Source: Lysobacter solisilvae
GTDB taxonomy: Bacteria > Pseudomonadota > Gammaproteobacteria > Xanthomonadales > Xanthomonadaceae
Assembly: GCF_016613535.2 (NCBI RefSeq)
Contig: NZ_CP071518.1
Location: forward strand, 2,914,001 to 2,978,000
Direction of reading: 5' to 3'
Length of the DNA stretch: 64,000 nucleotides
Both the position numbers and the translations under genes were made by a program. Positions 1-64,000 of the stretch are shown here, in pieces. The notes beneath the pieces are model-generated. The model saw only the letters and a program-made list of their open reading frames with translations, was not told the DNA's origin and did not search any database. How positions within the stretch are numbered: the stretch's first letter is position 1; every line of letters begins with the position of its first letter.

Positions 1-858
1 GTCGGTGATGGTCACGGCGGCGCCGGTGTTGCTGAAGGACAGCGTGCCGGCGACCGAGTCGTCGATGGTCAGGCCGGTGATGCCTTCGGCATCGATGGCG
101 GCCTTGACGTTGGCCAGCATCGCGTCCTTGCCTTCGGCGGCGGTGGTGGCCGTCGTGGTCGCAGCCACGGTCACGGTCGCGCCGTTGACGTCGATGTCGA
201 AGGTGTCGTAGTTGAAGCCGTCGGCGTTGGTCGGGGCAGCGAAGCTGGCCGTCGACAGGGTGCCGGTGCCGTTGACGGCAGCCGAACCGCCGCCGCCGAC
301 CGGAGCGGCGCCCGCCACGGTGGCCGGGCCGTCCACGCTCGTCCAGCTGCCCAGCGAAGCGGAGCTGGCGTTGGCGATGGCGGAGATGTTGATCGTCTCG
401 CCCTGGTTGGCGCCGACCTGGAAGGTCTGGTTGGCGAACGAACCGTCCAGCAGCTTGACGCCGTTGAAGTTGGTGGTCGAGGACACGCGGTCGATTTCGG
501 CCTTCAGCTGCTGGGCTTCGGCGTTCAGCGCGGCGCGGTCGGAGGCGGAGTTGGTGGCGTTGCGCGACTGGACGGCCAGCTCGCGGATGCGCTGCAGGTT
601 GTTGCCGATCTCACCCATGGCGCCTTCGGCGGTCTGGGCCAGCGAGATGCCGTCGTTCGCGTTGCGGGCGGCCTGGTCCATGCCGCGGATCTGCGTGGTG
701 AAGCGCTGCGAGATCGCGAGGCCGGCGGCGTCGTCCTTGGCGCTGTTGATGCGCAGGCCCGAGGACAGGCGCTGCAGGCTCGTGGCCAGTTCGCCGCCCG
801 AAGCGGACAGGTTGCGCTGCGAGTTGAGCGACATCACGTTGGTGTTGATGACTTGCAT
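1..858 (-). CDS. fliC: Flagellin FliC, 3' end missing
   Basis: Flagellin, the polymerising subunit of the flagellar filament, exported by the flagellar type III system. The first 286 codons are present; the gene runs off the left edge. The N-terminus [17 protein letters not shown] is the conserved D0 start, followed by the D1 signature [20 protein letters not shown] and [20 protein letters not shown]. From about residue 175 the sequence turns into the variable, Ala/Thr/Gly-rich outer domain. The ATG is preceded by GGAGAC and lies about 97 bases downstream of a sigma-28 type promoter. It sits directly after flgL on the same strand, separated by about 165 bases, so it is its own transcription unit. 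The family call is certain; the length and C-terminus cannot be judged. Confidence 0.97.
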
Positions 859-954
859 TTTGGCGGTCTCCGAGAAGTTTGGATCCGGCGGCACGAAAGC
901 CTGGGCCGGCTATCGCAGGGTGTTGGCTGATGGCCCGCGCCGCTGCTGTGAGGG

Positions 955-981
955 ATAACGGCAAGGCTTTGTCAAGCTTTA
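955..981 (-). promoter_or_regulatory. Sigma-28 (FliA) promoter for fliC
   Basis: On the minus strand the sequence reads TAAAGCTT, 11 bases, GCCGTTAT, against the sigma-28 consensus TAAAGTTT-N11-GCCGATAA. Spacing is exact. It lies in the flgL-fliC gap and points at fliC, leaving a leader of roughly 90 bases. Flagellin genes are classic FliA targets, so site and gene agree. Confidence 0.85.
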
Positions 982-1023
982 GTGCCGGGATCGATCGAAG
1001 AACCGTCCGATCGGCTGAACGGG

Positions 1024-2241
1024 TCAGCCGAGCTTGTCGAACAGCGAATTGCCCTGGATGCGCAGCATCGTTTTCTGCGCCGCTTCCAGTGCGGTCAGCT
1101 GCAGGGTGAGGCGGCTGGCGGCCTCGGCGTAGTCGACGTCGCGCAGGTGCGACAGCGATTGCGCCAGTGAGATGTCGGTGCCTTCGCGCACGTCGGATGC
1201 CGTGTCCAGCGACGCCAGCCGGATGCCGGTGGAAGAACGCACGGCAAGCATGTGGTCCTGGGCGGTGCCCAAGTCACTGATGGCCGCGCCCACGGCGTTG
1301 TCGCGTTGCGCCATCCCGGACGGGGTGACGGCCGGTGCGTCCAGTGCGTCGGCCAGGCCCTGCAGGGTGGCGAACACGTCGCGCACGGGCGCGCGCTCGA
1401 CCGTGAAGCGATCGTTGGCGGCGGGCGCGCCGGTGAGTGTCAGCTGCACGCCCGCGCTGGAGATCGTCGTACTGGCGCTGCTGGTCGGCGCGGCGTAAGT
1501 GCCGGTCGCGATGGTGGCGCCGGTGTCGTCCAGCACGCGGTAGGCGTCGGGCGCGGTGAACTCGACGGTCAGCCGGCGCCCGGCCCACGCGGTGGGATCG
1601 CTGACCGAGGTGGCCTGCAGCACGCCGTTGCCCGCGTTGGACGCGGCGGCACTGCCACGCACGAGACCGTCGCCGGTGCGCACGCGCAGGAACACGTCAC
1701 TGCCAGGATCGGTGTCCTGCAGCGACAGGTCGGGCGCGACTTCGACCTGGTTGCGGCCATCGTCGCCGGCGTAGACCACGCTGCCGGCGCTTTCGGTGAA
1801 CGGCACCACGCCATCGCGGTTGCCCGCGAACAGGCGGCGTCCCGTGCCGTCGTCGCGATTGGCGATGCCTAGCAAATCGGCGCGGATCGCCCGCAGGTCG
1901 TTGGCGATGGACTTGCGGTCGGCCGCGGACAACACCGGGCTGTTGGCCTGGATGGCCAGTTCGCGTGCGCGCACCAGCTTGTCGTTGACTTCCGACAAGG
2001 CCTGTTCCTGCGAACGCAGCCGGTTCTCCAGCAGTCCGGCATTGGCGCCGAACTGTTCCAGGCGCGCCACCGCGTGGTCCAGGCGTTGGGCCTGCGCCAT
2101 GCCGGACGGATCGTCGGCCGCGCGCTCGAGCTTGTTGCCGGTCACCAGCTGCCGCTGGGCACGGGCGACGTCATCCTGCCGTTTCAGCAGGCCCTGCAGG
2201 CCCTGTTGGTAGAGGGCGGCGGTGGAGATGCGCAGTGTCAT
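1024..2241 (-). CDS. flgL: Flagellar hook-filament junction protein FlgL
   Basis: 405 residues. FlgL (HAP3) forms the second junction ring between hook and filament. The N-terminus MTLRISTAALYQQGLQGLL and the following DVARAQRQLVTGNKLERAADDP match the flagellin-like N-terminal helix shared by FlgL and FliC. The C-terminus (residues about 345-405, DVDYAEAASRLTLQLTALEA, then LRIQGNSLFDKL) is the matching flagellin-type C-terminal helix. The middle is a variable beta domain. It ends the flgK-flgL pair, 9 bases after flgK, and is the last gene of the flg run before fliC. The length is near the family norm of 300-420 residues. Confidence 0.95.
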   Translation of the reverse strand: MTLRISTAALYQQGLQGLLKRQDDVARAQRQLVTGNKLERAADDPSGMAQAQRLDHAVARLEQFGANAGLLENRLRSQEQALSEVNDKLVRARELAIQANSPVLSAADRKSIANDLRAIRADLLGIANRDDGTGRRLFAGNRDGVVPFTESAGSVVYAGDDGRNQVEVAPDLSLQDTDPGSDVFLRVRTGDGLVRGSAAASNAGNGVLQATSVSDPTAWAGRRLTVEFTAPDAYRVLDDTGATIATGTYAAPTSSASTTISSAGVQLTLTGAPAANDRFTVERAPVRDVFATLQGLADALDAPAVTPSGMAQRDNAVGAAISDLGTAQDHMLAVRSSTGIRLASLDTASDVREGTDISLAQSLSHLRDVDYAEAASRLTLQLTALEAAQKTMLRIQGNSLFDKLG

Positions 2242-2250
2242 GGCGGACCC

Positions 2251-4134
2251 TTATCGGCGCACGGCCGAAAGCAGTGTCTGGAACATGTTGTCGGCGGTGC
2301 TGATCACCTGCGCGGCGGCCTGGTAGGCCTGCTGGAAGCGCAGCATGTCGGCCGCCTCCTCGTCCAGGTTCACGCCACTGACGGATTCGCGTTCGGCCGC
2401 GATCTGGCCATGGATGGCGGTCTGCGCCTCCAGGCCCAGTTCGGCGTGGCGCGCATCGGTGCCCACGCGCGCCGTAAGTCCGGCCAGGCCGTCGGTGAGC
2501 GACAGGGCGCCGCCGTCCAGCAGGCGCTTCTGGTCCATCGCACCGAGCGCACGCGCATTGGCGTTGTCGCCCGAATGCGCGGGCGTGCGGGCGAGGGTGA
2601 AGCGGTCGCCGGCGGCGGGTTGGCCGCTCAGTGCGACCGACCAGCCACCCGCGGCATCGGCGATCGCCGAACCTGCGGTGTAGGCATAGGGCCCGGCACC
2701 GTTGACGGTGTACTGCGTGTCGTCGATGAACTCGATGGTCGCGCCGGCAAAGCTGCCGAAAGCGGCCGCGCTGGTGACCTGCGTGGCGGCGATCGTGGCG
2801 GTGCCGAGGTTGGCCGGGTCCGTGTTCGACTGCAGGGGCCCGGCGGCGGCGATTTTCGCCGGATCCGCGAGCACGACCTGCAGCGTTCCCGCGCTGCCGC
2901 GGGTCGGCGACAGATTGAAGCGATCGCCGACGCCGGGCGCGCCACCGACTACGAGGTCGACGCCATCGACGCGCAGGGGATCGGCCGCGGTGCCGCTGCC
3001 CGTGATCGGCACGGCGGCGCCGGTGTCGGTCCGCGTGGCCGTCCAGCTGCCGTCGAAGCGCAGCACCAGGTCGTTGCCCTTGAGCGCGGAGGGATCGCCT
3101 ACGGACGCGGTGAGGGTCGCGTTGCCGGCGTTGGCGGCGTGCGCTGCCAGGGAGGGGCCACCGATGGCGAACACATCGCCGCCCGGTGCCCCGTTGTAGT
3201 CCACGCCGGCACCATGGGCGGCGTTGAACGACTGGGCGAACGTCGTGGCCATCCGGCCCAGTTCCGCGCGCGCCGGATCCAGCACGCGGCCACGGAATTC
3301 CAGCAGGCCGCCCAGTTCGCCGGTGACCGCGCTGGCCGACAGCTGGACCTTGCCGCCACTGCCTTCCAGGGCCAGTTGCATGCGGTCGGGCTGGTAGGGA
3401 TCGGCCACCGTGCTCAGCTGCATGGCGCGGTTGCCCAGCACCAGCGCCTGGCCACCGGCGGTGAAGACATTCAGCGCCCCGTCGTCCTGCGCCACGGTGG
3501 TGCCGCCCACGAGGGATGCGAGCTGGTCGATGCGCATCGCGCGGGCATCGAGCAGGTCGGGCGAGGCGTTGCTGCCGGCCGTGGCGATATCCCCGTTGAG
3601 GCGGGCGATCTCGGTGGCCAGCTGGTTGGCGTCGCCGACCTTGCCCTGCAGGCGCGTGTCGACTTCGTTCTCCAGCGTGTTGAGTTGCGAGTCCAGCGAG
3701 CGGAACCGCGCGGCGAGCGTCTGTCCCGCGCTGAGCATCTGCGTGCGCGCGACGTTCGAGGTGGGGCTCGCGGTGACCGCGTCGGCGGCGGTGAAGAAGG
3801 CGGCCCACGGGCCCGAAACGCCGGTGGCGCCGTCGGAGACCAGGGCGTCGATGCGGTCGGAGAGCGTGGACAGCTGCGAGAGCCGGCCCAGTTCGCCGCT
3901 GCTGTCGACCTGGCGCGCGAACACCAGGCCGTCGGCGAGCCGTTGCAGCGCGGAGACGTCGACGCCCTGGCCGACGTAGCCGGGGCCGACCGACTGGCCG
4001 GGACGCGCGGCCAGATCGACGCGCTGGCGGCTGTAGCCCGGCGTCGCGGCGTTGGCGACGTTGTGGCCGACAGTGCCCAGGGCGCGCTGGAAGGCGAGCA
4101 GGGCGGAACTTCCGGTGCTGAGGATGCCGCTCAT
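2251..4134 (-). CDS. flgK: Flagellar hook-associated protein FlgK
   Basis: 627 residues, normal for FlgK (HAP1), the first junction protein at the hook tip. The N-terminus MSGILSTGSSALLAFQRALG followed by VGHNVANAATPGYSRQRVDL is the rod/hook family signature (ANA.TPGYSR). The C-terminus has VSGVNLDEEAADMLRFQQAY and ends in AQVISTADNMFQTLLSAV, the standard closing helix. The central part (about 300-530) has repeated Ig-like stretches with a recurring GDRF(N/T)L motif. It lies 3 bases after flgJ and 9 before flgL, in the same operon. Confidence 0.96.
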   Translation of the reverse strand: MSGILSTGSSALLAFQRALGTVGHNVANAATPGYSRQRVDLAARPGQSVGPGYVGQGVDVSALQRLADGLVFARQVDSSGELGRLSQLSTLSDRIDALVSDGATGVSGPWAAFFTAADAVTASPTSNVARTQMLSAGQTLAARFRSLDSQLNTLENEVDTRLQGKVGDANQLATEIARLNGDIATAGSNASPDLLDARAMRIDQLASLVGGTTVAQDDGALNVFTAGGQALVLGNRAMQLSTVADPYQPDRMQLALEGSGGKVQLSASAVTGELGGLLEFRGRVLDPARAELGRMATTFAQSFNAAHGAGVDYNGAPGGDVFAIGGPSLAAHAANAGNATLTASVGDPSALKGNDLVLRFDGSWTATRTDTGAAVPITGSGTAADPLRVDGVDLVVGGAPGVGDRFNLSPTRGSAGTLQVVLADPAKIAAAGPLQSNTDPANLGTATIAATQVTSAAAFGSFAGATIEFIDDTQYTVNGAGPYAYTAGSAIADAAGGWSVALSGQPAAGDRFTLARTPAHSGDNANARALGAMDQKRLLDGGALSLTDGLAGLTARVGTDARHAELGLEAQTAIHGQIAAERESVSGVNLDEEAADMLRFQQAYQAAAQVISTADNMFQTLLSAVRR

Positions 4135-4137
4135 CGA

Positions 4138-5181
4138 TTAGCCCCTGGGCACGGTGGAGTGTGAGGCGGTGGCGACCGCGGTGCCGGGCATGGCCACCGC
4201 GGGCACGGCCGCCAGCGCGCGGTTCAAGGTGGCGCCATTGGCGATCGCGGTGATCTTGGCCGCGTACGAAGGATCGGTCGCGTAGCCGGCCTTCTGCAGC
4301 GCGCTGGCGAAGCGCTGCGTGTCGTCGCCGGTGCCGCGCGCACCGGCGTACCGGTCCTTGCCGAGCAGGCGCGCATAGTCGGCGAAACTGTCGGCGGCCG
4401 AACCGTACGCGCGGAAGTCGGCGCGCTCGGTGTGGCGCACGCCGTTGGTGAATTCGTGGGTGCTGGCGCTCATGCGCTGCCCGCTCCAGCGCGAGCCGGC
4501 CTTGATGCCGAACAGGTTGTGCGAAGTCTCGCCGCCGCGCTTGACCAGTCGCCGGCCCCAGCCGGTTTCCAGCGCCGCCTGCGCGACCAGTGCCTTGGCG
4601 GGAACGCCCAGTTCGGCCGCGGTCTTCTGCGCGTGTGGCCAGATCGAACGCACGAAGGCTTCCGGGCTGCTGCAGTCCAGCGGGGCGTTGGGGTCGCAGG
4701 CCGGCTGCGTGGACGGCGCCGGCGGCGTGTCGAAGGTGGGTGCCACGGCTGCGAAGGCAGGCATGGACACGCCGCTGCGCGTGGGTGCCAGCGCCAGCGG
4801 GGATGCGGACAGGTCCACCGACACCGGTGCCGCCAGCGGCATCGGCGCTGCCGGCCTGGCCAGCGGCAGGAAGGTGGGCGACGACGGCGTCGTCGTGGCG
4901 GACGCGGCCTGCTGCGTCGACCGCTCCAGCTGACGGACGATCATCGGCGCCAGGCCCAGGCCACGGCCCTTGCCCAGTTCGCGGGCGAGCTGCTGGTCGT
5001 ACATCTCGCGATAGGTCGTGTTGCCGCCGAGCATCGGATCGCCCGGCGTGGCGCTGCGCATCGACTTGATCAGCATCTGCGCGAACTGGGTTTCCAGCTC
5101 GCGCGCCGCCTGCTCGATGCGCGAACGCGAAGAGCCCTGTGCGGGCTCGAGTGCGATGGCGTGAGTGGAAGGCAGACGCAT
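4138..5181 (-). CDS. flgJ: Flagellar rod-capping muramidase FlgJ
   Basis: 347 residues with the two-domain layout of gammaproteobacterial FlgJ. Residues about 20-90 are the rod-cap/scaffold domain (LETQFAQMLIKSMRSATPGD, then YREMYDQQLARELGKGRGLG). A Pro/Ala-rich linker covers about 90-170. Residues about 175-325 form a glucosaminidase-type peptidoglycan hydrolase domain (AQAALETGWGRRLVKRGGE, NLFGIKAGSRWSG) that cuts the cell wall so the rod can pass. It acts in the periplasm. The gene sits between flgI (8-base gap) and flgK (3-base gap). Confidence 0.95.
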   Translation of the reverse strand: MRLPSTHAIALEPAQGSSRSRIEQAARELETQFAQMLIKSMRSATPGDPMLGGNTTYREMYDQQLARELGKGRGLGLAPMIVRQLERSTQQAASATTTPSSPTFLPLARPAAPMPLAAPVSVDLSASPLALAPTRSGVSMPAFAAVAPTFDTPPAPSTQPACDPNAPLDCSSPEAFVRSIWPHAQKTAAELGVPAKALVAQAALETGWGRRLVKRGGETSHNLFGIKAGSRWSGQRMSASTHEFTNGVRHTERADFRAYGSAADSFADYARLLGKDRYAGARGTGDDTQRFASALQKAGYATDPSYAAKITAIANGATLNRALAAVPAVAMPGTAVATASHSTVPRG

Positions 5182-5189
5182 GGCCGTGC

Positions 5190-6293
5190 TCAGATCACCT
5201 CGAGCTCGGCGCGCAGCGCCCCGGCGCGCTTGAGCGCTTCCAGGATCGCGACGATGTCGCCGGGGCCGGCGCCGACGGCATTGATGGCACGGACGATGGT
5301 TTCCAGCGACGTGCCGCCGGGGAAGAGGAACATGCGGCCGCCCTCCTGGCTGGCCTGCACGTCCGACTGCGGCCTGACCACGGTGCGGCCATCGGCAAAC
5401 GCCTCGGGCTGGCTGATCTGCGCGCCCTCGGTGATCGAGACGGTGAGAGCGCCGTGGGACACGGCCGCCGGCAGCACCGTCACCTGGCCGCCGACGACGA
5501 CGGTGCCGGTGCGCGCACTGACGATCACCTTGGCCGCGGCGGCGCCGGGGCTGATGTCCAGCGATTCGAGCTGGGCGAGAAACGCGATGCGGTCGCCGGC
5601 AGGCGGCGCCACTTCAATGGTGACGCCGTCCAGCGCCCGGGCGCGGCCCGGGCCGAAGGTGGCGTCGATCGCGGCGACGATGCGCGCGGCCGTGGTGAAG
5701 TCGGCGTCGTGCAGGTTGAGCGTGACCGCGCCGTTGCCGGTGCTGCTGGCCACCGCGCGTTCGACGATTGCGCCGTTGGGAATGCTGCCGCCGTTGGGGG
5801 CGTTGACCGAGATCTTGGAGCCGTCGCGGCCCGCGGCGCCGAAGCCGCCGACCACCAGTGTGCCCTGGGCGATGGCGTACACCTGGCCGTCGGCGCCGCG
5901 CAGCGGGGCCATCAGCAGGCTGCCGCCCCGCAGCGATCCGGCGTTGCCGATCGACGATACGGTGATGTCGATGGTCTGGCCGGGCTTGGCGAATGCGGGC
6001 AGTTCGGCCTGGATGGCGACGGCCGCGACGTTCTTCAGTTGCGGATTGACGCCGGGCGGAATGGTGACGCCCAGCTGGTCGAGCATGGTCTTCAGGCTCT
6101 GCACCGTGAAGGGCGTCTGGCTGGTGCGGTCGCCGCTGCCGTCCAGACCCACGACCAGGCCGTAGCCGACCAGGGGATTGCCGCGGACGCCGGCCACCTG
6201 GGCCAGGTCCTTGATGCGCTCGGCATGGGCTGGCGCGCAGGCGAGCAGCGCCGTGGCCGCGAGGGTGAGGAGTGTCGCGATGGATGCACGCAT
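5190..6293 (-). CDS. flgI: Flagellar P-ring protein FlgI
   Basis: 367 residues, the normal size. FlgI forms the P ring in the peptidoglycan layer around the rod. The N-terminus is a Sec signal peptide ([20 protein letters not shown], cleavage after APAHA). The mature start [20 protein letters not shown] and the next block [15 protein letters not shown] are signature FlgI. The C-terminus carries [20 protein letters not shown], also conserved. It lies between flgH and flgJ with short gaps. No anomalies seen. Confidence 0.97.
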
Positions 6294-6302
6294 GTCGCGT
6301 CC

Positions 6303-7034
6303 TCAGTAGGGGAAGGCGGCGGAGTTGAAGAAGCGGCCCAGCCAGCCCATCGCGTTGGAACGGGCCAGCGTGCCGCGACCGCCATAGACGATGCGTGCCT
6401 CGCCCACCCGATCCGAGGTAATGCGGTTGTCGGGACCGATATCGGCGATGCGGACGATTCCTTGAACCTGGACGAGTTCGTCGCCCTGGTTCAGGCGCAC
6501 GCGCTTCTCGCCGGCCACGCGCAGGTTGCCGTTGCCCAGCTGTTCGACCACGGTGACGGTGATGTTGCCGGCCAGCTGGTTGCTCTGCGCGCTGTCGCCG
6601 GCGCCGGCGAAGTCGCGGGTGCCCTCGATCTCGGCCTGCAGGATCGGGTTGCCGTTGTAGGTGACGTTCCGGCCGAAGATCGTGGGCGCCGCCAGGCCGA
6701 CGCCGGCGTCCTTGGTGACGGCGGTCTTGGCATTGGTCTTGGCGCGGGTGTTCTCGATCAGGACGATGGTGAGCAGGTCGCCCAGCTCGCGCGCCTTGCT
6801 GTCCTGGAACAGGCGCATGCCGCGCTGGCCCGTGCCGCCGCCCGCCTGGGCATTGGCGAAGATCGAACCGCCGCCGTCGCCGGCGGTCGGCGCCGCCGCC
6901 GCGGGCACTTGCACCGCCGGGGTTTGCGCCACCGGCTGTACCTGCTCGAAGGGGCGCACGTCGCCGACGATGCTGGCGCAGCCGGACAGGGCGAGCAGGG
7001 CAGTGGCGATTGCAATCGCCTTGGCAGCGTTCAT
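6303..7034 (-). CDS. flgH: Flagellar L-ring lipoprotein FlgH
   Basis: 243 residues from the ATG at 7034. FlgH makes the outer-membrane L ring. The signal peptide MNAAKAIAIATALLALSGC ends in a lipobox (LSGC), so the mature protein is lipid-anchored. Later blocks typical of FlgH are LGDLLTIVLIENTRAKTNAK, the internal GNLRVAGEKRVRLNQGDE and IRIADIGPDNRITSDRVGEA. The frame stays open far upstream over flgG, but this start is the one that gives a lipoprotein signal and leaves an 11-base gap to flgG. Confidence 0.95.
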   Translation of the reverse strand: MNAAKAIAIATALLALSGCASIVGDVRPFEQVQPVAQTPAVQVPAAAAPTAGDGGGSIFANAQAGGGTGQRGMRLFQDSKARELGDLLTIVLIENTRAKTNAKTAVTKDAGVGLAAPTIFGRNVTYNGNPILQAEIEGTRDFAGAGDSAQSNQLAGNITVTVVEQLGNGNLRVAGEKRVRLNQGDELVQVQGIVRIADIGPDNRITSDRVGEARIVYGGRGTLARSNAMGWLGRFFNSAAFPY

Positions 7035-7045
7035 CACGGCACGGC

Positions 7046-7831
7046 TCACAGGTTGTTGTTGAGGAAGCCGAGCATGGAGTCGGTGGTCGAGATCGCCTTG
7101 GCGTTGGTTTCGTAGGCCCGCTGCGTCTCGATCATCGACACCAGCTCCTCGACGACGTTCACGTTCGAGCCTTCCAGCGCGCCCTGCACCAGCAGGCCCG
7201 CGCCACCCTGTCCGGGCGCGCCGCTCTGCGCCGGGCCGCTGGCGCCGGTCTCGATGTAGAGGTTCTCGCCCTTGGCCTGCAGGCCGGCGGGGTTGACGAA
7301 GTCGGCCAGCGTCAAGGAACCGACTTGCACCGCCTCGGCCTGGCCGGCGATCTGCACGCTGACCGTGCCGTCGCTGCCGATGGTCACGCTCTGGGCGCCC
7401 TCGGGCAGCTGCAGTCCAGGCTGCACCGGGTAGCCGGCGTTGGTCACCATCTCGCCCTGCGCGTTGATCTGGAAGCTGCCATCGCGGGTGTAGGCGCTGC
7501 TGCCGTCGGGCAGCAGCACCTCGAAGAAGCCGCGGCCGTTGATGGCCACGTCCAGCGCGTTGCCGGTCTGGTTGAGGTTGCCCTGCGCGAACTGCTTGGC
7601 GGTGGAGGCCACGCGCACGCCGGTGCCCGTGGACAGGCCGCTGGGCAGCTGGGTCTGCTCGGAGGACGCGCCGCCGGGCTGGCGGACGGTCTGGTACAGC
7701 AGGTCCTCGAAGCTGGCGCGGTCGCGCTTGAAGCCGGTGGTGTTGGTGTTGGCCAGATTGTTGGAGATGACCGCCATGCGCGTCTGCTGCGCGTCGAGGC
7801 CGGTCTTGGCGATCCACAGAGCCTGGGTCAT
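7046..7831 (-). CDS. flgG: Flagellar distal rod protein FlgG
   Basis: 261 residues, the exact family length. The N-terminus [19 protein letters not shown] and [19 protein letters not shown] is diagnostic for FlgG, as is the C-terminal [20 protein letters not shown] followed by [20 protein letters not shown]. FlgG subunits form the distal rod connected to the hook. It lies 34 bases after flgF and 11 before flgH, in the same operon. Confidence 0.97.
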
Positions 7832-7865
7832 GGCGGTCTACTCGGAAGAAATGAAGGGGTGGAAC

Positions 7866-8612
7866 TCAGCGCGAAGACAGCAGGGTGTTGGCGGCCCGCG
7901 CGCTCTCGTCACCGCTGTGCAAGACCCGTACCTGCATCTCGAACTGGCGGGCGAGCTGGATCATCGACACCAGCATTCCGGTGCCGTCGACATTGCTGCC
8001 TTCCAGCACGCCGGCGGTGAGCACGCTGCCGGAGGCAGGTGTCGGGGCCGGGGCGCCGGGTGCGGCGTGCATCAGGCCGTCCTCGCCGCGGACGAGGTCG
8101 CGGGTCTGGGCGGCGACGATCTGCAGGCGCCCGGCGTTGGCCATCGTGGAGGCGGCCTGGCCCTGGGGCACGATCGAGACCGTGCCATCGCCGCCGATCT
8201 GCACCGAGTCATGCGGCGGGATCGACATCGGCGCGCCGGACGCATCCAGCACGGGCAGGCCGCTGCCGGTGGTGAGAAGGCCGTTCTGGCTGACCCTGAG
8301 GTCGCCGGCGCGCGTGTAGGCGACGCCGCCTGCGCTGTCCTGCACCGCGAGCCAGTGGCCCGGCTGCAGGGCGACATCCAGCGCGTTGCCGGTGGTCGTG
8401 ATCGCGCCGGCGGCGCCACTCACGCCCATCGACTGCCCGATCGTGGCCACGCGCGAGGGCAGCCCCGGCCCGGCGACCGGCGCGGCCACCGTGCCGGTCA
8501 AGGTGGCCTGGAAACCGACCGTGTCGGCATTGGCCAGGTTGTGGGCGACCCCGGCCTGCGCGCGCAGCGTGGCGCTGGCGCCCGTCATCGCGATGTAGAG
8601 ACTCTTGTCCAT
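7866..8612 (-). CDS. flgF: Flagellar proximal rod protein FlgF
   Basis: 248 residues. The N-terminus MDKSLYIAMTGASATLRAQ with VAHNLANADTVGFQATL is the FlgF form of the rod-protein signature; the C-terminus has VLEGSNVDGTGMLVSMIQLA then RQFEMQVRVLHSGDESA. FlgF is part of the rod crossing the periplasm. It is slightly closer to the flgG fold than to flgC/flgB, as expected. It lies between the damaged flgE (36-base gap) and flgG (33-base gap). Confidence 0.95.
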   Translation of the reverse strand: MDKSLYIAMTGASATLRAQAGVAHNLANADTVGFQATLTGTVAAPVAGPGLPSRVATIGQSMGVSGAAGAITTTGNALDVALQPGHWLAVQDSAGGVAYTRAGDLRVSQNGLLTTGSGLPVLDASGAPMSIPPHDSVQIGGDGTVSIVPQGQAASTMANAGRLQIVAAQTRDLVRGEDGLMHAAPGAPAPTPASGSVLTAGVLEGSNVDGTGMLVSMIQLARQFEMQVRVLHSGDESARAANTLLSSR

Positions 8613-8648
8613 GACCGTCCGCCTGCTCTGTTGCTAGCCGATGTCGAA

Positions 8649-9870
8649 TCAGCGGATGTTGATCACGGTCTGCGTGATCTGGTCCTGCGTGGAGATCATC
8701 TGCGCGTTGGCCTGGAAGTTGCGCTGCGCGGAGATCATGTTGACCAGCTGCTCGGTGAGATCGACGTTGGATGCTTCCAGCGCGCCGCCCTGCACCAGGC
8801 CCAGGTCCGAGGACCCTGCCGCGCCGCGACGCGGCTGGCCGGATTCGAAGGTCTCGGCCCAGGCGTTGTCGCCCACCGGCTGCATGCCCTGCGGGTTGGC
8901 GAAGCTGGTCAGCGCCACCTGTCCCAGCGCGGTCGACACGCCGTTGGTGTAACGGGCATTGACGATGCCTTCGCTGGACACTTCGATGCCGGTGAGCTGT
9001 CCCGTGGCGTAGCCGTCCTGCACCAGCGCGGCGACGCTGAACGCGTTGCCGTACTGGGTGGAGTTGCCCACGTCCAGGGTCACCGCCATCGGCACGGCGC
9101 CGGTGGGCGGCGTGTACGGGGGCAGGGTGATGCGGCCATTGGCCGGCGTGGTCATCTGGCCGGTGGCGGAGTACTGCAGGGTCTGCGGTCCGCCGACGTC
9201 GACGCCGTCGATCTGCGACTGCACCTGCCATTCGTTCGGATTGGCCGTCTTGACGTAGTACAGCGACTGCGTGTGCGACGCACCCAGCGAGTCGTAGACG
9301 GTCAGGGACGTGGTGTAGTTGTAGGTCGTCGGGTCCATGGCGTCGAAGGGCGTGCCGGTCGGCGCGCTGGCGTTGGCCGGCAGGTTGGTGCCGACTTCGA
9401 CCTCGCCGGTGGCCTGCGGCGGCGAATCACCGCTGGCCAGCTGCAGGTCGGCCATGCGGCCGGTGTCGAAGCCCGCGCCACTGGCATTGGGCAGGAACAC
9501 CTGCAGGCGCTGGTTGGCCGGGTTGACGACGTAGCCGTTGCGGTCGGTGCCGAAGTTGCCGGCGCGCGAATAGACCATCGAGCCGCCATTGGACAGGGTG
9601 AAGAACCCTTCCCCCCGACAGTGCCAGGTCCAGGGAGCGACCGGTGAAGTCGACGTTGCCCTGGCCGAACTGCTGCGCCACGCGCTCCAGGCGCACACCG
9701 GCGCCGATCGCGTTGCGGGACAGGCCGGCGCCGGAGATGGCGAAGACGTCGCCGAACTCGGCCCGCGACTGCTTGAAGCCGGTGGTGTTGGCGTTGGCGA
9801 TGTTGTGCGAGGTGACGTTGAGGTCGGCCGAGGCCGCGTTCATGCCACTGAGCGAGATGCGGAAACTCAT
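8649..9870 (-). pseudogene. flgE: Flagellar hook protein FlgE, reading frame broken by one extra G
   Basis: The N-terminal part starts at the ATG at 9870 (MSFRISLSGMNAASADLNVT, SHNIANANTTGFKQSRAEFG) and the C-terminal part ends at 8649 (LEASNVDLTEQLVNMISAQR, then ANAQMISTQDQITQTVINIR), together a full FlgE. The two parts are in different frames. The switch is at a run of six G on the minus strand (C6 at 9612-9617): with five G the protein reads through as LDLALSGEGFFTLSNGG, exactly the conserved FlgE block. The interval is 1222 bases, that is 407 codons plus one. Either a sequencing error in a homopolymer, a true mutation giving no hook, or a slippage switch. The rest of the flagellar set is intact, which favours error. 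It sits between flgD and flgF. Confidence 0.9.
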
Positions 9871-9956
9871 TGCGATTCCCCTTGGGCCGAGTGTTGGCGT
9901 GCTGTTGCTGAGGTGGAGCGTGCTGCGGTGGAGCGTGCTGTTCTGGTGCACCGGCG

Positions 9957-10625
9957 TCAGCCGATGCGGCGGATTGCCGACAGCGGATGGCTGCCGAGGC
10001 CGGCGAGATTCAGGACCAGGCCGTCGGCGCCGATCGACACGCTGTCGACGTTGGCCTCGACGCTGACGGCCAGCGCTTCCACGTTGCTGCCGGAACCGGC
10101 GCTGGCGCGGATCGTGTAGCGGCCGGCGCCGGCCACATCGCCGGCATCGTTGCGCCCGTCCCAATGGAAGTCGGTGGCGCCCGCCGTGGCGGCCTGCACC
10201 GTCATCGTGCGCACGGTGGCGCCGCTGGCATCGACGATTTCGAAGGTGATCGGGCCGGCGGAAGGCGCGGTGACCTCGCCGTCGACCTGGGTGCCGGCCT
10301 GCAGTTCCAGCGTGGACACCTCGATGAGGGCGTCGTGGCCGACCAGCGCGGCGGCGCGCAGCGCCTGGTCGGACTCCATCACGTTGGCGACGGCGCCCAT
10401 GGCGTTCTGCATGCGGTCGATGCCCTGCACGGTGGAGAACTGCGCCAGCTGGCCCAGGAACTGGGCGTTGTCCAGCGGCTTGAGCGGGTCCTGGTTCTTC
10501 AGCTGCTCGGTCATCAGGCGCAGGAAGTCGGCCTGGCCAAGCGAGCTGTTGCGCGCAGTGGCCGTCGATTCGAGGCCCAGCGCGGCGTAGGTGTTTTCCG
10601 TGCCGGCTTTGGTGATCACGTTCAT
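9957..10625 (-). CDS. flgD: Flagellar hook-capping protein FlgD
   Basis: 222 residues. FlgD is the scaffold cap at the tip of the growing hook. The N-terminal half holds the signature LGQADFLRLMTEQLKNQDPL and KPLDNAQFLGQLAQFSTVQG. The C-terminal half is the FlgD Ig-like/Tudor domain (ITFEIVDASGATVRTMTV, then FHWDGRNDAGDVAGAGRYTI). Start ATG at 10625. An 86-base gap separates it from flgE; this gap contains a short direct repeat GTGGAGCGTGCTG twice but no obvious promoter. Confidence 0.95.
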   Translation of the reverse strand: MNVITKAGTENTYAALGLESTATARNSSLGQADFLRLMTEQLKNQDPLKPLDNAQFLGQLAQFSTVQGIDRMQNAMGAVANVMESDQALRAAALVGHDALIEVSTLELQAGTQVDGEVTAPSAGPITFEIVDASGATVRTMTVQAATAGATDFHWDGRNDAGDVAGAGRYTIRASAGSGSNVEALAVSVEANVDSVSIGADGLVLNLAGLGSHPLSAIRRIG

Positions 10626-10654
10626 GTGGGGTCCGTGTGCGGGAGCGGGGGCCG

Positions 10655-11062
10655 TCAGCGGCCCATGTTCAAGGTGGCCAGCGCGAGTTCCTTGGCGCTG
10701 TTGAACACCTCGACGTTGGCCTGGTAGCTGCGCGAGGCCGAAATCAGGTCGACCATCTGCGCGACCGGATCGATGTCCGGGGCGTAGACGTAGCCCTGGG
10801 CATCGGCAAGCGGATGGCCGGGCTCGTAGCGCTTGAGCGGCGCGGCCGTGCTCTCGGTCACTTCCTCCACCTGCACGCCGGCCAGCGCGGGGTTGCCGGC
10901 GACCGGTTCGGCGGAGAACACGGGCTGCTTGGCGCGGAATACCGCGTTCGGATCGCCGGAGATGGAATCGGCGTTGGCCAGGTTCGAGGCGACGGTGCTC
11001 AGGCGTACCGACTGGGCATTCATCGCCGAACCGGCGACATCGAAGATAGGAAGGTTGCTCAT
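10655..11062 (-). CDS. flgC: Flagellar proximal rod protein FlgC
   Basis: 135 residues, normal for FlgC. The N-terminus MSNLPIFDVAGSAMNAQSVR with VASNLANADSISGDP is the rod signature, and the C-terminus (VDLISASRSYQANVEVFNSA then KELALATLNMGR) is the matching closing helix. It forms part of the proximal rod. Second gene of the operon, 11 bases after flgB. Confidence 0.96.
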   Translation of the reverse strand: MSNLPIFDVAGSAMNAQSVRLSTVASNLANADSISGDPNAVFRAKQPVFSAEPVAGNPALAGVQVEEVTESTAAPLKRYEPGHPLADAQGYVYAPDIDPVAQMVDLISASRSYQANVEVFNSAKELALATLNMGR

Positions 11063-11073
11063 GTCCGGACTCC

Positions 11074-11436
11074 CTACTGGCCGGTGATCGCGGTCAGCAT
11101 CGAGCGCACTTTCGATTCGATGAACGAAAGCGAGGCGCGGTACTCGAGCGAAGCCTGGGCGAAGGCCGCGTTCTCGCGGTCACCGTCCACCGTGTTGCCG
11201 TCCAGGCTGGGTTGCGTGCCGGCGCGCGTGAATCGCGAGCCCTCCGCGGCGGCCGTGATGGCGTCGCCTCCGGCTCCTGCGCCTGGTTGCAGGGCGGCAT
11301 TGAGGGCGCCGTTGAAGTCGAGGTCCTGCGCCTGGTAGTTCGGCGTGTCGGCGTTGGCGATGTTCGCGGCCAGCAACTGCAGGCGATGCTCGCGCAACGC
11401 CAGTGCGGTGCCATGGATGCCAAGGAAGTCGGACAT
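11074..11436 (-). CDS. flgB: Flagellar proximal rod protein FlgB
   Basis: 120 residues from the ATG at 11436, which has a strong GGAGGG ribosome site six bases upstream; a longer frame starts 36 bases earlier but lacks one. The sequence MSDFLGIHGTALALREHRLQ and LLAANIANADTPNYQAQDLD is the FlgB signature. FlgB is the most proximal rod subunit. First gene of the flgBCDEFGHIJKL operon, preceded by a sigma-54 promoter. Confidence 0.95.
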   Translation of the reverse strand: MSDFLGIHGTALALREHRLQLLAANIANADTPNYQAQDLDFNGALNAALQPGAGAGGDAITAAAEGSRFTRAGTQPSLDGNTVDGDRENAAFAQASLEYRASLSFIESKVRSMLTAITGQ

Positions 11437-11467
11437 GGATGCCCTCCAGGAGCGGTTGTCCTGGTGA

Positions 11468-11483
11468 GGCAAGGCGTGTGCCA
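11468..11483 (-). promoter_or_regulatory. Sigma-54 promoter for the flgB operon
   Basis: The minus strand reads TGGCACACGCCTTGCC: the -24 GG and -12 GC are exactly ten bases apart and the flanks match TGGCAC-N5-TTGC. The predicted start lies near 11457, giving a leader of about 20 bases before flgB. In Xanthomonadales rod and hook genes are driven by RpoN with FleQ (family knowledge). Confidence 0.85.
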
Positions 11484-11567
11484 GAGGCCGGGGTGGTTCA
11501 GGCAGGTGAGGGCGGCCGTCGCCCGGCGACTACGGTCGAGCTGACCTTCAGGGGCCCCGGCGTGACG

Positions 11568-12488
11568 CTAGGCGGCCGCGCCGATGCGCGCCGCGACACG
11601 CTGGGCGAGCTCGCGCTCCGAATATTTCGGGACGAAGTCGTCGGCGCCGACCCGCTCGACCATCGCCTGGTTGAACACGCCGGACAGCGACGTATGCAGC
11701 AGCACGTGCAGGCCACGCAGGGCGGGGTCGCGTCGGATTTCCGTCGTCAGCGTGTAGCCATCCATGGCCGGCATCTCGATGTCGGAGATGACCATGGCAT
11801 AGCGTTCCTGCGGCGGCTGGCCACCCTGCGCCAGCGCCTGGAGATGCTCCAGCGCCTGGCGGCCATCGGAGAGGAGCATGGCCTCGAGACCCAGCTGGTT
11901 GAGCACCGCCCGGATCTGGTTGCGGGCCACGCGGGAGTCGTCCACGACCAGCACTTCGCGGGGGCCCGGGCCCGCGGGGAGCGCGTTCAGCGAGCCGATG
12001 TCGCTGCAGCGCGGGGCGGATTCGGCCAGCACGCTTTCCACGTCGATCAGCTGGATCAGCTCGCCCTGGTGGCGCGTCACGCCGGTCAGGTAGCGGCAGT
12101 CGCCGCCCAGTTCCGGGGGTGGCTGGATGTGTTCGACCGCGATGTTCACGATGCGGTCGACGCTGCCCACCAGGAAGCCCTGCACCGAGCGATTGAACTC
12201 GGTCACCACCAGGTAGCGCGGGTCGAACTGCGGGTCGGCGGCGTGGCCGATCGCGCGGGCGAGATCGAGCACGGGCACGCTGCGGCCGCGGACGTCGGCC
12301 GCGCCGACGAAGGCCGGTGGCAGCGAGGGCAGGGTGAACAGGGCCGGGCGCGGGAGCACTTCCTGCACCTTGAATACGTTGACGCCAAAAAGCTGACGCG
12401 AAGCGAGCCGGAACAGCAGCAGCGCCAGCCGGTTGTGGCCGGCCAGGCGGGTGCGCTGGTCGATGCGGTCGAGAAGGTCCTGGCTCAT
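11568..12488 (-). CDS. cheV: Chemotaxis coupling/response regulator protein CheV
   Basis: 306 residues from the ATG at 12488 (MSQDLLDRIDQRTRLAG, a typical CheV start); an in-frame ATG at 12500 adds four residues. Residues about 20-170 are a CheW-like domain (FRLASRQLFGVNVFKVQEVL; AADVRGRSVPVLDLARAIG) that couples receptors to CheA. Residues about 180-305 form a receiver domain (EVLVVDDSRVARNQIRAVL; the phosphorylated Asp in VISDIEMPAMDGYTL; Lys in DFVPKYSERELAQR). It acts as an adaptor and phosphate sink in chemotaxis. It lies upstream of flgB on the same strand and is divergent from flgA, an arrangement common in gammaproteobacteria. Confidence 0.94.
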   Translation of the reverse strand: MSQDLLDRIDQRTRLAGHNRLALLLFRLASRQLFGVNVFKVQEVLPRPALFTLPSLPPAFVGAADVRGRSVPVLDLARAIGHAADPQFDPRYLVVTEFNRSVQGFLVGSVDRIVNIAVEHIQPPPELGGDCRYLTGVTRHQGELIQLIDVESVLAESAPRCSDIGSLNALPAGPGPREVLVVDDSRVARNQIRAVLNQLGLEAMLLSDGRQALEHLQALAQGGQPPQERYAMVISDIEMPAMDGYTLTTEIRRDPALRGLHVLLHTSLSGVFNQAMVERVGADDFVPKYSERELAQRVAARIGAAA

Positions 12489-12561
12489 GCCCCGCGTCAT
12501 CGGCGCGGCCGGACGATCCTTGAGTGCGGCCGACCGCGGCCGGAAGCGGCTGTCGATGTGA

Positions 12562-12577
12562 AGGCACGGTCCTTGCA
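12562..12577 (+). promoter_or_regulatory. Sigma-54 promoter for flgA
   Basis: Reads AGGCACGGTCCTTGCA: GG and GC are ten bases apart and match the RpoN -24/-12 pattern. The expected start is near 12589, leaving about 32 bases of leader before the flgA ATG at 12621. It lies in the 132-base cheV-flgA divergent gap. Confidence 0.82.
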
Positions 12578-12620
12578 CAGTCTTCCACGAGCCTTCCGCA
12601 ACGCCGAGCAGCGACGACCG

Positions 12621-13313
12621 ATGCGTCCCTCCACCACCAAGTCCCGCCACGGCGGCGAGATCGCCGCACTGGCCCTGCTCGCGATCGCGGCCGCCGCCGC
12701 GGCGCGCGGCGCGGAGCCGGAGATGCAGTCGATGGAAGAAGTGCGCACCGTCGCCATCGCCGCGATGGGTGCGCAGCCCGATCAGGCGCAGGCGACGATC
12801 GCGGCCGGGCTGCGCCTGCGACGCTGTGCGCAGCCGCTGCAGGCAGTGGCCTCGAGTGCGCGCATGGCACAGGTGCGCTGTGGCGACGTGCCGGGCTGGC
12901 AACTGTATGTGCCGGTGCGGATACGCCAGGAAGCCCAGGTGGTCACCCTTAAGCGGCCCGCCGCAGCCGGCGTGCCGATCACCGCCGACCAGCTGGTCGT
13001 GCAGCGCCGGGACGTCGGCGGCGCCGCCGCTCCGGCATTTACCGACCCGGCGCAGCTGATCGGCCAGGTGCCCAGTCGTGCAATGGCTCCTGGGGTGATC
13101 CCGACCCAGGCCGATATCGCGGTAGGCACGCCGTTGCGCCGCGGCGACCCGGTCATGCTCGTGGCCCGTCATGGCGGCGTGGAAGTGCGGATGGAAGGGC
13201 GCGCCCTGGGCCCCGCCCAGGCGGGAGGACGGATTTCCGTCGAGAACACCGCCTCCCACCGGGTCCTGCGCGGCCGCCTGGCGGGGGACGGGCTGGTCGA
13301 ACTGCTGCCCTGA
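12621..13313 (+). CDS. flgA: Flagellar P-ring assembly chaperone FlgA
   Basis: 230 residues. FlgA is a periplasmic chaperone for assembly of the FlgI P ring. The N-terminus (about residues 14-30, ALALLAIAAAAAARGAEPE) is a signal peptide. The C-terminal two thirds is the SAF/ChapFlgA domain: VVTLKRPAAAGVPITADQLV, then LIGQVPSRAMAPGVIPTQAD, LRRGDPVMLVARHGGVEVRM and the closing RISVENTASHRVLRGRL. The first possible ATG after the sigma-54 promoter was chosen; no strong ribosome site is visible. It is divergent from cheV and is followed by flgM with a promoter of its own. Confidence 0.92.
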   Translation: MRPSTTKSRHGGEIAALALLAIAAAAAARGAEPEMQSMEEVRTVAIAAMGAQPDQAQATIAAGLRLRRCAQPLQAVASSARMAQVRCGDVPGWQLYVPVRIRQEAQVVTLKRPAAAGVPITADQLVVQRRDVGGAAAPAFTDPAQLIGQVPSRAMAPGVIPTQADIAVGTPLRRGDPVMLVARHGGVEVRMEGRALGPAQAGGRISVENTASHRVLRGRLAGDGLVELLP

Positions 13314-13377
13314 GCGGCTTCCGGCCACGTCCGCGGCAGATCTGGACCGATGCCGGCGACGGCGTCGGAATTCTGGC

Positions 13378-13404
13378 TCAAGTTCCCTGGGGAGGGGCCG
13401 TTAC
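13378..13404 (+). promoter_or_regulatory. Sigma-28 (FliA) promoter for flgM
   Basis: TCAAGTTC, 11 bases, GCCGTTAC, near the sigma-28 consensus TAAAGTTT-N11-GCCGATAA and sharing GCCGTTA with the fliC promoter in this window. It lies 33 bases upstream of the flgM ATG in the flgA-flgM gap. FliA-driven expression of its own anti-sigma factor is the usual feedback. Confidence 0.72.
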
Positions 13405-13436
13405 AGTGCTCGACCGAGTCATCCCAGGAGCGTGTC

Positions 13437-13748
13437 ATGAGCCACAAGATCGACGGCGGCCTCCCGGCCGTCCGCCCGCCCGAGTCCAGCCAGACCAGCG
13501 CCATCAGCCGTGCCGGTTCCGAGCGCGGCCAGGCCGTGGGCGCCACCGCGCCGACCGACAGCGTCCGTCTCACGGGCGAAGCCGAGGGCCTGCAGGCCCT
13601 GGGTCGCCAGCTGGGCACCAGCCCCGCCGGGATCGACCTGGCCAAGGTGCAGTCACTGCGGGCCGCCATCGCCGACGGCAGCTACCAGATCGACGCGGAG
13701 CAGATCGCCTCGCGCATGATCGACCTGGACCGCCAGCTGGGAGGCTGA
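13437..13748 (+). CDS. flgM: Anti-sigma-28 factor FlgM
   Basis: 103 residues, typical of FlgM, which holds FliA inactive until it is exported through the finished hook. The N-terminal half is Ser/Thr/Ala-rich and probably disordered; the C-terminal half is the FliA-binding part (GIDLAKVQSLRAAIADGSYQ then QIASRMIDLDRQLGG), the family's most conserved block. The ATG has CAGGAG six to eight bases upstream. It lies one base from flgN. Confidence 0.92.
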   Translation: MSHKIDGGLPAVRPPESSQTSAISRAGSERGQAVGATAPTDSVRLTGEAEGLQALGRQLGTSPAGIDLAKVQSLRAAIADGSYQIDAEQIASRMIDLDRQLGG

Positions 13749-13749
13749 C

Positions 13750-14091
13750 ATGAGCGCGACCGCCGTGCATCCGCTGGAAGCCCTGGAACAGGCGCTGGGC
13801 GCCGAACGCCGCGCACTGCTGGAGCATGATGTCGACGCCCTCCTGAGTTCGACCGCGGCCAAGCTGGCCGCATTGCAGCGGGCCGAACAGCTCGCTCCCG
13901 ACGAAGCGATGATCCAGCGCCTCACTGCTCTGCGGGCGCTCAACCAGGACAACGGCGTGCTGCTGGCGCGTCGCCGTCGCGAAGTGGGCTGGGCGCTGCG
14001 TCACCTGGGCCGCGTGGAGTCCGCGGGCGTGTACGATGCCAACGGGCATTCGGGTGCACGGCCGATGGCACGCAGCCTCGGGACAGGATGA
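13750..14091 (+). CDS. flgN: FlgN-like flagellar export chaperone
   Basis: 113 residues, helical and charged, in the place normally held by FlgN, the export chaperone for FlgK and FlgL. The repeated Leu/Ala/Glu heptads (ALEQALGAERRALLEHD, KLAALQRAEQLAP) fit the FlgN coiled-coil bundle, and LRALNQDNGVLLARRRREV resembles its conserved C-terminal helix. The family is weakly conserved, so the call leans on position after flgM. Its stop overlaps the next ATG (ATGA). Confidence 0.75.
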   Translation: MSATAVHPLEALEQALGAERRALLEHDVDALLSSTAAKLAALQRAEQLAPDEAMIQRLTALRALNQDNGVLLARRRREVGWALRHLGRVESAGVYDANGHSGARPMARSLGTG

Positions 14092-15314
14092 TCGACGACA
14101 CCAGCCGACTCAAAGACAACGCGGATCACTGGGCCATGGACCTGGTCGACACCGCCGCGATGCTGGTCGACGGCGAAGGCCGCCTGATCCATGCCAATCC
14201 CGCCAGCCATGCGCTCGCGCGCCGCATCGATCCGTCTGCCGATCCGGCCGCCGATCCGCAACGCCTGCTGGCCTTGATCCAGCCCTCCAACTGGAACGAC
14301 GCGCTCGCCACCGGCCGCTGGAGCGGGCAGGTCGACGCAGGCCCGCTCCGCCTGGGGGTCCGCCTGTACACCACGGCCCGCGACGGCCGCGCGCGCAGCC
14401 TGCTTACCATGGGCGAACTGAGCGGCGGGGTGACGCCGGAGTTCGAACTCCAGCTCAGCCGCGAAGAACTGCACGACACCGCCCGCCGCCTGGCCGGCAC
14501 GCAGGAGCAGCTGCTGCAGTCGGAGAAGATGGCCTCGATCGGCCAGCTCGCCGCCGGCGTCGCGCACGAGATCAACAACCCGATCGGCTACGTGCACTCG
14601 AACCTGGGCACGCTGCAGGAATACCTGACCGCGCTGATGGCCCTGCTCGAGTGCCACGAGGCCGCGCTGCACGCCGACGACCCCAAGGCGTGGCGCGCCG
14701 ACGTCCAGGGCAAGCGCGAACGCCTGGACATCGATTTCATCGTCGGCGACCTGCCCAAGCTGCTGGAAGAGTCGCGCGAAGGCATCGAGCGCGTCACCAA
14801 GATCGTCCAGGACCTCAAGGATTTCTCGCGCAGCAGCGGCAGCGGGGAGCCGATGCGGCTCGTCGACCTGCACAAGGGGCTGGAATCGACGATCAACATC
14901 GTCTGGAACGAGCTCAAGTACAAGGTGCAGCTCGAGCGGCACTACGGCAACCTGCCGCCGGTGGAGTGCCATCCATCCGAGATCAACCAGGTGCTGATGA
15001 CGCTGCTGATCAATGCCGGGCAGGCCATCGACAATCGCGGCACGATCACGATCACCACCGGCTGCGAGGCAGGCGAGGCCTGGATCAGCGTCGCCGATTC
15101 CGGCTGCGGCATCGCGCCCGAAGTCCTCGGCCGCATCTTCGAACCCTTCTTCACCACCAAGCCCATCGGCCGCGGCACGGGCCTGGGGCTGGCGGTCGCC
15201 TACAACATCATGGCCAAGCACCATGGCCGGATCGAGGTCAGCAGCAAGCCCGGCGTGGGGAGCGTGTTCCGGATGGTGCTGCCGGTGCGGCAGCCGGTGT
15301 CCCATTCCGCCTGA
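14088..15314 (+). CDS. PAS-domain sensor histidine kinase of the flagellar locus
   Basis: 408 residues, cytoplasmic (no membrane segment seen). Residues about 15-130 look like a PAS sensor (MDLVDTAAMLVDGEGRLIHA). Residues about 130-250 include a coiled-coil and the H box GQLAAGVAHEINNPIGYV with phospho-acceptor His160. Residues about 270-400 are the ATPase: N box EINQVLMTLLINAGQAI, G1 VADSGCGIAPE, F box FEPFFTTKPIGRGTGLGLAV. It overlaps flgN by four bases, so it is coupled to flgM-flgN expression. It converges on the GGDEF-EAL-receiver gene, which is the nearest candidate partner. A role in motility control is inferred from position only. Confidence 0.85.
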   Translation: MIDDTSRLKDNADHWAMDLVDTAAMLVDGEGRLIHANPASHALARRIDPSADPAADPQRLLALIQPSNWNDALATGRWSGQVDAGPLRLGVRLYTTARDGRARSLLTMGELSGGVTPEFELQLSREELHDTARRLAGTQEQLLQSEKMASIGQLAAGVAHEINNPIGYVHSNLGTLQEYLTALMALLECHEAALHADDPKAWRADVQGKRERLDIDFIVGDLPKLLEESREGIERVTKIVQDLKDFSRSSGSGEPMRLVDLHKGLESTINIVWNELKYKVQLERHYGNLPPVECHPSEINQVLMTLLINAGQAIDNRGTITITTGCEAGEAWISVADSGCGIAPEVLGRIFEPFFTTKPIGRGTGLGLAVAYNIMAKHHGRIEVSSKPGVGSVFRMVLPVRQPVSHSA

Positions 15315-15329
15315 TGCCGGGGCACCGGC

Positions 15330-17081
15330 TCAGTATTCGTCTTCCGAACTGCCGCTGCGCTCGTCGTGCGCGCGGAACGCGGCCTGGATGTGGTCGCGCA
15401 GTTCGTCGTCGTTCCAGGGCTTGGTCAGGAAGCGATAGATGGCGCCGCGGTTGATGGCTTCGGTGATCGTGGCCAGGTCGGTGTAACCCGACAGCACCAT
15501 CCGGATCGTGTCCGGATACATCTCGCGGACGCGGCCGAGGAACTCGGTGCCGTCCATGTCGGGCATGCGCTGGTCGGAGACGATGACCTGCACTGTGTTG
15601 CTGGCCAGCAGGTCGAACGCCTCCTGCACGCTGCTGGCGATGAGCAGCCGGTAGCCATCGCGGCGGAAGAGGCGGACGAGCGACCGCAGCACGTTGTCCT
15701 CGTCGTCGAGCAGCAGCAGCGTGCGTTCGGGCCGGGTGCTTGCGAACGCCTCGGGCAGCAGGAAACGCCGGCGAATCAGTTCAGCCACGTCCTGGGCGGG
15801 CCGCGGCGGACTGAACAGGTGGCCCAGGAAGAAGTCGCAATGGTTGCGCCGCAGGAAGTTGAGCTCCGCTTCGGTCTCCACGCCCTTGGCCGTGACCTGC
15901 ATGCCCAGCCGATGCCCCATCGCGATGATGCCGCGCACGATCGCGGCCGTGCGCGGATCGCTGGTGACGTTGTGGATCAGGGTGCGGTCGATCTTGAGCC
16001 GGTCGAGCGGGTACTGCGCGAGCGCCGCCAGTCCCAGCCCGCCCATGCCGAAGTCCTGCACCGTGATGCGCGACCCGAGACCGCGCAGCCCGCTGATCGC
16101 ATCGTGCACGTTGCGGGCATTGAGCGCGAGCACGCTTTCGGAAATCTCGAACTCCATGGCCGATCCGGGAATGCCGAAACGGTGGAGCAGGCCACCGATC
16201 AGGTTCACGCAATCGGAGCGCAGCAGCATGGGGTTGGCCAGGTGCACGGACATGTTGAGGTAGTCCAGGCCCTGGGCACGCCACGCGGCCAGTTGCTCAA
16301 CGGCCCGGTGCACGACCCAATAGCCCAGGCGTGCCGACATGCCGCTACGCTCGACCAGGTCGAGGAAATGGTTCGGGCGCAGCAGGCCATGTTCCTTGTT
16401 ATGCCAGCGCAGCAGCACACTGACCGCGTCGATGCTGCCGTCATGCGCTTTGACGGTCGGCTGGTGGTACAGCTCGAACTCGTCGTTGCCGATCGCCTCC
16501 ACCACGCTGCGCGAGAGCTGTTCGACGGTGTCGCCGGAACGCTCCTGCAAGGCGGACAAGCCGATGCCGTTGCGCCCTTCACGCTTGGCCACGCGCACGA
16601 CCTGGTCGGCCCGCGCCAACAGCGAGGCGGCGTCCTGGGCATCGTCAGGATAGACCGCAATGCCGATCGACAGGGTCACGCGCAGGACATAGGGCGGGAT
16701 GGAGAGGGGTGTCTCGAATGCATCGCGCAGGCGCTCGGCCAGCACCAGGCCGTCAGGCTCCTCGCCCCGGTAGCCCACGCCCGCCAGGAACTCGTCGCTC
16801 CCAAGCCGCCAGAGCCACGCACCGGTCGGCATCGCTTCCTGCAGCCGCTGCGCGACGGCCGCCAGCAGCTTGTCTCCCACCACTTCGCCCATGCTTTCAT
16901 TGATCGCGCCGAGACGGTCGATATCCACATGCAGCAGAGCGACCCGGCGTCCGGTGGCGCTGGCCGCGGCCAGACCGGCAGGCAAGCTGGGGCCGCCGGC
17001 GCCCAGGCGATAGACGGCCGTGGTCGGGTCGAGCGGAATGCCACTGTGCGGGTCGAAGGGCGGGTTCATCGCCCACAGCAT
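15330..17081 (-). CDS. GGDEF-EAL protein with C-terminal receiver domain, both output motifs altered
   Basis: 583 residues (or 579 from the second ATG at 17069). Residues about 45-175: GGDEF fold with the active motif changed to GSDEF (WRLGSDEFLAG). Residues about 190-440: EAL fold, but the catalytic E-A-L-L-R-W block reads SVLLRWHNKEHG, without the metal-binding Glu. DFGMGGLGLAAL and LKIDRTLIHNV are the later EAL blocks, also divergent. Residues about 450-570: a receiver domain at the C-terminus (LLLDDEDNVLRSLVRLF; Asp in VIVSDQRMPDMDGTEF; Lys in YRFLTKPWNDDELRDHI). This suggests a phosphorylation-controlled c-di-GMP or protein-binding module with little or no enzyme activity. It converges on the histidine kinase gene with a 15-base gap. 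Confidence 0.85.
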   Translation of the reverse strand: MLWAMNPPFDPHSGIPLDPTTAVYRLGAGGPSLPAGLAAASATGRRVALLHVDIDRLGAINESMGEVVGDKLLAAVAQRLQEAMPTGAWLWRLGSDEFLAGVGYRGEEPDGLVLAERLRDAFETPLSIPPYVLRVTLSIGIAVYPDDAQDAASLLARADQVVRVAKREGRNGIGLSALQERSGDTVEQLSRSVVEAIGNDEFELYHQPTVKAHDGSIDAVSVLLRWHNKEHGLLRPNHFLDLVERSGMSARLGYWVVHRAVEQLAAWRAQGLDYLNMSVHLANPMLLRSDCVNLIGGLLHRFGIPGSAMEFEISESVLALNARNVHDAISGLRGLGSRITVQDFGMGGLGLAALAQYPLDRLKIDRTLIHNVTSDPRTAAIVRGIIAMGHRLGMQVTAKGVETEAELNFLRRNHCDFFLGHLFSPPRPAQDVAELIRRRFLLPEAFASTRPERTLLLLDDEDNVLRSLVRLFRRDGYRLLIASSVQEAFDLLASNTVQVIVSDQRMPDMDGTEFLGRVREMYPDTIRMVLSGYTDLATITEAINRGAIYRFLTKPWNDDELRDHIQAAFRAHDERSGSSEDEY

Positions 17082-17388
17082 AGACGGTCCGGTGGAGGCG
17101 CCCGGTGGAGGCCCCGGATCACGGCCGGGTTGCCTGAGCCGTGGCGCGCTCGCGATGCAATCAGGGGCGGGATGAGCAACGTGCCACCGGCAGGGCGCGC
17201 ATGTGTGGCTATGTGACGCAGGTCTGGTTCAGTGAAGATCGCCGGGGAGACGGGAGGCGTTCGTGCGACCAAATGTGTACGTGAAATATTGGCGGATGGC
17301 CAATCCTGCAAGAGGGACCTCCGTCGCGGCACGACGGAGCCATCATAAACCCCTTGAAACAGGGCCTCCAGGTGGCCGGTCGGTCATT

Positions 17389-17428
17389 TGTATCTCAATG
17401 TGTCGAAATGTATCGAATTGTGCACGAC
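17389..17428 (+). promoter_or_regulatory. Four 10-bp direct repeats, probable OmpR-type regulator operator
   Basis: The blocks begin TGTATC, TGTGTC, TGTATC and TGTGCA, each exactly ten bases after the last, with A-rich ends (TCAA, GAAA, GAAT). Ten-base direct repeats on one helix face are how OmpR/PhoB-family regulators bind. The same TGTATC-N4-TGTATC arrangement occurs upstream of the response regulator gene at 37870-37885, tying this operator to that two-component system. Confidence 0.65.
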
Positions 17429-17499
17429 ACAGAAATGTAGAAGACGCCATAGTAGACTCGTCACGCAACACGACAATCGGGATCGCATGACGCATGCAG

Positions 17500-17519
17500 C
17501 GTTGTTGATGCAAACAACG
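17500..17519. promoter_or_regulatory. Inverted repeat upstream of the FAAL gene
   Basis: CGTTGTT and AACAACG flank a 6-base centre (GATGCA), a perfect 7-bp dyad about 240 bases before the FAAL start and about 70 bases beyond the direct repeats. It could be an operator for a dimeric regulator. Nothing in the window identifies the binding protein. Confidence 0.35.
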
Positions 17520-17761
17520 TTGCCGGATTCGCCGCCGCACTGCGTTGGATATCAGTACACAGACAAGGACGGTTACACGATGGACGCACGGATGCCACTT
17601 CAATACTGAGTAATGGACGATGCAACGCAGGGGGCCTTCCGTCATCCGGAAGTTGAACTGCCCTCGGCACCGTTCTCCCTACTGATCTCGATGCCAACTG
17701 GGCCTGGATGCTTCCGCCCCAGTCCGCAGATGTCACTTTCTGACCACAAGGAGTGAGGGTC

Positions 17762-19618
17762 ATGGTCGTTGCTGCGCGTGAAATTCCCGATTCCAACCTG
17801 AGCTCGATCTCGAGCGCCCACCCGGACGCCGCCACCAACTGGGTGGACCTGCTGCTGGATCGTTCCGTGCACCGGCAGCATTCGCCGGTCTATACGTTCC
17901 TCGAGAATGGAGAGGACGCCGCGGAGACGATCAACTACGGCGAATTCTGCGATCGCGTCCTGGCCCTGGCGGCGCGGCTGCGCCTGCACTGCGCTCCGCG
18001 CGACCGCGTGCTGCTGCTGTATCCGCCGTGCATCGACTACATGGTGGGCTTCTTCGCATGCCTGTGCGCGGATCTCGTCGCGGTCCCGCTGTTCCCGCCA
18101 CGCAGCGCCAAACACAACCTTCGGATCGAAGCGATCGCACGCGACTGCCGGCCGCAGGTCGCGCTCTATTCCTCGCGCCGCCAGGCGCACCGCCACGCTG
18201 CCATCGCCGAGCAGCCCGCGTTGGCCGCGATGCAGTTCATCTGCAGCGACGACGTCGCGCTCGGCGAAGCGGCGCAATGGGCCCACCCCGGTGTGGGGGC
18301 GGATGCGATCGCGTTCCTGCAATACACGTCGGGCTCCACTGGCCTGCCCAAGGGCGTGATGGTCAGCCACGCCAACCTGCTGCACAACCAGCGCATGCTG
18401 CAGGCGAGCTACCAGACCAGCCAGGACACCGCGCTGGTGAGCTGGCTGCCGATCTACCACGACATGGGGCTGATCGCGAAGATGCTGGCCTCGGTCTGGC
18501 TGGGGAGCCACGCCGTCTTCATGACGCCGGCCGTTTTCCTGCAGCGCCCGTTCCGCTGGCTGCAGGCCATCAGCCGGTATCGCGGCTATCTCAGTGGTGG
18601 CCCCAATTTTGCGTTCGACCTGTGCGTGGACAAGGTCACTGAAGCGCAACGGGAAGAACTCGATCTTTCCAGTTGGAAAGTGGCCTTCAGCGGCGCCGAA
18701 CCGATCCGCCTCGGATCGCTGGAACGGTTCGCCAGAGCCTTCGCCCCCTGCGGCTTCGAGCGCCGGGCCCTGATGCCCTGCTATGGCCTGGCCGAGGGCA
18801 CCCTCATGGTGTCGGGTGGCACGGCGGGACAGCCGCTGATAAGCAAATATGTCGACAAGGCCGAACTCACCCATCGACGCATCGCCGATGCCGCCGGCCG
18901 GGCCGGTCAGCCCATCGTGGCCTGCGGTCACACGCATGCAGACCTGGGTCAGGACGTGCGGATCGTGGACGAGGTGTCGCACCGGACCTGCGAGGCAGGC
19001 ACGGTCGGCGAGGTCTGGGTAAAAGGGCCCAGTGTCGCGCAGGGCTATTGGGGGCGCGTCGAACAGAGCCTGGAAGTCTTCGATGCGCATGTCGCCGAGT
19101 CGGGAGAGGGCGGCTTCATGCGCACCGGCGACCTGGGTTTCATCGCTGACGGACAGCTGTACATCACGGGCCGGATCAAGGACGTGATCATCGTCCGCGG
19201 CTCCAATCACTATCCGCAGGACCTGGAAGCCACGGTCGAATCGACGGATCCCGCGATCAACGCCGCTGGCGTGGCCGCATTTGGATTCCGCGACGAATGC
19301 AGCGACGAAGAGCGCGTATGCATCGTCGCCGAGATCGCCCGCACCAGCCTGCGCAAGGTCGACATGCCGGCGCTGGTCCAGGCCATCCGGCGCAGGGTCC
19401 TGGAGACGCACGAGATCGTGGTCAGCGATGTGGTGCTGATCCGTCCGAGCAGCCTGCCCAAATCCAGCAGCGGCAAGGTGCAGCGCAGCCTCTGCCGTGA
19501 ACTGTACCTGGCCAACGAGCTTGCCCTCGCTTACGGGCAGGCGCCAGGCGACGAGTCGATGCCGAGGTATGCGCCGGCACCGGCTGCCGCGCGCGTCGCC
19601 GTGGCGGAGAACGGTTAG
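17762..19618 (+). CDS. Fatty acyl-AMP ligase (FAAL) starting the polyketide-peptide line
   Basis: 618 residues from the ATG at 17762, chosen over a GTG nine bases earlier because AAGGAG is correctly spaced. Adenylate-forming enzyme: P-loop YTSGSTGLPKGVMVSHANLL near residue 188, SWLPIYHDMGLIAKML near 227, PCYGLAEGTLMVSGG near 339 and the C-terminal GRIKDVIIVRGSNHYPQDLE. These last blocks are the FAAL form, which makes an acyl-adenylate and passes it to an acyl carrier protein rather than CoA. No carrier domain is fused; the free carrier gene follows 45 bases later. It is expected to load a fatty acid onto that carrier for the synthase downstream. The chain length cannot be read from sequence. 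Confidence 0.93.
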   Translation: MVVAAREIPDSNLSSISSAHPDAATNWVDLLLDRSVHRQHSPVYTFLENGEDAAETINYGEFCDRVLALAARLRLHCAPRDRVLLLYPPCIDYMVGFFACLCADLVAVPLFPPRSAKHNLRIEAIARDCRPQVALYSSRRQAHRHAAIAEQPALAAMQFICSDDVALGEAAQWAHPGVGADAIAFLQYTSGSTGLPKGVMVSHANLLHNQRMLQASYQTSQDTALVSWLPIYHDMGLIAKMLASVWLGSHAVFMTPAVFLQRPFRWLQAISRYRGYLSGGPNFAFDLCVDKVTEAQREELDLSSWKVAFSGAEPIRLGSLERFARAFAPCGFERRALMPCYGLAEGTLMVSGGTAGQPLISKYVDKAELTHRRIADAAGRAGQPIVACGHTHADLGQDVRIVDEVSHRTCEAGTVGEVWVKGPSVAQGYWGRVEQSLEVFDAHVAESGEGGFMRTGDLGFIADGQLYITGRIKDVIIVRGSNHYPQDLEATVESTDPAINAAGVAAFGFRDECSDEERVCIVAEIARTSLRKVDMPALVQAIRRRVLETHEIVVSDVVLIRPSSLPKSSSGKVQRSLCRELYLANELALAYGQAPGDESMPRYAPAPAAARVAVAENG

Positions 19619-19663
19619 CCCGCCGCCTGTAGCCCAGCGTCCCCCACAACAAGGAATTCAAGG

Positions 19664-19963
19664 ATGGATGGAACACTTTCTCCGCCCGTCGCGGAGGCTG
19701 TTACGCGAGCGTGGGAGTCGATCGCCGGAATCGAGCGCTGGATCTGCGCGCACATCGCCCGCGCGACCCGGATGCCGGAGTCGGACATCGAGGTCGGACA
19801 GCCGTTTTCCCACTACGCGCTGGATTCGGTTGCCACGGTGGAACTCACGGCGGACCTGGAGGACTGGCTCGAACTGCGCCTGCCGCCGACCCTGCTGTGG
19901 GACTACCCGACCGTCGCGGCGCTCGCGCGCCACCTGCATGGACTCAAGGCACACACGCAATGA
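19664..19963 (+). CDS. Free-standing acyl carrier protein
   Basis: 99 residues. The phosphopantetheine site is Ser55 in HYALDSVATVELTADLEDWL, and WDYPTVAALARHLHGL near the end is the usual helix IV block of polyketide-type carriers. It should receive the acyl chain from the FAAL and present it to the ketosynthase of the next protein. Its stop overlaps the next start (ATGA at 19960), so it is translationally coupled to the synthase. The start has AAGGA upstream at 19651-19655. Confidence 0.92.
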   Translation: MDGTLSPPVAEAVTRAWESIAGIERWICAHIARATRMPESDIEVGQPFSHYALDSVATVELTADLEDWLELRLPPTLLWDYPTVAALARHLHGLKAHTQ

Positions 19964-22900
19964 AGAGAGCGACCATCGAGCCGATCGCGATCGTGGGCAT
20001 GGCCTGCCGCTTTCCGGGCGCCGCGTCCCTGGCGGAGTTCTGGCAACTTCTGAGTGAAGGGCGTGACGGTGTCGGCGTGGTGCCTGGCAGCCGCTGGAAT
20101 GCGGACGCGGTCTATGACGCCGATCCGAAGGCCCAGGGCAAGACCAATACCCGGCACGGCGGCTTCATCGCCGATATCGACCAGTTCGATGCGGCCTTCT
20201 TCGGCATCACGCCCCGCGAGGCCGGCCAGATGGACCCGCAGCAGCGCATCCTGCTGGAGCTGGCCTGGGAAGCGCTGGAAGACGGCGGCATCGCACCGGC
20301 CACCCTCGCCGGAACCGACGCGTCGGTGTTCGTCGGCGCCATGACGAACGACTACTTCCGGCACCAGGTAGGGGGCGAGTTCCAGCGGATCGACGTGCAC
20401 ACCGGCTCCGGCGGCGGGATGTGCATGCTCGCCAACCGGCTCTCGTACCACTTCGACCTGCGCGGGCCGAGCGCGACCGTCGATACGGCGTGCTCGTCGT
20501 CGCTGGTGGCGGTGTTCCAGGCCTGTCAGAGCCTGTGGACCGGGCAGTCGCGCCTGGCGCTAGCCGCGGGTGTGAACGTGATGCTCGATCCGGCCATCAA
20601 CGTGTTCTATACCAAGGCGGGCCTGTCCGCGCCGGACGCGCGTTGCAAGACATTCTCCGCCGCTGCTGATGGTATCGGCCGAGCGGAGGGCGCCGCGGTC
20701 GTGGTGCTGAAGCCACTGAAGGATGCCTTGGCCGACCGCGACCCGATCTACGCGATGATCCGCGGCGGCGCGGTCAACCACGATGGACGCAGCAACGGCC
20801 TGACGCAGCCGAACCGCTGGGCGCAGGAACAACTGCTGCGGCAGGCGTTCCAGCACGCGCGCGTCGATCCGCGTGAACTCCAGTACGTGGAGCTGCACGG
20901 GACGGGCACCCTGATTGGTGACCCGATCGAGGCGAACGCGCTGGGTACCGTGCTGAGCGACAACGGCGAGCGCGACGCGTGCCTGGTGGGTTCGGTCAAG
21001 ACCAACTTCGGCCACCTCGAAGCCGCTGCCGGCATAGCGGGGCTGATCAAGGTCGCGCTGGGAATTGCCGAAGGCGCGGTCCCACCGAGTCTGTGGTTCG
21101 ACGAGCCCAACCCGCATATCGACTTCGATGCATTGCCGCTCCGGGTCAACACCCGCCTTTCGCCATGGGAAGCCATCGACAGCAGGCGCGTGGCAGGGGT
21201 GAGTTCTTTCGGGCTCGGCGGCTCGAACGCGCATCTGGTGCTGCAGTCGGCACCTGCGCCGCGCGCGCCTGCGCGTCGCAGCCGGGCAACCGGACTGCAG
21301 TGCCTGCTCCTGAGTGCGCGTTCGCCAGCCGCGCTGCGCGCGAAGGCGAAGGCCGTCATGCGTTGGCTGCAGGACCACCCTGACGCCCCAATGCCGGCTG
21401 TCTGCGCGACCAGCCTTCGGCGGACAGGCATCCATGAGCACCGGCTCGCGCTGCTGGGCGACGATGCGGCGTCGATGATCGACGCGCTGAGCGCAGCTGG
21501 CATGGACCGGGTGCACCCGCGTGTCCTGCAGGACCGATACCGGCCCTCGCAACATGCGCTGGTACTGGCCGTGCCGGAGCTGGCGGTCGTCGACTGGAAC
21601 GTGCTGTCCGGTGTCGCGGCGCTGCCGAAGGCACGGGAAGCGTGGACAGCGTGCCGCAACGTGTTTGGCCGCCGGAAGACGGCGTTGCCGGCAGTGGATG
21701 CGCTGGACGCGAACGTGCGGGTCACCATCAATGACCGTGCCTTCAGGGCCTGGCACTTCTCCGCCCAGTACGCGCTCGCTCGCCAGATGCTGGAGGGCGC
21801 GCAGCAACTGGAGGGCGTGTTCGCCGACGGACTGGGCCAGCTGGCCGTGCTCTGTGCGGCCGGTGCCATCGAGTTGACGGAGATTCCGGACCTCCTCGAC
21901 GCTGAAAGCCCGTCGTTGGAGCTCGATGCCAGCTTCGCCTATCCGATGCGGTGCGAGTTTTCCTCCGGCTGCGACCCGCGCGGGATCGCTCTGGACCATC
22001 GCGGCGATGGCGCATCCTGGCAGCTGAGATTGGGGCGCTCATCGCTGTGTGGCGCCGATGTTGTCGTGCTCGGGCCTCTCCCGGCGTTCGCCGCGGAGGG
22101 TGAAGCACAGTTCCACCCCCAGCCGTCGGGCGATGGCTGGGTTCGGGTTTTCGCGCAGCTGGCCATGCGCCATGCGCTCGTCTGGCGTGCCTGGGCCGAA
22201 GATGAGGGCTTCGTCCGGCTACCGTCGTATCCCTGGCAGCGGGAGTCGTACTGGTTGGCCCCGATGGACGCTTCACCGGCTGGCGCGACCCCCGCGCGGC
22301 CGGCGCCTGATCAGGGAGACTCGCTGCTGGGCGCGCGACTCGACGCGCCGTCGCCCGCCTGGACGCGCACGCTCACGCCAACGAAGCTTGCGTACCTGCG
22401 CGACCACCAGGTGCAGGGTGCGCTGATCCTGCCCGGCGCCGGTTATGTCGAACTCGGCCTGGCGGTGCACGCCGCCGTGCGCGGCACGCTGCCCGCATCG
22501 CTCGCCGGATTGGAATTCCACAGCGCGCTGGTGATTGACCCAGCCTCGCCGCCGGCGATGCACGTCTCGCTGGACGAGGCCGCGGGCACGTACTGCGTGC
22601 ACAGCCGCCAGTCCGCCGGTTGGGAGGTCCATGCACGTGGCCATCTCGCATCGGAAGCCGATGCGCCGGTGCGCATCGATCTGCCTGCGCTTCGCGACCT
22701 GCACTCCCGGCATGTTGACGCACAGGCGCATTACGCCGACATGGCGGAGCGCGGGTTCGGTTACGGGCCGGCGTTCCAGGGCATGCGCGAACTGTGGCTG
22801 TCGGCGGACGGTGAGCGAGCACTGGCGCACATCGAACGCCCCGGCGTGCTGGGGCCTGTGGGTGAAGACGATCGCCTGCATCCGGCCCTGTTCGACGCAT

Positions 22901-25089
22901 CCCTGCAGTCGATGCTGGCGACACTCACCGCACGCGGGGACCGCGAGCTCTACATCCCGACGGGGATCGAGCAGCTCAGCTTCTACCGCCCGGCTCCTGC
23001 CAGCTTCTGGTGCCACGGTGGACTCCGGCAGGCAGGGCAGGGACGTATCGAAGGCGACATCGTCCTCTTCGACGATACCGGTGAAGTGATTGCACTGGCC
23101 CGGGGCGTGAGGGCGCAGGCCCTCACGCGGGGCAACCGATCCGACGTCCCGCGAGCCGATGACGTGTTCCTTGAGTGGGATTGGCAGCCGCAGTCGGCAG
23201 CGACCGGAAGCGTCGGAGGAAACTGGATTGTCATGGGCCCTCCTGCGCGGGTGCCTGCACTGGCCGAGGCGCTGTTCCCTGCGGGAGCCGATGGCGTCGT
23301 GCGCGTGGAGTTGGCTGACAGTTACAGCAGGAGCGGGACGTCGGCTTTCAGCGTGGCGCGGAACAGTCCCGCAGACATTGAAGCCGTATTGCAGGCTCTT
23401 GATGGTGATTCGTTCGCTGGTCTGGTCTATGTCGCCGAGGAGGCTGGCGGCGCGCAGGTGGGCGGGGCATCCCTGGTTCCCGTCGCCCAACACGAATCGC
23501 TGCTGGCGCTGATCCGGGGGCTGGCGCACCGCGGCCGCGCGTGCCGCCTTGTCGTGGCGACACAGGGGCTGCTCGCCGTCGACGCCGTGGACGCGGGCGC
23601 TGCCCAAGCCATGGGCAGTTGTGGCCATGCGCCGATGGTGGGCCTGCTGCGGGTGGCGACGAACGAGTACCCGCAACTCAAGCTGCGACTGGTCGACGCT
23701 GCTCCGGACGTGACGCAGCCCGCTCTGGCACAGGAAATCCTCAGTGATTCGCCCGAAGACGAAGTGGCACTGCGTGCGGCCGGCCGTTTCATACCGCGTT
23801 TGCGTGGCCTGCCATCGAGCGCGCTGGCGGCGCGGGCCGGGGCAATCGTCCGCAAGGACGGTACCTACCTGATCACCGGCGGCTACGGCGGTTTCGGTCT
23901 GGAACTGGCGAACTGGCTGGCGCGGGAAGGGGCGACCAATCTCGTGCTCGTCGGCCGAAGCGGCGCGGTCACGCCCGCGGCGCTGCAGTGTCTCCGGGAT
24001 CTGCGCGCCCAGGGAGTGTCCGTGCTCGAGGCACGTGCCGATGTGGCTGATGAGGCGCAGATGGCCGAACTGCTGCGAAACCTGCGCCGTGACCTGCCGC
24101 CTTTGAGGGGCGTCTTCCACGCAGCCGCCGTGCTCGACGACGCGCCGCTGGATCAATTGCGGCCTGATCAGATTGCGCGCGCGATGGAAGCCAAGGCTCG
24201 CGGGGCTTGGCATCTGCACCGGATGACGCAGTCCGATGAGCTGGACCATTTCGTCCTGTTCTCCTCCATCGCATCGCTGCTGGGAGGTGCAGGGCAGGGG
24301 TCGTATGCCATGGCCTGCGCCTATCTCGACGCGCTGGCGCGCTACCGCCGCCTGCGCGGCCAACCGGGCCTGTCACTCAACTGGGGTGCGCTGGCCAACG
24401 TGGGCATGGCCACGCGCTTCGGCGATGTGGGGCGCTACCTCGGCGGCACGGGTGTCTTGATGTTCGACCCTGCCGAAGCCATGCACCTCATGGCGTCCGC
24501 GCTGAGGTGGCCGCGGGCCGAACTCGGCGTGGCACGCATGGACTGGGCGCAATGGGCGCGCAGCTATCCCGCGTGGGCCGCTTCACCGAAGTACGCCGGG
24601 CTGGTGGCCGGCCTGCCGCCCCAGGACGCGTCGATGACCGCGGTGCGCGCGGACCTGCTCGCGCTTGCCGGGCCGGCCCGCACTAAGCACATCGTCGAGG
24701 CCCTGGCCACGCTGCTGGCCCAGGTGATGGAGGCTGAGGCCAGCGACATCGATCGCGGCGTGCCGCTGCCGAGCCTGGGTCTGGATTCGCTCATGGCGAT
24801 GGACGTTGTGGTCGGCATCGAGGACAGCTTCGGGCTGAAGGTTCCCATGCTGATGCTGATGAAGGGCACCAGCCTGAACCAGCTGGCCGAACACGTCAGC
24901 AGCAGCCTGGAGGACGCCACAGACGCCGACACGGTCGCCGCCGCTCCATCCGGCCTCGTACTCGACCAGCTGCCTGAAACCCTGGACCTCGACGAGGCCG
25001 AGCGCCTGATCGCCCGGCTCGGGGAACTGGCTGACAACGACGTGGAGCGGCTGCTCCAGCAGATCATGCATGCAGAGGAATCCCGATGA
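19960..25089 (+). CDS. Type I polyketide synthase, KS-(inactive AT)-DH-KR-ACP
   Basis: 1709 residues. KS, about 8-430: DTACSSSL with Cys178, HGTGTLIGDPIEANAL, KTNFGHLEAAAGIAGL. About 445-760 is a recognisable KS-AT linker and AT remnant: the serine motif GHSLGE has become ADGLGQ (Gly624 where Ser belongs), the GQGSQ block is missing and the region is short before LPSYPWQRESYWL. DH, about 795-1060: DHQVQGALILPGAGY with His816, LHPALFDASLQSM. KR, about 1300-1480: GGYGGFG, LDD (B type), Tyr1449, but Cys1453 where Asn is usual. ACP, Ser1610. A roughly 50-residue tail may dock the next protein. It should add one malonate-derived unit and leave an alpha,beta-double bond, with malonyl supplied in trans. 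ATGA overlap with the NRPS. Confidence 0.93.
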   Translation: MKRATIEPIAIVGMACRFPGAASLAEFWQLLSEGRDGVGVVPGSRWNADAVYDADPKAQGKTNTRHGGFIADIDQFDAAFFGITPREAGQMDPQQRILLELAWEALEDGGIAPATLAGTDASVFVGAMTNDYFRHQVGGEFQRIDVHTGSGGGMCMLANRLSYHFDLRGPSATVDTACSSSLVAVFQACQSLWTGQSRLALAAGVNVMLDPAINVFYTKAGLSAPDARCKTFSAAADGIGRAEGAAVVVLKPLKDALADRDPIYAMIRGGAVNHDGRSNGLTQPNRWAQEQLLRQAFQHARVDPRELQYVELHGTGTLIGDPIEANALGTVLSDNGERDACLVGSVKTNFGHLEAAAGIAGLIKVALGIAEGAVPPSLWFDEPNPHIDFDALPLRVNTRLSPWEAIDSRRVAGVSSFGLGGSNAHLVLQSAPAPRAPARRSRATGLQCLLLSARSPAALRAKAKAVMRWLQDHPDAPMPAVCATSLRRTGIHEHRLALLGDDAASMIDALSAAGMDRVHPRVLQDRYRPSQHALVLAVPELAVVDWNVLSGVAALPKAREAWTACRNVFGRRKTALPAVDALDANVRVTINDRAFRAWHFSAQYALARQMLEGAQQLEGVFADGLGQLAVLCAAGAIELTEIPDLLDAESPSLELDASFAYPMRCEFSSGCDPRGIALDHRGDGASWQLRLGRSSLCGADVVVLGPLPAFAAEGEAQFHPQPSGDGWVRVFAQLAMRHALVWRAWAEDEGFVRLPSYPWQRESYWLAPMDASPAGATPARPAPDQGDSLLGARLDAPSPAWTRTLTPTKLAYLRDHQVQGALILPGAGYVELGLAVHAAVRGTLPASLAGLEFHSALVIDPASPPAMHVSLDEAAGTYCVHSRQSAGWEVHARGHLASEADAPVRIDLPALRDLHSRHVDAQAHYADMAERGFGYGPAFQGMRELWLSADGERALAHIERPGVLGPVGEDDRLHPALFDASLQSMLATLTARGDRELYIPTGIEQLSFYRPAPASFWCHGGLRQAGQGRIEGDIVLFDDTGEVIALARGVRAQALTRGNRSDVPRADDVFLEWDWQPQSAATGSVGGNWIVMGPPARVPALAEALFPAGADGVVRVELADSYSRSGTSAFSVARNSPADIEAVLQALDGDSFAGLVYVAEEAGGAQVGGASLVPVAQHESLLALIRGLAHRGRACRLVVATQGLLAVDAVDAGAAQAMGSCGHAPMVGLLRVATNEYPQLKLRLVDAAPDVTQPALAQEILSDSPEDEVALRAAGRFIPRLRGLPSSALAARAGAIVRKDGTYLITGGYGGFGLELANWLAREGATNLVLVGRSGAVTPAALQCLRDLRAQGVSVLEARADVADEAQMAELLRNLRRDLPPLRGVFHAAAVLDDAPLDQLRPDQIARAMEAKARGAWHLHRMTQSDELDHFVLFSSIASLLGGAGQGSYAMACAYLDALARYRRLRGQPGLSLNWGALANVGMATRFGDVGRYLGGTGVLMFDPAEAMHLMASALRWPRAELGVARMDWAQWARSYPAWAASPKYAGLVAGLPPQDASMTAVRADLLALAGPARTKHIVEALATLLAQVMEAEASDIDRGVPLPSLGLDSLMAMDVVVGIEDSFGLKVPMLMLMKGTSLNQLAEHVSSSLEDATDADTVAAAPSGLVLDQLPETLDLDEAERLIARLGELADNDVERLLQQIMHAEESR

Positions 25090-28000
25090 ACCCGGTAGTC
25101 GAATCCCAGGACACACCCCGCACCGATGGCCTCACTGATCGCCGCGCACTCCTGGCCGAGGCATTGCGCAGGAAGGCACGCCAGCACACCGTACTCTGCC
25201 CGCTGTCGCATGGGCAGAAGGCCTTGTGGTTCTTGCATCGCAGCGCGCCGGACAGCTGCGCGTACCACGTGTCCTTCAGTGCGCGCATCCGTTCCGTCCT
25301 GGATATCCAGGCCTTGCGACGCGCGTGCCAGGCGCTGGTCGATCGTCACGCCGCTCTTCGCGCCGTGTTCCACCTGCGCGACGGGGAACCCGTCCAGGAG
25401 ATCGCTGGCGATCGCGAGGTGCTGTTCCGGGTGAGCGACTGCTTCGGCCGCAACGGCAACGAACTGCACGACCGCGTGCAGGCCGCCTACCGTGAGCCCT
25501 TCGACCTCGAGCGGCAGCCGCCGTTCCGTGTCGACCTGTTCCGCTGCGACGCGCAGGAGCACGTGCTGCTCATCACGGTCCATCACATTGCCTACGACGC
25601 CTGGTCGCTCTGGCTCAATCTGGACGAGCTTGGCCAGTTGTACGCGGCGGAGATTGCCGGGCGGGCGCCTGCGCTGCCCGTGCTCGAATGTTCGTATCGT
25701 GACCACATCAATCGGCAGGCGCAGATGCTGGCCGGCCCGGAAGGCCAGAAGCTCTGGCGGTTCTGGCAGTCGGAACTGGCCGGCGAGCTTCCCACGCTGG
25801 TGCTGAACACCGATCGTCCCCGTCCTGCCGTGCAGACCTATGCGGGTGCGTCTCTGCGCTTCGCGATGGGCCCGTCGCGGTCGGCGCGCGTGCGCAAGCT
25901 GGCGCAGAGCTGCGGAGTCACGCCCTTCGTGCTGCTGCTGGCGGCCTTCCAGGTCCTCTTGCACCGCTACTCGGGCCAGGACGAGATCATCGTCGGTTCT
26001 CCGACCACCGGGCGGGGGGATCCGCAGATGGCCGCGGTTGCCGGCTACTTCGTCAATCCCGTGGTGCTGCGCGCGAATCTGGCCGACAACCCCGCCTTCA
26101 ACGACTTTCTCGAACGCGTGGCGCATACCGCAATCAGCGCGATGCAGCACCAGGACTTTCCGTTTCCGCTGCTGGTCGAACGCCTGCAGCCGCGACGGGA
26201 TCCGGCGTTTGCGCCCCTTTTCCAGGTGTCCTTCGTCTACCAGAAGCCGCAGCGGTCCAGCGGCGCGATCGACTGGCTGGGATGGACCAGCCAGCCCGGT
26301 AGCCGCGTGTGCTGGGGCGGACTGGAGATCGAGTTCTTCGACCTGCCGCAGCAGGAGGGCCAGTTCGATCTCGAGCTGGAAGTGCTCGATGCGGGCGAGG
26401 AGCTGCATGCCTCGTTCAAGTACAACACCGACCTGTTCGACGTCCAGTCGCTGATGCGGATGGAGTCCTGCCTGCTGGCGCTGCTGGACGGCATCTGCGA
26501 CGACCCGGCCCGACCCGTGCGGCAGCTGCCGCTGATGCCCGCCGATGCGATGGCGGCACTGGGGAACCTGCTTCCGCGAGTGCCGAGCAGACCTGGCGAC
26601 GCCCGGTGCCTGCATCGCATCTTCGAAGAGCAGGTATTGGCCACGCCGGATGCCGTCGCCATCACCGACGGCGACAGGCAGGTGACGTACGGCGAACTCA
26701 ACGTGCATGCCAACCGCCTGGCGCATTACCTGATCGGGCAGGGCGTCGGACCCGGGACGCGCGTGGGACTGTGCCTGGAGCGATCCTGGCGCATGCTCGC
26801 CGCGATGCTCGCGACCGTGAAGGCGGGCGGCGCATACGTGCCGATCGCACCTGAGGCACCGCAGGAGCGCAACGTCTTCATCCTGCAGGACAGCCAGGCC
26901 ACCATCCTGCTGACCGAAAGCGCCGTCGGTACGGCCCTGGCGCAGGGTTGTGCCCAGGTGCTCTACCTGGATCGCGAGTCGGAGCAGCTCGCCGGCCAGT
27001 CCAGCATCAATCCGGACCTGGACATCACTGTCGAGGACCTGTTGTACGTGATCTACACCTCGGGTTCGACCGGCAAACCCAAGGGCGCGCTGGTCACCCA
27101 CTTCAACGTCGCCCGGCTGTTTACCGCGACCGACGCCTGGTTCCGGTTCGACGGCAACGACGTCTGGACGGTTTTCCACTCTTTCGCCTTCGACTTCTCG
27201 GTGTGGGAGATCTGGGGCGCGCTGCTCCATGGTGGCCGCATGGTGATCGTGCCGTACCTGGTGTCCCGCGCACCGGAGGAATTCGTGGCACTGATGAATG
27301 CGCAGGGGGTAACGGTACTGAACCAGACCCCGTCGGCATTCCGCCAGTTCATGGAAGCAGAGCAGCGTGTCCCGCTCATCGCGGGCTCGCCGCTGCGATG
27401 CGTGGTCTTCGGCGGAGAGGCGCTGGACCTGCGCATGCTGTCCGCGTGGTACGCGCGACACGACGAGGCCCACCCGCGCCTGGTCAACATGTACGGCATC
27501 ACCGAAACGACGGTGCACGTCACCTATCGCCCCCTGGGACGGGCGGACGTGGATTCCGGCAGGAGCGTGATCGGCGAGCCGATCCCCGACCTCCACGTGC
27601 ACGTGTTCGACGAGGCCCTGCAGCCTGTGCCCGAAGGCGTGCCTGGCGAAATGTTCGTGGCCGGCGACGGGCTGTGTCGCGGCTACCTCGACCGGCCGGA
27701 ACTGACGGCGCAGCGCTTCCTGACGCGCAGGCGCTCCGATGGCGGCCAGATGCGCCTGTACCGCACCGGCGACCTGGCCCGGCGCATGCCGGGTGGGGAC
27801 ATCGAATACCTTGGCCGGGTTGATGACCAGGTCAAGATCCGCGGCTTCCGCATCGAGCTGGGCGAGATCGAGGCTGCGCTGTCGTCGCATCCGGAAGTGG
27901 CGGCATGCGTGGTGGTCGTCCGCGAAGACGATGGCGACAAGCGCCTCGTGGGCTATGTGGTGGGGCCGGCGAGTGCCAGCAGCGCGCCCTCGACTCCCGG

Positions 28001-29366
28001 CCTTCGCGACCACCTGATGTCGCGCCTGCCCGAATACATGGTGCCGACCGCGTTCGTGGCGCTGGACCGGCTGCCGCTCAACTCGAACGGCAAGATCGAC
28101 CGCCGGGCGCTGCCTGCGCCTGTGCTTGAGCGCGACGTCCGCGACGGAGGGTTCGTGCCACCGCGCGATGCCATCGAGCATCGGATCCAGGCGCACTGGG
28201 AAGCGGTGCTCAAGGTGCATCCTGTCAGCGTCCGCGACAACTTCTTCGAAATCGGCGGGCATTCCCTGCTCGCGGTCAACCTGATCACGCGCCTGGAGCA
28301 GGAATTCGGCCTGTCGATGCCCATGGCCACGCTGTTCCGCCGGCCCACGATCGAGCAGCTGGGCCAGCTGCTTCGCGACAATCCCGACACCGCAGGCTCG
28401 TCTCTGCTGGTGCCCATCCAGCCCCAAGGCGAGGGTCGGCCCTTCTTCTGCGTGGCGGGCGGTGGTGGCAGCGTGGCCTACTACTATCCGCTTGCGCAGC
28501 AGATGGGCAGCGCACGGCCGTTCTTCGGGCTGCAGGCTGTGGGCCTGGACGGGGACTGCGAACCGCTGACCAGCGTCGAAGCCCTGGCCCAGGCGCACCT
28601 GGCCGCCATCCGCTCCGTCCAGCCCCGCGGACCGTACCTGCTGGGTGGGCACTGTTTCGGCGGCTCCGTCGCGTTCGAGATCGCACAGTGCCTGCGACGC
28701 GAAGGCGAGGAGGTGGAACGCCTGGTCCTGATCGACGTGCCCAGCCGCTATCTGGAGGGCATGGATACCGCGCAGCCGGATGACGCTGCGTGGATCGCGC
28801 GGTTGGCTGCCATCGTCCGCGAGTCCTCTGGCACCGACCTGCAACTCACGCAGGAGCTGCTGCGTCCGTTGGATCCTGCGGACCAGCTCGCGCTGCTGAA
28901 TGAGCGCATGCAGGCCGCCGGTTTCATGCCGCCGGGCGCCGATGTCGCCAAGGTCAGGGGCCTGTTGCGCGTGTTCGTGGCCAATAGCCTGGCCCGCTAT
29001 TCGCCGCGGGACGTCCTCCCCGTTCCCATCGCCCTGTTCCGTGCCGGAGAACATCATCCGGACTACGACTTCACGCCCGCCGACGATCCGGGCCGTTCCA
29101 TCGCCCATTCCACCCTCGGCTGGCAGGCCATGTCCTCGCAGCCAGTGGCGGTGCATGTCGTGCCGGGCAACCACATCACGATGCTGTCGCCCCAGCACGC
29201 CGCGGCGCTGGCGCAGGGCGTGGCCGAAGCCCTCGCCGGGCCCTCCGGCAGCGGCAAGGGCGTGCCACGGCCCGTCCTGCTCGGCGAGCCGACGCAGGAC
29301 GAGTGGATCTCCCTGGTCCCCGACGCCCGCGAACGGCAGGAACGTGCCGCGCGCATGGAAGGCTGA
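25086..29366 (+). CDS. Non-ribosomal peptide synthetase C-A-PCP-TE, threonine-type A domain, Cys thioesterase
   Basis: 1426 residues. C domain, about 40-480: HHIAYDAWSLW with His166 and His167, joining the polyketide acyl chain to the amino acid. A domain, about 508-1000: YTSGSTGKPKGALVTH, NMYGITETTVH, YRTGDL, and the final Lys in NSNGKIDRRAL. The specificity residues read D-F-W-N-V-G-M-V-H-K, one step from the threonine code DFWNIGMVHK. PCP: FFEIGGHSLLAVNL with Ser1060. TE, about 1105-1400: nucleophile motif LLGGHCFGGSVAFE, so Cys1190 replaces Ser; probable His1363 in VPGNHITMLS. Cys-type TEs are rare and include those forming the beta-lactone of obafluorin and the beta-lactam of sulfazecin. 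The product is inferred as an N-acyl threonine, perhaps as beta-lactone. Confidence 0.93.
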   Translation: MNPVVESQDTPRTDGLTDRRALLAEALRRKARQHTVLCPLSHGQKALWFLHRSAPDSCAYHVSFSARIRSVLDIQALRRACQALVDRHAALRAVFHLRDGEPVQEIAGDREVLFRVSDCFGRNGNELHDRVQAAYREPFDLERQPPFRVDLFRCDAQEHVLLITVHHIAYDAWSLWLNLDELGQLYAAEIAGRAPALPVLECSYRDHINRQAQMLAGPEGQKLWRFWQSELAGELPTLVLNTDRPRPAVQTYAGASLRFAMGPSRSARVRKLAQSCGVTPFVLLLAAFQVLLHRYSGQDEIIVGSPTTGRGDPQMAAVAGYFVNPVVLRANLADNPAFNDFLERVAHTAISAMQHQDFPFPLLVERLQPRRDPAFAPLFQVSFVYQKPQRSSGAIDWLGWTSQPGSRVCWGGLEIEFFDLPQQEGQFDLELEVLDAGEELHASFKYNTDLFDVQSLMRMESCLLALLDGICDDPARPVRQLPLMPADAMAALGNLLPRVPSRPGDARCLHRIFEEQVLATPDAVAITDGDRQVTYGELNVHANRLAHYLIGQGVGPGTRVGLCLERSWRMLAAMLATVKAGGAYVPIAPEAPQERNVFILQDSQATILLTESAVGTALAQGCAQVLYLDRESEQLAGQSSINPDLDITVEDLLYVIYTSGSTGKPKGALVTHFNVARLFTATDAWFRFDGNDVWTVFHSFAFDFSVWEIWGALLHGGRMVIVPYLVSRAPEEFVALMNAQGVTVLNQTPSAFRQFMEAEQRVPLIAGSPLRCVVFGGEALDLRMLSAWYARHDEAHPRLVNMYGITETTVHVTYRPLGRADVDSGRSVIGEPIPDLHVHVFDEALQPVPEGVPGEMFVAGDGLCRGYLDRPELTAQRFLTRRRSDGGQMRLYRTGDLARRMPGGDIEYLGRVDDQVKIRGFRIELGEIEAALSSHPEVAACVVVVREDDGDKRLVGYVVGPASASSAPSTPGLRDHLMSRLPEYMVPTAFVALDRLPLNSNGKIDRRALPAPVLERDVRDGGFVPPRDAIEHRIQAHWEAVLKVHPVSVRDNFFEIGGHSLLAVNLITRLEQEFGLSMPMATLFRRPTIEQLGQLLRDNPDTAGSSLLVPIQPQGEGRPFFCVAGGGGSVAYYYPLAQQMGSARPFFGLQAVGLDGDCEPLTSVEALAQAHLAAIRSVQPRGPYLLGGHCFGGSVAFEIAQCLRREGEEVERLVLIDVPSRYLEGMDTAQPDDAAWIARLAAIVRESSGTDLQLTQELLRPLDPADQLALLNERMQAAGFMPPGADVAKVRGLLRVFVANSLARYSPRDVLPVPIALFRAGEHHPDYDFTPADDPGRSIAHSTLGWQAMSSQPVAVHVVPGNHITMLSPQHAAALAQGVAEALAGPSGSGKGVPRPVLLGEPTQDEWISLVPDARERQERAARMEG

Positions 29367-29479
29367 CCGCGGCAGGACGACGCGGCATTCCCCCGAATCA
29401 CCACGTACGGCCGGCCGGCGCCGCAACCGGTCGCCGACGCCTTCAGCTTGCGGCATGCAGCAACCAAGGAGTGTCAGAA

Positions 29480-30466
29480 ATGAAAAGGATCTGGAGTTCA
29501 ATGCGAGTGGCGGTGTTGGCCATGGCCGCCTGCCTCGTGCCCGCCGCCGCTTCGGCGGCGCCACCGGAAGAGCTCATCATCATCAGCGGCTCGCTGTCCG
29601 ACGTGGGCAACTACTACGCGGTCCACGGTTCGTTCGGCCCCCCGTTCGCTGACAACCGCAGCACCAACGGTCCCAACCTGGACGACTACTTCGCCGAGCT
29701 GCTGCATTTCGACAACAAGCCATCGATGCACCTGATCGGTCCGGTGCTCGGCAACAACTTCGCCGTTTTCCAGTCGCTCGCCCGTGGCCATGGACCTGAA
29801 GACCTGCCGGCGCAGATCCAGGCGTACCTCAACTCGCACGGCGGCCGCGCCAACCCGAAGGCGCTGCATCTGCTGCTGATCGGCGGCTCGGACGTCATCG
29901 ACGCGCTGCTCAACCCGAACGACACGGCTTCGTCGCAGATCCTCGACCAGACCGTGGCCGGCATGGAAAACGCCCTGCGCACACTGGTCAACTCGGGTGC
30001 GAAGCGGATCTACGCGCCGAACTTCACCGACCTGGGCTACACGCCTTACGCGCTCAAGACCCATTCGGTCGCCCGCGCCACCCGCATCAGCCGCGAGTAC
30101 AACCGCAAGTACGCGGCCATGCTCGACCGCTTCGAGCGCCGCCTGCACCTGCAGGGCCGGCACGACGTGGAGCTGATCCGCTGGGACTTCTTCGCCTATA
30201 CCCACCGACTGTTCCGCCACATCGAAGACTTCGGCTTCACCAACTCGACCCAGTCGTGCATCGACCTGATCCCGAGCGGTGGCTGCCAGCTGGATCGATT
30301 CGTCTTCCTCTCGGACTTCTTCCCGACCTCGCGTACGCACCAGCTGTTTGCCACTGCGATGGCGCAGAACCTGATCGATCGTGACCGCTGCCGCGACAAC
30401 AACGGCCGCTTCGACACCAAGGGCGTGTGCCGCAACCTGCTCACCGGCGCGGCGATGACTCCGTGA
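29480..30466 (+). CDS. Secreted SGNH/GDSL-like protein with altered catalytic residues
   Basis: 328 residues, start at 29480 with AAGGAG eight bases upstream. Signal peptide over residues 1-27 (cleavage after AAASA). The fold follows GDSL esterases/lipases: block I reads IISGSLSDVGNYYAVHG, so the nucleophile Ser stays but the GD before it is SG; block III reads LLLIGGSDVIDALL where GGND is usual; the C-terminal D-x-x-H-P-T block reads SDFFPTSRTHQLF, with Phe in the catalytic His position. It may be a binding protein or a diverged enzyme. It lies 113 bases after the NRPS on the same strand, so it could act on, or protect from, the product in the periplasm. Confidence 0.75.
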   Translation: MKRIWSSMRVAVLAMAACLVPAAASAAPPEELIIISGSLSDVGNYYAVHGSFGPPFADNRSTNGPNLDDYFAELLHFDNKPSMHLIGPVLGNNFAVFQSLARGHGPEDLPAQIQAYLNSHGGRANPKALHLLLIGGSDVIDALLNPNDTASSQILDQTVAGMENALRTLVNSGAKRIYAPNFTDLGYTPYALKTHSVARATRISREYNRKYAAMLDRFERRLHLQGRHDVELIRWDFFAYTHRLFRHIEDFGFTNSTQSCIDLIPSGGCQLDRFVFLSDFFPTSRTHQLFATAMAQNLIDRDRCRDNNGRFDTKGVCRNLLTGAAMTP

Positions 30467-30510
30467 GCTCGACTTCGACTCTCTTCGATATACAGACACC
30501 GGAGATCCGC

Positions 30511-31143
30511 ATGAGCAAGGCACAACGTGGGACGCGTCCGGCACGCATGGTCCTGGCGACCCTGGCCATCCTGGCCGCGACAGGCAGCGCCGCGCAGGAA
30601 GGGCAGGGCAGCACCCAGGCGCATGGCGCTGCCGCCCTTCACGGCGCCTATGGGTTCTCGCTGTCCCAGAGTTGCGTCCGTACGCCGTTCCAGGCACCGC
30701 CGGCTGCCGGCTTCGATCCGGCCACCAAGCAGTTGCTGGTCAATGGCGAGTTCGTCAGTGGCTTTGGCAGCGGCGTCCTGCGCTTCGGACGCGACGGCGT
30801 GGCGACTCTCGAGGACGGCCTGATCACCGAGATCACCTCCAGCCAGGTGGCGTCGGCGCAGACGCCGGTTTCGCCGGGAACGCGATTCGAATGCGTCGGC
30901 CGCCACAGCGTGTCGGTGGGCAACCGGGTCGCCGTCAAGCTCACCTGCGAGGCCGCGGCCCCGCCAGGCCTGCGCGTGGTGATCGATCCGGTCGAGTTCG
31001 AAGGCTTCGTCGGCGCCGGTCGGACCCTGAACCTCAATACCGTCAAGCGTGACCTGCATACCGTGACCGTCTACAGCGGCGCCACGGCGCTGCAGCAACG
31101 GCAGCGCGTGTGCCTGCAGAGCCTGACGCTCAACAAGCTGTAA
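30511..31143 (+). CDS. Secreted protein of unknown function
   Basis: 210 residues from the ATG at 30511, with GGAG ten bases upstream. Residues 1-28 form a signal peptide (MVLATLAILAATGSAAQEG). The mature part is beta-rich, with AALHGAYGFSLSQSCVRT near the N-terminus and three further Cys residues (in FECVGRHS, KLTCEAA and QRVCLQSL) that could form two disulfides in the periplasm. No known family is recognised. It follows the SGNH gene by 44 bases and belongs to the same run of genes. A strong hairpin follows the stop. Confidence 0.7.
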   Translation: MSKAQRGTRPARMVLATLAILAATGSAAQEGQGSTQAHGAAALHGAYGFSLSQSCVRTPFQAPPAAGFDPATKQLLVNGEFVSGFGSGVLRFGRDGVATLEDGLITEITSSQVASAQTPVSPGTRFECVGRHSVSVGNRVAVKLTCEAAAPPGLRVVIDPVEFEGFVGAGRTLNLNTVKRDLHTVTVYSGATALQQRQRVCLQSLTLNKL

Positions 31144-31151
31144 GCAAAAGA

Positions 31152-31186
31152 CCTGCGACGCTGCGGAACGTCCGCAGCGTCGCAGG
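31152..31186. terminator. Long perfect hairpin between unknown protein and MMPL genes
   Basis: A 16-bp perfect stem (CCTGCGACGCTGCGGA and its complement) with a 3-base ACG loop, eight bases after the stop codon. No T run follows on the plus strand; reading the other way it is followed by TCTTTT. It may act as a partial terminator or as an mRNA-stabilising hairpin dividing biosynthetic from export genes. Confidence 0.5.
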
Positions 31187-31245
31187 ATTCCATATGGATC
31201 CGTTGCCCAGGGCGCGAGCCCTGAGGTTTCGCACGCACGGGACGA

Positions 31246-33624
31246 ATGAACGTGATCAAGTACCTGCTGGAACTCCATGCCCGGTCTGTCGTCAGGCACC
31301 GTTGGTGGATCCTCGTCCTGGGCCTGCTGGCCACCCTCGCGCTGGGCGCGCAGATCGGCAGCCTGCGCATCAACAACGATCCGGACCTGTGGGCACCGCA
31401 GAACCACGAGTTCACCCGCACGACCCGCGAACTGGAGCGCGTGTTCGGCGGCCGGAACTTCACCATCATCGGCCTCTACCCGACGTCCGGGGACGTCTAT
31501 CAGCCGGGCATCCTGAAGAAGGTGCAGGCGATCCAGCAGGCGATCGAGGCGATGCCGCAGGCGGTGCGGCGAAATGTCGTCAGCCTCGGGGCGCGACGGG
31601 TCAAGGACATTTCGGCGACCAGCGAAGGCATGGCCGCGCGGGAGATGCTCGACCCCATCCCGACGACGCCGGCGGAATTCGCAGCGCTCCGGCAGGCCGT
31701 CGCCCGCAACCCGATCTACATCGACGCGTTGGTGTCATCGGATGGGCGCGCCGCGGCCATCGTGGCGGATTTCACAGTGGATGGCCGCGATGCCGCGTAC
31801 GCGCCCCTGCATGAGCGAATCCAGGAAGTGCTGGCACCGCACCGCGACGCGACCGTCGAGATCGTGGTGGGTGGGCAGCCGGTCAATGCCGCGCACCTGG
31901 AGATGGCAATGCAGAAGATGCCGGTGTACTTCGGCATTGCATTCCTGATCATCCTGGCGGTCCAGTATTTCGCATTCCGAAGCGTCCAGGGCATGGTGCT
32001 GCCATTGGCGACCGGACTGCTGGCGGTGGTCTGGGGGCTGGGCACGATGGCGCTGGCCGGCGTGTCGATGGACGCACTGAACACGACCACGCCGATCCTC
32101 ATCATGGCGGTGGCCACTGGCCACTCCGTGCAGATACTCAAACGCTATTACGAGGAGCTGGCCCTACGTGCACCCGGGGCCATCGACCTGCGCCAGGCCA
32201 GCCGCGAGGCCGTGGAGGCCTCCCTGCGACTGGTAGCGCCGGTCATGGCGATCGCCGGCTTGATCGCGGCTGCGGCCTTCTTCTCCCTGCTGGTCTCCGA
32301 CGTGGAAATGATCCGCAACTTCGGCCTGTTTGCCGGGTGCGGCATCCTGGCGGCGATGGTGATCGAACTGACGATCATCCCGGCGCTGCGCGCAATCCTG
32401 CCGCCGAAGCTGCCGCCCGCACTGCGTCGCCAGGATGTCCTGGACCGCGGGCTGGCCCGGCTCGGAGTGTGGCTGACCGATCCGCGGCATGCCCGACGCG
32501 TGGTGGGGGCCTGCCTGGTAATGCTCGCCGTCGTCTCGCTCGGCGCCTTGCGCATCGAGGCCGACAGCAGCTTCAAGCAATACTTCCAGCCCGACAGCCC
32601 GGTGCGGCAGGCGGACGCCCGCTTGAACGCCAGTTTTGGCGGTACCGATTCAGTGGCGTTCCTGATCGAAGGGCCCACGCCCGACAGCATGAAGGATCCC
32701 CGCGTGCTGCTTGCGATGAGGCATCTGCAGGACTTCCTTGAGGCACAGCCGCATGTGGGCAAGACCCAGTCCGTCGCCGACCTGCTTGCGCGGATGAACC
32801 AGGCGATGCACGGCGATGATCCGTCCCGGAACAGCGTGCCCACCGCGCCCAACCTCGCCGCCCAGTACCTGTTGCTGTACTCGCTCTCCGGCGATCCCGA
32901 GGACTTTGACAACCTGGTCGACGCGTCCTATCAGCGTGCCGTGGTGTGGGCGTACCTGAAGACCGACAGCACCACCTACGCGCTGGACCTGTACCAGCGC
33001 AGCCTGCCCCTGATCGCCCGGGAGTTCCCGCCCGGTTTCAATGTGCGGCTCGGCGGAAGCCTGCCGCAGACCGTGGCGTCGAACGAATCGCTGGTCGCGA
33101 CCAAGACCTCGAACATCCTTCAGATCGCGTTGATCGTGTTCGTCCTGTCGAGCCTGGCCTTGCGCTCGCTGGTGGGCGGGCTGCTGGTCGTCGTGCCGCT
33201 GGCCGCCATCGTGCTGATGAACCTGGGCCTGATGGGATGGCTGGGCGTGCCGCTGGACATGGGTACCGCCTCCATCACTGCCATGGTCACCGGCATCGGC
33301 GCCGACTACGAGATCTACATGCTCTACAGGCTGCGCGAGGAATACCGGCGCCACGCGGACCTGGACGGCGCACTGCAGAGGTCGCTGGCGACGTCAGGCA
33401 AGGCCGTGCTGCTGGTGGCCATCTCCATTGCCGGAGGCTATGCGGCGCTGCTGATCTCGGACTTCGAGTTCTACCCCCGGTTGGGCTCGACCATGATGAT
33501 CACCATGGGCGCGAGTGCCGTGCTGTCGCTGCTTTTCCTGCGGGCCATGGTGGCGCTGATCCGCCCGCGCTTCATCACCGGCGTCACCGTTCCGGTCGGC
33601 GCCCTTCCAGTTTCCACGTCCTGA
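31246..33624 (+). CDS. MMPL/RND-family lipid exporter
   Basis: 792 residues. The layout is the RND duplicate of the MMPL type: one membrane helix near residues 20-38, a periplasmic loop, five helices about 232-400, then a second helix about 425-445, a second loop and five helices about 620-780. The motif GIGADYEIYMLYRLREE in the second half is the MMPL form of the proton-relay helix. Transporters of this group move lipids or lipidated molecules out of the inner membrane, as MmpL proteins do for FAAL-PKS lipids in mycobacteria. Its place after the FAAL-PKS-NRPS genes and before a LolA-like protein suggests it exports the product. Confidence 0.88.
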   Translation: MNVIKYLLELHARSVVRHRWWILVLGLLATLALGAQIGSLRINNDPDLWAPQNHEFTRTTRELERVFGGRNFTIIGLYPTSGDVYQPGILKKVQAIQQAIEAMPQAVRRNVVSLGARRVKDISATSEGMAAREMLDPIPTTPAEFAALRQAVARNPIYIDALVSSDGRAAAIVADFTVDGRDAAYAPLHERIQEVLAPHRDATVEIVVGGQPVNAAHLEMAMQKMPVYFGIAFLIILAVQYFAFRSVQGMVLPLATGLLAVVWGLGTMALAGVSMDALNTTTPILIMAVATGHSVQILKRYYEELALRAPGAIDLRQASREAVEASLRLVAPVMAIAGLIAAAAFFSLLVSDVEMIRNFGLFAGCGILAAMVIELTIIPALRAILPPKLPPALRRQDVLDRGLARLGVWLTDPRHARRVVGACLVMLAVVSLGALRIEADSSFKQYFQPDSPVRQADARLNASFGGTDSVAFLIEGPTPDSMKDPRVLLAMRHLQDFLEAQPHVGKTQSVADLLARMNQAMHGDDPSRNSVPTAPNLAAQYLLLYSLSGDPEDFDNLVDASYQRAVVWAYLKTDSTTYALDLYQRSLPLIAREFPPGFNVRLGGSLPQTVASNESLVATKTSNILQIALIVFVLSSLALRSLVGGLLVVVPLAAIVLMNLGLMGWLGVPLDMGTASITAMVTGIGADYEIYMLYRLREEYRRHADLDGALQRSLATSGKAVLLVAISIAGGYAALLISDFEFYPRLGSTMMITMGASAVLSLLFLRAMVALIRPRFITGVTVPVGALPVSTS

Positions 33625-33634
33625 GGACCGCGGC

Positions 33635-34423
33635 ATGAACTTTCGCCTTTCTTCACTCCCGTTCGCCCTCGTGCTGGCCTTGTTCGCCACGTCGGCCCAC
33701 GCCCTCGATGCGTCCCAGATCATGGAGCGCAACTTCGCGGCGACCAAGGTCAGCGGTTTCACCGGCGAGGTCACCCTCAGCCTGGTGAACGCCCGCGATG
33801 AGAAGCGCGTGCGCCGGATGTCGGTGCGGTCGCGCCTGCGCGAAAACGGGATCGACTCCGCCGTGCTGACCCGCTTCGGCCAGCCCGCCGACATCAGGGG
33901 CACCGGTTTCCTGCAGATCGAGAACGGCGCGGCGGACGACGACATCTGGGTCTACCTCCCGGCGCTGGGCAAGACGCGCCGCCTGGCTTCCAACAACAAG
34001 CGCGACAGCTTCTTCGGCACCGATTTCGCCTACGGCGACATCCTCCTGCCGGCCGTCGACGAATACGAGCACAAGCTGCTGCGCGAAGAGGCCGTCGATG
34101 GGGCCGATTGCCACGTCATCGAATCGCGTCCCCGGGAGGCCAGGACGCGCGACGACACCGGCTATAGCCGCAAGATCAGCTGGGTTGACTCCCGCACGTT
34201 CGTCGAGCGGAAGGTCGAGTATTACGACACGCGGGACAAGCTGCTGAAGACCCAGCTGACGTTCGACGTGAAGCCCGAAGAACCCGGCCGGTTCATGCCC
34301 ATGCGCCGGCAGATGACCAATCACCAGACCGGGCACCGGACGCTCTACCAGTTCGACCGCTTCGCCGTGGAAAAGGCGCTCAAGGAGTCGGACTTCAGCG
34401 TGCGCCGGCTCGAATCGAACTGA
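33635..34423 (+). CDS. LolA-like periplasmic lipid carrier (outer-membrane lipoprotein-sorting family)
   Basis: 262 residues. Signal peptide 1-23 (LALFATSAHA). The mature part matches the outer-membrane lipoprotein-sorting/LolA-like family often found beside MMPL transporters: DASQIMERNFAATKVSGFTG, then DDDIWVYLPALGKTRRLASN, DSFFGTDFAYGDI and YSRKISWVDSRTFVERKVEY. LolA folds are half-open beta barrels that shield acyl chains while crossing the periplasm. It lies 10 bases after the MMPL gene and 5 before the barrel gene. The lipid ligand is inferred from the operon to be the FAAL/PKS/NRPS product. Confidence 0.85.
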   Translation: MNFRLSSLPFALVLALFATSAHALDASQIMERNFAATKVSGFTGEVTLSLVNARDEKRVRRMSVRSRLRENGIDSAVLTRFGQPADIRGTGFLQIENGAADDDIWVYLPALGKTRRLASNNKRDSFFGTDFAYGDILLPAVDEYEHKLLREEAVDGADCHVIESRPREARTRDDTGYSRKISWVDSRTFVERKVEYYDTRDKLLKTQLTFDVKPEEPGRFMPMRRQMTNHQTGHRTLYQFDRFAVEKALKESDFSVRRLESN

Positions 34424-34428
34424 CCGCG

Positions 34429-35673
34429 ATGCGGGCTTCGGCCATGAGATTGATGGCGCCGCTCGGCATCGTTGCGGCGCTGGCTTCTCCAGCAGCGGCC
34501 TTCGCGGCGGATCTCTCCGGTTCGCTGCGGCTGTCGTACTTCTCTTCCTCGAGGGACCTAGATGACGTCCGTGGGGTCCAGGCACTGACGGGCGAGATCG
34601 AATGGAAGCAGGACATCGGCCCGGCGCATCGGCTGGAAGTGAAGGGTCGCTCGACGCTGTTCGGGCATGGCAGCCTGGCGCGTACCCGCACGCACTGGAG
34701 TTCGGCGCTCTGGCACGCACGGTTCGAGCATGCGGACCTGCGGTTGGGCCAGCAGAAGATCCGCTGGGGCAAGGCCGACGGCATCAACCCGACGGACTTC
34801 TTCACGCCGGTCGACTACACCACCGTGCTGCCGCTGGAGGACGACCGCTATCTGTCCGTGCCAGCCGCCCGGTTGGACCTGCATCTGTCCGACGTGGACT
34901 CGCTGTCGATGGTGGTTGGCGACGGTTTCACCCCCTCACGCATTCCCTGGCCGAGGCCTTCACCGGTCACCGTCCGGGACGACGAGCCGGACGCCGGCCA
35001 GCTCGGCGCCCGGTGGACCCACACCGGCGAGCGCCAGGACTGGTCACTGTCGGCGTTCCGCGGTCATTCGACGCTCCCGTTGCTGCACGCGCAGGAACCA
35101 GGGTCGCCCGGCGAAACGGATCCGGACTTCGTCCGCCACTACGCCCGCGTGCAGGGCTTTGGCGTCGATCTGGCGCGCAGTGTGGGCGCTTTCGGGTTCC
35201 GTGCCGAACTGGCGTATGTCGTGCCCCGCGGTTACAACGCCAGGCAGTCAATCCGGTCCAACTGGCACCTGGTGGCGGGGGTCGATCGATCCTTCCCTGC
35301 GTGGAATTTCAACGTCCAGGCCGTGGTGCGGCACACGCCGGACTTCGAGCCCATCGACGGAAACCTCCCGGACGCCGTGCGCTTTGCCGCCCTGCAGAAC
35401 GGGTTGATCCACGGCCAGCAGGCGCGCTGGGTGCATGGCATGACCGCGCGGGTGGCGGCGGACTGGCGTAACGACACCCTGCAGACCGAACTGCTCGCCG
35501 TCGCCCAGTTCTCGCCGGACAACTACCTGCTGCGGCCGCTGGTGACCTACGCATGGTCGGACCGCGTCAAGCTCCGGGCGGGCGCGGAATACTACCGAGG
35601 GCCGGCCGACACCTACTTCGGCGCGTTGGAGCGCAACCGCACCGCGTTCGTGGAGTGGCAGCTGTTCTATTGA
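34429..35673 (+). CDS. Outer-membrane beta-barrel of the export cassette (DUF1302-like)
   Basis: 414 residues. Signal peptide 1-27 (ALASPAAAFA). The rest is amphipathic beta strands of about ten residues (WHARFEHADLRLGQQKI, VKLRAGAEYYRG), closing with FVEWQLFY, whose final aromatic residue is the outer-membrane barrel signal. The block GQQKIRWGKADGINPTDFFT resembles the conserved part of DUF1302-type barrels, which commonly sit with RND and LolA-like genes. It is the last gene of the plus-strand run; its last 7 bases overlap the convergent histidine kinase. Probable exit or insertion site for the lipid product. Confidence 0.75.
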   Translation: MRASAMRLMAPLGIVAALASPAAAFAADLSGSLRLSYFSSSRDLDDVRGVQALTGEIEWKQDIGPAHRLEVKGRSTLFGHGSLARTRTHWSSALWHARFEHADLRLGQQKIRWGKADGINPTDFFTPVDYTTVLPLEDDRYLSVPAARLDLHLSDVDSLSMVVGDGFTPSRIPWPRPSPVTVRDDEPDAGQLGARWTHTGERQDWSLSAFRGHSTLPLLHAQEPGSPGETDPDFVRHYARVQGFGVDLARSVGAFGFRAELAYVVPRGYNARQSIRSNWHLVAGVDRSFPAWNFNVQAVVRHTPDFEPIDGNLPDAVRFAALQNGLIHGQQARWVHGMTARVAADWRNDTLQTELLAVAQFSPDNYLLRPLVTYAWSDRVKLRAGAEYYRGPADTYFGALERNRTAFVEWQLFY

Positions 35674-37052
35674 CGCCGTCGCACCGGGTGACCACGCAGG
35701 AAGACCTGCGCCTCCAGGCCGCCACCCGGACGATTGGTCAAGGTGAGCATGCCACCCAGGGCATTGGTGAGCTGCTGCGCGATCGCGAGCCCCAGGCCGG
35801 AACCGCCGGTCTCGCGATTGCGGGACCCTTCGATCCGGTAGAACGGCTGCAGTACGGCCTGCATCTCGCTGGGCGGAATGCCGGGTCCGCGGTCCAGGAC
35901 CCGGATGACCACGCCGCCCGCGGCCGACCGCGCCTCCACTTCTGCGTCCAGGCCAAACTTCAGGGCGTTGTCGATGAGGTTCACCACGATGCGGCGCAAG
36001 GCATTGGGGCGGGTGGTGAAAGGCGCCTGGATGCTTCCTGACAGGCGAACGGGCCGGCCTGCGCTCGTGTAGTCGTGCACCAGGCTGTCGAGAAGCGCGT
36101 CGAGATCGATGCGGCAGGCCGCCTCGGTGATCCCTTGGCCGTCGCGCGCATAGGCGATGCCGTCCTGGACCAGGACCTGCATGGCGTTGAGGTCGCCGTG
36201 GAGCTTGTCGCGCAGTTCCGCATCGTCGAGCAGGTCGGCACGCAGACGCATCCGCGTGATCGGCGTCTGCAGGTCGTGCGAGATCGCCGCGAGGATCTGC
36301 ATGCGCTCCTTGAGGTGGTCCACGATGCGCCGCTGCATCGAATTGAAGGCGCGTGCGGCGCGCACGACTTCCAGCGAGCCGGTTTCCGACAAGGCGGGGC
36401 CGGTGAGGTCGGGGCCCAGCGTATCGGCCGCCTCGGCCAGGCGTGTCAGGGGCCGTGTCACCCAGCGCACCGCGATCCATCCGCACACCGCCAGCAGCAG
36501 CAGTTGCATCACCAGGGCCGTCACCATCCACGGCGACAGCGGCACGGGTTGCAGTGAGAATTCCAGCGTGAGCGGCGCGCCGTCGCTCAGCCGCGTCTGC
36601 AGCAGCAGGCGACTGGTGTCACCACCGGACTGCGTGGCCTGGACCTGGTAGTCCGCACCCAGCGCCTGGGTGATGGTGTTGGCGATCTGCCGCGCCACTC
36701 CCGACCTGATCGCACCGCCCGGGGCCACCGCGCCCAGCGTGTAGCGGTAATTGCGGCGATCCAGGCGTTGCAGCCATTGCGGCCGCGCCTGCGCGGGCTG
36801 CTGCTCGAGGATCGCCACGGAACTGGCCACGTCCTTGCCGACGTAGCGGATCATCATGCCCAGCGAGCTCTGGGTCCGCTCGTAGAAGACCAGTCCGAAA
36901 GACACGATCTGCGCCACCACCAGGCCGGAGATCAGGATGAGCATCAGGCGGCCGAACAGCGACCGCGGCAGGAGCCGGAATCCTCCCCGACTCGTTCGCA
37001 CGCTGGCGTTGGGAGCGTGCAGGGGATTGGCCTTCAGCGTGGTGGCACTCAT
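35667..37052 (-). CDS. EnvZ-type sensor histidine kinase
   Basis: 461 residues. Two membrane helices (about 35-57 and 172-195) enclose a periplasmic sensor of about 115 residues. HAMP follows (RWVTRPLTRLAEAADTLG). H box: MQILAAISHDLQTPITRMRL. ATPase: N box RRIVVNLIDNALKFG, G1 VLDRGPGIPPSE, G2 GSGLGLAIAQQL. This is an OmpR-partner class kinase. It overlaps the regulator gene by four bases (ATGA), forming one operon. The convergent placement against the export genes and the shared TGTATC operators suggest it senses an envelope or product signal for the island. Confidence 0.9.
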   Translation of the reverse strand: MSATTLKANPLHAPNASVRTSRGGFRLLPRSLFGRLMLILISGLVVAQIVSFGLVFYERTQSSLGMMIRYVGKDVASSVAILEQQPAQARPQWLQRLDRRNYRYTLGAVAPGGAIRSGVARQIANTITQALGADYQVQATQSGGDTSRLLLQTRLSDGAPLTLEFSLQPVPLSPWMVTALVMQLLLLAVCGWIAVRWVTRPLTRLAEAADTLGPDLTGPALSETGSLEVVRAARAFNSMQRRIVDHLKERMQILAAISHDLQTPITRMRLRADLLDDAELRDKLHGDLNAMQVLVQDGIAYARDGQGITEAACRIDLDALLDSLVHDYTSAGRPVRLSGSIQAPFTTRPNALRRIVVNLIDNALKFGLDAEVEARSAAGGVVIRVLDRGPGIPPSEMQAVLQPFYRIEGSRNRETGGSGLGLAIAQQLTNALGGMLTLTNRPGGGLEAQVFLRGHPVRRRQ

Positions 37053-37780
37053 GTCCGCACCTCCACCGATTCGGCGAATACATACCCCTCGTTGCGGACC
37101 GTCTTGATGTAGCGCGGTTCCCGCGCATCCTCCTGCAGGCGCTGGCGCAAGCGGCTCACCAGCAGGTCGATGGAGCGGCAGTACGTGTCCGAATCGCGTC
37201 CCTGGGTCAGGTTGGCCAGTTGCTCACGGTTGAGCACCCGGTGCGGGTGGTCGAGGAACACGCGGAGCAGCCGGTATTCGGCGCCGCTGAGCGAGACCAG
37301 CGTGCCGCTGGGATCGAGCAGGTGGCGTGCCCCGATGTTGAACAGCCAGTCACCGAAGGCCAGTTCGTGCGCCGGCTCGGTGTTGTTGAGGTTGGGCGGC
37401 AGCATCCGCGTGCGTCGTAGTACGGCGCGGATTCTCGCCAAGAGTTCGCGTGCCGCAAATGGCTTGGTGAGGTAATCGTCCGCGCCCATCTCCAGCCCCA
37501 GCACGCGTTCGGTCTCCTCGTTGCGTGCGGTCAGCATCAGGATGGGGGTGGCCTTGGCGGCATTGGCGCGCAGGTGGCGGCACAGCGCCAGGCCGTCCTC
37601 GCCGGGCAGCATCAGGTCGAGCACGATCAGGTCGATGCGGTTCAGGCCCAGCACCGAGCGCATCTGGCGTCCGTCCGGAACGGTCGTGACGCGATAGCCG
37701 TTGCGCTCGAGGTATTTGGTCAACAACTCGCAGATGTCGCGGTCGTCGTCAACGATGAGGATGTGGTCCGTCTGCTCCAT
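37049..37780 (-). CDS. OmpR-family response regulator
   Basis: 243 residues from the ATG at 37780 (MEQTDHILIVDDDRDICELL), preferred over one 27 bases earlier because GGGAG sits seven bases upstream. Receiver: acidic pair DDD, phosphorylated Asp in LIVLDLMLPGEDGLALC, Lys in DDYLTKPFAARELLARI. The C-terminal winged helix has VSLSGAEYRLLRVFLDHP and SIDLLVSRLRQRLQEDA with YIKTVRNEGYVFAE. It probably binds the TGTATC direct repeats before its own gene and before the FAAL gene. First gene of the operon. Confidence 0.92.
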   Translation of the reverse strand: MEQTDHILIVDDDRDICELLTKYLERNGYRVTTVPDGRQMRSVLGLNRIDLIVLDLMLPGEDGLALCRHLRANAAKATPILMLTARNEETERVLGLEMGADDYLTKPFAARELLARIRAVLRRTRMLPPNLNNTEPAHELAFGDWLFNIGARHLLDPSGTLVSLSGAEYRLLRVFLDHPHRVLNREQLANLTQGRDSDTYCRSIDLLVSRLRQRLQEDAREPRYIKTVRNEGYVFAESVEVRT

Positions 37781-37869
37781 GCGCTTGCTCCCTTGATTCC
37801 ATTCCATGCCACCCAGCGGGAAGCCGGAGCCTCCACACCATCCATTGTGGACCCTGCGATCGGCTTTTT

Positions 37870-37904
37870 TGTATCGCCATGTATCCGTGGCGGCGCTGGA
37901 TACA
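37870..37904. promoter_or_regulatory. TGTATC repeats upstream of the response regulator gene
   Basis: TGTATC at 37870-37875 and 37880-37885, ten bases apart in direct orientation, and a third copy reversed (GATACA) at 37899-37904. It lies in the gap between the regulator (minus) and the DUF2147 gene (plus). The spacing and motif repeat those at 17389-17428, consistent with autoregulation. Confidence 0.6.
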
Positions 37905-37975
37905 CAACGGTGCAGAGGCGCGAATCGGCTCGCCTATGATCCGCCCATCTTCCCTGGCAGGACATGGAGCACGTC

Positions 37976-38458
37976 ATGAAACGAGCCAAAAAGGCGGTCA
38001 TATCCGCGCTGGCCATCGGGTTGTCGGTGGGAGCGGTGTGGGCTGCGGTGTCATCAAGGCCCTCGCCGGGCGTCGATCCCCGGGCTGCGCTGGGCCGCTG
38101 GCTGACCGAGAGCGGCAATCTCGAGATCGAGATCGCGCCCTGTGGCCCATCCCTGTGCGGGACGGTGGTGGCGGTCCGCTCGAACCGGTCCATGGGCGCG
38201 CCGGACAAGGAAATGAAGCCAGTCGACACGCGGTCCCCGATGGGCATGAAGATCCTCCACGGCTTCGTCCCCACCGCTGACGGGGCCTGGGACGGACGCA
38301 TCTACAACCGCGAGAACGGCCGGACGTATGATTGCCTGATCACGCCCATGGCACCGGACCGGCTGAGCGTCCGCGGCTACAAGTTCCTCCCGCTGCTGGG
38401 CAAGAGCCAGGTGTGGACCCGGCTGGCGGCCGTTCCTCCCCCTACGGGAGCGCCATGA
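37976..38458 (+). CDS. Secreted DUF2147-family protein
   Basis: 160 residues from the ATG at 37976, which has GGAG six bases upstream (an in-frame ATG 12 bases earlier lacks this). Signal segment about 6-26. The mature domain fits DUF2147: GRWLTESGNLEIEIAPCG, then SLCGTVVAV, LHGFVPTADGAWDGRIYNRE, NGRTYDCLITPMAPDRLSVR and a closing GKSQVWTRL. The biochemical role of the family is not known; members are often near stress or envelope genes. The stop overlaps the start of the next gene (ATGATG). Confidence 0.8.
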   Translation: MKRAKKAVISALAIGLSVGAVWAAVSSRPSPGVDPRAALGRWLTESGNLEIEIAPCGPSLCGTVVAVRSNRSMGAPDKEMKPVDTRSPMGMKILHGFVPTADGAWDGRIYNRENGRTYDCLITPMAPDRLSVRGYKFLPLLGKSQVWTRLAAVPPPTGAP

Positions 38459-39000
38459 TGACCGTGAACTTCTCGCTTCGGACCGTCACGCGCGTCCTGT
38501 TGGCGATGGGACTGGTCGTGATCGTCGGGCTTTGCGGCTGCGTGCGAAGTTCCTCGGCGCATGCCTACGGCCCCGCACCCGAATTCATCGGGATCGAGGG
38601 GTGGATCAACTCACCGCCACTGTCGATCGAGGGGCTGCGCGGCAAGGTGGTGCTGGTCGAGTTCTGGACGCACCGCTGCATCAATTGTCTGCACGTGCTC
38701 CCGCATACCGTCCAGTGGCATGAGCGTTACAAGGATCGCGGTCTGGTCGTGGTGGGTATCCACACGCCCGAGACGGAAGAAGAAGGACAGGTGCCGGCCC
38801 TGCAGGCGACGATGCGCGAACTGGGCGTCACTTTCCCGGTGGCGCTGGACAACCGGTACGCCACCTGGGATGCGTACCGCAACCAGTTCTGGCCCGCCTA
38901 TTTCCTGATCAACCGGGAAGGCGAGATCGTGCGCAAGCACGTGGGCGAGGGCGACTACGGGGAAACCGAAGCGGCCATCGTCGCATTGCTTGAAGGATGA
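38455..39000 (+). CDS. Thioredoxin-like (TlpA/DipZ C-terminal type) secreted protein
   Basis: 181 residues. N-terminal hydrophobic segment about 9-30 with a possible lipobox (VIVGLCGC). The thioredoxin fold has the redox pair in EFWTHRCINCLHVLPHTVQW; the CINC form with a following Leu-Pro is typical of the DipZ-type redoxin domain. The cis-Pro side is seen in NQFWPAYFLINREGEIVRKH. It probably handles disulfides or peroxide in the periplasm. Coupled to the DUF2147 gene by overlap; no further partner is evident. Confidence 0.82.
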   Translation: MMTVNFSLRTVTRVLLAMGLVVIVGLCGCVRSSSAHAYGPAPEFIGIEGWINSPPLSIEGLRGKVVLVEFWTHRCINCLHVLPHTVQWHERYKDRGLVVVGIHTPETEEEGQVPALQATMRELGVTFPVALDNRYATWDAYRNQFWPAYFLINREGEIVRKHVGEGDYGETEAAIVALLEG

Positions 39001-39135
39001 CGTGGCTGGAACGCCTTGGCCTGCCGCTGCCAGCGATGCCTGCGGACCGGGCGCGCGTGTCGAAGCAGGCCGCAGCGGCGGGTGCGAACGCGTCGGCGAC
39101 TGCGGCCACGAGGGCGATGCGACACACGCTGGCCG

Positions 39136-39852
39136 CTACGCGACCTGGCACCCCAGCGCCAGCAGTACGCCGCGCATCACCGGCACGTGCAGCAGCCAGG
39201 GCGCCGCGACCGTCAACACGCCGCAGATCATCAGGACCGAAGCGAACGCCATTCGCCAGCTGCCACGCTGCAGGCGCTGTCCCAGTCGCGCGCCCGCCCA
39301 GGTCAGAGGCAGCATGACCGGCAGCGTTCCCAGGCCGAAGGCGAGCATCGTCAACCCTCCCGCCGGTGCACTGGCCTGAAGCCAGGCGGCGGCCAGCAGC
39401 GTCGTGCTCAGCCCGCAGGGCATCCAGCCCCACAGCATGCCCAGTGCCATGCGCTTGCCCGGCGTGTTGGCCGGGAGCAGGCGGCGCTGCAACGGCCGCA
39501 GCCATTGCCACAACCGGCTGCCCGGCATCCGCAGGAAAGCCAGTCGCCCCTCGCGATCCAGAAGCCGCAGCGCCGCGAGCACCAGGACGGCGCCTACGGC
39601 GGCGCGTAGCCCCATCCCAAGCGCCGGAATGCGGGCCAAGCCCAGCAGCGTGTGGCCCAGCCCACCGGCGATCGCGCCCGCGGCCGCGTATCCCAGCACG
39701 CGCCCCAGATTGGGCTGCAAGGCCACCCACCACCCGCCGCGCTGCTCCAGGGACAGGCTGGTCGCGATTCCTCCGCACATGGCCGCGCAGTGCGCCCCGC
39801 CCAGCAAACCGGTCAGCAGCGCCCCGCCAATGACCAGCCAGTCAATCGACAT
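39136..39852 (-). CDS. TauE/SafE-like membrane protein of the cbb3 assembly locus
   Basis: 238 residues, about six membrane helices. The N-terminus MSIDWLVIGGALLTGLLGGA then HCAAMCGGIATSL is the CxxxC-containing first helix seen in the TauE/SafE-like protein commonly next to ccoS. MLWGWMPCGLSTTLLAAAW is its second conserved block with a further Cys. These proteins are thought to help deliver copper to cbb3 oxidase or to lower its toxicity (family knowledge, not proven). It overlaps ccoS by 11 bases. The plus-strand thioredoxin gene ends 135 bases away, and this convergent gap contains no clear terminator. Confidence 0.82.
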   Translation of the reverse strand: MSIDWLVIGGALLTGLLGGAHCAAMCGGIATSLSLEQRGGWWVALQPNLGRVLGYAAAGAIAGGLGHTLLGLARIPALGMGLRAAVGAVLVLAALRLLDREGRLAFLRMPGSRLWQWLRPLQRRLLPANTPGKRMALGMLWGWMPCGLSTTLLAAAWLQASAPAGGLTMLAFGLGTLPVMLPLTWAGARLGQRLQRGSWRMAFASVLMICGVLTVAAPWLLHVPVMRGVLLALGCQVA

Positions 39853-40045
39853 GGCTGCCACCCTGTGCGTGCGGGGCCTGGGAGGTCGCTGCTGGCGGAT
39901 GTGCGCTCGGATCTTCGACCAGGATGTCCAGCGCCGGCGTATCCAGATCGTCGAACTGGCCGCGGCGGACCGCCCAGGCGAAGGCCCAGATGGCAACAGC
40001 GAGCAGCAGCAGGCTCAAGGGGATCAGCAGCAGCAGGATGCTCAT
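39842..40045 (-). CDS. ccoS: cbb3 oxidase maturation protein CcoS
   Basis: 67 residues. One membrane helix (MSILLLLIPLSLLLLAVAIW) followed by AWAVRRGQFDDLDTPALDIL, the CcoS signature. CcoS is needed to insert heme and copper into CcoN. It overlaps ccoI by four bases and the next gene by eleven. Confidence 0.93.
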   Translation of the reverse strand: MSILLLLIPLSLLLLAVAIWAFAWAVRRGQFDDLDTPALDILVEDPSAHPPAATSQAPHAQGGSHVD

Positions 40046-42501
40046 GCCGGGCCTCCGCGGGACAGTCGCAGGGCGTTGAGCGTGACCGTGAGCGACGACA
40101 GCGCCATACCCAGCGCAGCCAACCACGGCGTCACCAACCCCATGGCCGCCAGCGGCAAGGCGACCACGTTGTAGGCGATGGCCCAGGCGAAGTTCTGGCG
40201 GATGATCCGGCGCGTGCGACGTGCCAGATCGATCGCCGCCGGTATGCGCGCCAGTGCCGGCACGCTGAGCACGAAGTCCGCGGCCTGGTGGGCGAGGGGT
40301 GCACCTTCGCCGATGGCGAAGGACACGTCGGCGCCAGCAAGCACGGGCGCATCGTTCAGGCCGTCGCCGACCATCGCCACCACGCGCCCGGCGTGCTGCA
40401 GGCCCCGGACCTGATCGAGCTTGGCCTCCGGTGTCTGCCGCGAGTGGGCGCTGTCCAGCCCCAGCGCGGCCGCGAACCGCGCGACCGCCGTCGCGGCGTC
40501 GCCGCTGCACAGGTGCAGGGCCAACCCCTGGGCGCGCAGTTGCCCGATGGCCTGGGCGGCGTCGGCGCGCTCGCGTTCGGTGATGAGGAAGCGCGCGACG
40601 CGCCGGCTGCCCTCAGCCAGCCAGATCGCCCCATCGTCGTCGCCCCCGCCGGCAAACGCCGACGTTCCCAGGCGCCAGCGCCGGCCTTCAACGATGCCTT
40701 CGATGCCGCGACCGGCGACGGCCACGACGCCAGCGGCGGTCAGGGCTTTCGACCACGGCGCCGAGTGCGACGACAGCGTCGATCGGCAGGCCTGCGTGAA
40801 GGCTGCAGCGAGCGCGTGTCCGCTATCGCGCTCCAGTGCGGCGGCGATGCGGATCGCCCGCACGCGATCGAAACCGTCGAAGGTCTCGACCTCGCCCAAC
40901 GATGGACTGCCATCGCTCAGCGTGCCGGTCTTGTCGAACACCACGTCGGTGGCTGCGGCGAGCCGCTCCAGCGCCTGGGCCTGCACCGGCAGCACGCCGA
41001 TCCGCGCCAGCGCGCCATGCGCGGCGGCGAGGGCGGCGGGCACCGAGAGCGACAGTGCGCAGGGGCAGCTGATGACCAGCAGGGCGAGCGCGACCTCGAA
41101 CGCCCGCGCGGGCTGGTACTGGAGCCACGCCAGGTATACGGGCGCGGTGGCCAACAACAACGCCACGACGAAGGCGGCCGCGATGCGGTCGGCCTTCCGG
41201 GCCACTGCCGGCCGGTGTTCCTGGGCGCGTTCCACCAGGCTGGCCAGTTGCGACAGGCGCGTGCCGCCCCCGGTGGCGGTGATGCGGATCCGGGCCGCCT
41301 GTTCGCGGCAGACGCTGCCAGCGAAAACCGGGGCGCCGGCACGCTTGCGCACGGGAAGCGGTTCGCCGGTGAGCAGCGATTCCTCGAAACTGGCCTCGTC
41401 GCTGAGCAGGTCGCCATCGGCAGGGACGGCTTCGCCGGCCGCCACGCGGGTGATCTCGCCCGTACGCAACGCACTCACGGGCACCATCTCGGAATCGCCG
41501 TCGGCGTTCTCGCGCGTGGCGAAGGCCGGCCGGGCCCGGGCGAGGGCGTCGACCTGGGCCGACGCCCGGCTGCGCACGCGCTGTTCAAGCATCCTCGCCG
41601 CCAACAGCAGGAACACGAACATCACCGCGGCATCGAACCAGACATGTGCGCCGCCGCGCACCGTCTCGACGACGCTTGCGCCGTAGGCCAGCAGGGTCGA
41701 GGTCGCAATCAGCGTATCCATGCCCAGTCGCCGGTGCCGCACTTCACGCCAGCAGCCGGCCAGGAAGGGCCAGCCGGCATAGAACACGACCGGAGTGGCG
41801 ACCAGGAAGGTCACCCACCGCAGGAAGTCGCGCATCGGCATCGACATGGAGCCGGTGGTGTCCAGATAGGACGCTTCGGCGAACATCATCGCCTGCATCG
41901 CGCCCAGTCCGGCCACGCCCAGCCGCAACAGCCAGCGTCCGCGTTCGTCGCGCCGTGCACGTTCGCGGGCCTCGCCCGTGGCCAGCCAGGGCCGATAGCC
42001 CAATGCCGCCAGTCGTGCGAGTGGTCGGGACAAGGGCGTGACTGCAGGGTCCCAGGCAATGCGGACGCGCCCGGTGACCGCATTGGCGGTGACTTCGAGC
42101 ACGCCGGGTTCACGGGTCAGCGCACGATCGACCAGCCATGCACATGCGGCGCAGCGCATGCCGTCGGTGAGCAGGGTCAGCTCGCGTCCGCCCCGGATGT
42201 TGCGTGCATGCTCGGCCAGCACTTCCTCGCGGTCCCACAGGGTGAGATCTGCGGCGGCCAGCGCGGCGGCATCGGGGGCGACGCGACCCGCCGGCGCGCT
42301 GCGCAGCCGGTAGTAGTCCTGCAGGTGCGCATCGCGGATCCAATGGGCGGCGGCGGCGCACCCGTCGCAGCAGAACGCCTGTTCGACCCCGTCCATCTGC
42401 AGTCGTGCGGGGCTGGGTGGCAGCGCCTCGCCGCAGTGGTAACACCCGCCGCGGGTCGCGGGAGCCGGCTCGACCTGCAGGAATTCCGCGACGACGGCCA
42501 T
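40042..42501 (-). CDS. ccoI: Copper-exporting P-type ATPase CcoI (FixI) for cbb3 assembly
   Basis: 819 residues. N-terminal Cys clusters (GGCYHCGEALPP; FCCDGCAAAAHW) and an HMA domain with GMRCAACAWLVD near residue 115. Then eight membrane helices, with the ion path CPC in LVISCPCALSLSV; phosphorylation motif DKTGTLSDGSP; hinge MVGDGLNDAPVLAGAD. CcoI moves copper across the inner membrane for the binuclear centre of CcoN. Four-base overlap with ccoS; four bases after ccoH. Confidence 0.95.
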   Translation of the reverse strand: MAVVAEFLQVEPAPATRGGCYHCGEALPPSPARLQMDGVEQAFCCDGCAAAAHWIRDAHLQDYYRLRSAPAGRVAPDAAALAAADLTLWDREEVLAEHARNIRGGRELTLLTDGMRCAACAWLVDRALTREPGVLEVTANAVTGRVRIAWDPAVTPLSRPLARLAALGYRPWLATGEARERARRDERGRWLLRLGVAGLGAMQAMMFAEASYLDTTGSMSMPMRDFLRWVTFLVATPVVFYAGWPFLAGCWREVRHRRLGMDTLIATSTLLAYGASVVETVRGGAHVWFDAAVMFVFLLLAARMLEQRVRSRASAQVDALARARPAFATRENADGDSEMVPVSALRTGEITRVAAGEAVPADGDLLSDEASFEESLLTGEPLPVRKRAGAPVFAGSVCREQAARIRITATGGGTRLSQLASLVERAQEHRPAVARKADRIAAAFVVALLLATAPVYLAWLQYQPARAFEVALALLVISCPCALSLSVPAALAAAHGALARIGVLPVQAQALERLAAATDVVFDKTGTLSDGSPSLGEVETFDGFDRVRAIRIAAALERDSGHALAAAFTQACRSTLSSHSAPWSKALTAAGVVAVAGRGIEGIVEGRRWRLGTSAFAGGGDDDGAIWLAEGSRRVARFLITERERADAAQAIGQLRAQGLALHLCSGDAATAVARFAAALGLDSAHSRQTPEAKLDQVRGLQHAGRVVAMVGDGLNDAPVLAGADVSFAIGEGAPLAHQAADFVLSVPALARIPAAIDLARRTRRIIRQNFAWAIAYNVVALPLAAMGLVTPWLAALGMALSSLTVTLNALRLSRGGPA

Positions 42502-42505
42502 GGCG

Positions 42506-43033
42506 CTACTCGGGAAGCGCCGGTCGCAGGTAGGCGGCCTGCTGCCCCGACCGCCAACGGCCCTGCAGGCGCCAACGGCCTGCAGTGGAACCGAGCTCAG
42601 CGTTCCAGTCGTGTGTCAGGTCCAGGCCGCCAGGCGCCAGCCAGCCATCCTCTGAAGGTGCCAGCAAGAAGCGCCGGTCTTCACCGGCGTGCGTGGGATG
42701 GTGGAGCGCCAGCGACAGCGGTCTGCCACGATCGAATGCGCCCTCGACGGGCAGCACTTCGATCGCGTCCTTGCCGATGCGCACCACGGCACTGAGCCGC
42801 AACTGCCGTGCCCGGTCATCCGGGCCCAGGTCCGTGTCCTGCACCTGCGCCGTGCGCCGCACGGTGTCGGCGACCGCATCGACGTTGCCGGACGATCGCC
42901 AGGCGACGGCCAGCAGGCCGGTGGTTGCGACGACCGCCAGCAACGGGATGGTGGCGACCAGCCACACCATCGGCTCGCGCCAGGCGGATCGCGCCGGTTC
43001 ATTCTGCTGGTGGAGGTGGTCTTGACGGTTCAT
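42506..43033 (-). CDS. ccoH: cbb3 assembly protein CcoH (FixH-like)
   Basis: 175 residues. One membrane helix about 23-44 (VWLVATIPLLAVVATTGLLA), then a periplasmic beta domain with LSLALHHPTHAGEDRRFLLA and WNAELGSTAGRWRLQGRWRS, the FixH pattern. CcoH is a stable partner of the oxidase during assembly. It lies between ccoG (1-base gap) and ccoI. Confidence 0.88.
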   Translation of the reverse strand: MNRQDHLHQQNEPARSAWREPMVWLVATIPLLAVVATTGLLAVAWRSSGNVDAVADTVRRTAQVQDTDLGPDDRARQLRLSAVVRIGKDAIEVLPVEGAFDRGRPLSLALHHPTHAGEDRRFLLAPSEDGWLAPGGLDLTHDWNAELGSTAGRWRLQGRWRSGQQAAYLRPALPE

Positions 43034-43034
43034 A

Positions 43035-44576
43035 TCACATGGGTCCGAAGAAGCTGCTCTCGACGGTGGCCTGGGCAGTACCGTCGGTGGCGCGGATGTC
43101 GAACTGCAGCTCGCGTCGCCCGCCCGTGCCGGCGGGGGCGTGAACCGTCAGTGGCACGGCGACGACTTCGCCGCCCGCCACTTCCACCGGCGCCAGCGGC
43201 TGCAGTTGCAGTTCGCCGGCCCCGGCATGCAGCGTCACTGTGTAGCGCTGGGCGCGCTCGGTCTTGTTGACGAGCTTGAGCGTGTAGCCATTCTCGATGC
43301 CGTCCGCGCTCTCACGATAGAGCGCGTTGCGGTCGCGCAGGATCTCGGCGATCACCGGCGTGCGCGTGCCCACTCCCCAGGCGAAGCCCCCCAGCAGCAC
43401 CAGCAGCAACGCGCCGTACACGAAGATCCGTGGGCGCAGGACACGGGTGGGGCGGCCGTCGATGGCATTCTGCGTCGTGTAGCGGATCAGGCCCTTGGGA
43501 TAACCCATCCTCGCCATGACATCGTCGCAGGCGTCAACGCAGGCGCCACAGGCGATGCACTCGTACTGCAGGCCATTGCGGATGTCGATGCCGACCGGGC
43601 AGACCTGCACGCAGATGGTGCAGTCGATGCAGTCGCCCAGTTCCTCCGGCGCGAACTTCGGCAGCGGGGCGGCTTCCGCTGCGTCGAAGGTGATCGTGCC
43701 GCCGGCCTTCATCCGGTTGTCCGCGGCGGTCGGATGCCGATCCGCCCGGAACACGTAGTCGTAGGCGATGAGCTTGTCGAGCAGGCCACGGCCACGCTCC
43801 AGCACGCTGCCGAGCCCCCGCCGGCGCGGGCCGCGCGGTTCACCGCGCATGGGGTCGTAGGCGATCAACAGGGTGTTGCGGTCGAACATCGCGCTCTGGA
43901 AGCGCGCATAGGGGCACATGTACTTGCACACCTGCTCGCGCAGGAAGCCGGCGTTGCCCCAGGTGGCCAGTGCGTAGAACAACACCCAGAACGACTCCCA
44001 GCCGCTCCACGCGAAGGGCACCAGACGCGACCCCAGGTCCGTGATGGGCGTGAAGAAGCCCACGAAAGTGAAACCCGTCCACAGCGCGAACACCGCCCAC
44101 AGCAGGTGCTTGCTGCCCTTGCGCAGGACCTTGTTGCGCGACCACGGGGCGGCGTCGAGCTTGATGCGTGCGCCGCGGTCGCCCTCGGTCCAGCGCTCCA
44201 TCCAGAGGAACACTTCCGTCCACACGGTCTGCGGACAGGCGTAGCCGCACCACAGGCGACCGGCCAGCGCGGTGAAGAAGAACAGCGCGACGCCGGCGAT
44301 GATCAGCAGCAGCGCCAGCAGCACGAAATCCTGCGGCCAGAAGGTCAGGCCGAACACGTGGAACTTGCGCGCGGGCAGGTCGAACAGCACGGCCTGGCGC
44401 CCGTCCCAGCGCAGCCACGGGAAGGCGTAGAACATGCCCAGCAGCCAGACCACGGCTACCTTGCGCCCGGTATCGAAGCGTCCCTTCACATCGCGCGGAT
44501 AGATCTTGCGTTCGCTGACGTAGAACGATGTCTCCGCGTCCGCCAGGGCAATGTCGATGGTCTTGTTCAAGGCCAT
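43035..44576 (-). CDS. ccoG: cbb3 oxidase assembly ferredoxin-like protein CcoG (RdxA/FixG)
   Basis: 513 residues. Membrane helices cover about 40-210, including the Cys motif WCGYACPQTVWTEVFLWMER. Two 4Fe-4S sites follow: CIDCTICVQVCPVGIDI and CIACGACVDACDDVM. The C-terminus has a periplasmic Ig-like domain (ENGYTLKLVNKTERAQRYT). CcoG reduces copper for delivery to the oxidase. It lies between the small membrane protein gene and ccoH. Confidence 0.94.
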   Translation of the reverse strand: MALNKTIDIALADAETSFYVSERKIYPRDVKGRFDTGRKVAVVWLLGMFYAFPWLRWDGRQAVLFDLPARKFHVFGLTFWPQDFVLLALLLIIAGVALFFFTALAGRLWCGYACPQTVWTEVFLWMERWTEGDRGARIKLDAAPWSRNKVLRKGSKHLLWAVFALWTGFTFVGFFTPITDLGSRLVPFAWSGWESFWVLFYALATWGNAGFLREQVCKYMCPYARFQSAMFDRNTLLIAYDPMRGEPRGPRRRGLGSVLERGRGLLDKLIAYDYVFRADRHPTAADNRMKAGGTITFDAAEAAPLPKFAPEELGDCIDCTICVQVCPVGIDIRNGLQYECIACGACVDACDDVMARMGYPKGLIRYTTQNAIDGRPTRVLRPRIFVYGALLLVLLGGFAWGVGTRTPVIAEILRDRNALYRESADGIENGYTLKLVNKTERAQRYTVTLHAGAGELQLQPLAPVEVAGGEVVAVPLTVHAPAGTGGRRELQFDIRATDGTAQATVESSFFGPM

Positions 44577-44589
44577 TGCAGGTCTGCCG

Positions 44590-44880
44590 TCATGGCAATG
44601 CGCGGTTGAACCGGCTGGCGGGCCGCAGGAGGATCCAGGTGAACAGGCTCGACGAGGCCGTGGCCAGCCAGAACATGAAGAAGCCGATGCTGTAACCCAG
44701 TCCCCTGCTGATGTCGATCGACGGGAACGTCATGTCGCGCAGCGTCAGCGGGTCGACGAAGGCGAAGAACACCATCGTCGCCACGCCGGCGGCGAAGAAG
44801 CTCGGCCACACGATGGCGCCGATGCGCTGGGCCAGCGGCCGGACGGGATGATCGAACGGGGGCGGGGCAAGCTCGCTCAT
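44590..44880 (-). CDS. Small two-helix membrane protein in the cco operon
   Basis: 96 residues. Two hydrophobic helices: IGAIVWPSFFAAGVATMVFF and YSIGFFMFWLATASSSLFTW. Its ATG overlaps the ccoP stop by four bases and it lies 13 bases before ccoG, so it is clearly translated with the oxidase genes. A gene of this size is common between ccoP and ccoG in Xanthomonadales, but no defined function is known to me; assembly or stability of cbb3 is the natural guess. Confidence 0.75.
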   Translation of the reverse strand: MSELAPPPFDHPVRPLAQRIGAIVWPSFFAAGVATMVFFAFVDPLTLRDMTFPSIDISRGLGYSIGFFMFWLATASSSLFTWILLRPASRFNRALP

Positions 44881-45827
44881 CGTGCAGCTGGTCCGTTGGT
44901 GGGAGCGGCGCCCGGGGCCTCGCCGTGGGACAGTGACCACACATAGGCCGCCACCAGGCGCGCGCGCGTCTCGCCCAGCAGCTGCCGGTGTGCCGGCATC
45001 GATCCGTGGCGTCCCTTGGCGATGGTCTGCACGAGCGACTGCTTGCTGCTGCCATACAGCCAGTAGTTGTCGGTCAGGTCCGGCGCGCCCATGGTCGTGT
45101 TGCCCTTGCCATCGATGCCATGGCAGGCCACGCAGATGCCCTCGTACAGCTTCTTGCCCTGTGCCGCCATGTAGTCGTTGTAGAGCGGCGCATCTGGCTG
45201 CGACAGCGTACGCACGTAGGCGGCGACGTAATCCACCGCGTTCTCGCCCCCCATCCCGGTGAGCACGGTGCCCCATTCGGGCATCACACCCTCGCGGCCG
45301 TCCAGCACGGTTTCCAGCACGCGGTCCGGCGTGCCGCCCCAGTGCCAGATGTCATCGGACAGGTTGGGATAGCCGATGGCGCCCTGCGCCGAGGAGCCGT
45401 GGCAGGTGGCGCAGGTGTTGCTGAAGATCGAGCGCCCCAGTTTGCGCGCGGTCGGATCGGCGGCCAGTACGTCGATGGGTTTGCCCTTGAAGGGCGCGAA
45501 GGTGGTCTCCAGCCGCGCGTCGTCGCGGGCCTTGTCCTGGGCGTGTTCGCCCGCCGAACTCCAGCGCCCGTACCCGGCGAAAGCGCCCATCCCGGGGAAC
45601 CAGAAGAGGTAGCCGATGGCGAACGCGATCGTCAGCCAGAACAGGTTGATCCACCACCTGGGCAGCGGCTTGTTGTACTCGGTGATGTCGCCATCCCAGA
45701 TGTGGCTGGTGTCTTCGGGCTTCGGGTCGCCCGGACGCCGCTTCGCCGTCCACCACAGCAGCCAGCCGCAGCCGCCGATGTTGAGGACGACCAGCGCTAT
45801 GACGAACCATGACCAGCCGCCGCTCAT
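44877..45827 (-). CDS. ccoP: cbb3 oxidase diheme subunit CcoP
   Basis: 316 residues from the ATG at 45827, which overlaps the ccoQ stop (ATGA). Two N-terminal helices, then IWDGDITEYNKPLPRWWINL, a CcoP signature. Two c-type heme sites: NTCATCHGSSAQG and GICVACHGIDGKG, each with a later Met ligand (EGVMPEWG; GSMPAHRQ). It takes electrons from cytochrome c to CcoN via CcoO. Confidence 0.96.
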   Translation of the reverse strand: MSGGWSWFVIALVVLNIGGCGWLLWWTAKRRPGDPKPEDTSHIWDGDITEYNKPLPRWWINLFWLTIAFAIGYLFWFPGMGAFAGYGRWSSAGEHAQDKARDDARLETTFAPFKGKPIDVLAADPTARKLGRSIFSNTCATCHGSSAQGAIGYPNLSDDIWHWGGTPDRVLETVLDGREGVMPEWGTVLTGMGGENAVDYVAAYVRTLSQPDAPLYNDYMAAQGKKLYEGICVACHGIDGKGNTTMGAPDLTDNYWLYGSSKQSLVQTIAKGRHGSMPAHRQLLGETRARLVAAYVWSLSHGEAPGAAPTNGPAAR

Positions 45828-46012
45828 CGAGCGTTCTCCTGCCATTTGCGATCGACCGGGGCCTGGTGGAGCAGAGCCTGGTCGAGCGGATCCTCATCAA
45901 GCGGCAGGCGTGCCGCCTCGTCGAAGTACCTGCGCCGGCGGGGGCTCCAGGCCCACGCCCAGCCCGCGATGAACACCACGAGCAGGATGGCGGTCACGAT
46001 GCCGGACACCAT
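45824..46012 (-). CDS. ccoQ: cbb3 oxidase subunit CcoQ
   Basis: 62 residues: one membrane helix (IVTAILLVVFIAGWAWAWSP), then a charged tail (RRRRYFDEAARLPLDED). Normal CcoQ size and position between ccoO and ccoP, with an overlap to ccoP and a 3-base gap to ccoO. It stabilises the complex. Confidence 0.93.
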   Translation of the reverse strand: MVSGIVTAILLVVFIAGWAWAWSPRRRRYFDEAARLPLDEDPLDQALLHQAPVDRKWQENAR

Positions 46013-46015
46013 GGC

Positions 46016-46648
46016 TCAGCCTCCCCTCGGTGCGTGCTTGCCGAGCGCCTGCAGGTAGGCGACTACGGCGTCCAGCTCGGTCTTGCCGGCCACGTCGGCC
46101 TGCGCCTGCCGGATCTGCGCGTCGGTGTAGGGATCGCCCAGCCGTTGCAACGCGGTCATGTGGGCGGTGATCTGGCGGCCATCGATCCGCGCCTCGGCGA
46201 GCCAGGGGAAGCTGGGCATGTTGGATTCGGGCACCACGTCGCGCGGATTGAGCAGATGCACGCGATGCCAGTCGTCGGAGTAGCGGCCGCCGACGCGCGC
46301 CAGGTCCGGACCGGTGCGCTTGGAACCCCACTGGAACGGCCGGTCGTACACCGATTCGCCCGCCAGCGAGTAATGCCCGTAGCGTTCGGTCTCGAAGCGC
46401 AGGGTGCGCACCATCTGCGAATGGCAGTTGTAGCAGCCTTCGCGGACGTAGATGTCGCGGCCAGCCAGCTGCAGGGCGGGGTAGGGCTTCACGCCCGGCA
46501 GGGGCTCGATCGCCTCGGCCTGGTACATCAGCGGGACGATTTCGGCCAGGCCGCCGAAGGACACCACCACCGCGATCAGCACCGCCATCAGGCCGATGTT
46601 CTTCTCGATCTTCTCGTGCGCGTTGCCGCTGGACTTCTTGTCGCTCAT
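46016..46648 (-). CDS. ccoO: cbb3 oxidase monoheme subunit CcoO
   Basis: 210 residues. N-terminal helix about 19-40, then [20 protein letters not shown] (c-heme site) and [20 protein letters not shown], diagnostic for CcoO; the Met ligand lies in [11 protein letters not shown]. It links CcoP to the CcoN catalytic core. Nine bases after ccoN. Confidence 0.97.
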
Positions 46649-46657
46649 GGGGATTCC

Positions 46658-48166
46658 TCAGGCGCGCGCATTGCCGATGTCGGGGACGAGCACCGGTTGC
46701 GGTGCGCGGACGGGAGCGGTGGCGAACGTCTTCCACGTGTTGACCGCCATCAGGACCATTCCGGCCAGTACCAGCACGCCGCCGCCCATGCGGACCAGGT
46801 AGTAGGGATACGTGGCGTGCAGCGCTTCGACGAAGCTGTAGGTCAGCGTGCCGTCGGCATTGGTGGCGCGCCACATCAGGCCCTGCATCACGCCGGCGAT
46901 CCACATGGAGGCGATGTAGAGCAGGACGCCCAGCGTATGCACCCAGAAGTGGGCGTCGATCCAGCGCGTGGAGTACATCGATTCGCGGCCCAGCAGGCGG
47001 GGCAGCAGCGAATAGATGGAGCCGACCGAGATCATGGCCACCCAGCCCAGCGCGCCGGCATGCACGTGGCCGACGGTCCAGTCGGTGTAATGCGAGAGCG
47101 AATTGACCGTCTTGATCGACATCATCGGTCCCTCGAAGGTGGCGATCATGTAGAAGCTGATCGCCACGATCAGGAACTTGAGGATCGGGTCGGTGCGCAG
47201 CTTGTGCCACACGCCCGACAGCGTAAGGATGCCGTTCATCGCGCCGCCCCAGGAGGGCGCTAGCAGGATCAGCGAGAACACCATGCCAACCGACTGCGCC
47301 CAGTCGGGAAGGGCGGTGTATTGAAGGTGGTGGGGGCCGGCCCACATGTACACGGCGATCAGTGCCCAGAAATGCACGATCGACAGCCGGTATGAGTAGA
47401 TGGGACGTCCCGCCTGCTTGGGCACGTAGTAGTACATCATCCCCAGGAAGCCGGCGGTCAGCATGAAGCCGACGGCGTTGTGGCCGTACCACCACTGGAC
47501 CATCGCATCGACCGCGCCGCTGTAGACGGAATACGACTTCCCCCATCCGGCCGGGATGGCGATGTTGTTGACGATGTGCAGCAGCGCGATGGCCAGGATG
47601 TAGCCGCCATAGAACCAGTTGGCCACGTAGATGTGGTTCACGCGCCGCCTGGCGATCGTGCCGAAGAACAGCACCGCGTAGGACACCCACACGACCGCGA
47701 TCAGCAGGTCGATCGGCCATTCCAGCTCCGCGTATTCCTTGCCCTGCGTCAGTCCCATGGGCAGCGTGATCGCGGCGGCGACGATCACCGCCTGCCAGCC
47801 CCAGAACACGAAGGATGCCAGCCGGTCGGAGATCAGCCGAACGTGGCAGGTGCGCTGCACCACATGCAGGGAGGTGGCGAACAGCGCGCTGCCGCCGAAG
47901 GCGAAGATCACCGCGTTGGTGTGCAGCGGCCGCAGGCGGCCGTAGTTGAGCCACGCAATGCCTTCGAACAGCGTCGGCCAGAACAGCTGCGCCGCGATCA
48001 GCACGCCCACCCCCATGCCAACGATGCCCCAGACCACGGTGGCAATCGAGAACTGCAGCACGACCTTGTCGTTGTAGTAGCCCATAGCGGCGCCGTTGGG
48101 CGCCAGCGGGGCGGATGCCGGACCGGCAGCCGATCCGCCTGCCGGCGCATTCGTGTCGTAGGTCAT
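46658..48166 (-). CDS. ccoN: cbb3 oxidase catalytic subunit CcoN
   Basis: 502 residues from the ATG at 48166. Twelve membrane helices of the heme-copper oxidase fold; low-spin heme His in [18 protein letters not shown], copper-site His pair in [16 protein letters not shown] and active-site His in [17 protein letters not shown]. It reduces oxygen to water at very low oxygen tension. First gene of ccoNOQP; a perfect FNR box lies 56-69 bases upstream. The open frame continues upstream into the repeat array, but with no reason to start earlier. Confidence 0.97.
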
Positions 48167-48221
48167 GGGAAGGGACACAGGTGGGGTCGGCCTATTTTTC
48201 CCGCGGTGCAACAAGGCGATC

Positions 48222-48235
48222 TTGATCTGGATCAA
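48222..48235 (-). promoter_or_regulatory. FNR box for ccoNOQP
   Basis: TTGAT-CTGG-ATCAA, a perfect match. Centred 62.5 bases before the ccoN ATG, so with the usual -41.5 position the transcript starts about 20 bases before the gene. The FNR-type regulator encoded at 63035-63793 is the likely binder. Confidence 0.85.
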
Positions 48236-48332
48236 GTGTGTTGCGTCCGCCGCTGGCTTCCTGGCGGTCCTGCGGGCTGGCGATTGCGGGATCCGCCGTG
48301 GCCGCTGCGCTGGCCTCCCTTCGGCGGTAAAC

Positions 48333-48848
48333 AGGGAAACCGTGGGCCCGGGGATATGGCGGCATCTGGGCGGAGCGTTTCCAGGCCGCTCCCGACATAT
48401 CGCGGCATATGCCTGGAGGGTTTCTGGGTCGCTCCGGACATATCGCGGCACGTGTCGGGAGGGTTTCTGGATCGCTCCGGCCATATCAGGCCATATGTCC
48501 GGAGGGTTTCCGGAACGCTCCGGACATATCCGGCCATATATCCGGAGGGTTTCCGGAACGCTCCGGACATATCAGGCCATATGTCCGAAGGGTTTCCGGA
48601 ACGCTCCGGACATATCAGGCCATATGTCCGAAGGGTGTCCGGAACGCTCCGGACATATCGGGCCATATGTCCGAAGGGTTTCTGGATCGCTCCGGCCATA
48701 TCGGGCCATATGTCCGGAGGGTTTCCGGAACGCTCCGGACATATCAGGCCATATGTCCGAAGGGTTTCCGGAACGCTCCGGACATATCGGGCCATATGCC
48801 CGGAAGGCTTCCGGACGCTTCGGCCATAGGGCGGGATCTGCCCGTAGA
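48333..48848. repeat. Array of ten 43-bp direct repeats with internal palindromes
   Basis: Ten consecutive units begin at 48376 and then every 43 bases (48419, 48462, 48505, 48548, 48591, 48634, 48677, 48720, 48763), ending at 48805, with degenerate units on both flanks. Units are contiguous, with no spacers. Each begins GGGTTTC(C/T)GGA and contains GGACATAT, 6 bases, ATATGTCC, an inverted repeat that in some copies extends to a 12-bp stem (CTCCGGACATAT). Central copies are nearly identical; the leftmost are most diverged. It lies after the sco gene stop (162 bases) and before the ccoN promoter (about 100 bases). I see nothing else at 48236-48332 or 48849-49010. Confidence 0.95.
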
Positions 48849-49010
48849 TGGCCCGCAGTTCCAGGCCCCTTCCCTGCGAAGCGGGAGAAGGTCGGGATTG
48901 GGGCGGACGCTGGCGGCGTGCCGGATGAGCCTGCAACCCGGGCCACTCCCCAAGCCTCCCCGCTGCGCAGGTTGCGCCAACCCTCTGCTGGCGCAGGGGA
49001 GGAAGAGGGA

Positions 49011-49655
49011 TTACGGCGTGGCCGCTGCCCGAACGGCGGCCAGGAATTCCGGGTCAGGCACGCTGCCCATCTGCTCGGTACGGGCAAGGATGCGACCGTC
49101 CCTGTCGAGCAGGACCAGGGCGCTGGTGTGGTTGAACTCGCCGTCTGCGAGTTGGCGGTAGCGGATGCCCAGCACCCCGGCCACGGCGCGCACGTCACCG
49201 GCTGGTGGCGCGGCCAGCGTCCACCGCGTCATGTCCAGCTTGCGCTTGTCGACGACGGCCTTGAGCGCAGCCGGATCATCACGCTCCGGGTCCATGCTGA
49301 TCAGCAGCACGCCGATGTGCTGGCGTTGCGGGGCCGTGAGCCGCTTGTCGATCGCTTTCCCGGAATCCACGATCAGCGGACAGATGTACTGGCACGACGT
49401 GTAGAACATCGCCACGATCTGCGGTTGGCCGCGGCGGCCGCGCCAGTCCTGTTTCGCACCGCTGTGGGTGGTGAGCAGCAGCGGCAGCTGGTAGACCGAA
49501 TCGCGCGGCAGGGGCGCGGCATCGCGTCCGGACGCGGCCAGGCTGGCCGAGCCGAGCAGCGTGGCGAGAGCGCCGATCATCAAACCGACCACCCGGCGCC
49601 GCGCTGCCGTCCGCGCGCGCGAAGGGGCTGGAAAGCGCGGGTCTGGCGTCTGCAT
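49011..49655 (-). CDS. SCO1/SenC-family copper chaperone
   Basis: 214 residues. N-terminal membrane anchor or signal about 22-42 (GLMIGALATLLGSASLAASG). The copper site TSCQYICPLIVDSGKAID has the CxxxC pair and FNHTSALVLLDRDG carries the third ligand His. Sco proteins deliver copper to oxidases; here it follows nirK and a NirV-like gene and precedes the cco locus, so it could serve either copper enzyme. Its start overlaps the NirV-like stop (TGATG). Confidence 0.92.
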   Translation of the reverse strand: MQTPDPRFPAPSRARTAARRRVVGLMIGALATLLGSASLAASGRDAAPLPRDSVYQLPLLLTTHSGAKQDWRGRRGQPQIVAMFYTSCQYICPLIVDSGKAIDKRLTAPQRQHIGVLLISMDPERDDPAALKAVVDKRKLDMTRWTLAAPPAGDVRAVAGVLGIRYRQLADGEFNHTSALVLLDRDGRILARTEQMGSVPDPEFLAAVRAAATP

Positions 49656-50431
49656 CAGCGTGCACTCCTGGCGCAGCGGAATCCGAGATTGGCGGTGGTG
49701 TTGGCGCCTTCCAGCGAGGACAGCATGGCCACCCGCATCAGCACGGCGTAGTTTTCGCGATCGTCCATCGACAGCGCTCCGGCGCCGCAGAACTTGGCCT
49801 TGTCGGCGTCGCCCTGGTTGCGGTTGTCACCAGACACCAGCAGCGAGGAATAGTCGTCGGTCCATTCCCAAACCAGCCCGTGCAGGTCCTGGACGCCCCA
49901 GGCGTTGGCTGTCTGCAGCCCGGCGCGGGGCAGGGCCTGGTTGGAGGGACGCGAGTACCACGCCAGGATGCGTTCGCGCCATGCGGGGTCCTTGCGGGCG
50001 TCCTTCCTCGTCTCGTCGGCGGCCGCCGCGTATTCCCATTCCGACCACGTCGGCAGCCGGGCGCCGACGGATTCGCAGTAGGCGTTCGCCGCGAACCAGC
50101 TCACCCAGACCACCGGCTGCTCGGGAAGCGCCGCCGGGCCCAGCCGGGTCGGCGATTCCCAGTGGGACAGGTAACGGGCTTCGGCGAACACGCCGGCTAC
50201 GTGGTTCCGCTGCCACTGCGGCAGCCTTGTCACGAAGTCCAGGAACTCGGCATTGGTGACCGGCCTGCGCATGAGGGCAAACGGCTTGATGCGCACGCCA
50301 TCTTTCGCGTCCTCGTACTTCAATGCGGATTGGAAGCGACCGCCCGGCAGCCCCGCATACCGCGCAGCCCCGTCGCCGGCGAGGCCGGCGAGGGGCAACA
50401 CGAGCAGGAGCAGGGCCGCGAAGTGGCGCAT
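49655..50431 (-). CDS. NirV-like formylglycine-generating-enzyme-fold protein
   Basis: 258 residues. Signal peptide 1-18 (LLLVLPLAGLAG). The FGE/SUMF1 fold is seen in VTNAEFLDFVTRLPQW, PVVWVSWFAANAYCESVGA with RLPTWSEWEYAA, DLHGLVWEWTDDYSSLL and the final NLGFRCARSAR. The second Cys of the catalytic pair of true sulfatase-activating enzymes is not clearly kept. NirV proteins next to nirK are of this type; their role in nitrite reductase maturation is not settled. It lies 8 bases after nirK and overlaps sco by one base. Confidence 0.82.
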   Translation of the reverse strand: MRHFAALLLLVLPLAGLAGDGAARYAGLPGGRFQSALKYEDAKDGVRIKPFALMRRPVTNAEFLDFVTRLPQWQRNHVAGVFAEARYLSHWESPTRLGPAALPEQPVVWVSWFAANAYCESVGARLPTWSEWEYAAAADETRKDARKDPAWRERILAWYSRPSNQALPRAGLQTANAWGVQDLHGLVWEWTDDYSSLLVSGDNRNQGDADKAKFCGAGALSMDDRENYAVLMRVAMLSSLEGANTTANLGFRCARSAR

Positions 50432-50439
50432 GGCGAGCG

Positions 50440-51969
50440 TCAGTGGCCGCCGGAGGCGTTGGAGGGCTTCTGCTGGCGGATGGCGGCCGCCTCGGCCTTG
50501 GTGACCCGGCCACCGGGATTGCCCCAGCTGTTGAGGACGTACGTGGCGATGTTGGCCACCTCGTCATCGGTCAGCTGGTTCATCGGCGGCATGTTCGAGT
50601 CGTAGTCCTTGCCATTGACCTTCACCGGACCAACCAGGCCATGCAGGATCGCGGTGGGCACGCGCTTGGTGTCGCCCGCGATGTAGTCGGACTTGGCCAG
50701 CGGCGGGAATACGCCTTCCATGCCCTGACCTTCGGGCTGGTGGCAGGTCGAGCAGGTCCCGGCGAACAGGGCCTTGCCGGCATTGATCTGCTCTTCGACG
50801 GAAAGGTCGCCGGCCTTCGCCGATGCCGCCGCGGTGGCCACCGCCTGCATGTTGGGCTGTGCCCGATCGCCCAGGTAGACGTAGTCGACCTCCTTCCCGG
50901 AATAGATCGCCTTGTTGTCGGCGCCCTCGGCCTTGAGGATCGCCAGCGCGCCCTTGTTGAAGGCGCGGAAGATGGAATGGTCGACCAGCACGTAGCTACC
51001 CGGTACCTCCATGTGGAATTCCATCATGGCCGCGCCGCCGGCGGGGATCAGCGTGGTCTGCACGTTTTCCTGGAACTTCGTGCCGCCCTCGTACCACACC
51101 TTGTCGAAGATCTCGCCGATGACGTGGAAGCTGGAGACCAGGTTCGGTCCCCCGTTGCCGACGTACATGCGCACCGTGTCGCCCACCCGGGTGGCCAGCG
51201 CCTTGTCGCCGGTCAACGCGCCCTCGCTGCCGTTGAACAGCACGTAGGTCGGGTGCTCCTCGATGGCCTTCTCCATGTCGAAGGGCTGGTGCCCCTTCTC
51301 GCGGTACTTGCCGGTCGTATAGAAGTCGCCCTGCATCACGTAGAACTCCTTGTCGACCGGTGGCATTCCCTGCGGCGGCTCGATGAGGATCAGGCCGTAC
51401 ATGCCGTTGGCCACGTGCATGCCAACCGGCGCGGTGGCGCAGTGGTAGACGTAGAGGCCTGCGTTGAGGGCCTTGAAGGTGAAACGCGAGGAGTGGCCGG
51501 GTGCCGTGAAGCTCGATGCCGCGCCGCCACCGGGACCGGTGACGCCGTGCAGGTCGATGTTATGGGGCATCTTCGATTCGGGCATGTTGCGCAGGTGGAA
51601 CTCGACGGTGTCGCCCTGCCGCACGCGGATGAAGCTGCCGGGCACGGTGCCCCCGAAGGTCCAGAAGGTGTAGGTCACGCCTTCGGAAATCGGCATCTCC
51701 TTTTCGACCACATCCAGCTCGACAATGACCTTGGCCGGCGCCGTACGGCCCGTGGCCGGTGGCACCTGTGGCGGCGAAGTGAGGACGGCCTTCACCGGCG
51801 CGCCCTGTGGTGGTCCGAAGTCGCCCTTGCGCGAACCGCCGGTTTCGCCGTCCCCCGCTGTGGCCTGCGAGGCATCGGTGTCGGCGTTGTCGGGCTTGCC
51901 GGAGCTGCAGCCAGCCAGCGCGAGCGCGGCCACCACGGCAAGGGCAAGAAGTCGGGTCACCTGTTTCAT
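50440..51969 (-). CDS. nirK: Copper nitrite reductase NirK with fused cytochrome c
   Basis: 509 residues from the ATG at 51969 (AGGAAAGGAAAGGGG upstream). Lipoprotein signal (VAALALAGC), so it is anchored at the membrane surface. Two cupredoxin domains, about 80-390: type 1/2 copper ligands in [37 protein letters not shown] and [13 protein letters not shown]. Residues about 410-500 are a c-type cytochrome domain ([16 protein letters not shown]). It reduces nitrite to NO; the fused heme supplies electrons. First gene of nirK-nirV-sco. Two FNR boxes precede it. Such C-terminal heme fusions are known but less common than plain NirK. Confidence 0.95.
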
Positions 51970-52045
51970 GGATTTCCCCTTTCCTTTCCTGGAGGGCCCG
52001 GATGGGCCATTGCGGAAATCGTGGAATCGCACGCCTGGGGCGGTG

Positions 52046-52059
52046 TTGATGCAGATCAA
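52046..52059 (-). promoter_or_regulatory. FNR box, proximal, for nirK
   Basis: TTGAT-GCAG-ATCAA, perfect, centred 83.5 bases before the nirK ATG. It probably activates nirK under low oxygen or nitric oxide. Confidence 0.82.
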
Positions 52060-52096
52060 GCCCCGGGGAGCGTGCCATCGACTCCCGTATGGCGGC

Positions 52097-52110
52097 TTGA
52101 TCTGCATCAA
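52097..52110. promoter_or_regulatory. FNR box, distal, between nirK and fabA
   Basis: TTGAT-CTGC-ATCAA, perfect, 51 bases upstream of the proximal box (about five helical turns, so the same face). It may enhance nirK, or bind a second Crp/FNR-type regulator such as a NO sensor. Confidence 0.75.
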
Positions 52111-52440
52111 GGTCGGGGCCGGGCGCGCGGAAGCCTGGCAAGCAGTCCGGAAGCGATCGGTTCCATGTCGACGCCCGGGATGCTCCCAGCTCGCGCTGGC
52201 CGCCGCGATCGGCGATGGCGCCCATTGCGGATCATGGGTCAGTCCGTCGGGGCCGGGCATGTGTGCCGGCGGCGGGCATCAAGCTGCATGGCTGTCCGGG
52301 AATCTGAACCGGTCGCGCCTGATCCTGCCAAGTGCGGCCACCGTTGGCCACGCCGAAGCTGCAACCGCGATCCGCCCGCGTGCGCGTCTTTCCGGCCAGC
52401 ATCTGCGGCTCCATTCGCCAGCGCATGGGATCCGCATCTT

Positions 52441-52467
52441 GATTTCCGCCGTTGCAGAACGGAAATC
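52441..52467. promoter_or_regulatory. Inverted repeat upstream of fabA
   Basis: GATTTCCG and CGGAAATC, perfect 8-bp arms with an 11-base centre, 39 bases before the fabA ATG. The position fits an operator overlapping the promoter of fabA-fabB. The binding protein is unknown. Confidence 0.4.
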
Positions 52468-52505
52468 CTCGGGCACACTGCGCAGATTCTTCCAAGGCGT
52501 TACCC

Positions 52506-53021
52506 ATGTCACGGCCTGCTTCACTCGATACTCAACAGTTGATCGAATGCGCCAACGGCGCGATGTTCGGCCCCGGCAATGCCCGGTTGCCGGCCCCGCC
52601 GATGCTGATGTTCGACAGGATTACCCGGATCGACGAGAAGGGCGGCGCGTTCGGCAAGGGACAACTGGTCGCTGAACTCGACATCAGGCCGGACCTGTGG
52701 TTCTTCGCCTGTCATTTCGAAGGTGACCCGGTGATGCCCGGTTGCCTGGGGCTGGACGCCATGTGGCAACTCGCCGGCTTCTACCTGCCGTGGCTGGGCG
52801 AGCCCGGCCGCGGCCGCGCCCTGGGCGTAGGCCAGGTGAAGTTCACCGGCCAAGTCCTGCCCACCGCGAAGCTGGTGCGTTACGAGATCGATGTACGCCG
52901 CGTCATGCGCGGCAAGCTCGCGCTGGTCATCGCCGATGGCCGCACCTACGTCGACGACCGGCTCATCTACGAGGCCGAGGGGCTGCGGGTGGGGCTGTTC
53001 CAGTCCACGGAGGGTTTCTGA
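52506..53021 (+). CDS. fabA: 3-hydroxydecanoyl-ACP dehydratase/isomerase FabA
   Basis: 171 residues, the exact FabA size. Active site His in [20 protein letters not shown] and Asp in [14 protein letters not shown]. FabA dehydrates the C10 intermediate and isomerises it to the cis-3 form, the branch to unsaturated fatty acids without oxygen. Start at 52506 with AAGGCG upstream. Overlaps fabB by one base (TGATG). Its place in a denitrification locus is unusual but fits the need for oxygen-free unsaturation. Confidence 0.96.
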
Positions 53022-54241
53022 TGCGGCGCGTCGTCGTCACAGGCATGGGCGTCGTGTCGCCGCTGGGCAATGACGCGGCCACCGTCAGCCAGGCGTTGCG
53101 CGAAAGCCGCAGCGGACTTCGTGTCGTCGCCGAGCAGGTCGAACGAGGGCTGCGCAGCCATGTGGGCGGGGCCTGCGACATCGACCTGGACACGGCGATC
53201 GATCGCAAGCTGCGGCGTTTCATGGGCGACGCGGCCGCATATGCGTATGTCGCCATGCGCGATGCCATCGCCGACGCCGGGCTGTCGGAGGAAGCCGTCC
53301 GCAGCCCCCTCACCGGACTGATCGCGGGCTCCGGCGGCGGCTCGCCGCAGTGGCAGATCGAAACCGCCGACCTGCTGCGGGAAAAAGGCGTTCGCCGCGT
53401 CGGCGCGTTCATGGTCCCGCGCACGATGTGTTCGACCGTGTCGGCGAACCTGGCCACCGCCTTTGGCATCCGCGGCGTCAGCTATTCGTTGTCGGCGGCC
53501 TGCGCGACCTCGGCCCATTGCATCGGAGCGGCGGCCGACCTGATCCGCCGGGGTGCCCAGGACATCGTTTTCGCCGGTGGCGCCGAGGAACTGCATTGGG
53601 GCATGACTTGCCAGTTCGACGCGATGGGCGCGTTGTCGACCAAGTACAACGACACCCCCGAACAGGCGTCGCGACCCTACGACGTCGGCCGCGACGGCTT
53701 CGTCATCGGTTCCGGCGCCGGCATGCTGGTGCTGGAGGATTACGAACATGCCCGCGCCCGCGGTGCAACCATCCATGCCGAACTGGTCGGCTATGGCATC
53801 TCCTCGGACGGCGCGGACATGGTGGCGCCGAACGGCGAGGGCGCGGTGCGCTGCATGCGCATGGCGCTGCAGGGCCTGGACGGGCAGGGTGTCGGCGACA
53901 TCGACTACCTCAATACGCACGGCACGTCCACGCCGGTTGGCGACGTCGTTGAACTGGAAGCAGTGCGCGGCGCGTTCGGTGCCGGCATGCCGCCGCTGTC
54001 GTCCACCAAGGCCCTCACCGGACATTCGCTCGGTGCGGCGAGCGTGCATGAGGCGATCTACAGTCTGCTGATGCTCCAAGGCGGATTCATGGCCGCGTCG
54101 GCGAACATCGAAACCCTCGACCCGCGTGCCGAGGGATTCCCGGTGCTGAGGGAGATGCGCGAAGCGCCCCTGCAGACGGTGATGTCGAACAGCTTCGGCT
54201 TCGGCGGCACCAACGCGACGCTGGTGTTTTCGCGCGCGTGA
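53021..54241 (+). CDS. fabB: 3-oxoacyl-ACP synthase I FabB
   Basis: 406 residues, normal for FabB. Cys in [20 protein letters not shown], His in [17 protein letters not shown] and [20 protein letters not shown]-terminus [20 protein letters not shown]. FabB elongates the cis-3 C10 product of FabA. The two genes are an operon. It is a housekeeping type fatty acid synthase, distinct from the modular KS of the biosynthetic island. Confidence 0.96.
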
Positions 54242-54314
54242 ATCCGTGCGTGATCCCGCGCGGCCTCCGGCACGCGCGGCACGCAATGAGCCAGGCATGA
54301 AATCCTTCGTCGCC

Positions 54315-54328
54315 TGACCCAGGTCAAT
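54315..54328 (+). promoter_or_regulatory. Imperfect FNR box before the DUF2249 gene
   Basis: CTGAC-CCAG-GTCAA, two or three changes from TTGAT-N4-ATCAA, but centred 61.5 bases before the ATG, the same distance as at ccoN and norB. The GTCAA half also appears in the box before the decarboxylase. Confidence 0.5.
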
Positions 54329-54382
54329 CGCGTCGGTGCGCCCGCCGTGCATGCTGGACTCCCAGCATCCCGAGGGCTTTTC

Positions 54383-54685
54383 ATGAACATGGCCTCCACC
54401 CCGGCGGAGCCGGTCCATCCGTTCGATGCGCGCGGAATCGGCAAGCGCTTCCGTCACGCCGCAATCTTTGGGGCGCTCGATGCGCTCCATCCCGGCGAGA
54501 CGATGCGCTTCATCAACGACCACGATCCGCTGCCGCTGCTGGCGCAGCTGCGCGAGCGCTACGGCAAGACGCTGATGATCGAGTACCGCGCCCGGGAATC
54601 GTTCGCGGTCATGATCGACTTCACCGTCGCCGCGGGCCGGCCTGGGGACGATACCGGCAGCGGATGTTGCGGCGCCTGTGGCTGA
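54383..54685 (+). CDS. DUF2249-family protein
   Basis: 100 residues from the ATG at 54383. The DUF2249 block is HAAIFGALDALHPGETMRFI, NDHDPLPLLAQLRERYGK and the closing FAVMIDFTVAAGRP; the tail GSGCCGACG is Cys-rich. DUF2249 proteins are common in denitrification and NO-response loci and are thought to bind redox or metal groups, but no reaction is established. A hairpin separates it from the convergent PLP gene. Confidence 0.85.
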   Translation: MNMASTPAEPVHPFDARGIGKRFRHAAIFGALDALHPGETMRFINDHDPLPLLAQLRERYGKTLMIEYRARESFAVMIDFTVAAGRPGDDTGSGCCGACG

Positions 54686-54741
54686 TCAGAATCCCGCGGT
54701 CTGCGGTGCGCTGCGTCGGCGAGCGCCAGGCCGGCCGCGTC

Positions 54742-54765
54742 TTGAAGGCATCGGCGCGCCTTCAA
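54742..54765. terminator. Hairpin between convergent DUF2249 and PLP enzyme genes
   Basis: TTGAAGGC, 8 bases, GCCTTCAA: a perfect 8-bp stem overlapping the stop codon of the minus-strand gene. No long T run. Probable shared terminator. Confidence 0.4.
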
Positions 54766-55892
54766 ACCATCCTCAAGCCCGGTGTTGCCACGTAGCGGGC
54801 CAGCGCACGCTGCCCGGGCTCCGGATCGATCCCGCGCGCCCGTAGCCACCCGGCGTCGAAGAGTGTCTGCTCGTAACGGCTGCCGCGATCGCACAGCAGG
54901 GTGACGATGCTCCCGCCCAGGCCGCGATCGCGGAGGGTTTCGGCCAGGCGCAGGCAGGCGATGAAGTTGGTGCCTGACGAGCCGCCGTATCGGCGCCCCA
55001 GCAGCTCCTCAAGCAGCCACGCGGCGGCGATGGATTGCTCGTCCTCGACCTCGATGACGTGGTCGACCACGTCGAACACGAAGCCAGGTTCCACCCGGGG
55101 ACGACCGATGCCCTCGATCAGGCTCGGCTGGCTGGCCCGCGCCTCCGGATCGCGCAAGCGCCAACCGTGCGCGAAGGCGCCGCCCGCGGGCTCGGCCACG
55201 CAAAGCTGCGTCGACAGACCCCGGTACCGGAGGTACCTGCCGATGGTGGCCGAGGTTCCTCCAGTGCCCGCGCCGCACACGATCCAGGCCGGTTCGGGGT
55301 ACGGCTCGCGCGTCATCTGATGAAGGATCGACTCGGCGATGTTGTTGTTCCCGCGCCAGTCGGTGGCGCGTTCGGCCAGATTGAACTGGTCGAGATGGCA
55401 GGCCCCGCGCGAGGCGTGCCACGCGGCGCGCGCATGGACCTGGCTGGGCTCATCCACCAGATCGCAGGCGCCCCCCAGCGCCTGCACATCCGCAATCTTG
55501 CGCGGTGAGGTGCATGCCGGCATCACCGCCACGAACGGAAGCCCCAGTTGCCGGGCGAACCATGCCTCGGAAATGGCCGTGCTGCCCGACGATGCATCCA
55601 CCACGACCTGGCCCTCGCGCAGGCGGCCGTTGCACAACGCATACAGGAACAGTGACCGCGCCAGTCGATGCTTGAGGCTGCCAGTGGGATGTGCGGCTTC
55701 GTCCTTCAGGTACATCGTGACGCCAGGAAACGCTGGCAGATCAAGCCGTAGAAGGTGCGTGTCCGCCGACCGCATGGCTTCCTGCTCCAGGATTGCCAGG
55801 GCCCTGCGGGTCCATTGGCGATCTGCCGCCGGATCGGGCGACACCGCGCGCGGGGCATCAGGGAAGCAGGAGCGGGACATGCTCGAGCTCAC
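54762..55892 (-). CDS. PLP-dependent cysteine-synthase-like enzyme (Cds1 type)
   Basis: 376 residues from a GTG at 55892 that overlaps the preceding stop (GTGA); an ATG at 55880 is the alternative. The PLP-binding Lys is in KDEAAHPTGSLKHRLARSLF, the phosphate loop in VCGAGTGGTSATIGRYLRYR and SSGSTAISEAWFARQLGLPF, as in cysteine synthase/Cds1 proteins. The long N- and C-terminal parts (SSGTNFIACLRLAETLRDRG) fit the Cds1 cysteine desulfhydrase subgroup, which breaks cysteine to pyruvate, ammonia and sulfide. The substrate is not proven. Coupled to the decarboxylase, so the two probably work together under FNR control. Confidence 0.78.
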   Translation of the reverse strand: MSSSMSRSCFPDAPRAVSPDPAADRQWTRRALAILEQEAMRSADTHLLRLDLPAFPGVTMYLKDEAAHPTGSLKHRLARSLFLYALCNGRLREGQVVVDASSGSTAISEAWFARQLGLPFVAVMPACTSPRKIADVQALGGACDLVDEPSQVHARAAWHASRGACHLDQFNLAERATDWRGNNNIAESILHQMTREPYPEPAWIVCGAGTGGTSATIGRYLRYRGLSTQLCVAEPAGGAFAHGWRLRDPEARASQPSLIEGIGRPRVEPGFVFDVVDHVIEVEDEQSIAAAWLLEELLGRRYGGSSGTNFIACLRLAETLRDRGLGGSIVTLLCDRGSRYEQTLFDAGWLRARGIDPEPGQRALARYVATPGLRMV

Positions 55893-57842
55893 GCCAGTGC
55901 GCGCACGCGCGCGGCGAGGTAGTCGAAGTAGAGGTCGATGTAGCTGATGCCGTTCTCGGCATCGATGAGATACGGATTCATCAGGGTGTGCCTCAAGATC
56001 ACCAGCCGGTCGTCCTCGTCATCGAAGCTGTCCGGTTCGAGCTTCAGCTGTGTGCAGATGCTGCAGATCCCCATCGCCGGCGAACTGCGGACGCAGGGTC
56101 GTGATCGACCCGAAGAACTCCTTGACCTGCAGCGGCCGGCTCGGATCGCACCGGAGTTCCTCGTGCAGTCGGCGCACGAATGCGTTGGCAGTGCGGACGT
56201 CGGAATTCCCGGCGGGATTGAGGGCAAGGCAGACCAGGTTGCTGTCCGGCGCGAAAGGCACGCAGGCGTGGACCACGTCAGCCAGTTCGGCGGCGAACCG
56301 CAGGGCGCGGGCATGGAACGCCTCGGCGGCGAGTACTGTCTGCCTCGGCAGCAGGCCGAAGTTGGCGTGGTCCAACGGCAGCACGCGGTGGGTGACGTAG
56401 ACCGCGGCGGCGGAGGCGCCCGGCTTGGAGCCTTCGGGAATGAACTGGCCCAGCCGCCGATAGCGCGCCATGTAGTCGCCGGCGCTTTCGCCATCGAACA
56501 CATAGTCGGCATTCTCCGCGAGCAGTGCCATGGCTCGATGGTCGCGGCAGATGAAGGCGCCCGCGCCGTAGGGCAGGTAACCGAGCTTGTGCGGATCGAC
56601 CGTGACCGAATCGGTCGCCCCAAGCGCCGCGAAGGCCGCATGGACCTCGGGCCGGGGAAAGTGGCGGAAGCCCGCGGAGACCTCCTCACGGCTGCGCAGG
56701 CTGCCGTCGGCGTTGCGGAACAGCGTCGCCAGATAGCCGCCCCAGGCGCCGTCGACATGCACGCTGAAACCCAGGCCACGCGCCTGCGCGGCATCGCGGG
56801 CCGCCACCACGCGATCGACCGGATCGATGGTGCCGTACTCCGTGGTGCCCAGCACCGCCACCGCCATCAGGATGGGCTGGCGTTGGTGCCGGCAGCGCTC
56901 GACTGCGTCGTCCAGCGCGTCGGCATCCAGGCGCATGCCGCATCCGGGCAGCAGCTCGAGCTGAGCGCTTCCCAGACCGAGGAGCTTCATCCCTTTGCTC
57001 CAGGAGTAATGCGCCGTGATGGGCGCCAGCACGCACGGCGGCGAGAGTTCCGGGTGGCGGGCGAAGAAACCCGTCAGCCCGAGCGTCTCGATCCGTTGCT
57101 CCTCCACGCGTGACTGCCAATGGCGGCGCCGTGCGGAAGGCTGCGTGGCGAGCCACCGTTGCCAGCGGTCCAGGAGCGCGATCGCGCCCGCCGGGCCCGT
57201 GTTGAAGGCCTGCCAGTCGTTGCGTGGCACGTCGATATCGGGTACGCGTGCCGCGCGCAGCGCCACCGGGAACGCCTTCAATGCCAGCGCGAGCCGCAGG
57301 GCCTGGTAGTTCGCCAGGGTGCCGCCGGAGGTCAGGTGCCCGAACGCGCAGTCCTCACGGGCGGGATCATCGGGGTAGCCCAGCATGCGGGCCAGTTGCA
57401 GTCCGGCGCGCACTTCCATCTCGACGGTGACGGGCGCTGCGTCGTCGCTGACGTTGTTCGGGTTGTAGGGCAGGGTGAGCATCTGCGCCGCCAGGCCCGG
57501 CAGCAGGAGATCCGACGCCATGTGCCCGATGTAGCGCGGGCTGTGGAACGGCACGGACTTCTTCAATGCCGCCGACAGCGCGTGCAGCTCACGCCGCATG
57601 CGCGCTTCGAAGGCCTGGTAGCCAGGCTGCTGGGAAGCCCGCGTGGAGATCGCGGGCGGGTCGTCGGGATGGAAATTGCGCCGCCAGAAGACGTGGTCGC
57701 GGAGGAACTCGACCACCATTTTCTCCAGCAGGGAATCGTTCTCGCCATACGGACCCAGGAAGCAGGCGTCGAGCATGTCACGGCCAGGAGGCGGATCGGG
57801 GCGTTTGGCGCGGTCGCGCACCGCCGCCAGCGTGAAGGGCAT
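55889..57842 (-). pseudogene. PLP-dependent amino acid decarboxylase, frame broken near the C-terminus
   Basis: Group II decarboxylase (glutamate/aspartate/tyrosine decarboxylase superfamily). Key blocks: FGHLTSGGTLANYQALRLAL, VHVDGAWGGYLATLF and the PLP Lys in SVTVDPHKLGYLPYGAGAF. The main frame (57842 down to a TGA at 56019) ends soon after SITTLRPQFAGDGDL, while the expected tail (QLKLEPDSFDDEDDRLVIL, RHTLMNPYLIDAENG) is in the next frame and ends at 55889. Dropping one G from the G4 run at 56069-56072 joins them; the interval is 1954 bases, 651 codons plus one. As in flgE, a sequencing error or true mutation. Joined length about 650 residues. The truncated form might still fold. It is preceded by an FNR box. 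Confidence 0.85.
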
Positions 57843-57919
57843 TTCAGTCTCCGGGCCATGGGCCGCTGCGCGACACAGATGTGTCCAATGCCAGCGTAGT
57901 GCGCGCAGGATGGATCGCG

Positions 57920-57933
57920 TTGATGCAGGTCAA
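57920..57933 (-). promoter_or_regulatory. FNR-type box before the decarboxylase
   Basis: TTGAT-GCAG-GTCAA, one change from consensus, centred 84.5 bases before the decarboxylase ATG. Confidence 0.75.
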
Positions 57934-58012
57934 GCGGGCCGTATCGCGTGCCGTAACGAGCGTGGGCGCCTTCCGGCGCACACGAATGCAGCCTGCCGTC
58001 GTCAGCCTGGGA

Positions 58013-58687
58013 TCATCCGGCAAGGCGTGCGCGCGTCGACGCGGGTCGCAGCTCGTCGGCGAAGCCGTGGTTCACGTCCCGGTGGCCGGCCTCGTCGGCG
58101 CGCACCGCGAGCACGACGTCGCGCAGCCGGGCATCGTCCGGCAACTGCCAGTAGTCGCGGGCAATCTTCGGCGCCGGCACGTTCTCGACGCGTCCGCTGT
58201 CGATTTCCTGCAGATACTGGCTGTAGCTCACCACCGCCTGTTCCTCGAAGTAGCCGACCAGGCGATGGGCCGTGCGCGGCGACAGCAGGTACAGCATCAG
58301 GAAGAAGGTGAAGAAGCCGGCCTGCGAGACGAGCACCAGCGCGCGCTCGAGCCAGTTGGGCCGCGCGATCTCGATGAAGGTCATCAGGTGCATCCTTTCG
58401 TTCTCGGCTTCTTCCATCAGCGTGCGGATCCAGCCGTGGTCGTCGCGCATCCACCTCAGGCAGCGCAGGTGGACGAGGGCCGCGCCCACCAGGCCCGGTA
58501 CTGCCGCCACCGTTTCCAGCACGATGGCCCGATTGCCGTAGCGCTTGGCGAAGAAGGTGTCGGCCAGCAAGCGCAGGCTGCGGGTGATGCCCAGGGCGAT
58601 GCGGTCGGACCAGTCGCGGCTGTCGTGGTGGATGTCCAGTTCGACGAGGTCGGGTGTCTGGACGACAGGGGTAATCAGGGCGTTCAT
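58013..58687 (-). CDS. aox: Alternative oxidase (ubiquinol oxidase, di-iron)
   Basis: 224 residues. Di-iron ligands: Glu in VLETVAAVPGLVGAALVHLR, EENERMHL-like AENERMHLMTFIEIA, FEEQAVVSYSQYLQEI and the His-rich ADEAGHRDVNHGFADEL. Two membrane-associated helices. It oxidises ubiquinol with oxygen without pumping protons and is not inhibited by cyanide, and tolerates NO and sulfide. The gene lies inside the denitrification locus with a perfect FNR box, so it probably protects respiration from NO. Confidence 0.95.
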   Translation of the reverse strand: MNALITPVVQTPDLVELDIHHDSRDWSDRIALGITRSLRLLADTFFAKRYGNRAIVLETVAAVPGLVGAALVHLRCLRWMRDDHGWIRTLMEEAENERMHLMTFIEIARPNWLERALVLVSQAGFFTFFLMLYLLSPRTAHRLVGYFEEQAVVSYSQYLQEIDSGRVENVPAPKIARDYWQLPDDARLRDVVLAVRADEAGHRDVNHGFADELRPASTRARLAG

Positions 58688-58761
58688 GGCAGGTGGACCT
58701 CGCGTCAGTGCAGCCTGTTGACTGCTTGACGAAAAGGCTACGCCGCCGGCTCGTGGCGCCC

Positions 58762-58775
58762 TTGATGTGGATCAA
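58762..58775 (-). promoter_or_regulatory. FNR box for aox
   Basis: TTGAT-GTGG-ATCAA, perfect, centred 81.5 bases before the aox ATG. The spacing resembles the nirK and decarboxylase boxes. Confidence 0.82.
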
Positions 58776-58844
58776 ATCCGTCCCCGCGGATTCCGCGGGC
58801 GGGCAGGCTGGGCTGAAGCCTTCAGGCGCAGCGGCCGGTTTCAA

Positions 58845-59246
58845 TCAGCCGGCCCACCACGTATAGAACCCGAGAGGATGGTGGGCGCGGGCGACCGAGT
58901 AGATCGCGGCGAACGTGAGCAGCGCGCCCACGTAACACAGCACCTTTTCCCGCCGGCTCTTCGCGCGCCTCATGGTCATCACGCCCAGAACGACATAGAT
59001 CACCAGCAGGATCAGTTTGAAGATCAGCCAGCCATTGGCGAACACGGCGCCGGGCAGGATCGTCAGCAACATCAGCGCGGCGGTCAGCAGGGCAGTGTCG
59101 ATGGCGTAGCTGGCCCACTTCACCGGCAGGGATTGCGGCCAGTGCGCACCCAGCAGGACGAAGGCCCCACGCACGGCGAACAGCGACCCGCTCAGCAGGG
59201 CGATGAAGATATGGAACTGCTTGATCTGCGGGTAGAACGCGATCAT
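58845..59246 (-). CDS. SirB2-family membrane protein
   Basis: 133 residues with four membrane helices (FHIFIALLSGSLFAVRGAFV; DTALLTAALMLLTILPG; WLIFKLILLVIYVVLGVMTM; VGALLTFAAIYSVARAHHP). It fits the SirB family, whose function is undefined. It lies 27 bases after nnrS and before aox, so it may share the nnrS transcript. Confidence 0.75.
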   Translation of the reverse strand: MIAFYPQIKQFHIFIALLSGSLFAVRGAFVLLGAHWPQSLPVKWASYAIDTALLTAALMLLTILPGAVFANGWLIFKLILLVIYVVLGVMTMRRAKSRREKVLCYVGALLTFAAIYSVARAHHPLGFYTWWAG

Positions 59247-59273
59247 GGCGTCTCCGGGACTGGAAGGTTTGGG

Positions 59274-60506
59274 TCAGCCCGGCTTGCCGTCGGTGCGGGG
59301 GGACAGGTAGATCCGCCCGAGCCAGATCACCCAGGGCGTCAGCGCGATCAGCCAGCCGATGGCGGCGATGGCCTGCATGCGCATTCCATCGGCGCCGAAC
59401 TCCGCCGCGATCCGGATCAACGTGACCCCTTGGATGAGGGTAAAAGCGAACCAGGCCGCGCCCGGCATGACCAGCGCGCGGCCCGAGTGTCCCTGGGTAA
59501 CGCGCGTGACCATCGCGATCAGCACGCTGCCGAAGAAGCCGACGAAAAGCGCATGTGCCGGCGCGCGGCCCAGCGCGTAAACCCCGGTCTGGAGGTACGC
59601 GATGCTCTGCGCGGCATAGAGCAGGAATGCCGCGGGCAGCCAGGCCAGCCCGAGGAAGAGCACGGTCAGCAATGCCGGCTTCTTTCCGCGCGGCCACCAG
59701 CGGTACCAGAGCACGACCGCGAGGAAAAGCAGCGGCAGGTCGACGATCCAGAGCCACGCGTAGGCGTGGACCAGTTCAAGCGCCAGGTGCGCCAGCACGA
59801 GCGCCCAGAAGGCCGCCAGCAGCCACAGCGGCCGCCACGGTGTGTAGTGGGCGACCACGTTGCCAGTGAAGAACGGGAACATCCGGTGCGCCACCGTCAG
59901 GTACATCGGCAGCAGGAAGCCGAAGGTGCCCACCTTGATGCTGGCGAACGCCCACAACGGCGAGCCGCCGAGCAGGAAGACGGTCCAGGCGGCGAGGCCC
60001 AGCAGCCCGAGGATCAGGGCACCGAAGCAGGAGCGCGCGTGCCACGTGACGCCACGTTCCCGCCAGAGCAGCGGCGCCAGCGTGAAGACGCCAGCCAGCC
60101 AGCCCGCGAGCGTCATCAGCACGCCCACCACGATGCCGGCGTTCCAGCCCGGCGCTCCCAGCAGCGTCGCCAGTTGGCCCCCGAACAGTCCCAGTCCGAC
60201 CGGCAGGTAGCGCCACGGTTCGAACTCGCGCAGTCCCATCCAGCGCGGAAACACGGTGAGCAGGAAGCCGAAGATGAAGCTGGCGAGCATCTGGTACTGC
60301 ATCACGAACGCGTGCAGCCAACCGGCGTACACCTCGGGCTGCGGCATCTGCAAGACCGGCCATCGCGCGGCGACCAGCCAGGCAGCCCACCACAGCATTG
60401 CCAGCGCGACGTTGCTGGCGCCCACGAAGAACATCAGCCGGTGCGGGGCGCGGGCCAGCAGGCGGGGCGAAAAGCTGGAGGCAGGGAGATCGCGATCGGT
60501 GTGCAT
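59274..60506 (-). CDS. nnrS: NnrS-family membrane protein
   Basis: 410 residues, about twelve membrane helices. Family blocks: APHRLMFFVGASNVALAML, WLHAFVMQYQMLASFIFGFL, LPMYLTVAHRMFPFFTGNVV and HALFVGFFGSVLIAMVTRVT. NnrS is a heme- and copper-binding protein that lowers nitrosative damage during NO exposure. Starts at 60506; a weaker FNR-type box is centred only about 42 bases upstream, so the transcript may have almost no leader. Confidence 0.92.
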   Translation of the reverse strand: MHTDRDLPASSFSPRLLARAPHRLMFFVGASNVALAMLWWAAWLVAARWPVLQMPQPEVYAGWLHAFVMQYQMLASFIFGFLLTVFPRWMGLREFEPWRYLPVGLGLFGGQLATLLGAPGWNAGIVVGVLMTLAGWLAGVFTLAPLLWRERGVTWHARSCFGALILGLLGLAAWTVFLLGGSPLWAFASIKVGTFGFLLPMYLTVAHRMFPFFTGNVVAHYTPWRPLWLLAAFWALVLAHLALELVHAYAWLWIVDLPLLFLAVVLWYRWWPRGKKPALLTVLFLGLAWLPAAFLLYAAQSIAYLQTGVYALGRAPAHALFVGFFGSVLIAMVTRVTQGHSGRALVMPGAAWFAFTLIQGVTLIRIAAEFGADGMRMQAIAAIGWLIALTPWVIWLGRIYLSPRTDGKPG

Positions 60507-60540
60507 GCGGCCAGTTTGGGCGAGGCGCCTGGACGGCGCG

Positions 60541-60554
60541 TTGATCCATGTCAG
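60541..60554 (-). promoter_or_regulatory. FNR-like box before nnrS
   Basis: TTGAT-CCAT-GTCAG, two changes from consensus. Centred 41.5 bases before the nnrS ATG, which would place the transcript start at the start codon if the usual -41.5 rule holds. Confidence 0.5.
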
Positions 60555-60575
60555 CTGTGGCGCGGGGTCGTCGGC

Positions 60576-60610
60576 AAAAAGTAAGGGGCGAGGCGGGATC
60601 GCCTCGCCCC
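60576..60610 (-). terminator. Rho-independent terminator after norB
   Basis: GGGGCGAGGC and GCCTCGCCCC form a perfect 10-bp stem with a 6-base loop, followed on the minus strand by TTACTTTTT. It lies 20 bases after the norB stop. Confidence 0.85.
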
Positions 60611-60629
60611 CGTTTGGAATGGACGGTGG

Positions 60630-62957
60630 TCAGAGGTCCGCGTGGTCCACATCACCTGCGAGTACGGGCAGGGGGCGGGGGGCCACCCACAGGCGGAACA
60701 TGAACCAAGCCAGCGCGATTGCGCCCACGCTGAACACCGTGTCGCCCGGCACGCGCATCCACACCAGCATGTCGACGATGGGCTTCTGCATGAATTCGGC
60801 CGAACGGGCATAGGCGTAGCCGTGTTCGATGGCGGCCAGCAACTGCATCGTGCCCAGTGGCAGCAGGGTGAACACGGCCATCATCGCCAGCCCGATGTTG
60901 AAACACCAGAACGCGACCTTCAGCGCACGCGTGTCCCATACCATCTGTCCGCGCAGCCCTCGCATGCAGAACAGCACCAGGGCGATGCCGAGCATGCCAT
61001 ACACGCCGAACAGCGCGGTGTGGCCGTGGAGCGGGGTCAGATTGAGGCCCTGCATGTAGTACAGCGAGAGCGGCGGATTGATCAGGAATCCGAACAGCCC
61101 CGCGCCCACCAGGTTCCAGAACGAGACGGCGATGAAGAACATGATCGGCCAGCGGTAACGGACCATCCACGGCGTCGCCTTGCCGAGCTTCCAGGTGTGG
61201 TAGGCCTCGAAGCCGATGTAGGCCAGCGGCACCACCTCCAGCGCGCTGAAGCTTGCTCCCAGCGCCACGACGGCGGTCGGGGTGCCGACGAAGTAGAGGT
61301 GGTGCAGGGTGCCCAGCACGCCACCGGACATGAATACGATCGTGGCGAACAGCACGGCGGTGGTGGCCGACTTGGCCTGGATCAGGCCCAGTCGGGTGAA
61401 GATCAGTGCCATGACCGCCGTGGCGAAGACCTCGAAGAAGCCTTCCACCCACAGGTGCACCAGCCACCAGCGCCAGTACTCGACTTCCGAGATATGCGTG
61501 TGCTCGCCCCACATCAATGCGGCGCCGAAGAACAGCCCGATGCATACCGTGGACAGGAACAGCAGGCCCACGATCGACTTGGTTTCGGTGTGCGGTCCCC
61601 GCAGTACGGGCCAGAGTGCGCGGCCGACGAGGGTGAGCCACAGCAGCAGCCCTACGAACAGGAACCACTGCCAGAAGCGGCCCATGTCGGCGTATTCCCA
61701 GCCCTGGTGGCCCCACCAGAAGTTCAGGTCCAGGCCCAGCTTCTGCATGACCGCCAGCCACTGGCCGGCGAACGAACCCACCACGATGAGCAGCAGGCAG
61801 ACGAACAGGAAGTTGACGCCGAGCCGCTGGAATCTGGGTTCATGCCCGGACAGTGCCGGTGCGATGTACAGACCTGTTCCCAACCAGGCCACGGCGATCC
61901 ACAGCACGGCCAATTGCGTGTGCCACGTTCGGGTGATGGAGTAGGGCAGCACGTCGGACAGCATGAAACCGTAGGCCTGCTGTCCTTCGACCTGGTAGTG
62001 GGCCGTCATCGCGCCCAACAGGATCTGCGCCAGGAACAGCGCCAGCACGACCCAGAAATACTTCGCGGTCGCACGCATCGACGGTGTCACGCGCAGCGCC
62101 GCCATCGGGTCGCTGGAGGGGATTCGGTGCGGCACCTCGTGCGCGTGCGTGCGTGCATGATGCCAGCCGAGCAGGCCGATGCCGCCCAGCAGGAAAAGCA
62201 CACTGAAGGCCGACCACAGCCAAAGCGGCGCGGGAGGTGCATTGCCGACCAGTGGCTCGCTGGGCCAGTTGTTGGTGTAGGTGACCTGCTTGTCCACCAC
62301 GCCGCCGGGTGACGGCACCATGGCGTCGCCGATCTCACGGGGACGCTCGGTGGTGGCCGCCCAGGCAGTCCACCAGAAGAACGCGGTGAGCGCGCGGCGG
62401 TGCCCGGCGTCCGGCACCGTGTTGTTCTTCATGGCATAGGCTTCACGCAGCGCCTGCGTGCTCGGGTCGTTTCCGAACAGGCTTTCGTAATGCGCGGCTA
62501 CGTTAGACAGCGCGGCGATCCTGTCACGCTGCAAGGTGATCGTGCCGGTGGCCGCGTCGTAGGTGTTGGCGCGCATCATCTGTTCCAGACGCCCACGCAG
62601 GGCCGCCTGCTGCTCGGCGGGCAACTGCGCATACGTCGCCGCGCCACCTTCTGCACGCGCCCACAGGTCGAGCACGCCCATCGCCTCGCGGTGCAGCCAG
62701 TCAGCGCTCCAGTCCGGCGCGACATAGCCGCCATGCCCCCAGATCGAGCCCAGCTGCATGCCGCCCATGGACTGCCATACCTGGCGTCCGCGCTGGATGT
62801 CGGCGCGGGTGTACACCGTCTGGCCGCTTTCGCTCACCACGCGCTCGGGCACCGGTGGCGCGGCGCGGAAGATCTCCGTGCCGGCCCACAGCAGTACCGC
62901 GAACGAGGCGATGAGCAGAGTGGCCAACCCCAGCCACAGCTTCTTCGTGTTGCTCAT
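60630..62957 (-). CDS. norB: Quinol-dependent nitric oxide reductase NorB
   Basis: 775 residues, the length of the single-subunit quinol form (qNOR). The N-terminal extension has a periplasmic cytochrome-c-like domain without heme site (IQRGRQVWQSMGGMQLGSIW, HGGYVAPDW). The catalytic part has His ligands in RTWHTQLAVLWIAVAWLGTG, WVEGFFEVFATAVMAL and LGTLHHLYFVGTP, and LTPLHGHTALFGVYGMLGIA. It reduces NO to nitrous oxide using quinol. It has a perfect FNR box and its own terminator. No nos genes are seen, so nitrous oxide may be the end product in this locus. Confidence 0.96.
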   Translation of the reverse strand: MSNTKKLWLGLATLLIASFAVLLWAGTEIFRAAPPVPERVVSESGQTVYTRADIQRGRQVWQSMGGMQLGSIWGHGGYVAPDWSADWLHREAMGVLDLWARAEGGAATYAQLPAEQQAALRGRLEQMMRANTYDAATGTITLQRDRIAALSNVAAHYESLFGNDPSTQALREAYAMKNNTVPDAGHRRALTAFFWWTAWAATTERPREIGDAMVPSPGGVVDKQVTYTNNWPSEPLVGNAPPAPLWLWSAFSVLFLLGGIGLLGWHHARTHAHEVPHRIPSSDPMAALRVTPSMRATAKYFWVVLALFLAQILLGAMTAHYQVEGQQAYGFMLSDVLPYSITRTWHTQLAVLWIAVAWLGTGLYIAPALSGHEPRFQRLGVNFLFVCLLLIVVGSFAGQWLAVMQKLGLDLNFWWGHQGWEYADMGRFWQWFLFVGLLLWLTLVGRALWPVLRGPHTETKSIVGLLFLSTVCIGLFFGAALMWGEHTHISEVEYWRWWLVHLWVEGFFEVFATAVMALIFTRLGLIQAKSATTAVLFATIVFMSGGVLGTLHHLYFVGTPTAVVALGASFSALEVVPLAYIGFEAYHTWKLGKATPWMVRYRWPIMFFIAVSFWNLVGAGLFGFLINPPLSLYYMQGLNLTPLHGHTALFGVYGMLGIALVLFCMRGLRGQMVWDTRALKVAFWCFNIGLAMMAVFTLLPLGTMQLLAAIEHGYAYARSAEFMQKPIVDMLVWMRVPGDTVFSVGAIALAWFMFRLWVAPRPLPVLAGDVDHADL

Positions 62958-63011
62958 GACTTAGCTCCCAGTTGAACTCGAGCATGCTCGGCTACAGTGC
63001 GCCGGCGTGCC

Positions 63012-63025
63012 TTGATGCACATCAA
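63012..63025 (-). promoter_or_regulatory. FNR box for norB
   Basis: TTGAT-GCAC-ATCAA, perfect, centred 61.5 bases before the norB ATG and just after the fnr gene stop. norB is therefore probably a separate FNR-controlled unit. Confidence 0.85.
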
Positions 63026-63034
63026 GGCGCCGGT

Positions 63035-63793
63035 TCAGTCGCGCAGCACGGGGGTTGCAAGCGCGTCGAGTGCGTCGCGTTCGAGGATCTCCAGCTCGCG
63101 GCGCTCCACGCGCAGCAGGCCGTCGGCCTGGAACCGCCGAAGCACGCGGCTGACGGTTTCCGGCGCCAAGCGAAGATAGTTGGCGATGTCGGTGCGGGCC
63201 ATGGTCAGGGCGAAGCGATTGGGCGAGAAGCCGCGGGCGCTCAGGCGCCGCGACAGCCCCACCAGGAAGGCGGCCATGCGCTGGTCGGCCGACCAGTCGC
63301 CGGCCAGTAGCGCGGCCCGTCCGATGTCCCGGCTGAGCAGGCGGAACAATTGGCGCTGCAGGCCGGGCAACTGCGCGGCCAGCAGGGAGATCTTGGGGAA
63401 GGAGAACCTGCAAAGCATCACCGTGTCGAGCGCGATTGCATTGCACGGATAATGGTTGCCGTCGATCGCGTTGAGCCCGATCACTTCGCCGGGGAAGTGG
63501 AACCCGAGCACGTGCTCGCGGCCCTCCCGATCGATGACATAGGTCTTGACGGTGCCGGCGCGAACGGCGGCGATTGCTTCAAAAGGATCGCCTTCGCGGA
63601 AGATGTGCTCGCCGGCATGGAAAGGTCCGACGTGTTCGACCAGGACGTGGAGATCCATTAGTGCGCTCTTGTCCATGCCTTCGTCCAGGCAGGCCTGCGA
63701 GAACGCGCACGTGGAACAAAAGTGCATCGCGTCGCCGTCATTTGCGAGCGTCCGCGTGTCGGTACGGGGGAAGGGCAGCGGTGTGGCCGACAT
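63035..63793 (-). CDS. fnr: FNR-type oxygen-sensing transcription regulator
   Basis: 252 residues. The 4Fe-4S ligands of E. coli FNR are all present: Cys26, Cys29 and Cys35 (FCSTCAFSQACLDEG) and Cys117 (NHYPCNAIALD). Cyclic-nucleotide-like fold 45-165, then the winged helix RTDIANYLRLAPETVSRVLR, whose E-x-x-S-R matches the residues reading TTGAT. It is therefore expected to bind the boxes before ccoN, nirK, aox and norB. It lies 18 bases after hemN, so they probably form one operon. ANR is the usual name in related bacteria. Confidence 0.93.
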   Translation of the reverse strand: MSATPLPFPRTDTRTLANDGDAMHFCSTCAFSQACLDEGMDKSALMDLHVLVEHVGPFHAGEHIFREGDPFEAIAAVRAGTVKTYVIDREGREHVLGFHFPGEVIGLNAIDGNHYPCNAIALDTVMLCRFSFPKISLLAAQLPGLQRQLFRLLSRDIGRAALLAGDWSADQRMAAFLVGLSRRLSARGFSPNRFALTMARTDIANYLRLAPETVSRVLRRFQADGLLRVERRELEILERDALDALATPVLRD

Positions 63794-63811
63794 GTGCTTT
63801 TCCGGATCCGG

Positions 63812-64000
63812 TCAGATCGCGCGCGAGAAGTGCGGAGCCGCGGTGGCGGCCGGCTGCTCGATGTAGCGGTCGAAGCACATCGCGATGTTGCGCAGCAGCA
63901 GCCGACCACGTCGCGTGACCTTGATCCGGTCGGGCTCAACGCGCACCAGACGGTCGTCGACGAGCGGCTGCAGGCTTTCCAGCGAGCGGGCGAAATAGCT
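63812..64000 (-). CDS. hemN: Oxygen-independent coproporphyrinogen III oxidase HemN, C-terminal end only
   Basis: The last 62 codons of a minus-strand gene that begins beyond the right edge. The sequence contains ESLQPLVDDRLVRVEPDRIK followed by RGRLLLRNIAMCFDRYIEQP, the conserved HemN C-terminus. HemN is a radical SAM enzyme needed for heme synthesis without oxygen and is classically FNR controlled. The stop is 18 bases before fnr. Confidence 0.88.
   Translation of the reverse strand, partial: SYFARSLESLQPLVDDRLVRVEPDRIKVTRRGRLLLRNIAMCFDRYIEQPAATAAPHFSRAI

Follow-up and report, generated by a model that had tools for sequence, protein, structure and literature searches.

An NRPS termination module of Lysobacter solisilvae ends in a thioesterase (TE) with cysteine at the nucleophile position. 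This TE belongs to a deep clade in which the cysteine is fixed and is paired with adenylation (A) domain codes for threonine or serine. The domain order, the threonine code, the Cys-Asp-His triad, the clade-wide Thr/Ser pairing and a conserved neighbouring gene can all be read from the sequence. We regard the fixed Cys together with beta-hydroxy codes across the clade as the strongest evidence, and it favours a release reaction that uses the beta-hydroxyl. Because a beta-lactone-forming TE would need both, we hypothesize that the product of the cluster is an N-acyl-threonine beta-lactone, which we consider quite possible, if somewhat short of probable.

A threonine-type module ending in a cysteine thioesterase

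The module lies in a stretch of 64,000 nucleotides (the window) of a genome that consists of a single contig of 3.93 Mb. Its features are as follows.

25086..29366 (+), NRPS of 1426 aa with C-A-T-TE domains (Pfam)
26622..28094 (+), adenylation domain with code DFWNVGMVHK (Pfam, alignment)
28404..29237 (+), thioesterase domain, residues 1107-1384, the piece used for tree and model
28653..28655 (+), codon of the predicted nucleophile Cys1190 (Cys in 58/58 clade rows)
28734..28736 (+), codon of the triad Asp1217, position I (57/58 Asp, 1 Asn)
29055..29069 (+), H-P-D-Y-D loop, His1324 to Asp1328, a clade signature
29172..29174 (+), codon of the triad His1363 (kept in 58/58 clade rows)

The reading frame of 1426 aa had been noticed before and is confirmed here: all its Pfam domains score above the curated cut-offs (Condensation 38-492, AMP-binding 513-868, AMP-binding_C 927-1003, PP-binding 1033-1096, Thioesterase 1119-1377), so that one chain holds a complete C-A-T-TE termination module. 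The near-threonine code given in the preliminary description was reread from an alignment covering the ten usual positions. It is DFWNVGMVHK, which falls within DFWN(I/V)GMVHK and differs by Val replacing Ile from the threonine code, DFWNIGMVHK; the serine code is DVWHLSLIDK. The A domain is thus predicted to activate threonine.

The second claim of that description, a Cys nucleophile in a GGHCFGG motif, also withstood rereading. The motif is GGHCFGGS, and Cys1190 replaces the Ser nucleophile of an ordinary Ser type I TE. A TE model built from nine TEs has a mean pLDDT of 92.9; in domain numbering Cys84, Asp111 and His257 correspond to Cys1190, Asp1217 and His1363. In this model Asp111 stands directly after strand 104-110, which follows the nucleophile helix, and this is the ordinary position I.

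The cysteine thioesterase clade

Relatives came from two sources. In a search through some 5.8 billion proteins, scoring of the 7995 candidates sharing most words returned 180 matches, and the best 120 were used; TE pieces of at least 180 aa were kept (88 of 121). Two peptide patterns, run against a genome collection of 84,980 species, yielded 34 loci. Two "quick" trees were built. The first holds 51 clade protein rows with an SH-aLRT of 87. The second, with 96 TE rows, omitted seven of eight long-branch rows (AB3403 among them), gained 15 of the 34 loci and gives a clade of 58 rows with an SH-aLRT of 97; independent rows number 57, because P0039 and L009, from the same species, are almost the same protein.

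All 58 clade rows, at about 39-71% identity to the window TE, have Cys, which rules out a sequencing error or a local quirk. The preliminary description had called such a TE rare; Cys is indeed fixed in the clade, but 9 of 44 related TEs outside it have Cys as well. Since Ser TEs prevail among the neighbours of the clade, the tree suggests that Cys arose separately in this clade, the direction of change being beyond proof in an unrooted tree. The earlier proposal to ask whether the TE falls among Ser TEs with Cys as a local change therefore has a mixed answer: the neighbours agree with it, and the fixation in a deep clade does not.

The triad residues Cys84, Asp111 and His257 are kept in 58, 57 and 58 of 58 rows, respectively, the single exception at position I being Asn in P0038. 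The clade is marked by columns that 90% or more of its rows keep, against one quarter or fewer of the 44 rows outside: A18, C84, P113, W130, H218, D220, Y221 and D222. Those besides C84 changed together with the Cys, a point in favour of the beta-lactone reading. Counts, clade against outside, include those of Ala18 (55/58 vs 1/44), His218, i.e. His1324 (57/58 vs 2/44), Tyr221 (53/58 vs 1/44) and Asp222, i.e. Asp1328 (56/58 vs 4/44). The H-x-D-Y-D loop itself is absent from many outside rows. It follows strand 209-214, which brings His218 and Asp222 close to the ObiF/SulM Asp site. Acids are kept in this loop at columns 216 (Glu/Asp, 51/58), 220 (Asp/Glu, 56/58) and 222 (Asp, 56/58), the Glu of column 216 being shared with several Ser TEs outside the clade. 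One of these acids may act from position II; a second-base role for any of them or for the His would be guesswork.

The A codes of the 58 rows are DFWN(I/V)GMVHK (29), DFWSIGMVHK (1), DVWN(I/S)AMVHK (13), the serine type DVWHxSLxDK (14) and DWWSIGMVVK (1). Threonine, threonine-like or serine codes thus occur in 57 of 58 rows, as against 4 of the 22 readable codes among related TEs outside; 13 of the 57 are of the DVWNxAMVHK type, for which a threonine-like substrate is presumed. At least four switches between Thr and Ser are found in the clade tree when the ambiguous row P0022 is omitted (50 of 51 rows) and Thr-like is counted as Thr, and on the same rows there is no clear shift to a non-hydroxy amino acid. 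Four rows just outside the clade (P0050, P0057, P0071 and P0073) combine a Thr or Ser code with a Ser TE; these rows, the presumed substrate of the DVWNxAMVHK type and the unclear code of P0022 weaken the case for a beta-lactone.

The motif GHCFG was rejected as a marker of beta-hydroxy amino acids. It occurs in 20 of 27 non-clade loci, the scan itself having selected for it, and none of the 10 readable codes at these 20 loci is of the Thr/Ser type. Two loci outside the clade show the motif in other surroundings: in an Anaerolinea MAG, a Condensation-carrier-TE protein that lacks an A domain (L019, 305-2824), and in a Rhizonema MAG, a carrier-TE protein following a highly reducing PKS (L023, 9674-10831).

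Further clade members did not turn up in samples of the host's family, order and phylum. The own genome is the only one with a member in the family sample (1/297) and in the order sample (1/398), and two genus mates (G038, G074) gave no TE match. In the family sample 33 of 297 genomes passed 1e-30, with the own match at 458 bits and the next at 191.5. The phylum sample gave 2 matching genomes of 398, the own one and one with three Ser TEs of the GHSFG type.

Known cysteine thioesterases and the mode of release

The preliminary description had linked the TE to those of obafluorin and sulfazecin. In ObiF (ObiF1), too, a Cys TE follows a module for the acylation of a beta-hydroxy amino acid. Kinship to ObiF is not supported, in view of the Asp at position I (57/58), the profile score and the fold ranking, ObiF1 standing far below AB3403 in the last two; of the features of an ObiF/SulM-type TE, the Cys nucleophile is present, whereas an Asp-less position I and ObiF1 as nearest solved relative are not. 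SulM is missing from the best 60 of 82 profile rows and from 50 fold rows, which is no proof of distance. According to the accessible parts of PMC6668435 and PMC11298585, the triad Asp of ObiF and SulM has moved to position II, position I of ObiF1 is Gly (Gly1173), and both TEs group with type II TEs. The idea of an acyl-threonine beta-lactone, as first put forward, thus keeps its threonine code, its Cys nucleophile and the Cys/Thr-Ser pairing, and loses the kinship to ObiF.

The closest solved relative is AB3403 (A1S_0115) of the Acinetobacter baumannii A1S_0112-0119 operon (PDB 4zxh, 4zxi). It shares the C-A-T-TE order, the Cys nucleophile (motif GGWCFGG) and the position-I Asp (accessible text of PMC11298585), and its operon also has a FAAL-like ligase, a free ACP and an RND exporter; in contrast, its A domain is for glycine and the operon, as described in the accessible part of PMC5376624, has no PKS. 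In the first tree the AB3403 TE was placed apart from the Cys clade (on a long branch, with unsure placement), and it lacks the H-x-D-Y-D loop. Because this Cys TE stands downstream of a glycine module (PMC5376624, same part), a beta-lactone cannot be deduced from the Cys alone. By the description available from PMC11298585, SulM resembles the window TE in its Cys and in a thioester attacked from the beta position, and differs in forming a beta-lactam with a sulfamate nucleophile, in its position-II Asp and in having Gln-Cys-Asn where the window has His-Cys-Phe. BulbE of bulbiferamide combines Cys with Asp at the ordinary position, but closes a macrolactam via an indole nitrogen (PMC11536411, in part).

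Plain hydrolysis by the TE would release an open-chain N-acyl-threonine, a surfactant or signal lipid. This is the simplest chemistry, and the Asp at the ordinary site, the placement of the clade among mostly Ser TEs and an exporter suited to a lipid agree with it. We consider it unlikely, since Ser variants of the ObiF and BulbE TEs hydrolyse, so that Cys in 58 of 58 rows is hard to account for; the Thr/Ser restriction would need a separate cause. In the accessible parts of the respective papers, ObiF requires Cys for beta-lactone formation and its Cys-to-Ser variant mostly hydrolyses (PMC6668435), the SulM Ser variant quickly hydrolyses the monobactam it forms (PMC11298585), and the BulbE Ser variant gives hydrolysis only (PMC11536411). 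An EntF-like Asp is also reported there to impede Cys loading in ObiF (PMC6668435).

The position-I Asp, AB3403 and BulbE leave room for hydrolysis and also for transfer, in which an external amine, thiol or alcohol would take the Cys thioester to give an N-acyl-threonine amide or ester. Transfer seems quite unlikely to us, as no amine-supplying gene was seen among the scanned cluster genes and the Thr/Ser restriction is left unexplained.

That restriction is explained by formation of an oligomer lactone, where one chain would use its threonine hydroxyl to attack the thioester of another, because a beta-hydroxy amino acid is likewise required. Enterobactin, bacillibactin and serratamolide are released in this way, and a single C-A-T-TE module, such as the one found here, is the architecture of these systems. 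We hold this outcome to be improbable; among reactions of the beta-hydroxyl, closure to a beta-lactone accounts for the Cys better.

Gene neighbourhood and proposed route

The NRPS gene is part of a same-strand run from 17753 to 35673, the other members of which are listed below.

17753..19618 (+), FAAL-like fatty acyl-AMP ligase, 621 aa (Pfam AMP-binding 6.6e-64, AMP-dom_DIP2-like 6.2e-15)
19664..19963 (+), free-standing acyl carrier protein, 99 aa (Pfam PP-binding 3.8e-16)
19960..25089 (+), PKS with KS-(degenerate AT)-DH-KR-ACP (Pfam)
29480..30466 (+), pseudo-hydrolase with the SGNH fold, 328 aa, secreted-looking, catalytic His missing
30511..31143 (+), hypothetical protein, no Pfam match (scanned from 30427), its start resembling a signal peptide by eye
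31246..33624 (+), MMPL/RND-type exporter (Pfam MMPL 7.3e-40)
33635..34423 (+), LolA-like outer-membrane lipoprotein-sorting protein (Pfam LolA_like 3.4e-55)
34429..35673 (+), DUF1302 protein (Pfam DUF1302 3.2e-9), perhaps an outer-membrane partner

The PKS probably starts at the ATG at 19960. Its AT serine motif reads ADGLGQ, as against GHSVGE in six relatives (L009, L010, L015, L016, L017, L020), and the AT region (~21.5-22.3 kb) is, by eye, roughly 100 aa shorter than theirs. The FAAL has at most 46% identity to regions of cyanobacterial genomes, and it is not a conserved core of these clusters: at E 1e-20, strong matches are absent from all seven clade genomes, a weak one being seen in Skermanella. 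With the AT motif lost here and kept in relatives that have no strong FAAL, the line of the window seems to have swapped self-loading for a FAAL starter. The KS, DH and KR motifs of the PKS are kept except for KR YxxxN (~24.3 kb), where the window has Cys and the six relatives keep Asn. Tetramate (Dieckmann) release seems unlikely, because the KR and DH motifs are largely present, this Cys notwithstanding. Two further AT domains are encoded in the genome, both outside the cluster. An AT domain at 3013736-3014554 (-), ~36 kb past the window, lies in a frame of 3096 aa, perhaps a second PKS.

The protein following the NRPS has the SGNH fold, with Phe in place of the catalytic His of DxxHPT; compared with the SGNH hydrolases PlaA and ChoE, the GD of its GDS motif is also changed to SG. 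The His is missing from the window protein, from 7 of 7 loci and from 35 of 35 near homologues, and present in 2 of 2 distant homologues. At the seven loci (L009, L010, L015, L016, L017, L018, L020) the His-less protein stands directly after the NRPS and has lost the nucleophile Ser too. The MMPL exporter was rejected as a conserved core, no match to it being found at seven clade loci with flanks of up to 10 kb; L009 and L010 have AcrB-type pumps instead.

A possible route is as follows. The FAAL would load a fatty acid onto the ACP, and the PKS may extend it by one malonate-derived unit; since the AT of the PKS itself looks dead, this step would call for a malonyl transferase working in trans. 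Condensation of the acyl chain with L-threonine by the NRPS would follow, and the carrier would then hand the acyl-threonyl chain over to Cys1190 in the TE. Attack of the threonine beta-hydroxyl on the Cys1190 thioester would then release the N-acyl-threonine beta-lactone, for which the H-x-D-Y-D loop may provide a further base or give the pocket a form suited to four-membered closure. The MMPL system would export the product, for which the dead SGNH protein may be a binding partner beyond the cytoplasm. We infer every chemical step, as well as the roles of the loop and of the SGNH protein. In its widest form, our proposal is that a separate Cys-TE lineage, marked by GHCFG and H-x-D-Y-D, forms N-acyl-threonine and N-acyl-serine beta-lactones, and that the dead SGNH protein holds the product, which would react with serine hydrolases, or guards against it; we think it rather unlikely that all of this holds together.

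If a beta-lactone is indeed formed, release through a four-membered ring arose more than once, and ring closure can work with Asp at the usual triad site, contrary to the view, based on ObiF and SulM, that its relocation matters. The cluster would then represent a compact path to lipid beta-lactones, a type of serine-hydrolase warhead, and the clade, its loop and the pseudo-SGNH neighbour together would serve as a search signature. If the product is another one, the question why a Cys TE is tied to beta-hydroxy amino acids stays a sharp one.

Among the open-access matches listed (titles and abstract openings), we found work on obafluorin and sulfazecin, no description of this TE clade, and nothing on this neighbour among SGNH pseudoenzymes in gene clusters; the accessible parts of PMC11253843 and PMC11837247 do not cover the cluster. 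No beta-lactone resistance gene was recognised in the cluster, which counts against a beta-lactone. A class-wide MbtH search aimed at MbtH-fused NRPSs matched 11 of 369 genomes, with a longest open frame of 181 aa. Elsewhere in the host genome, adjacent TE matches in two reading frames lie at 1650954-1652575, one of them within an NRPS-like frame of 3544 aa. Two genes that by appearance are sensor kinase-like and response regulator-like adjoin the cluster on the opposite strand (35667-37807, -).
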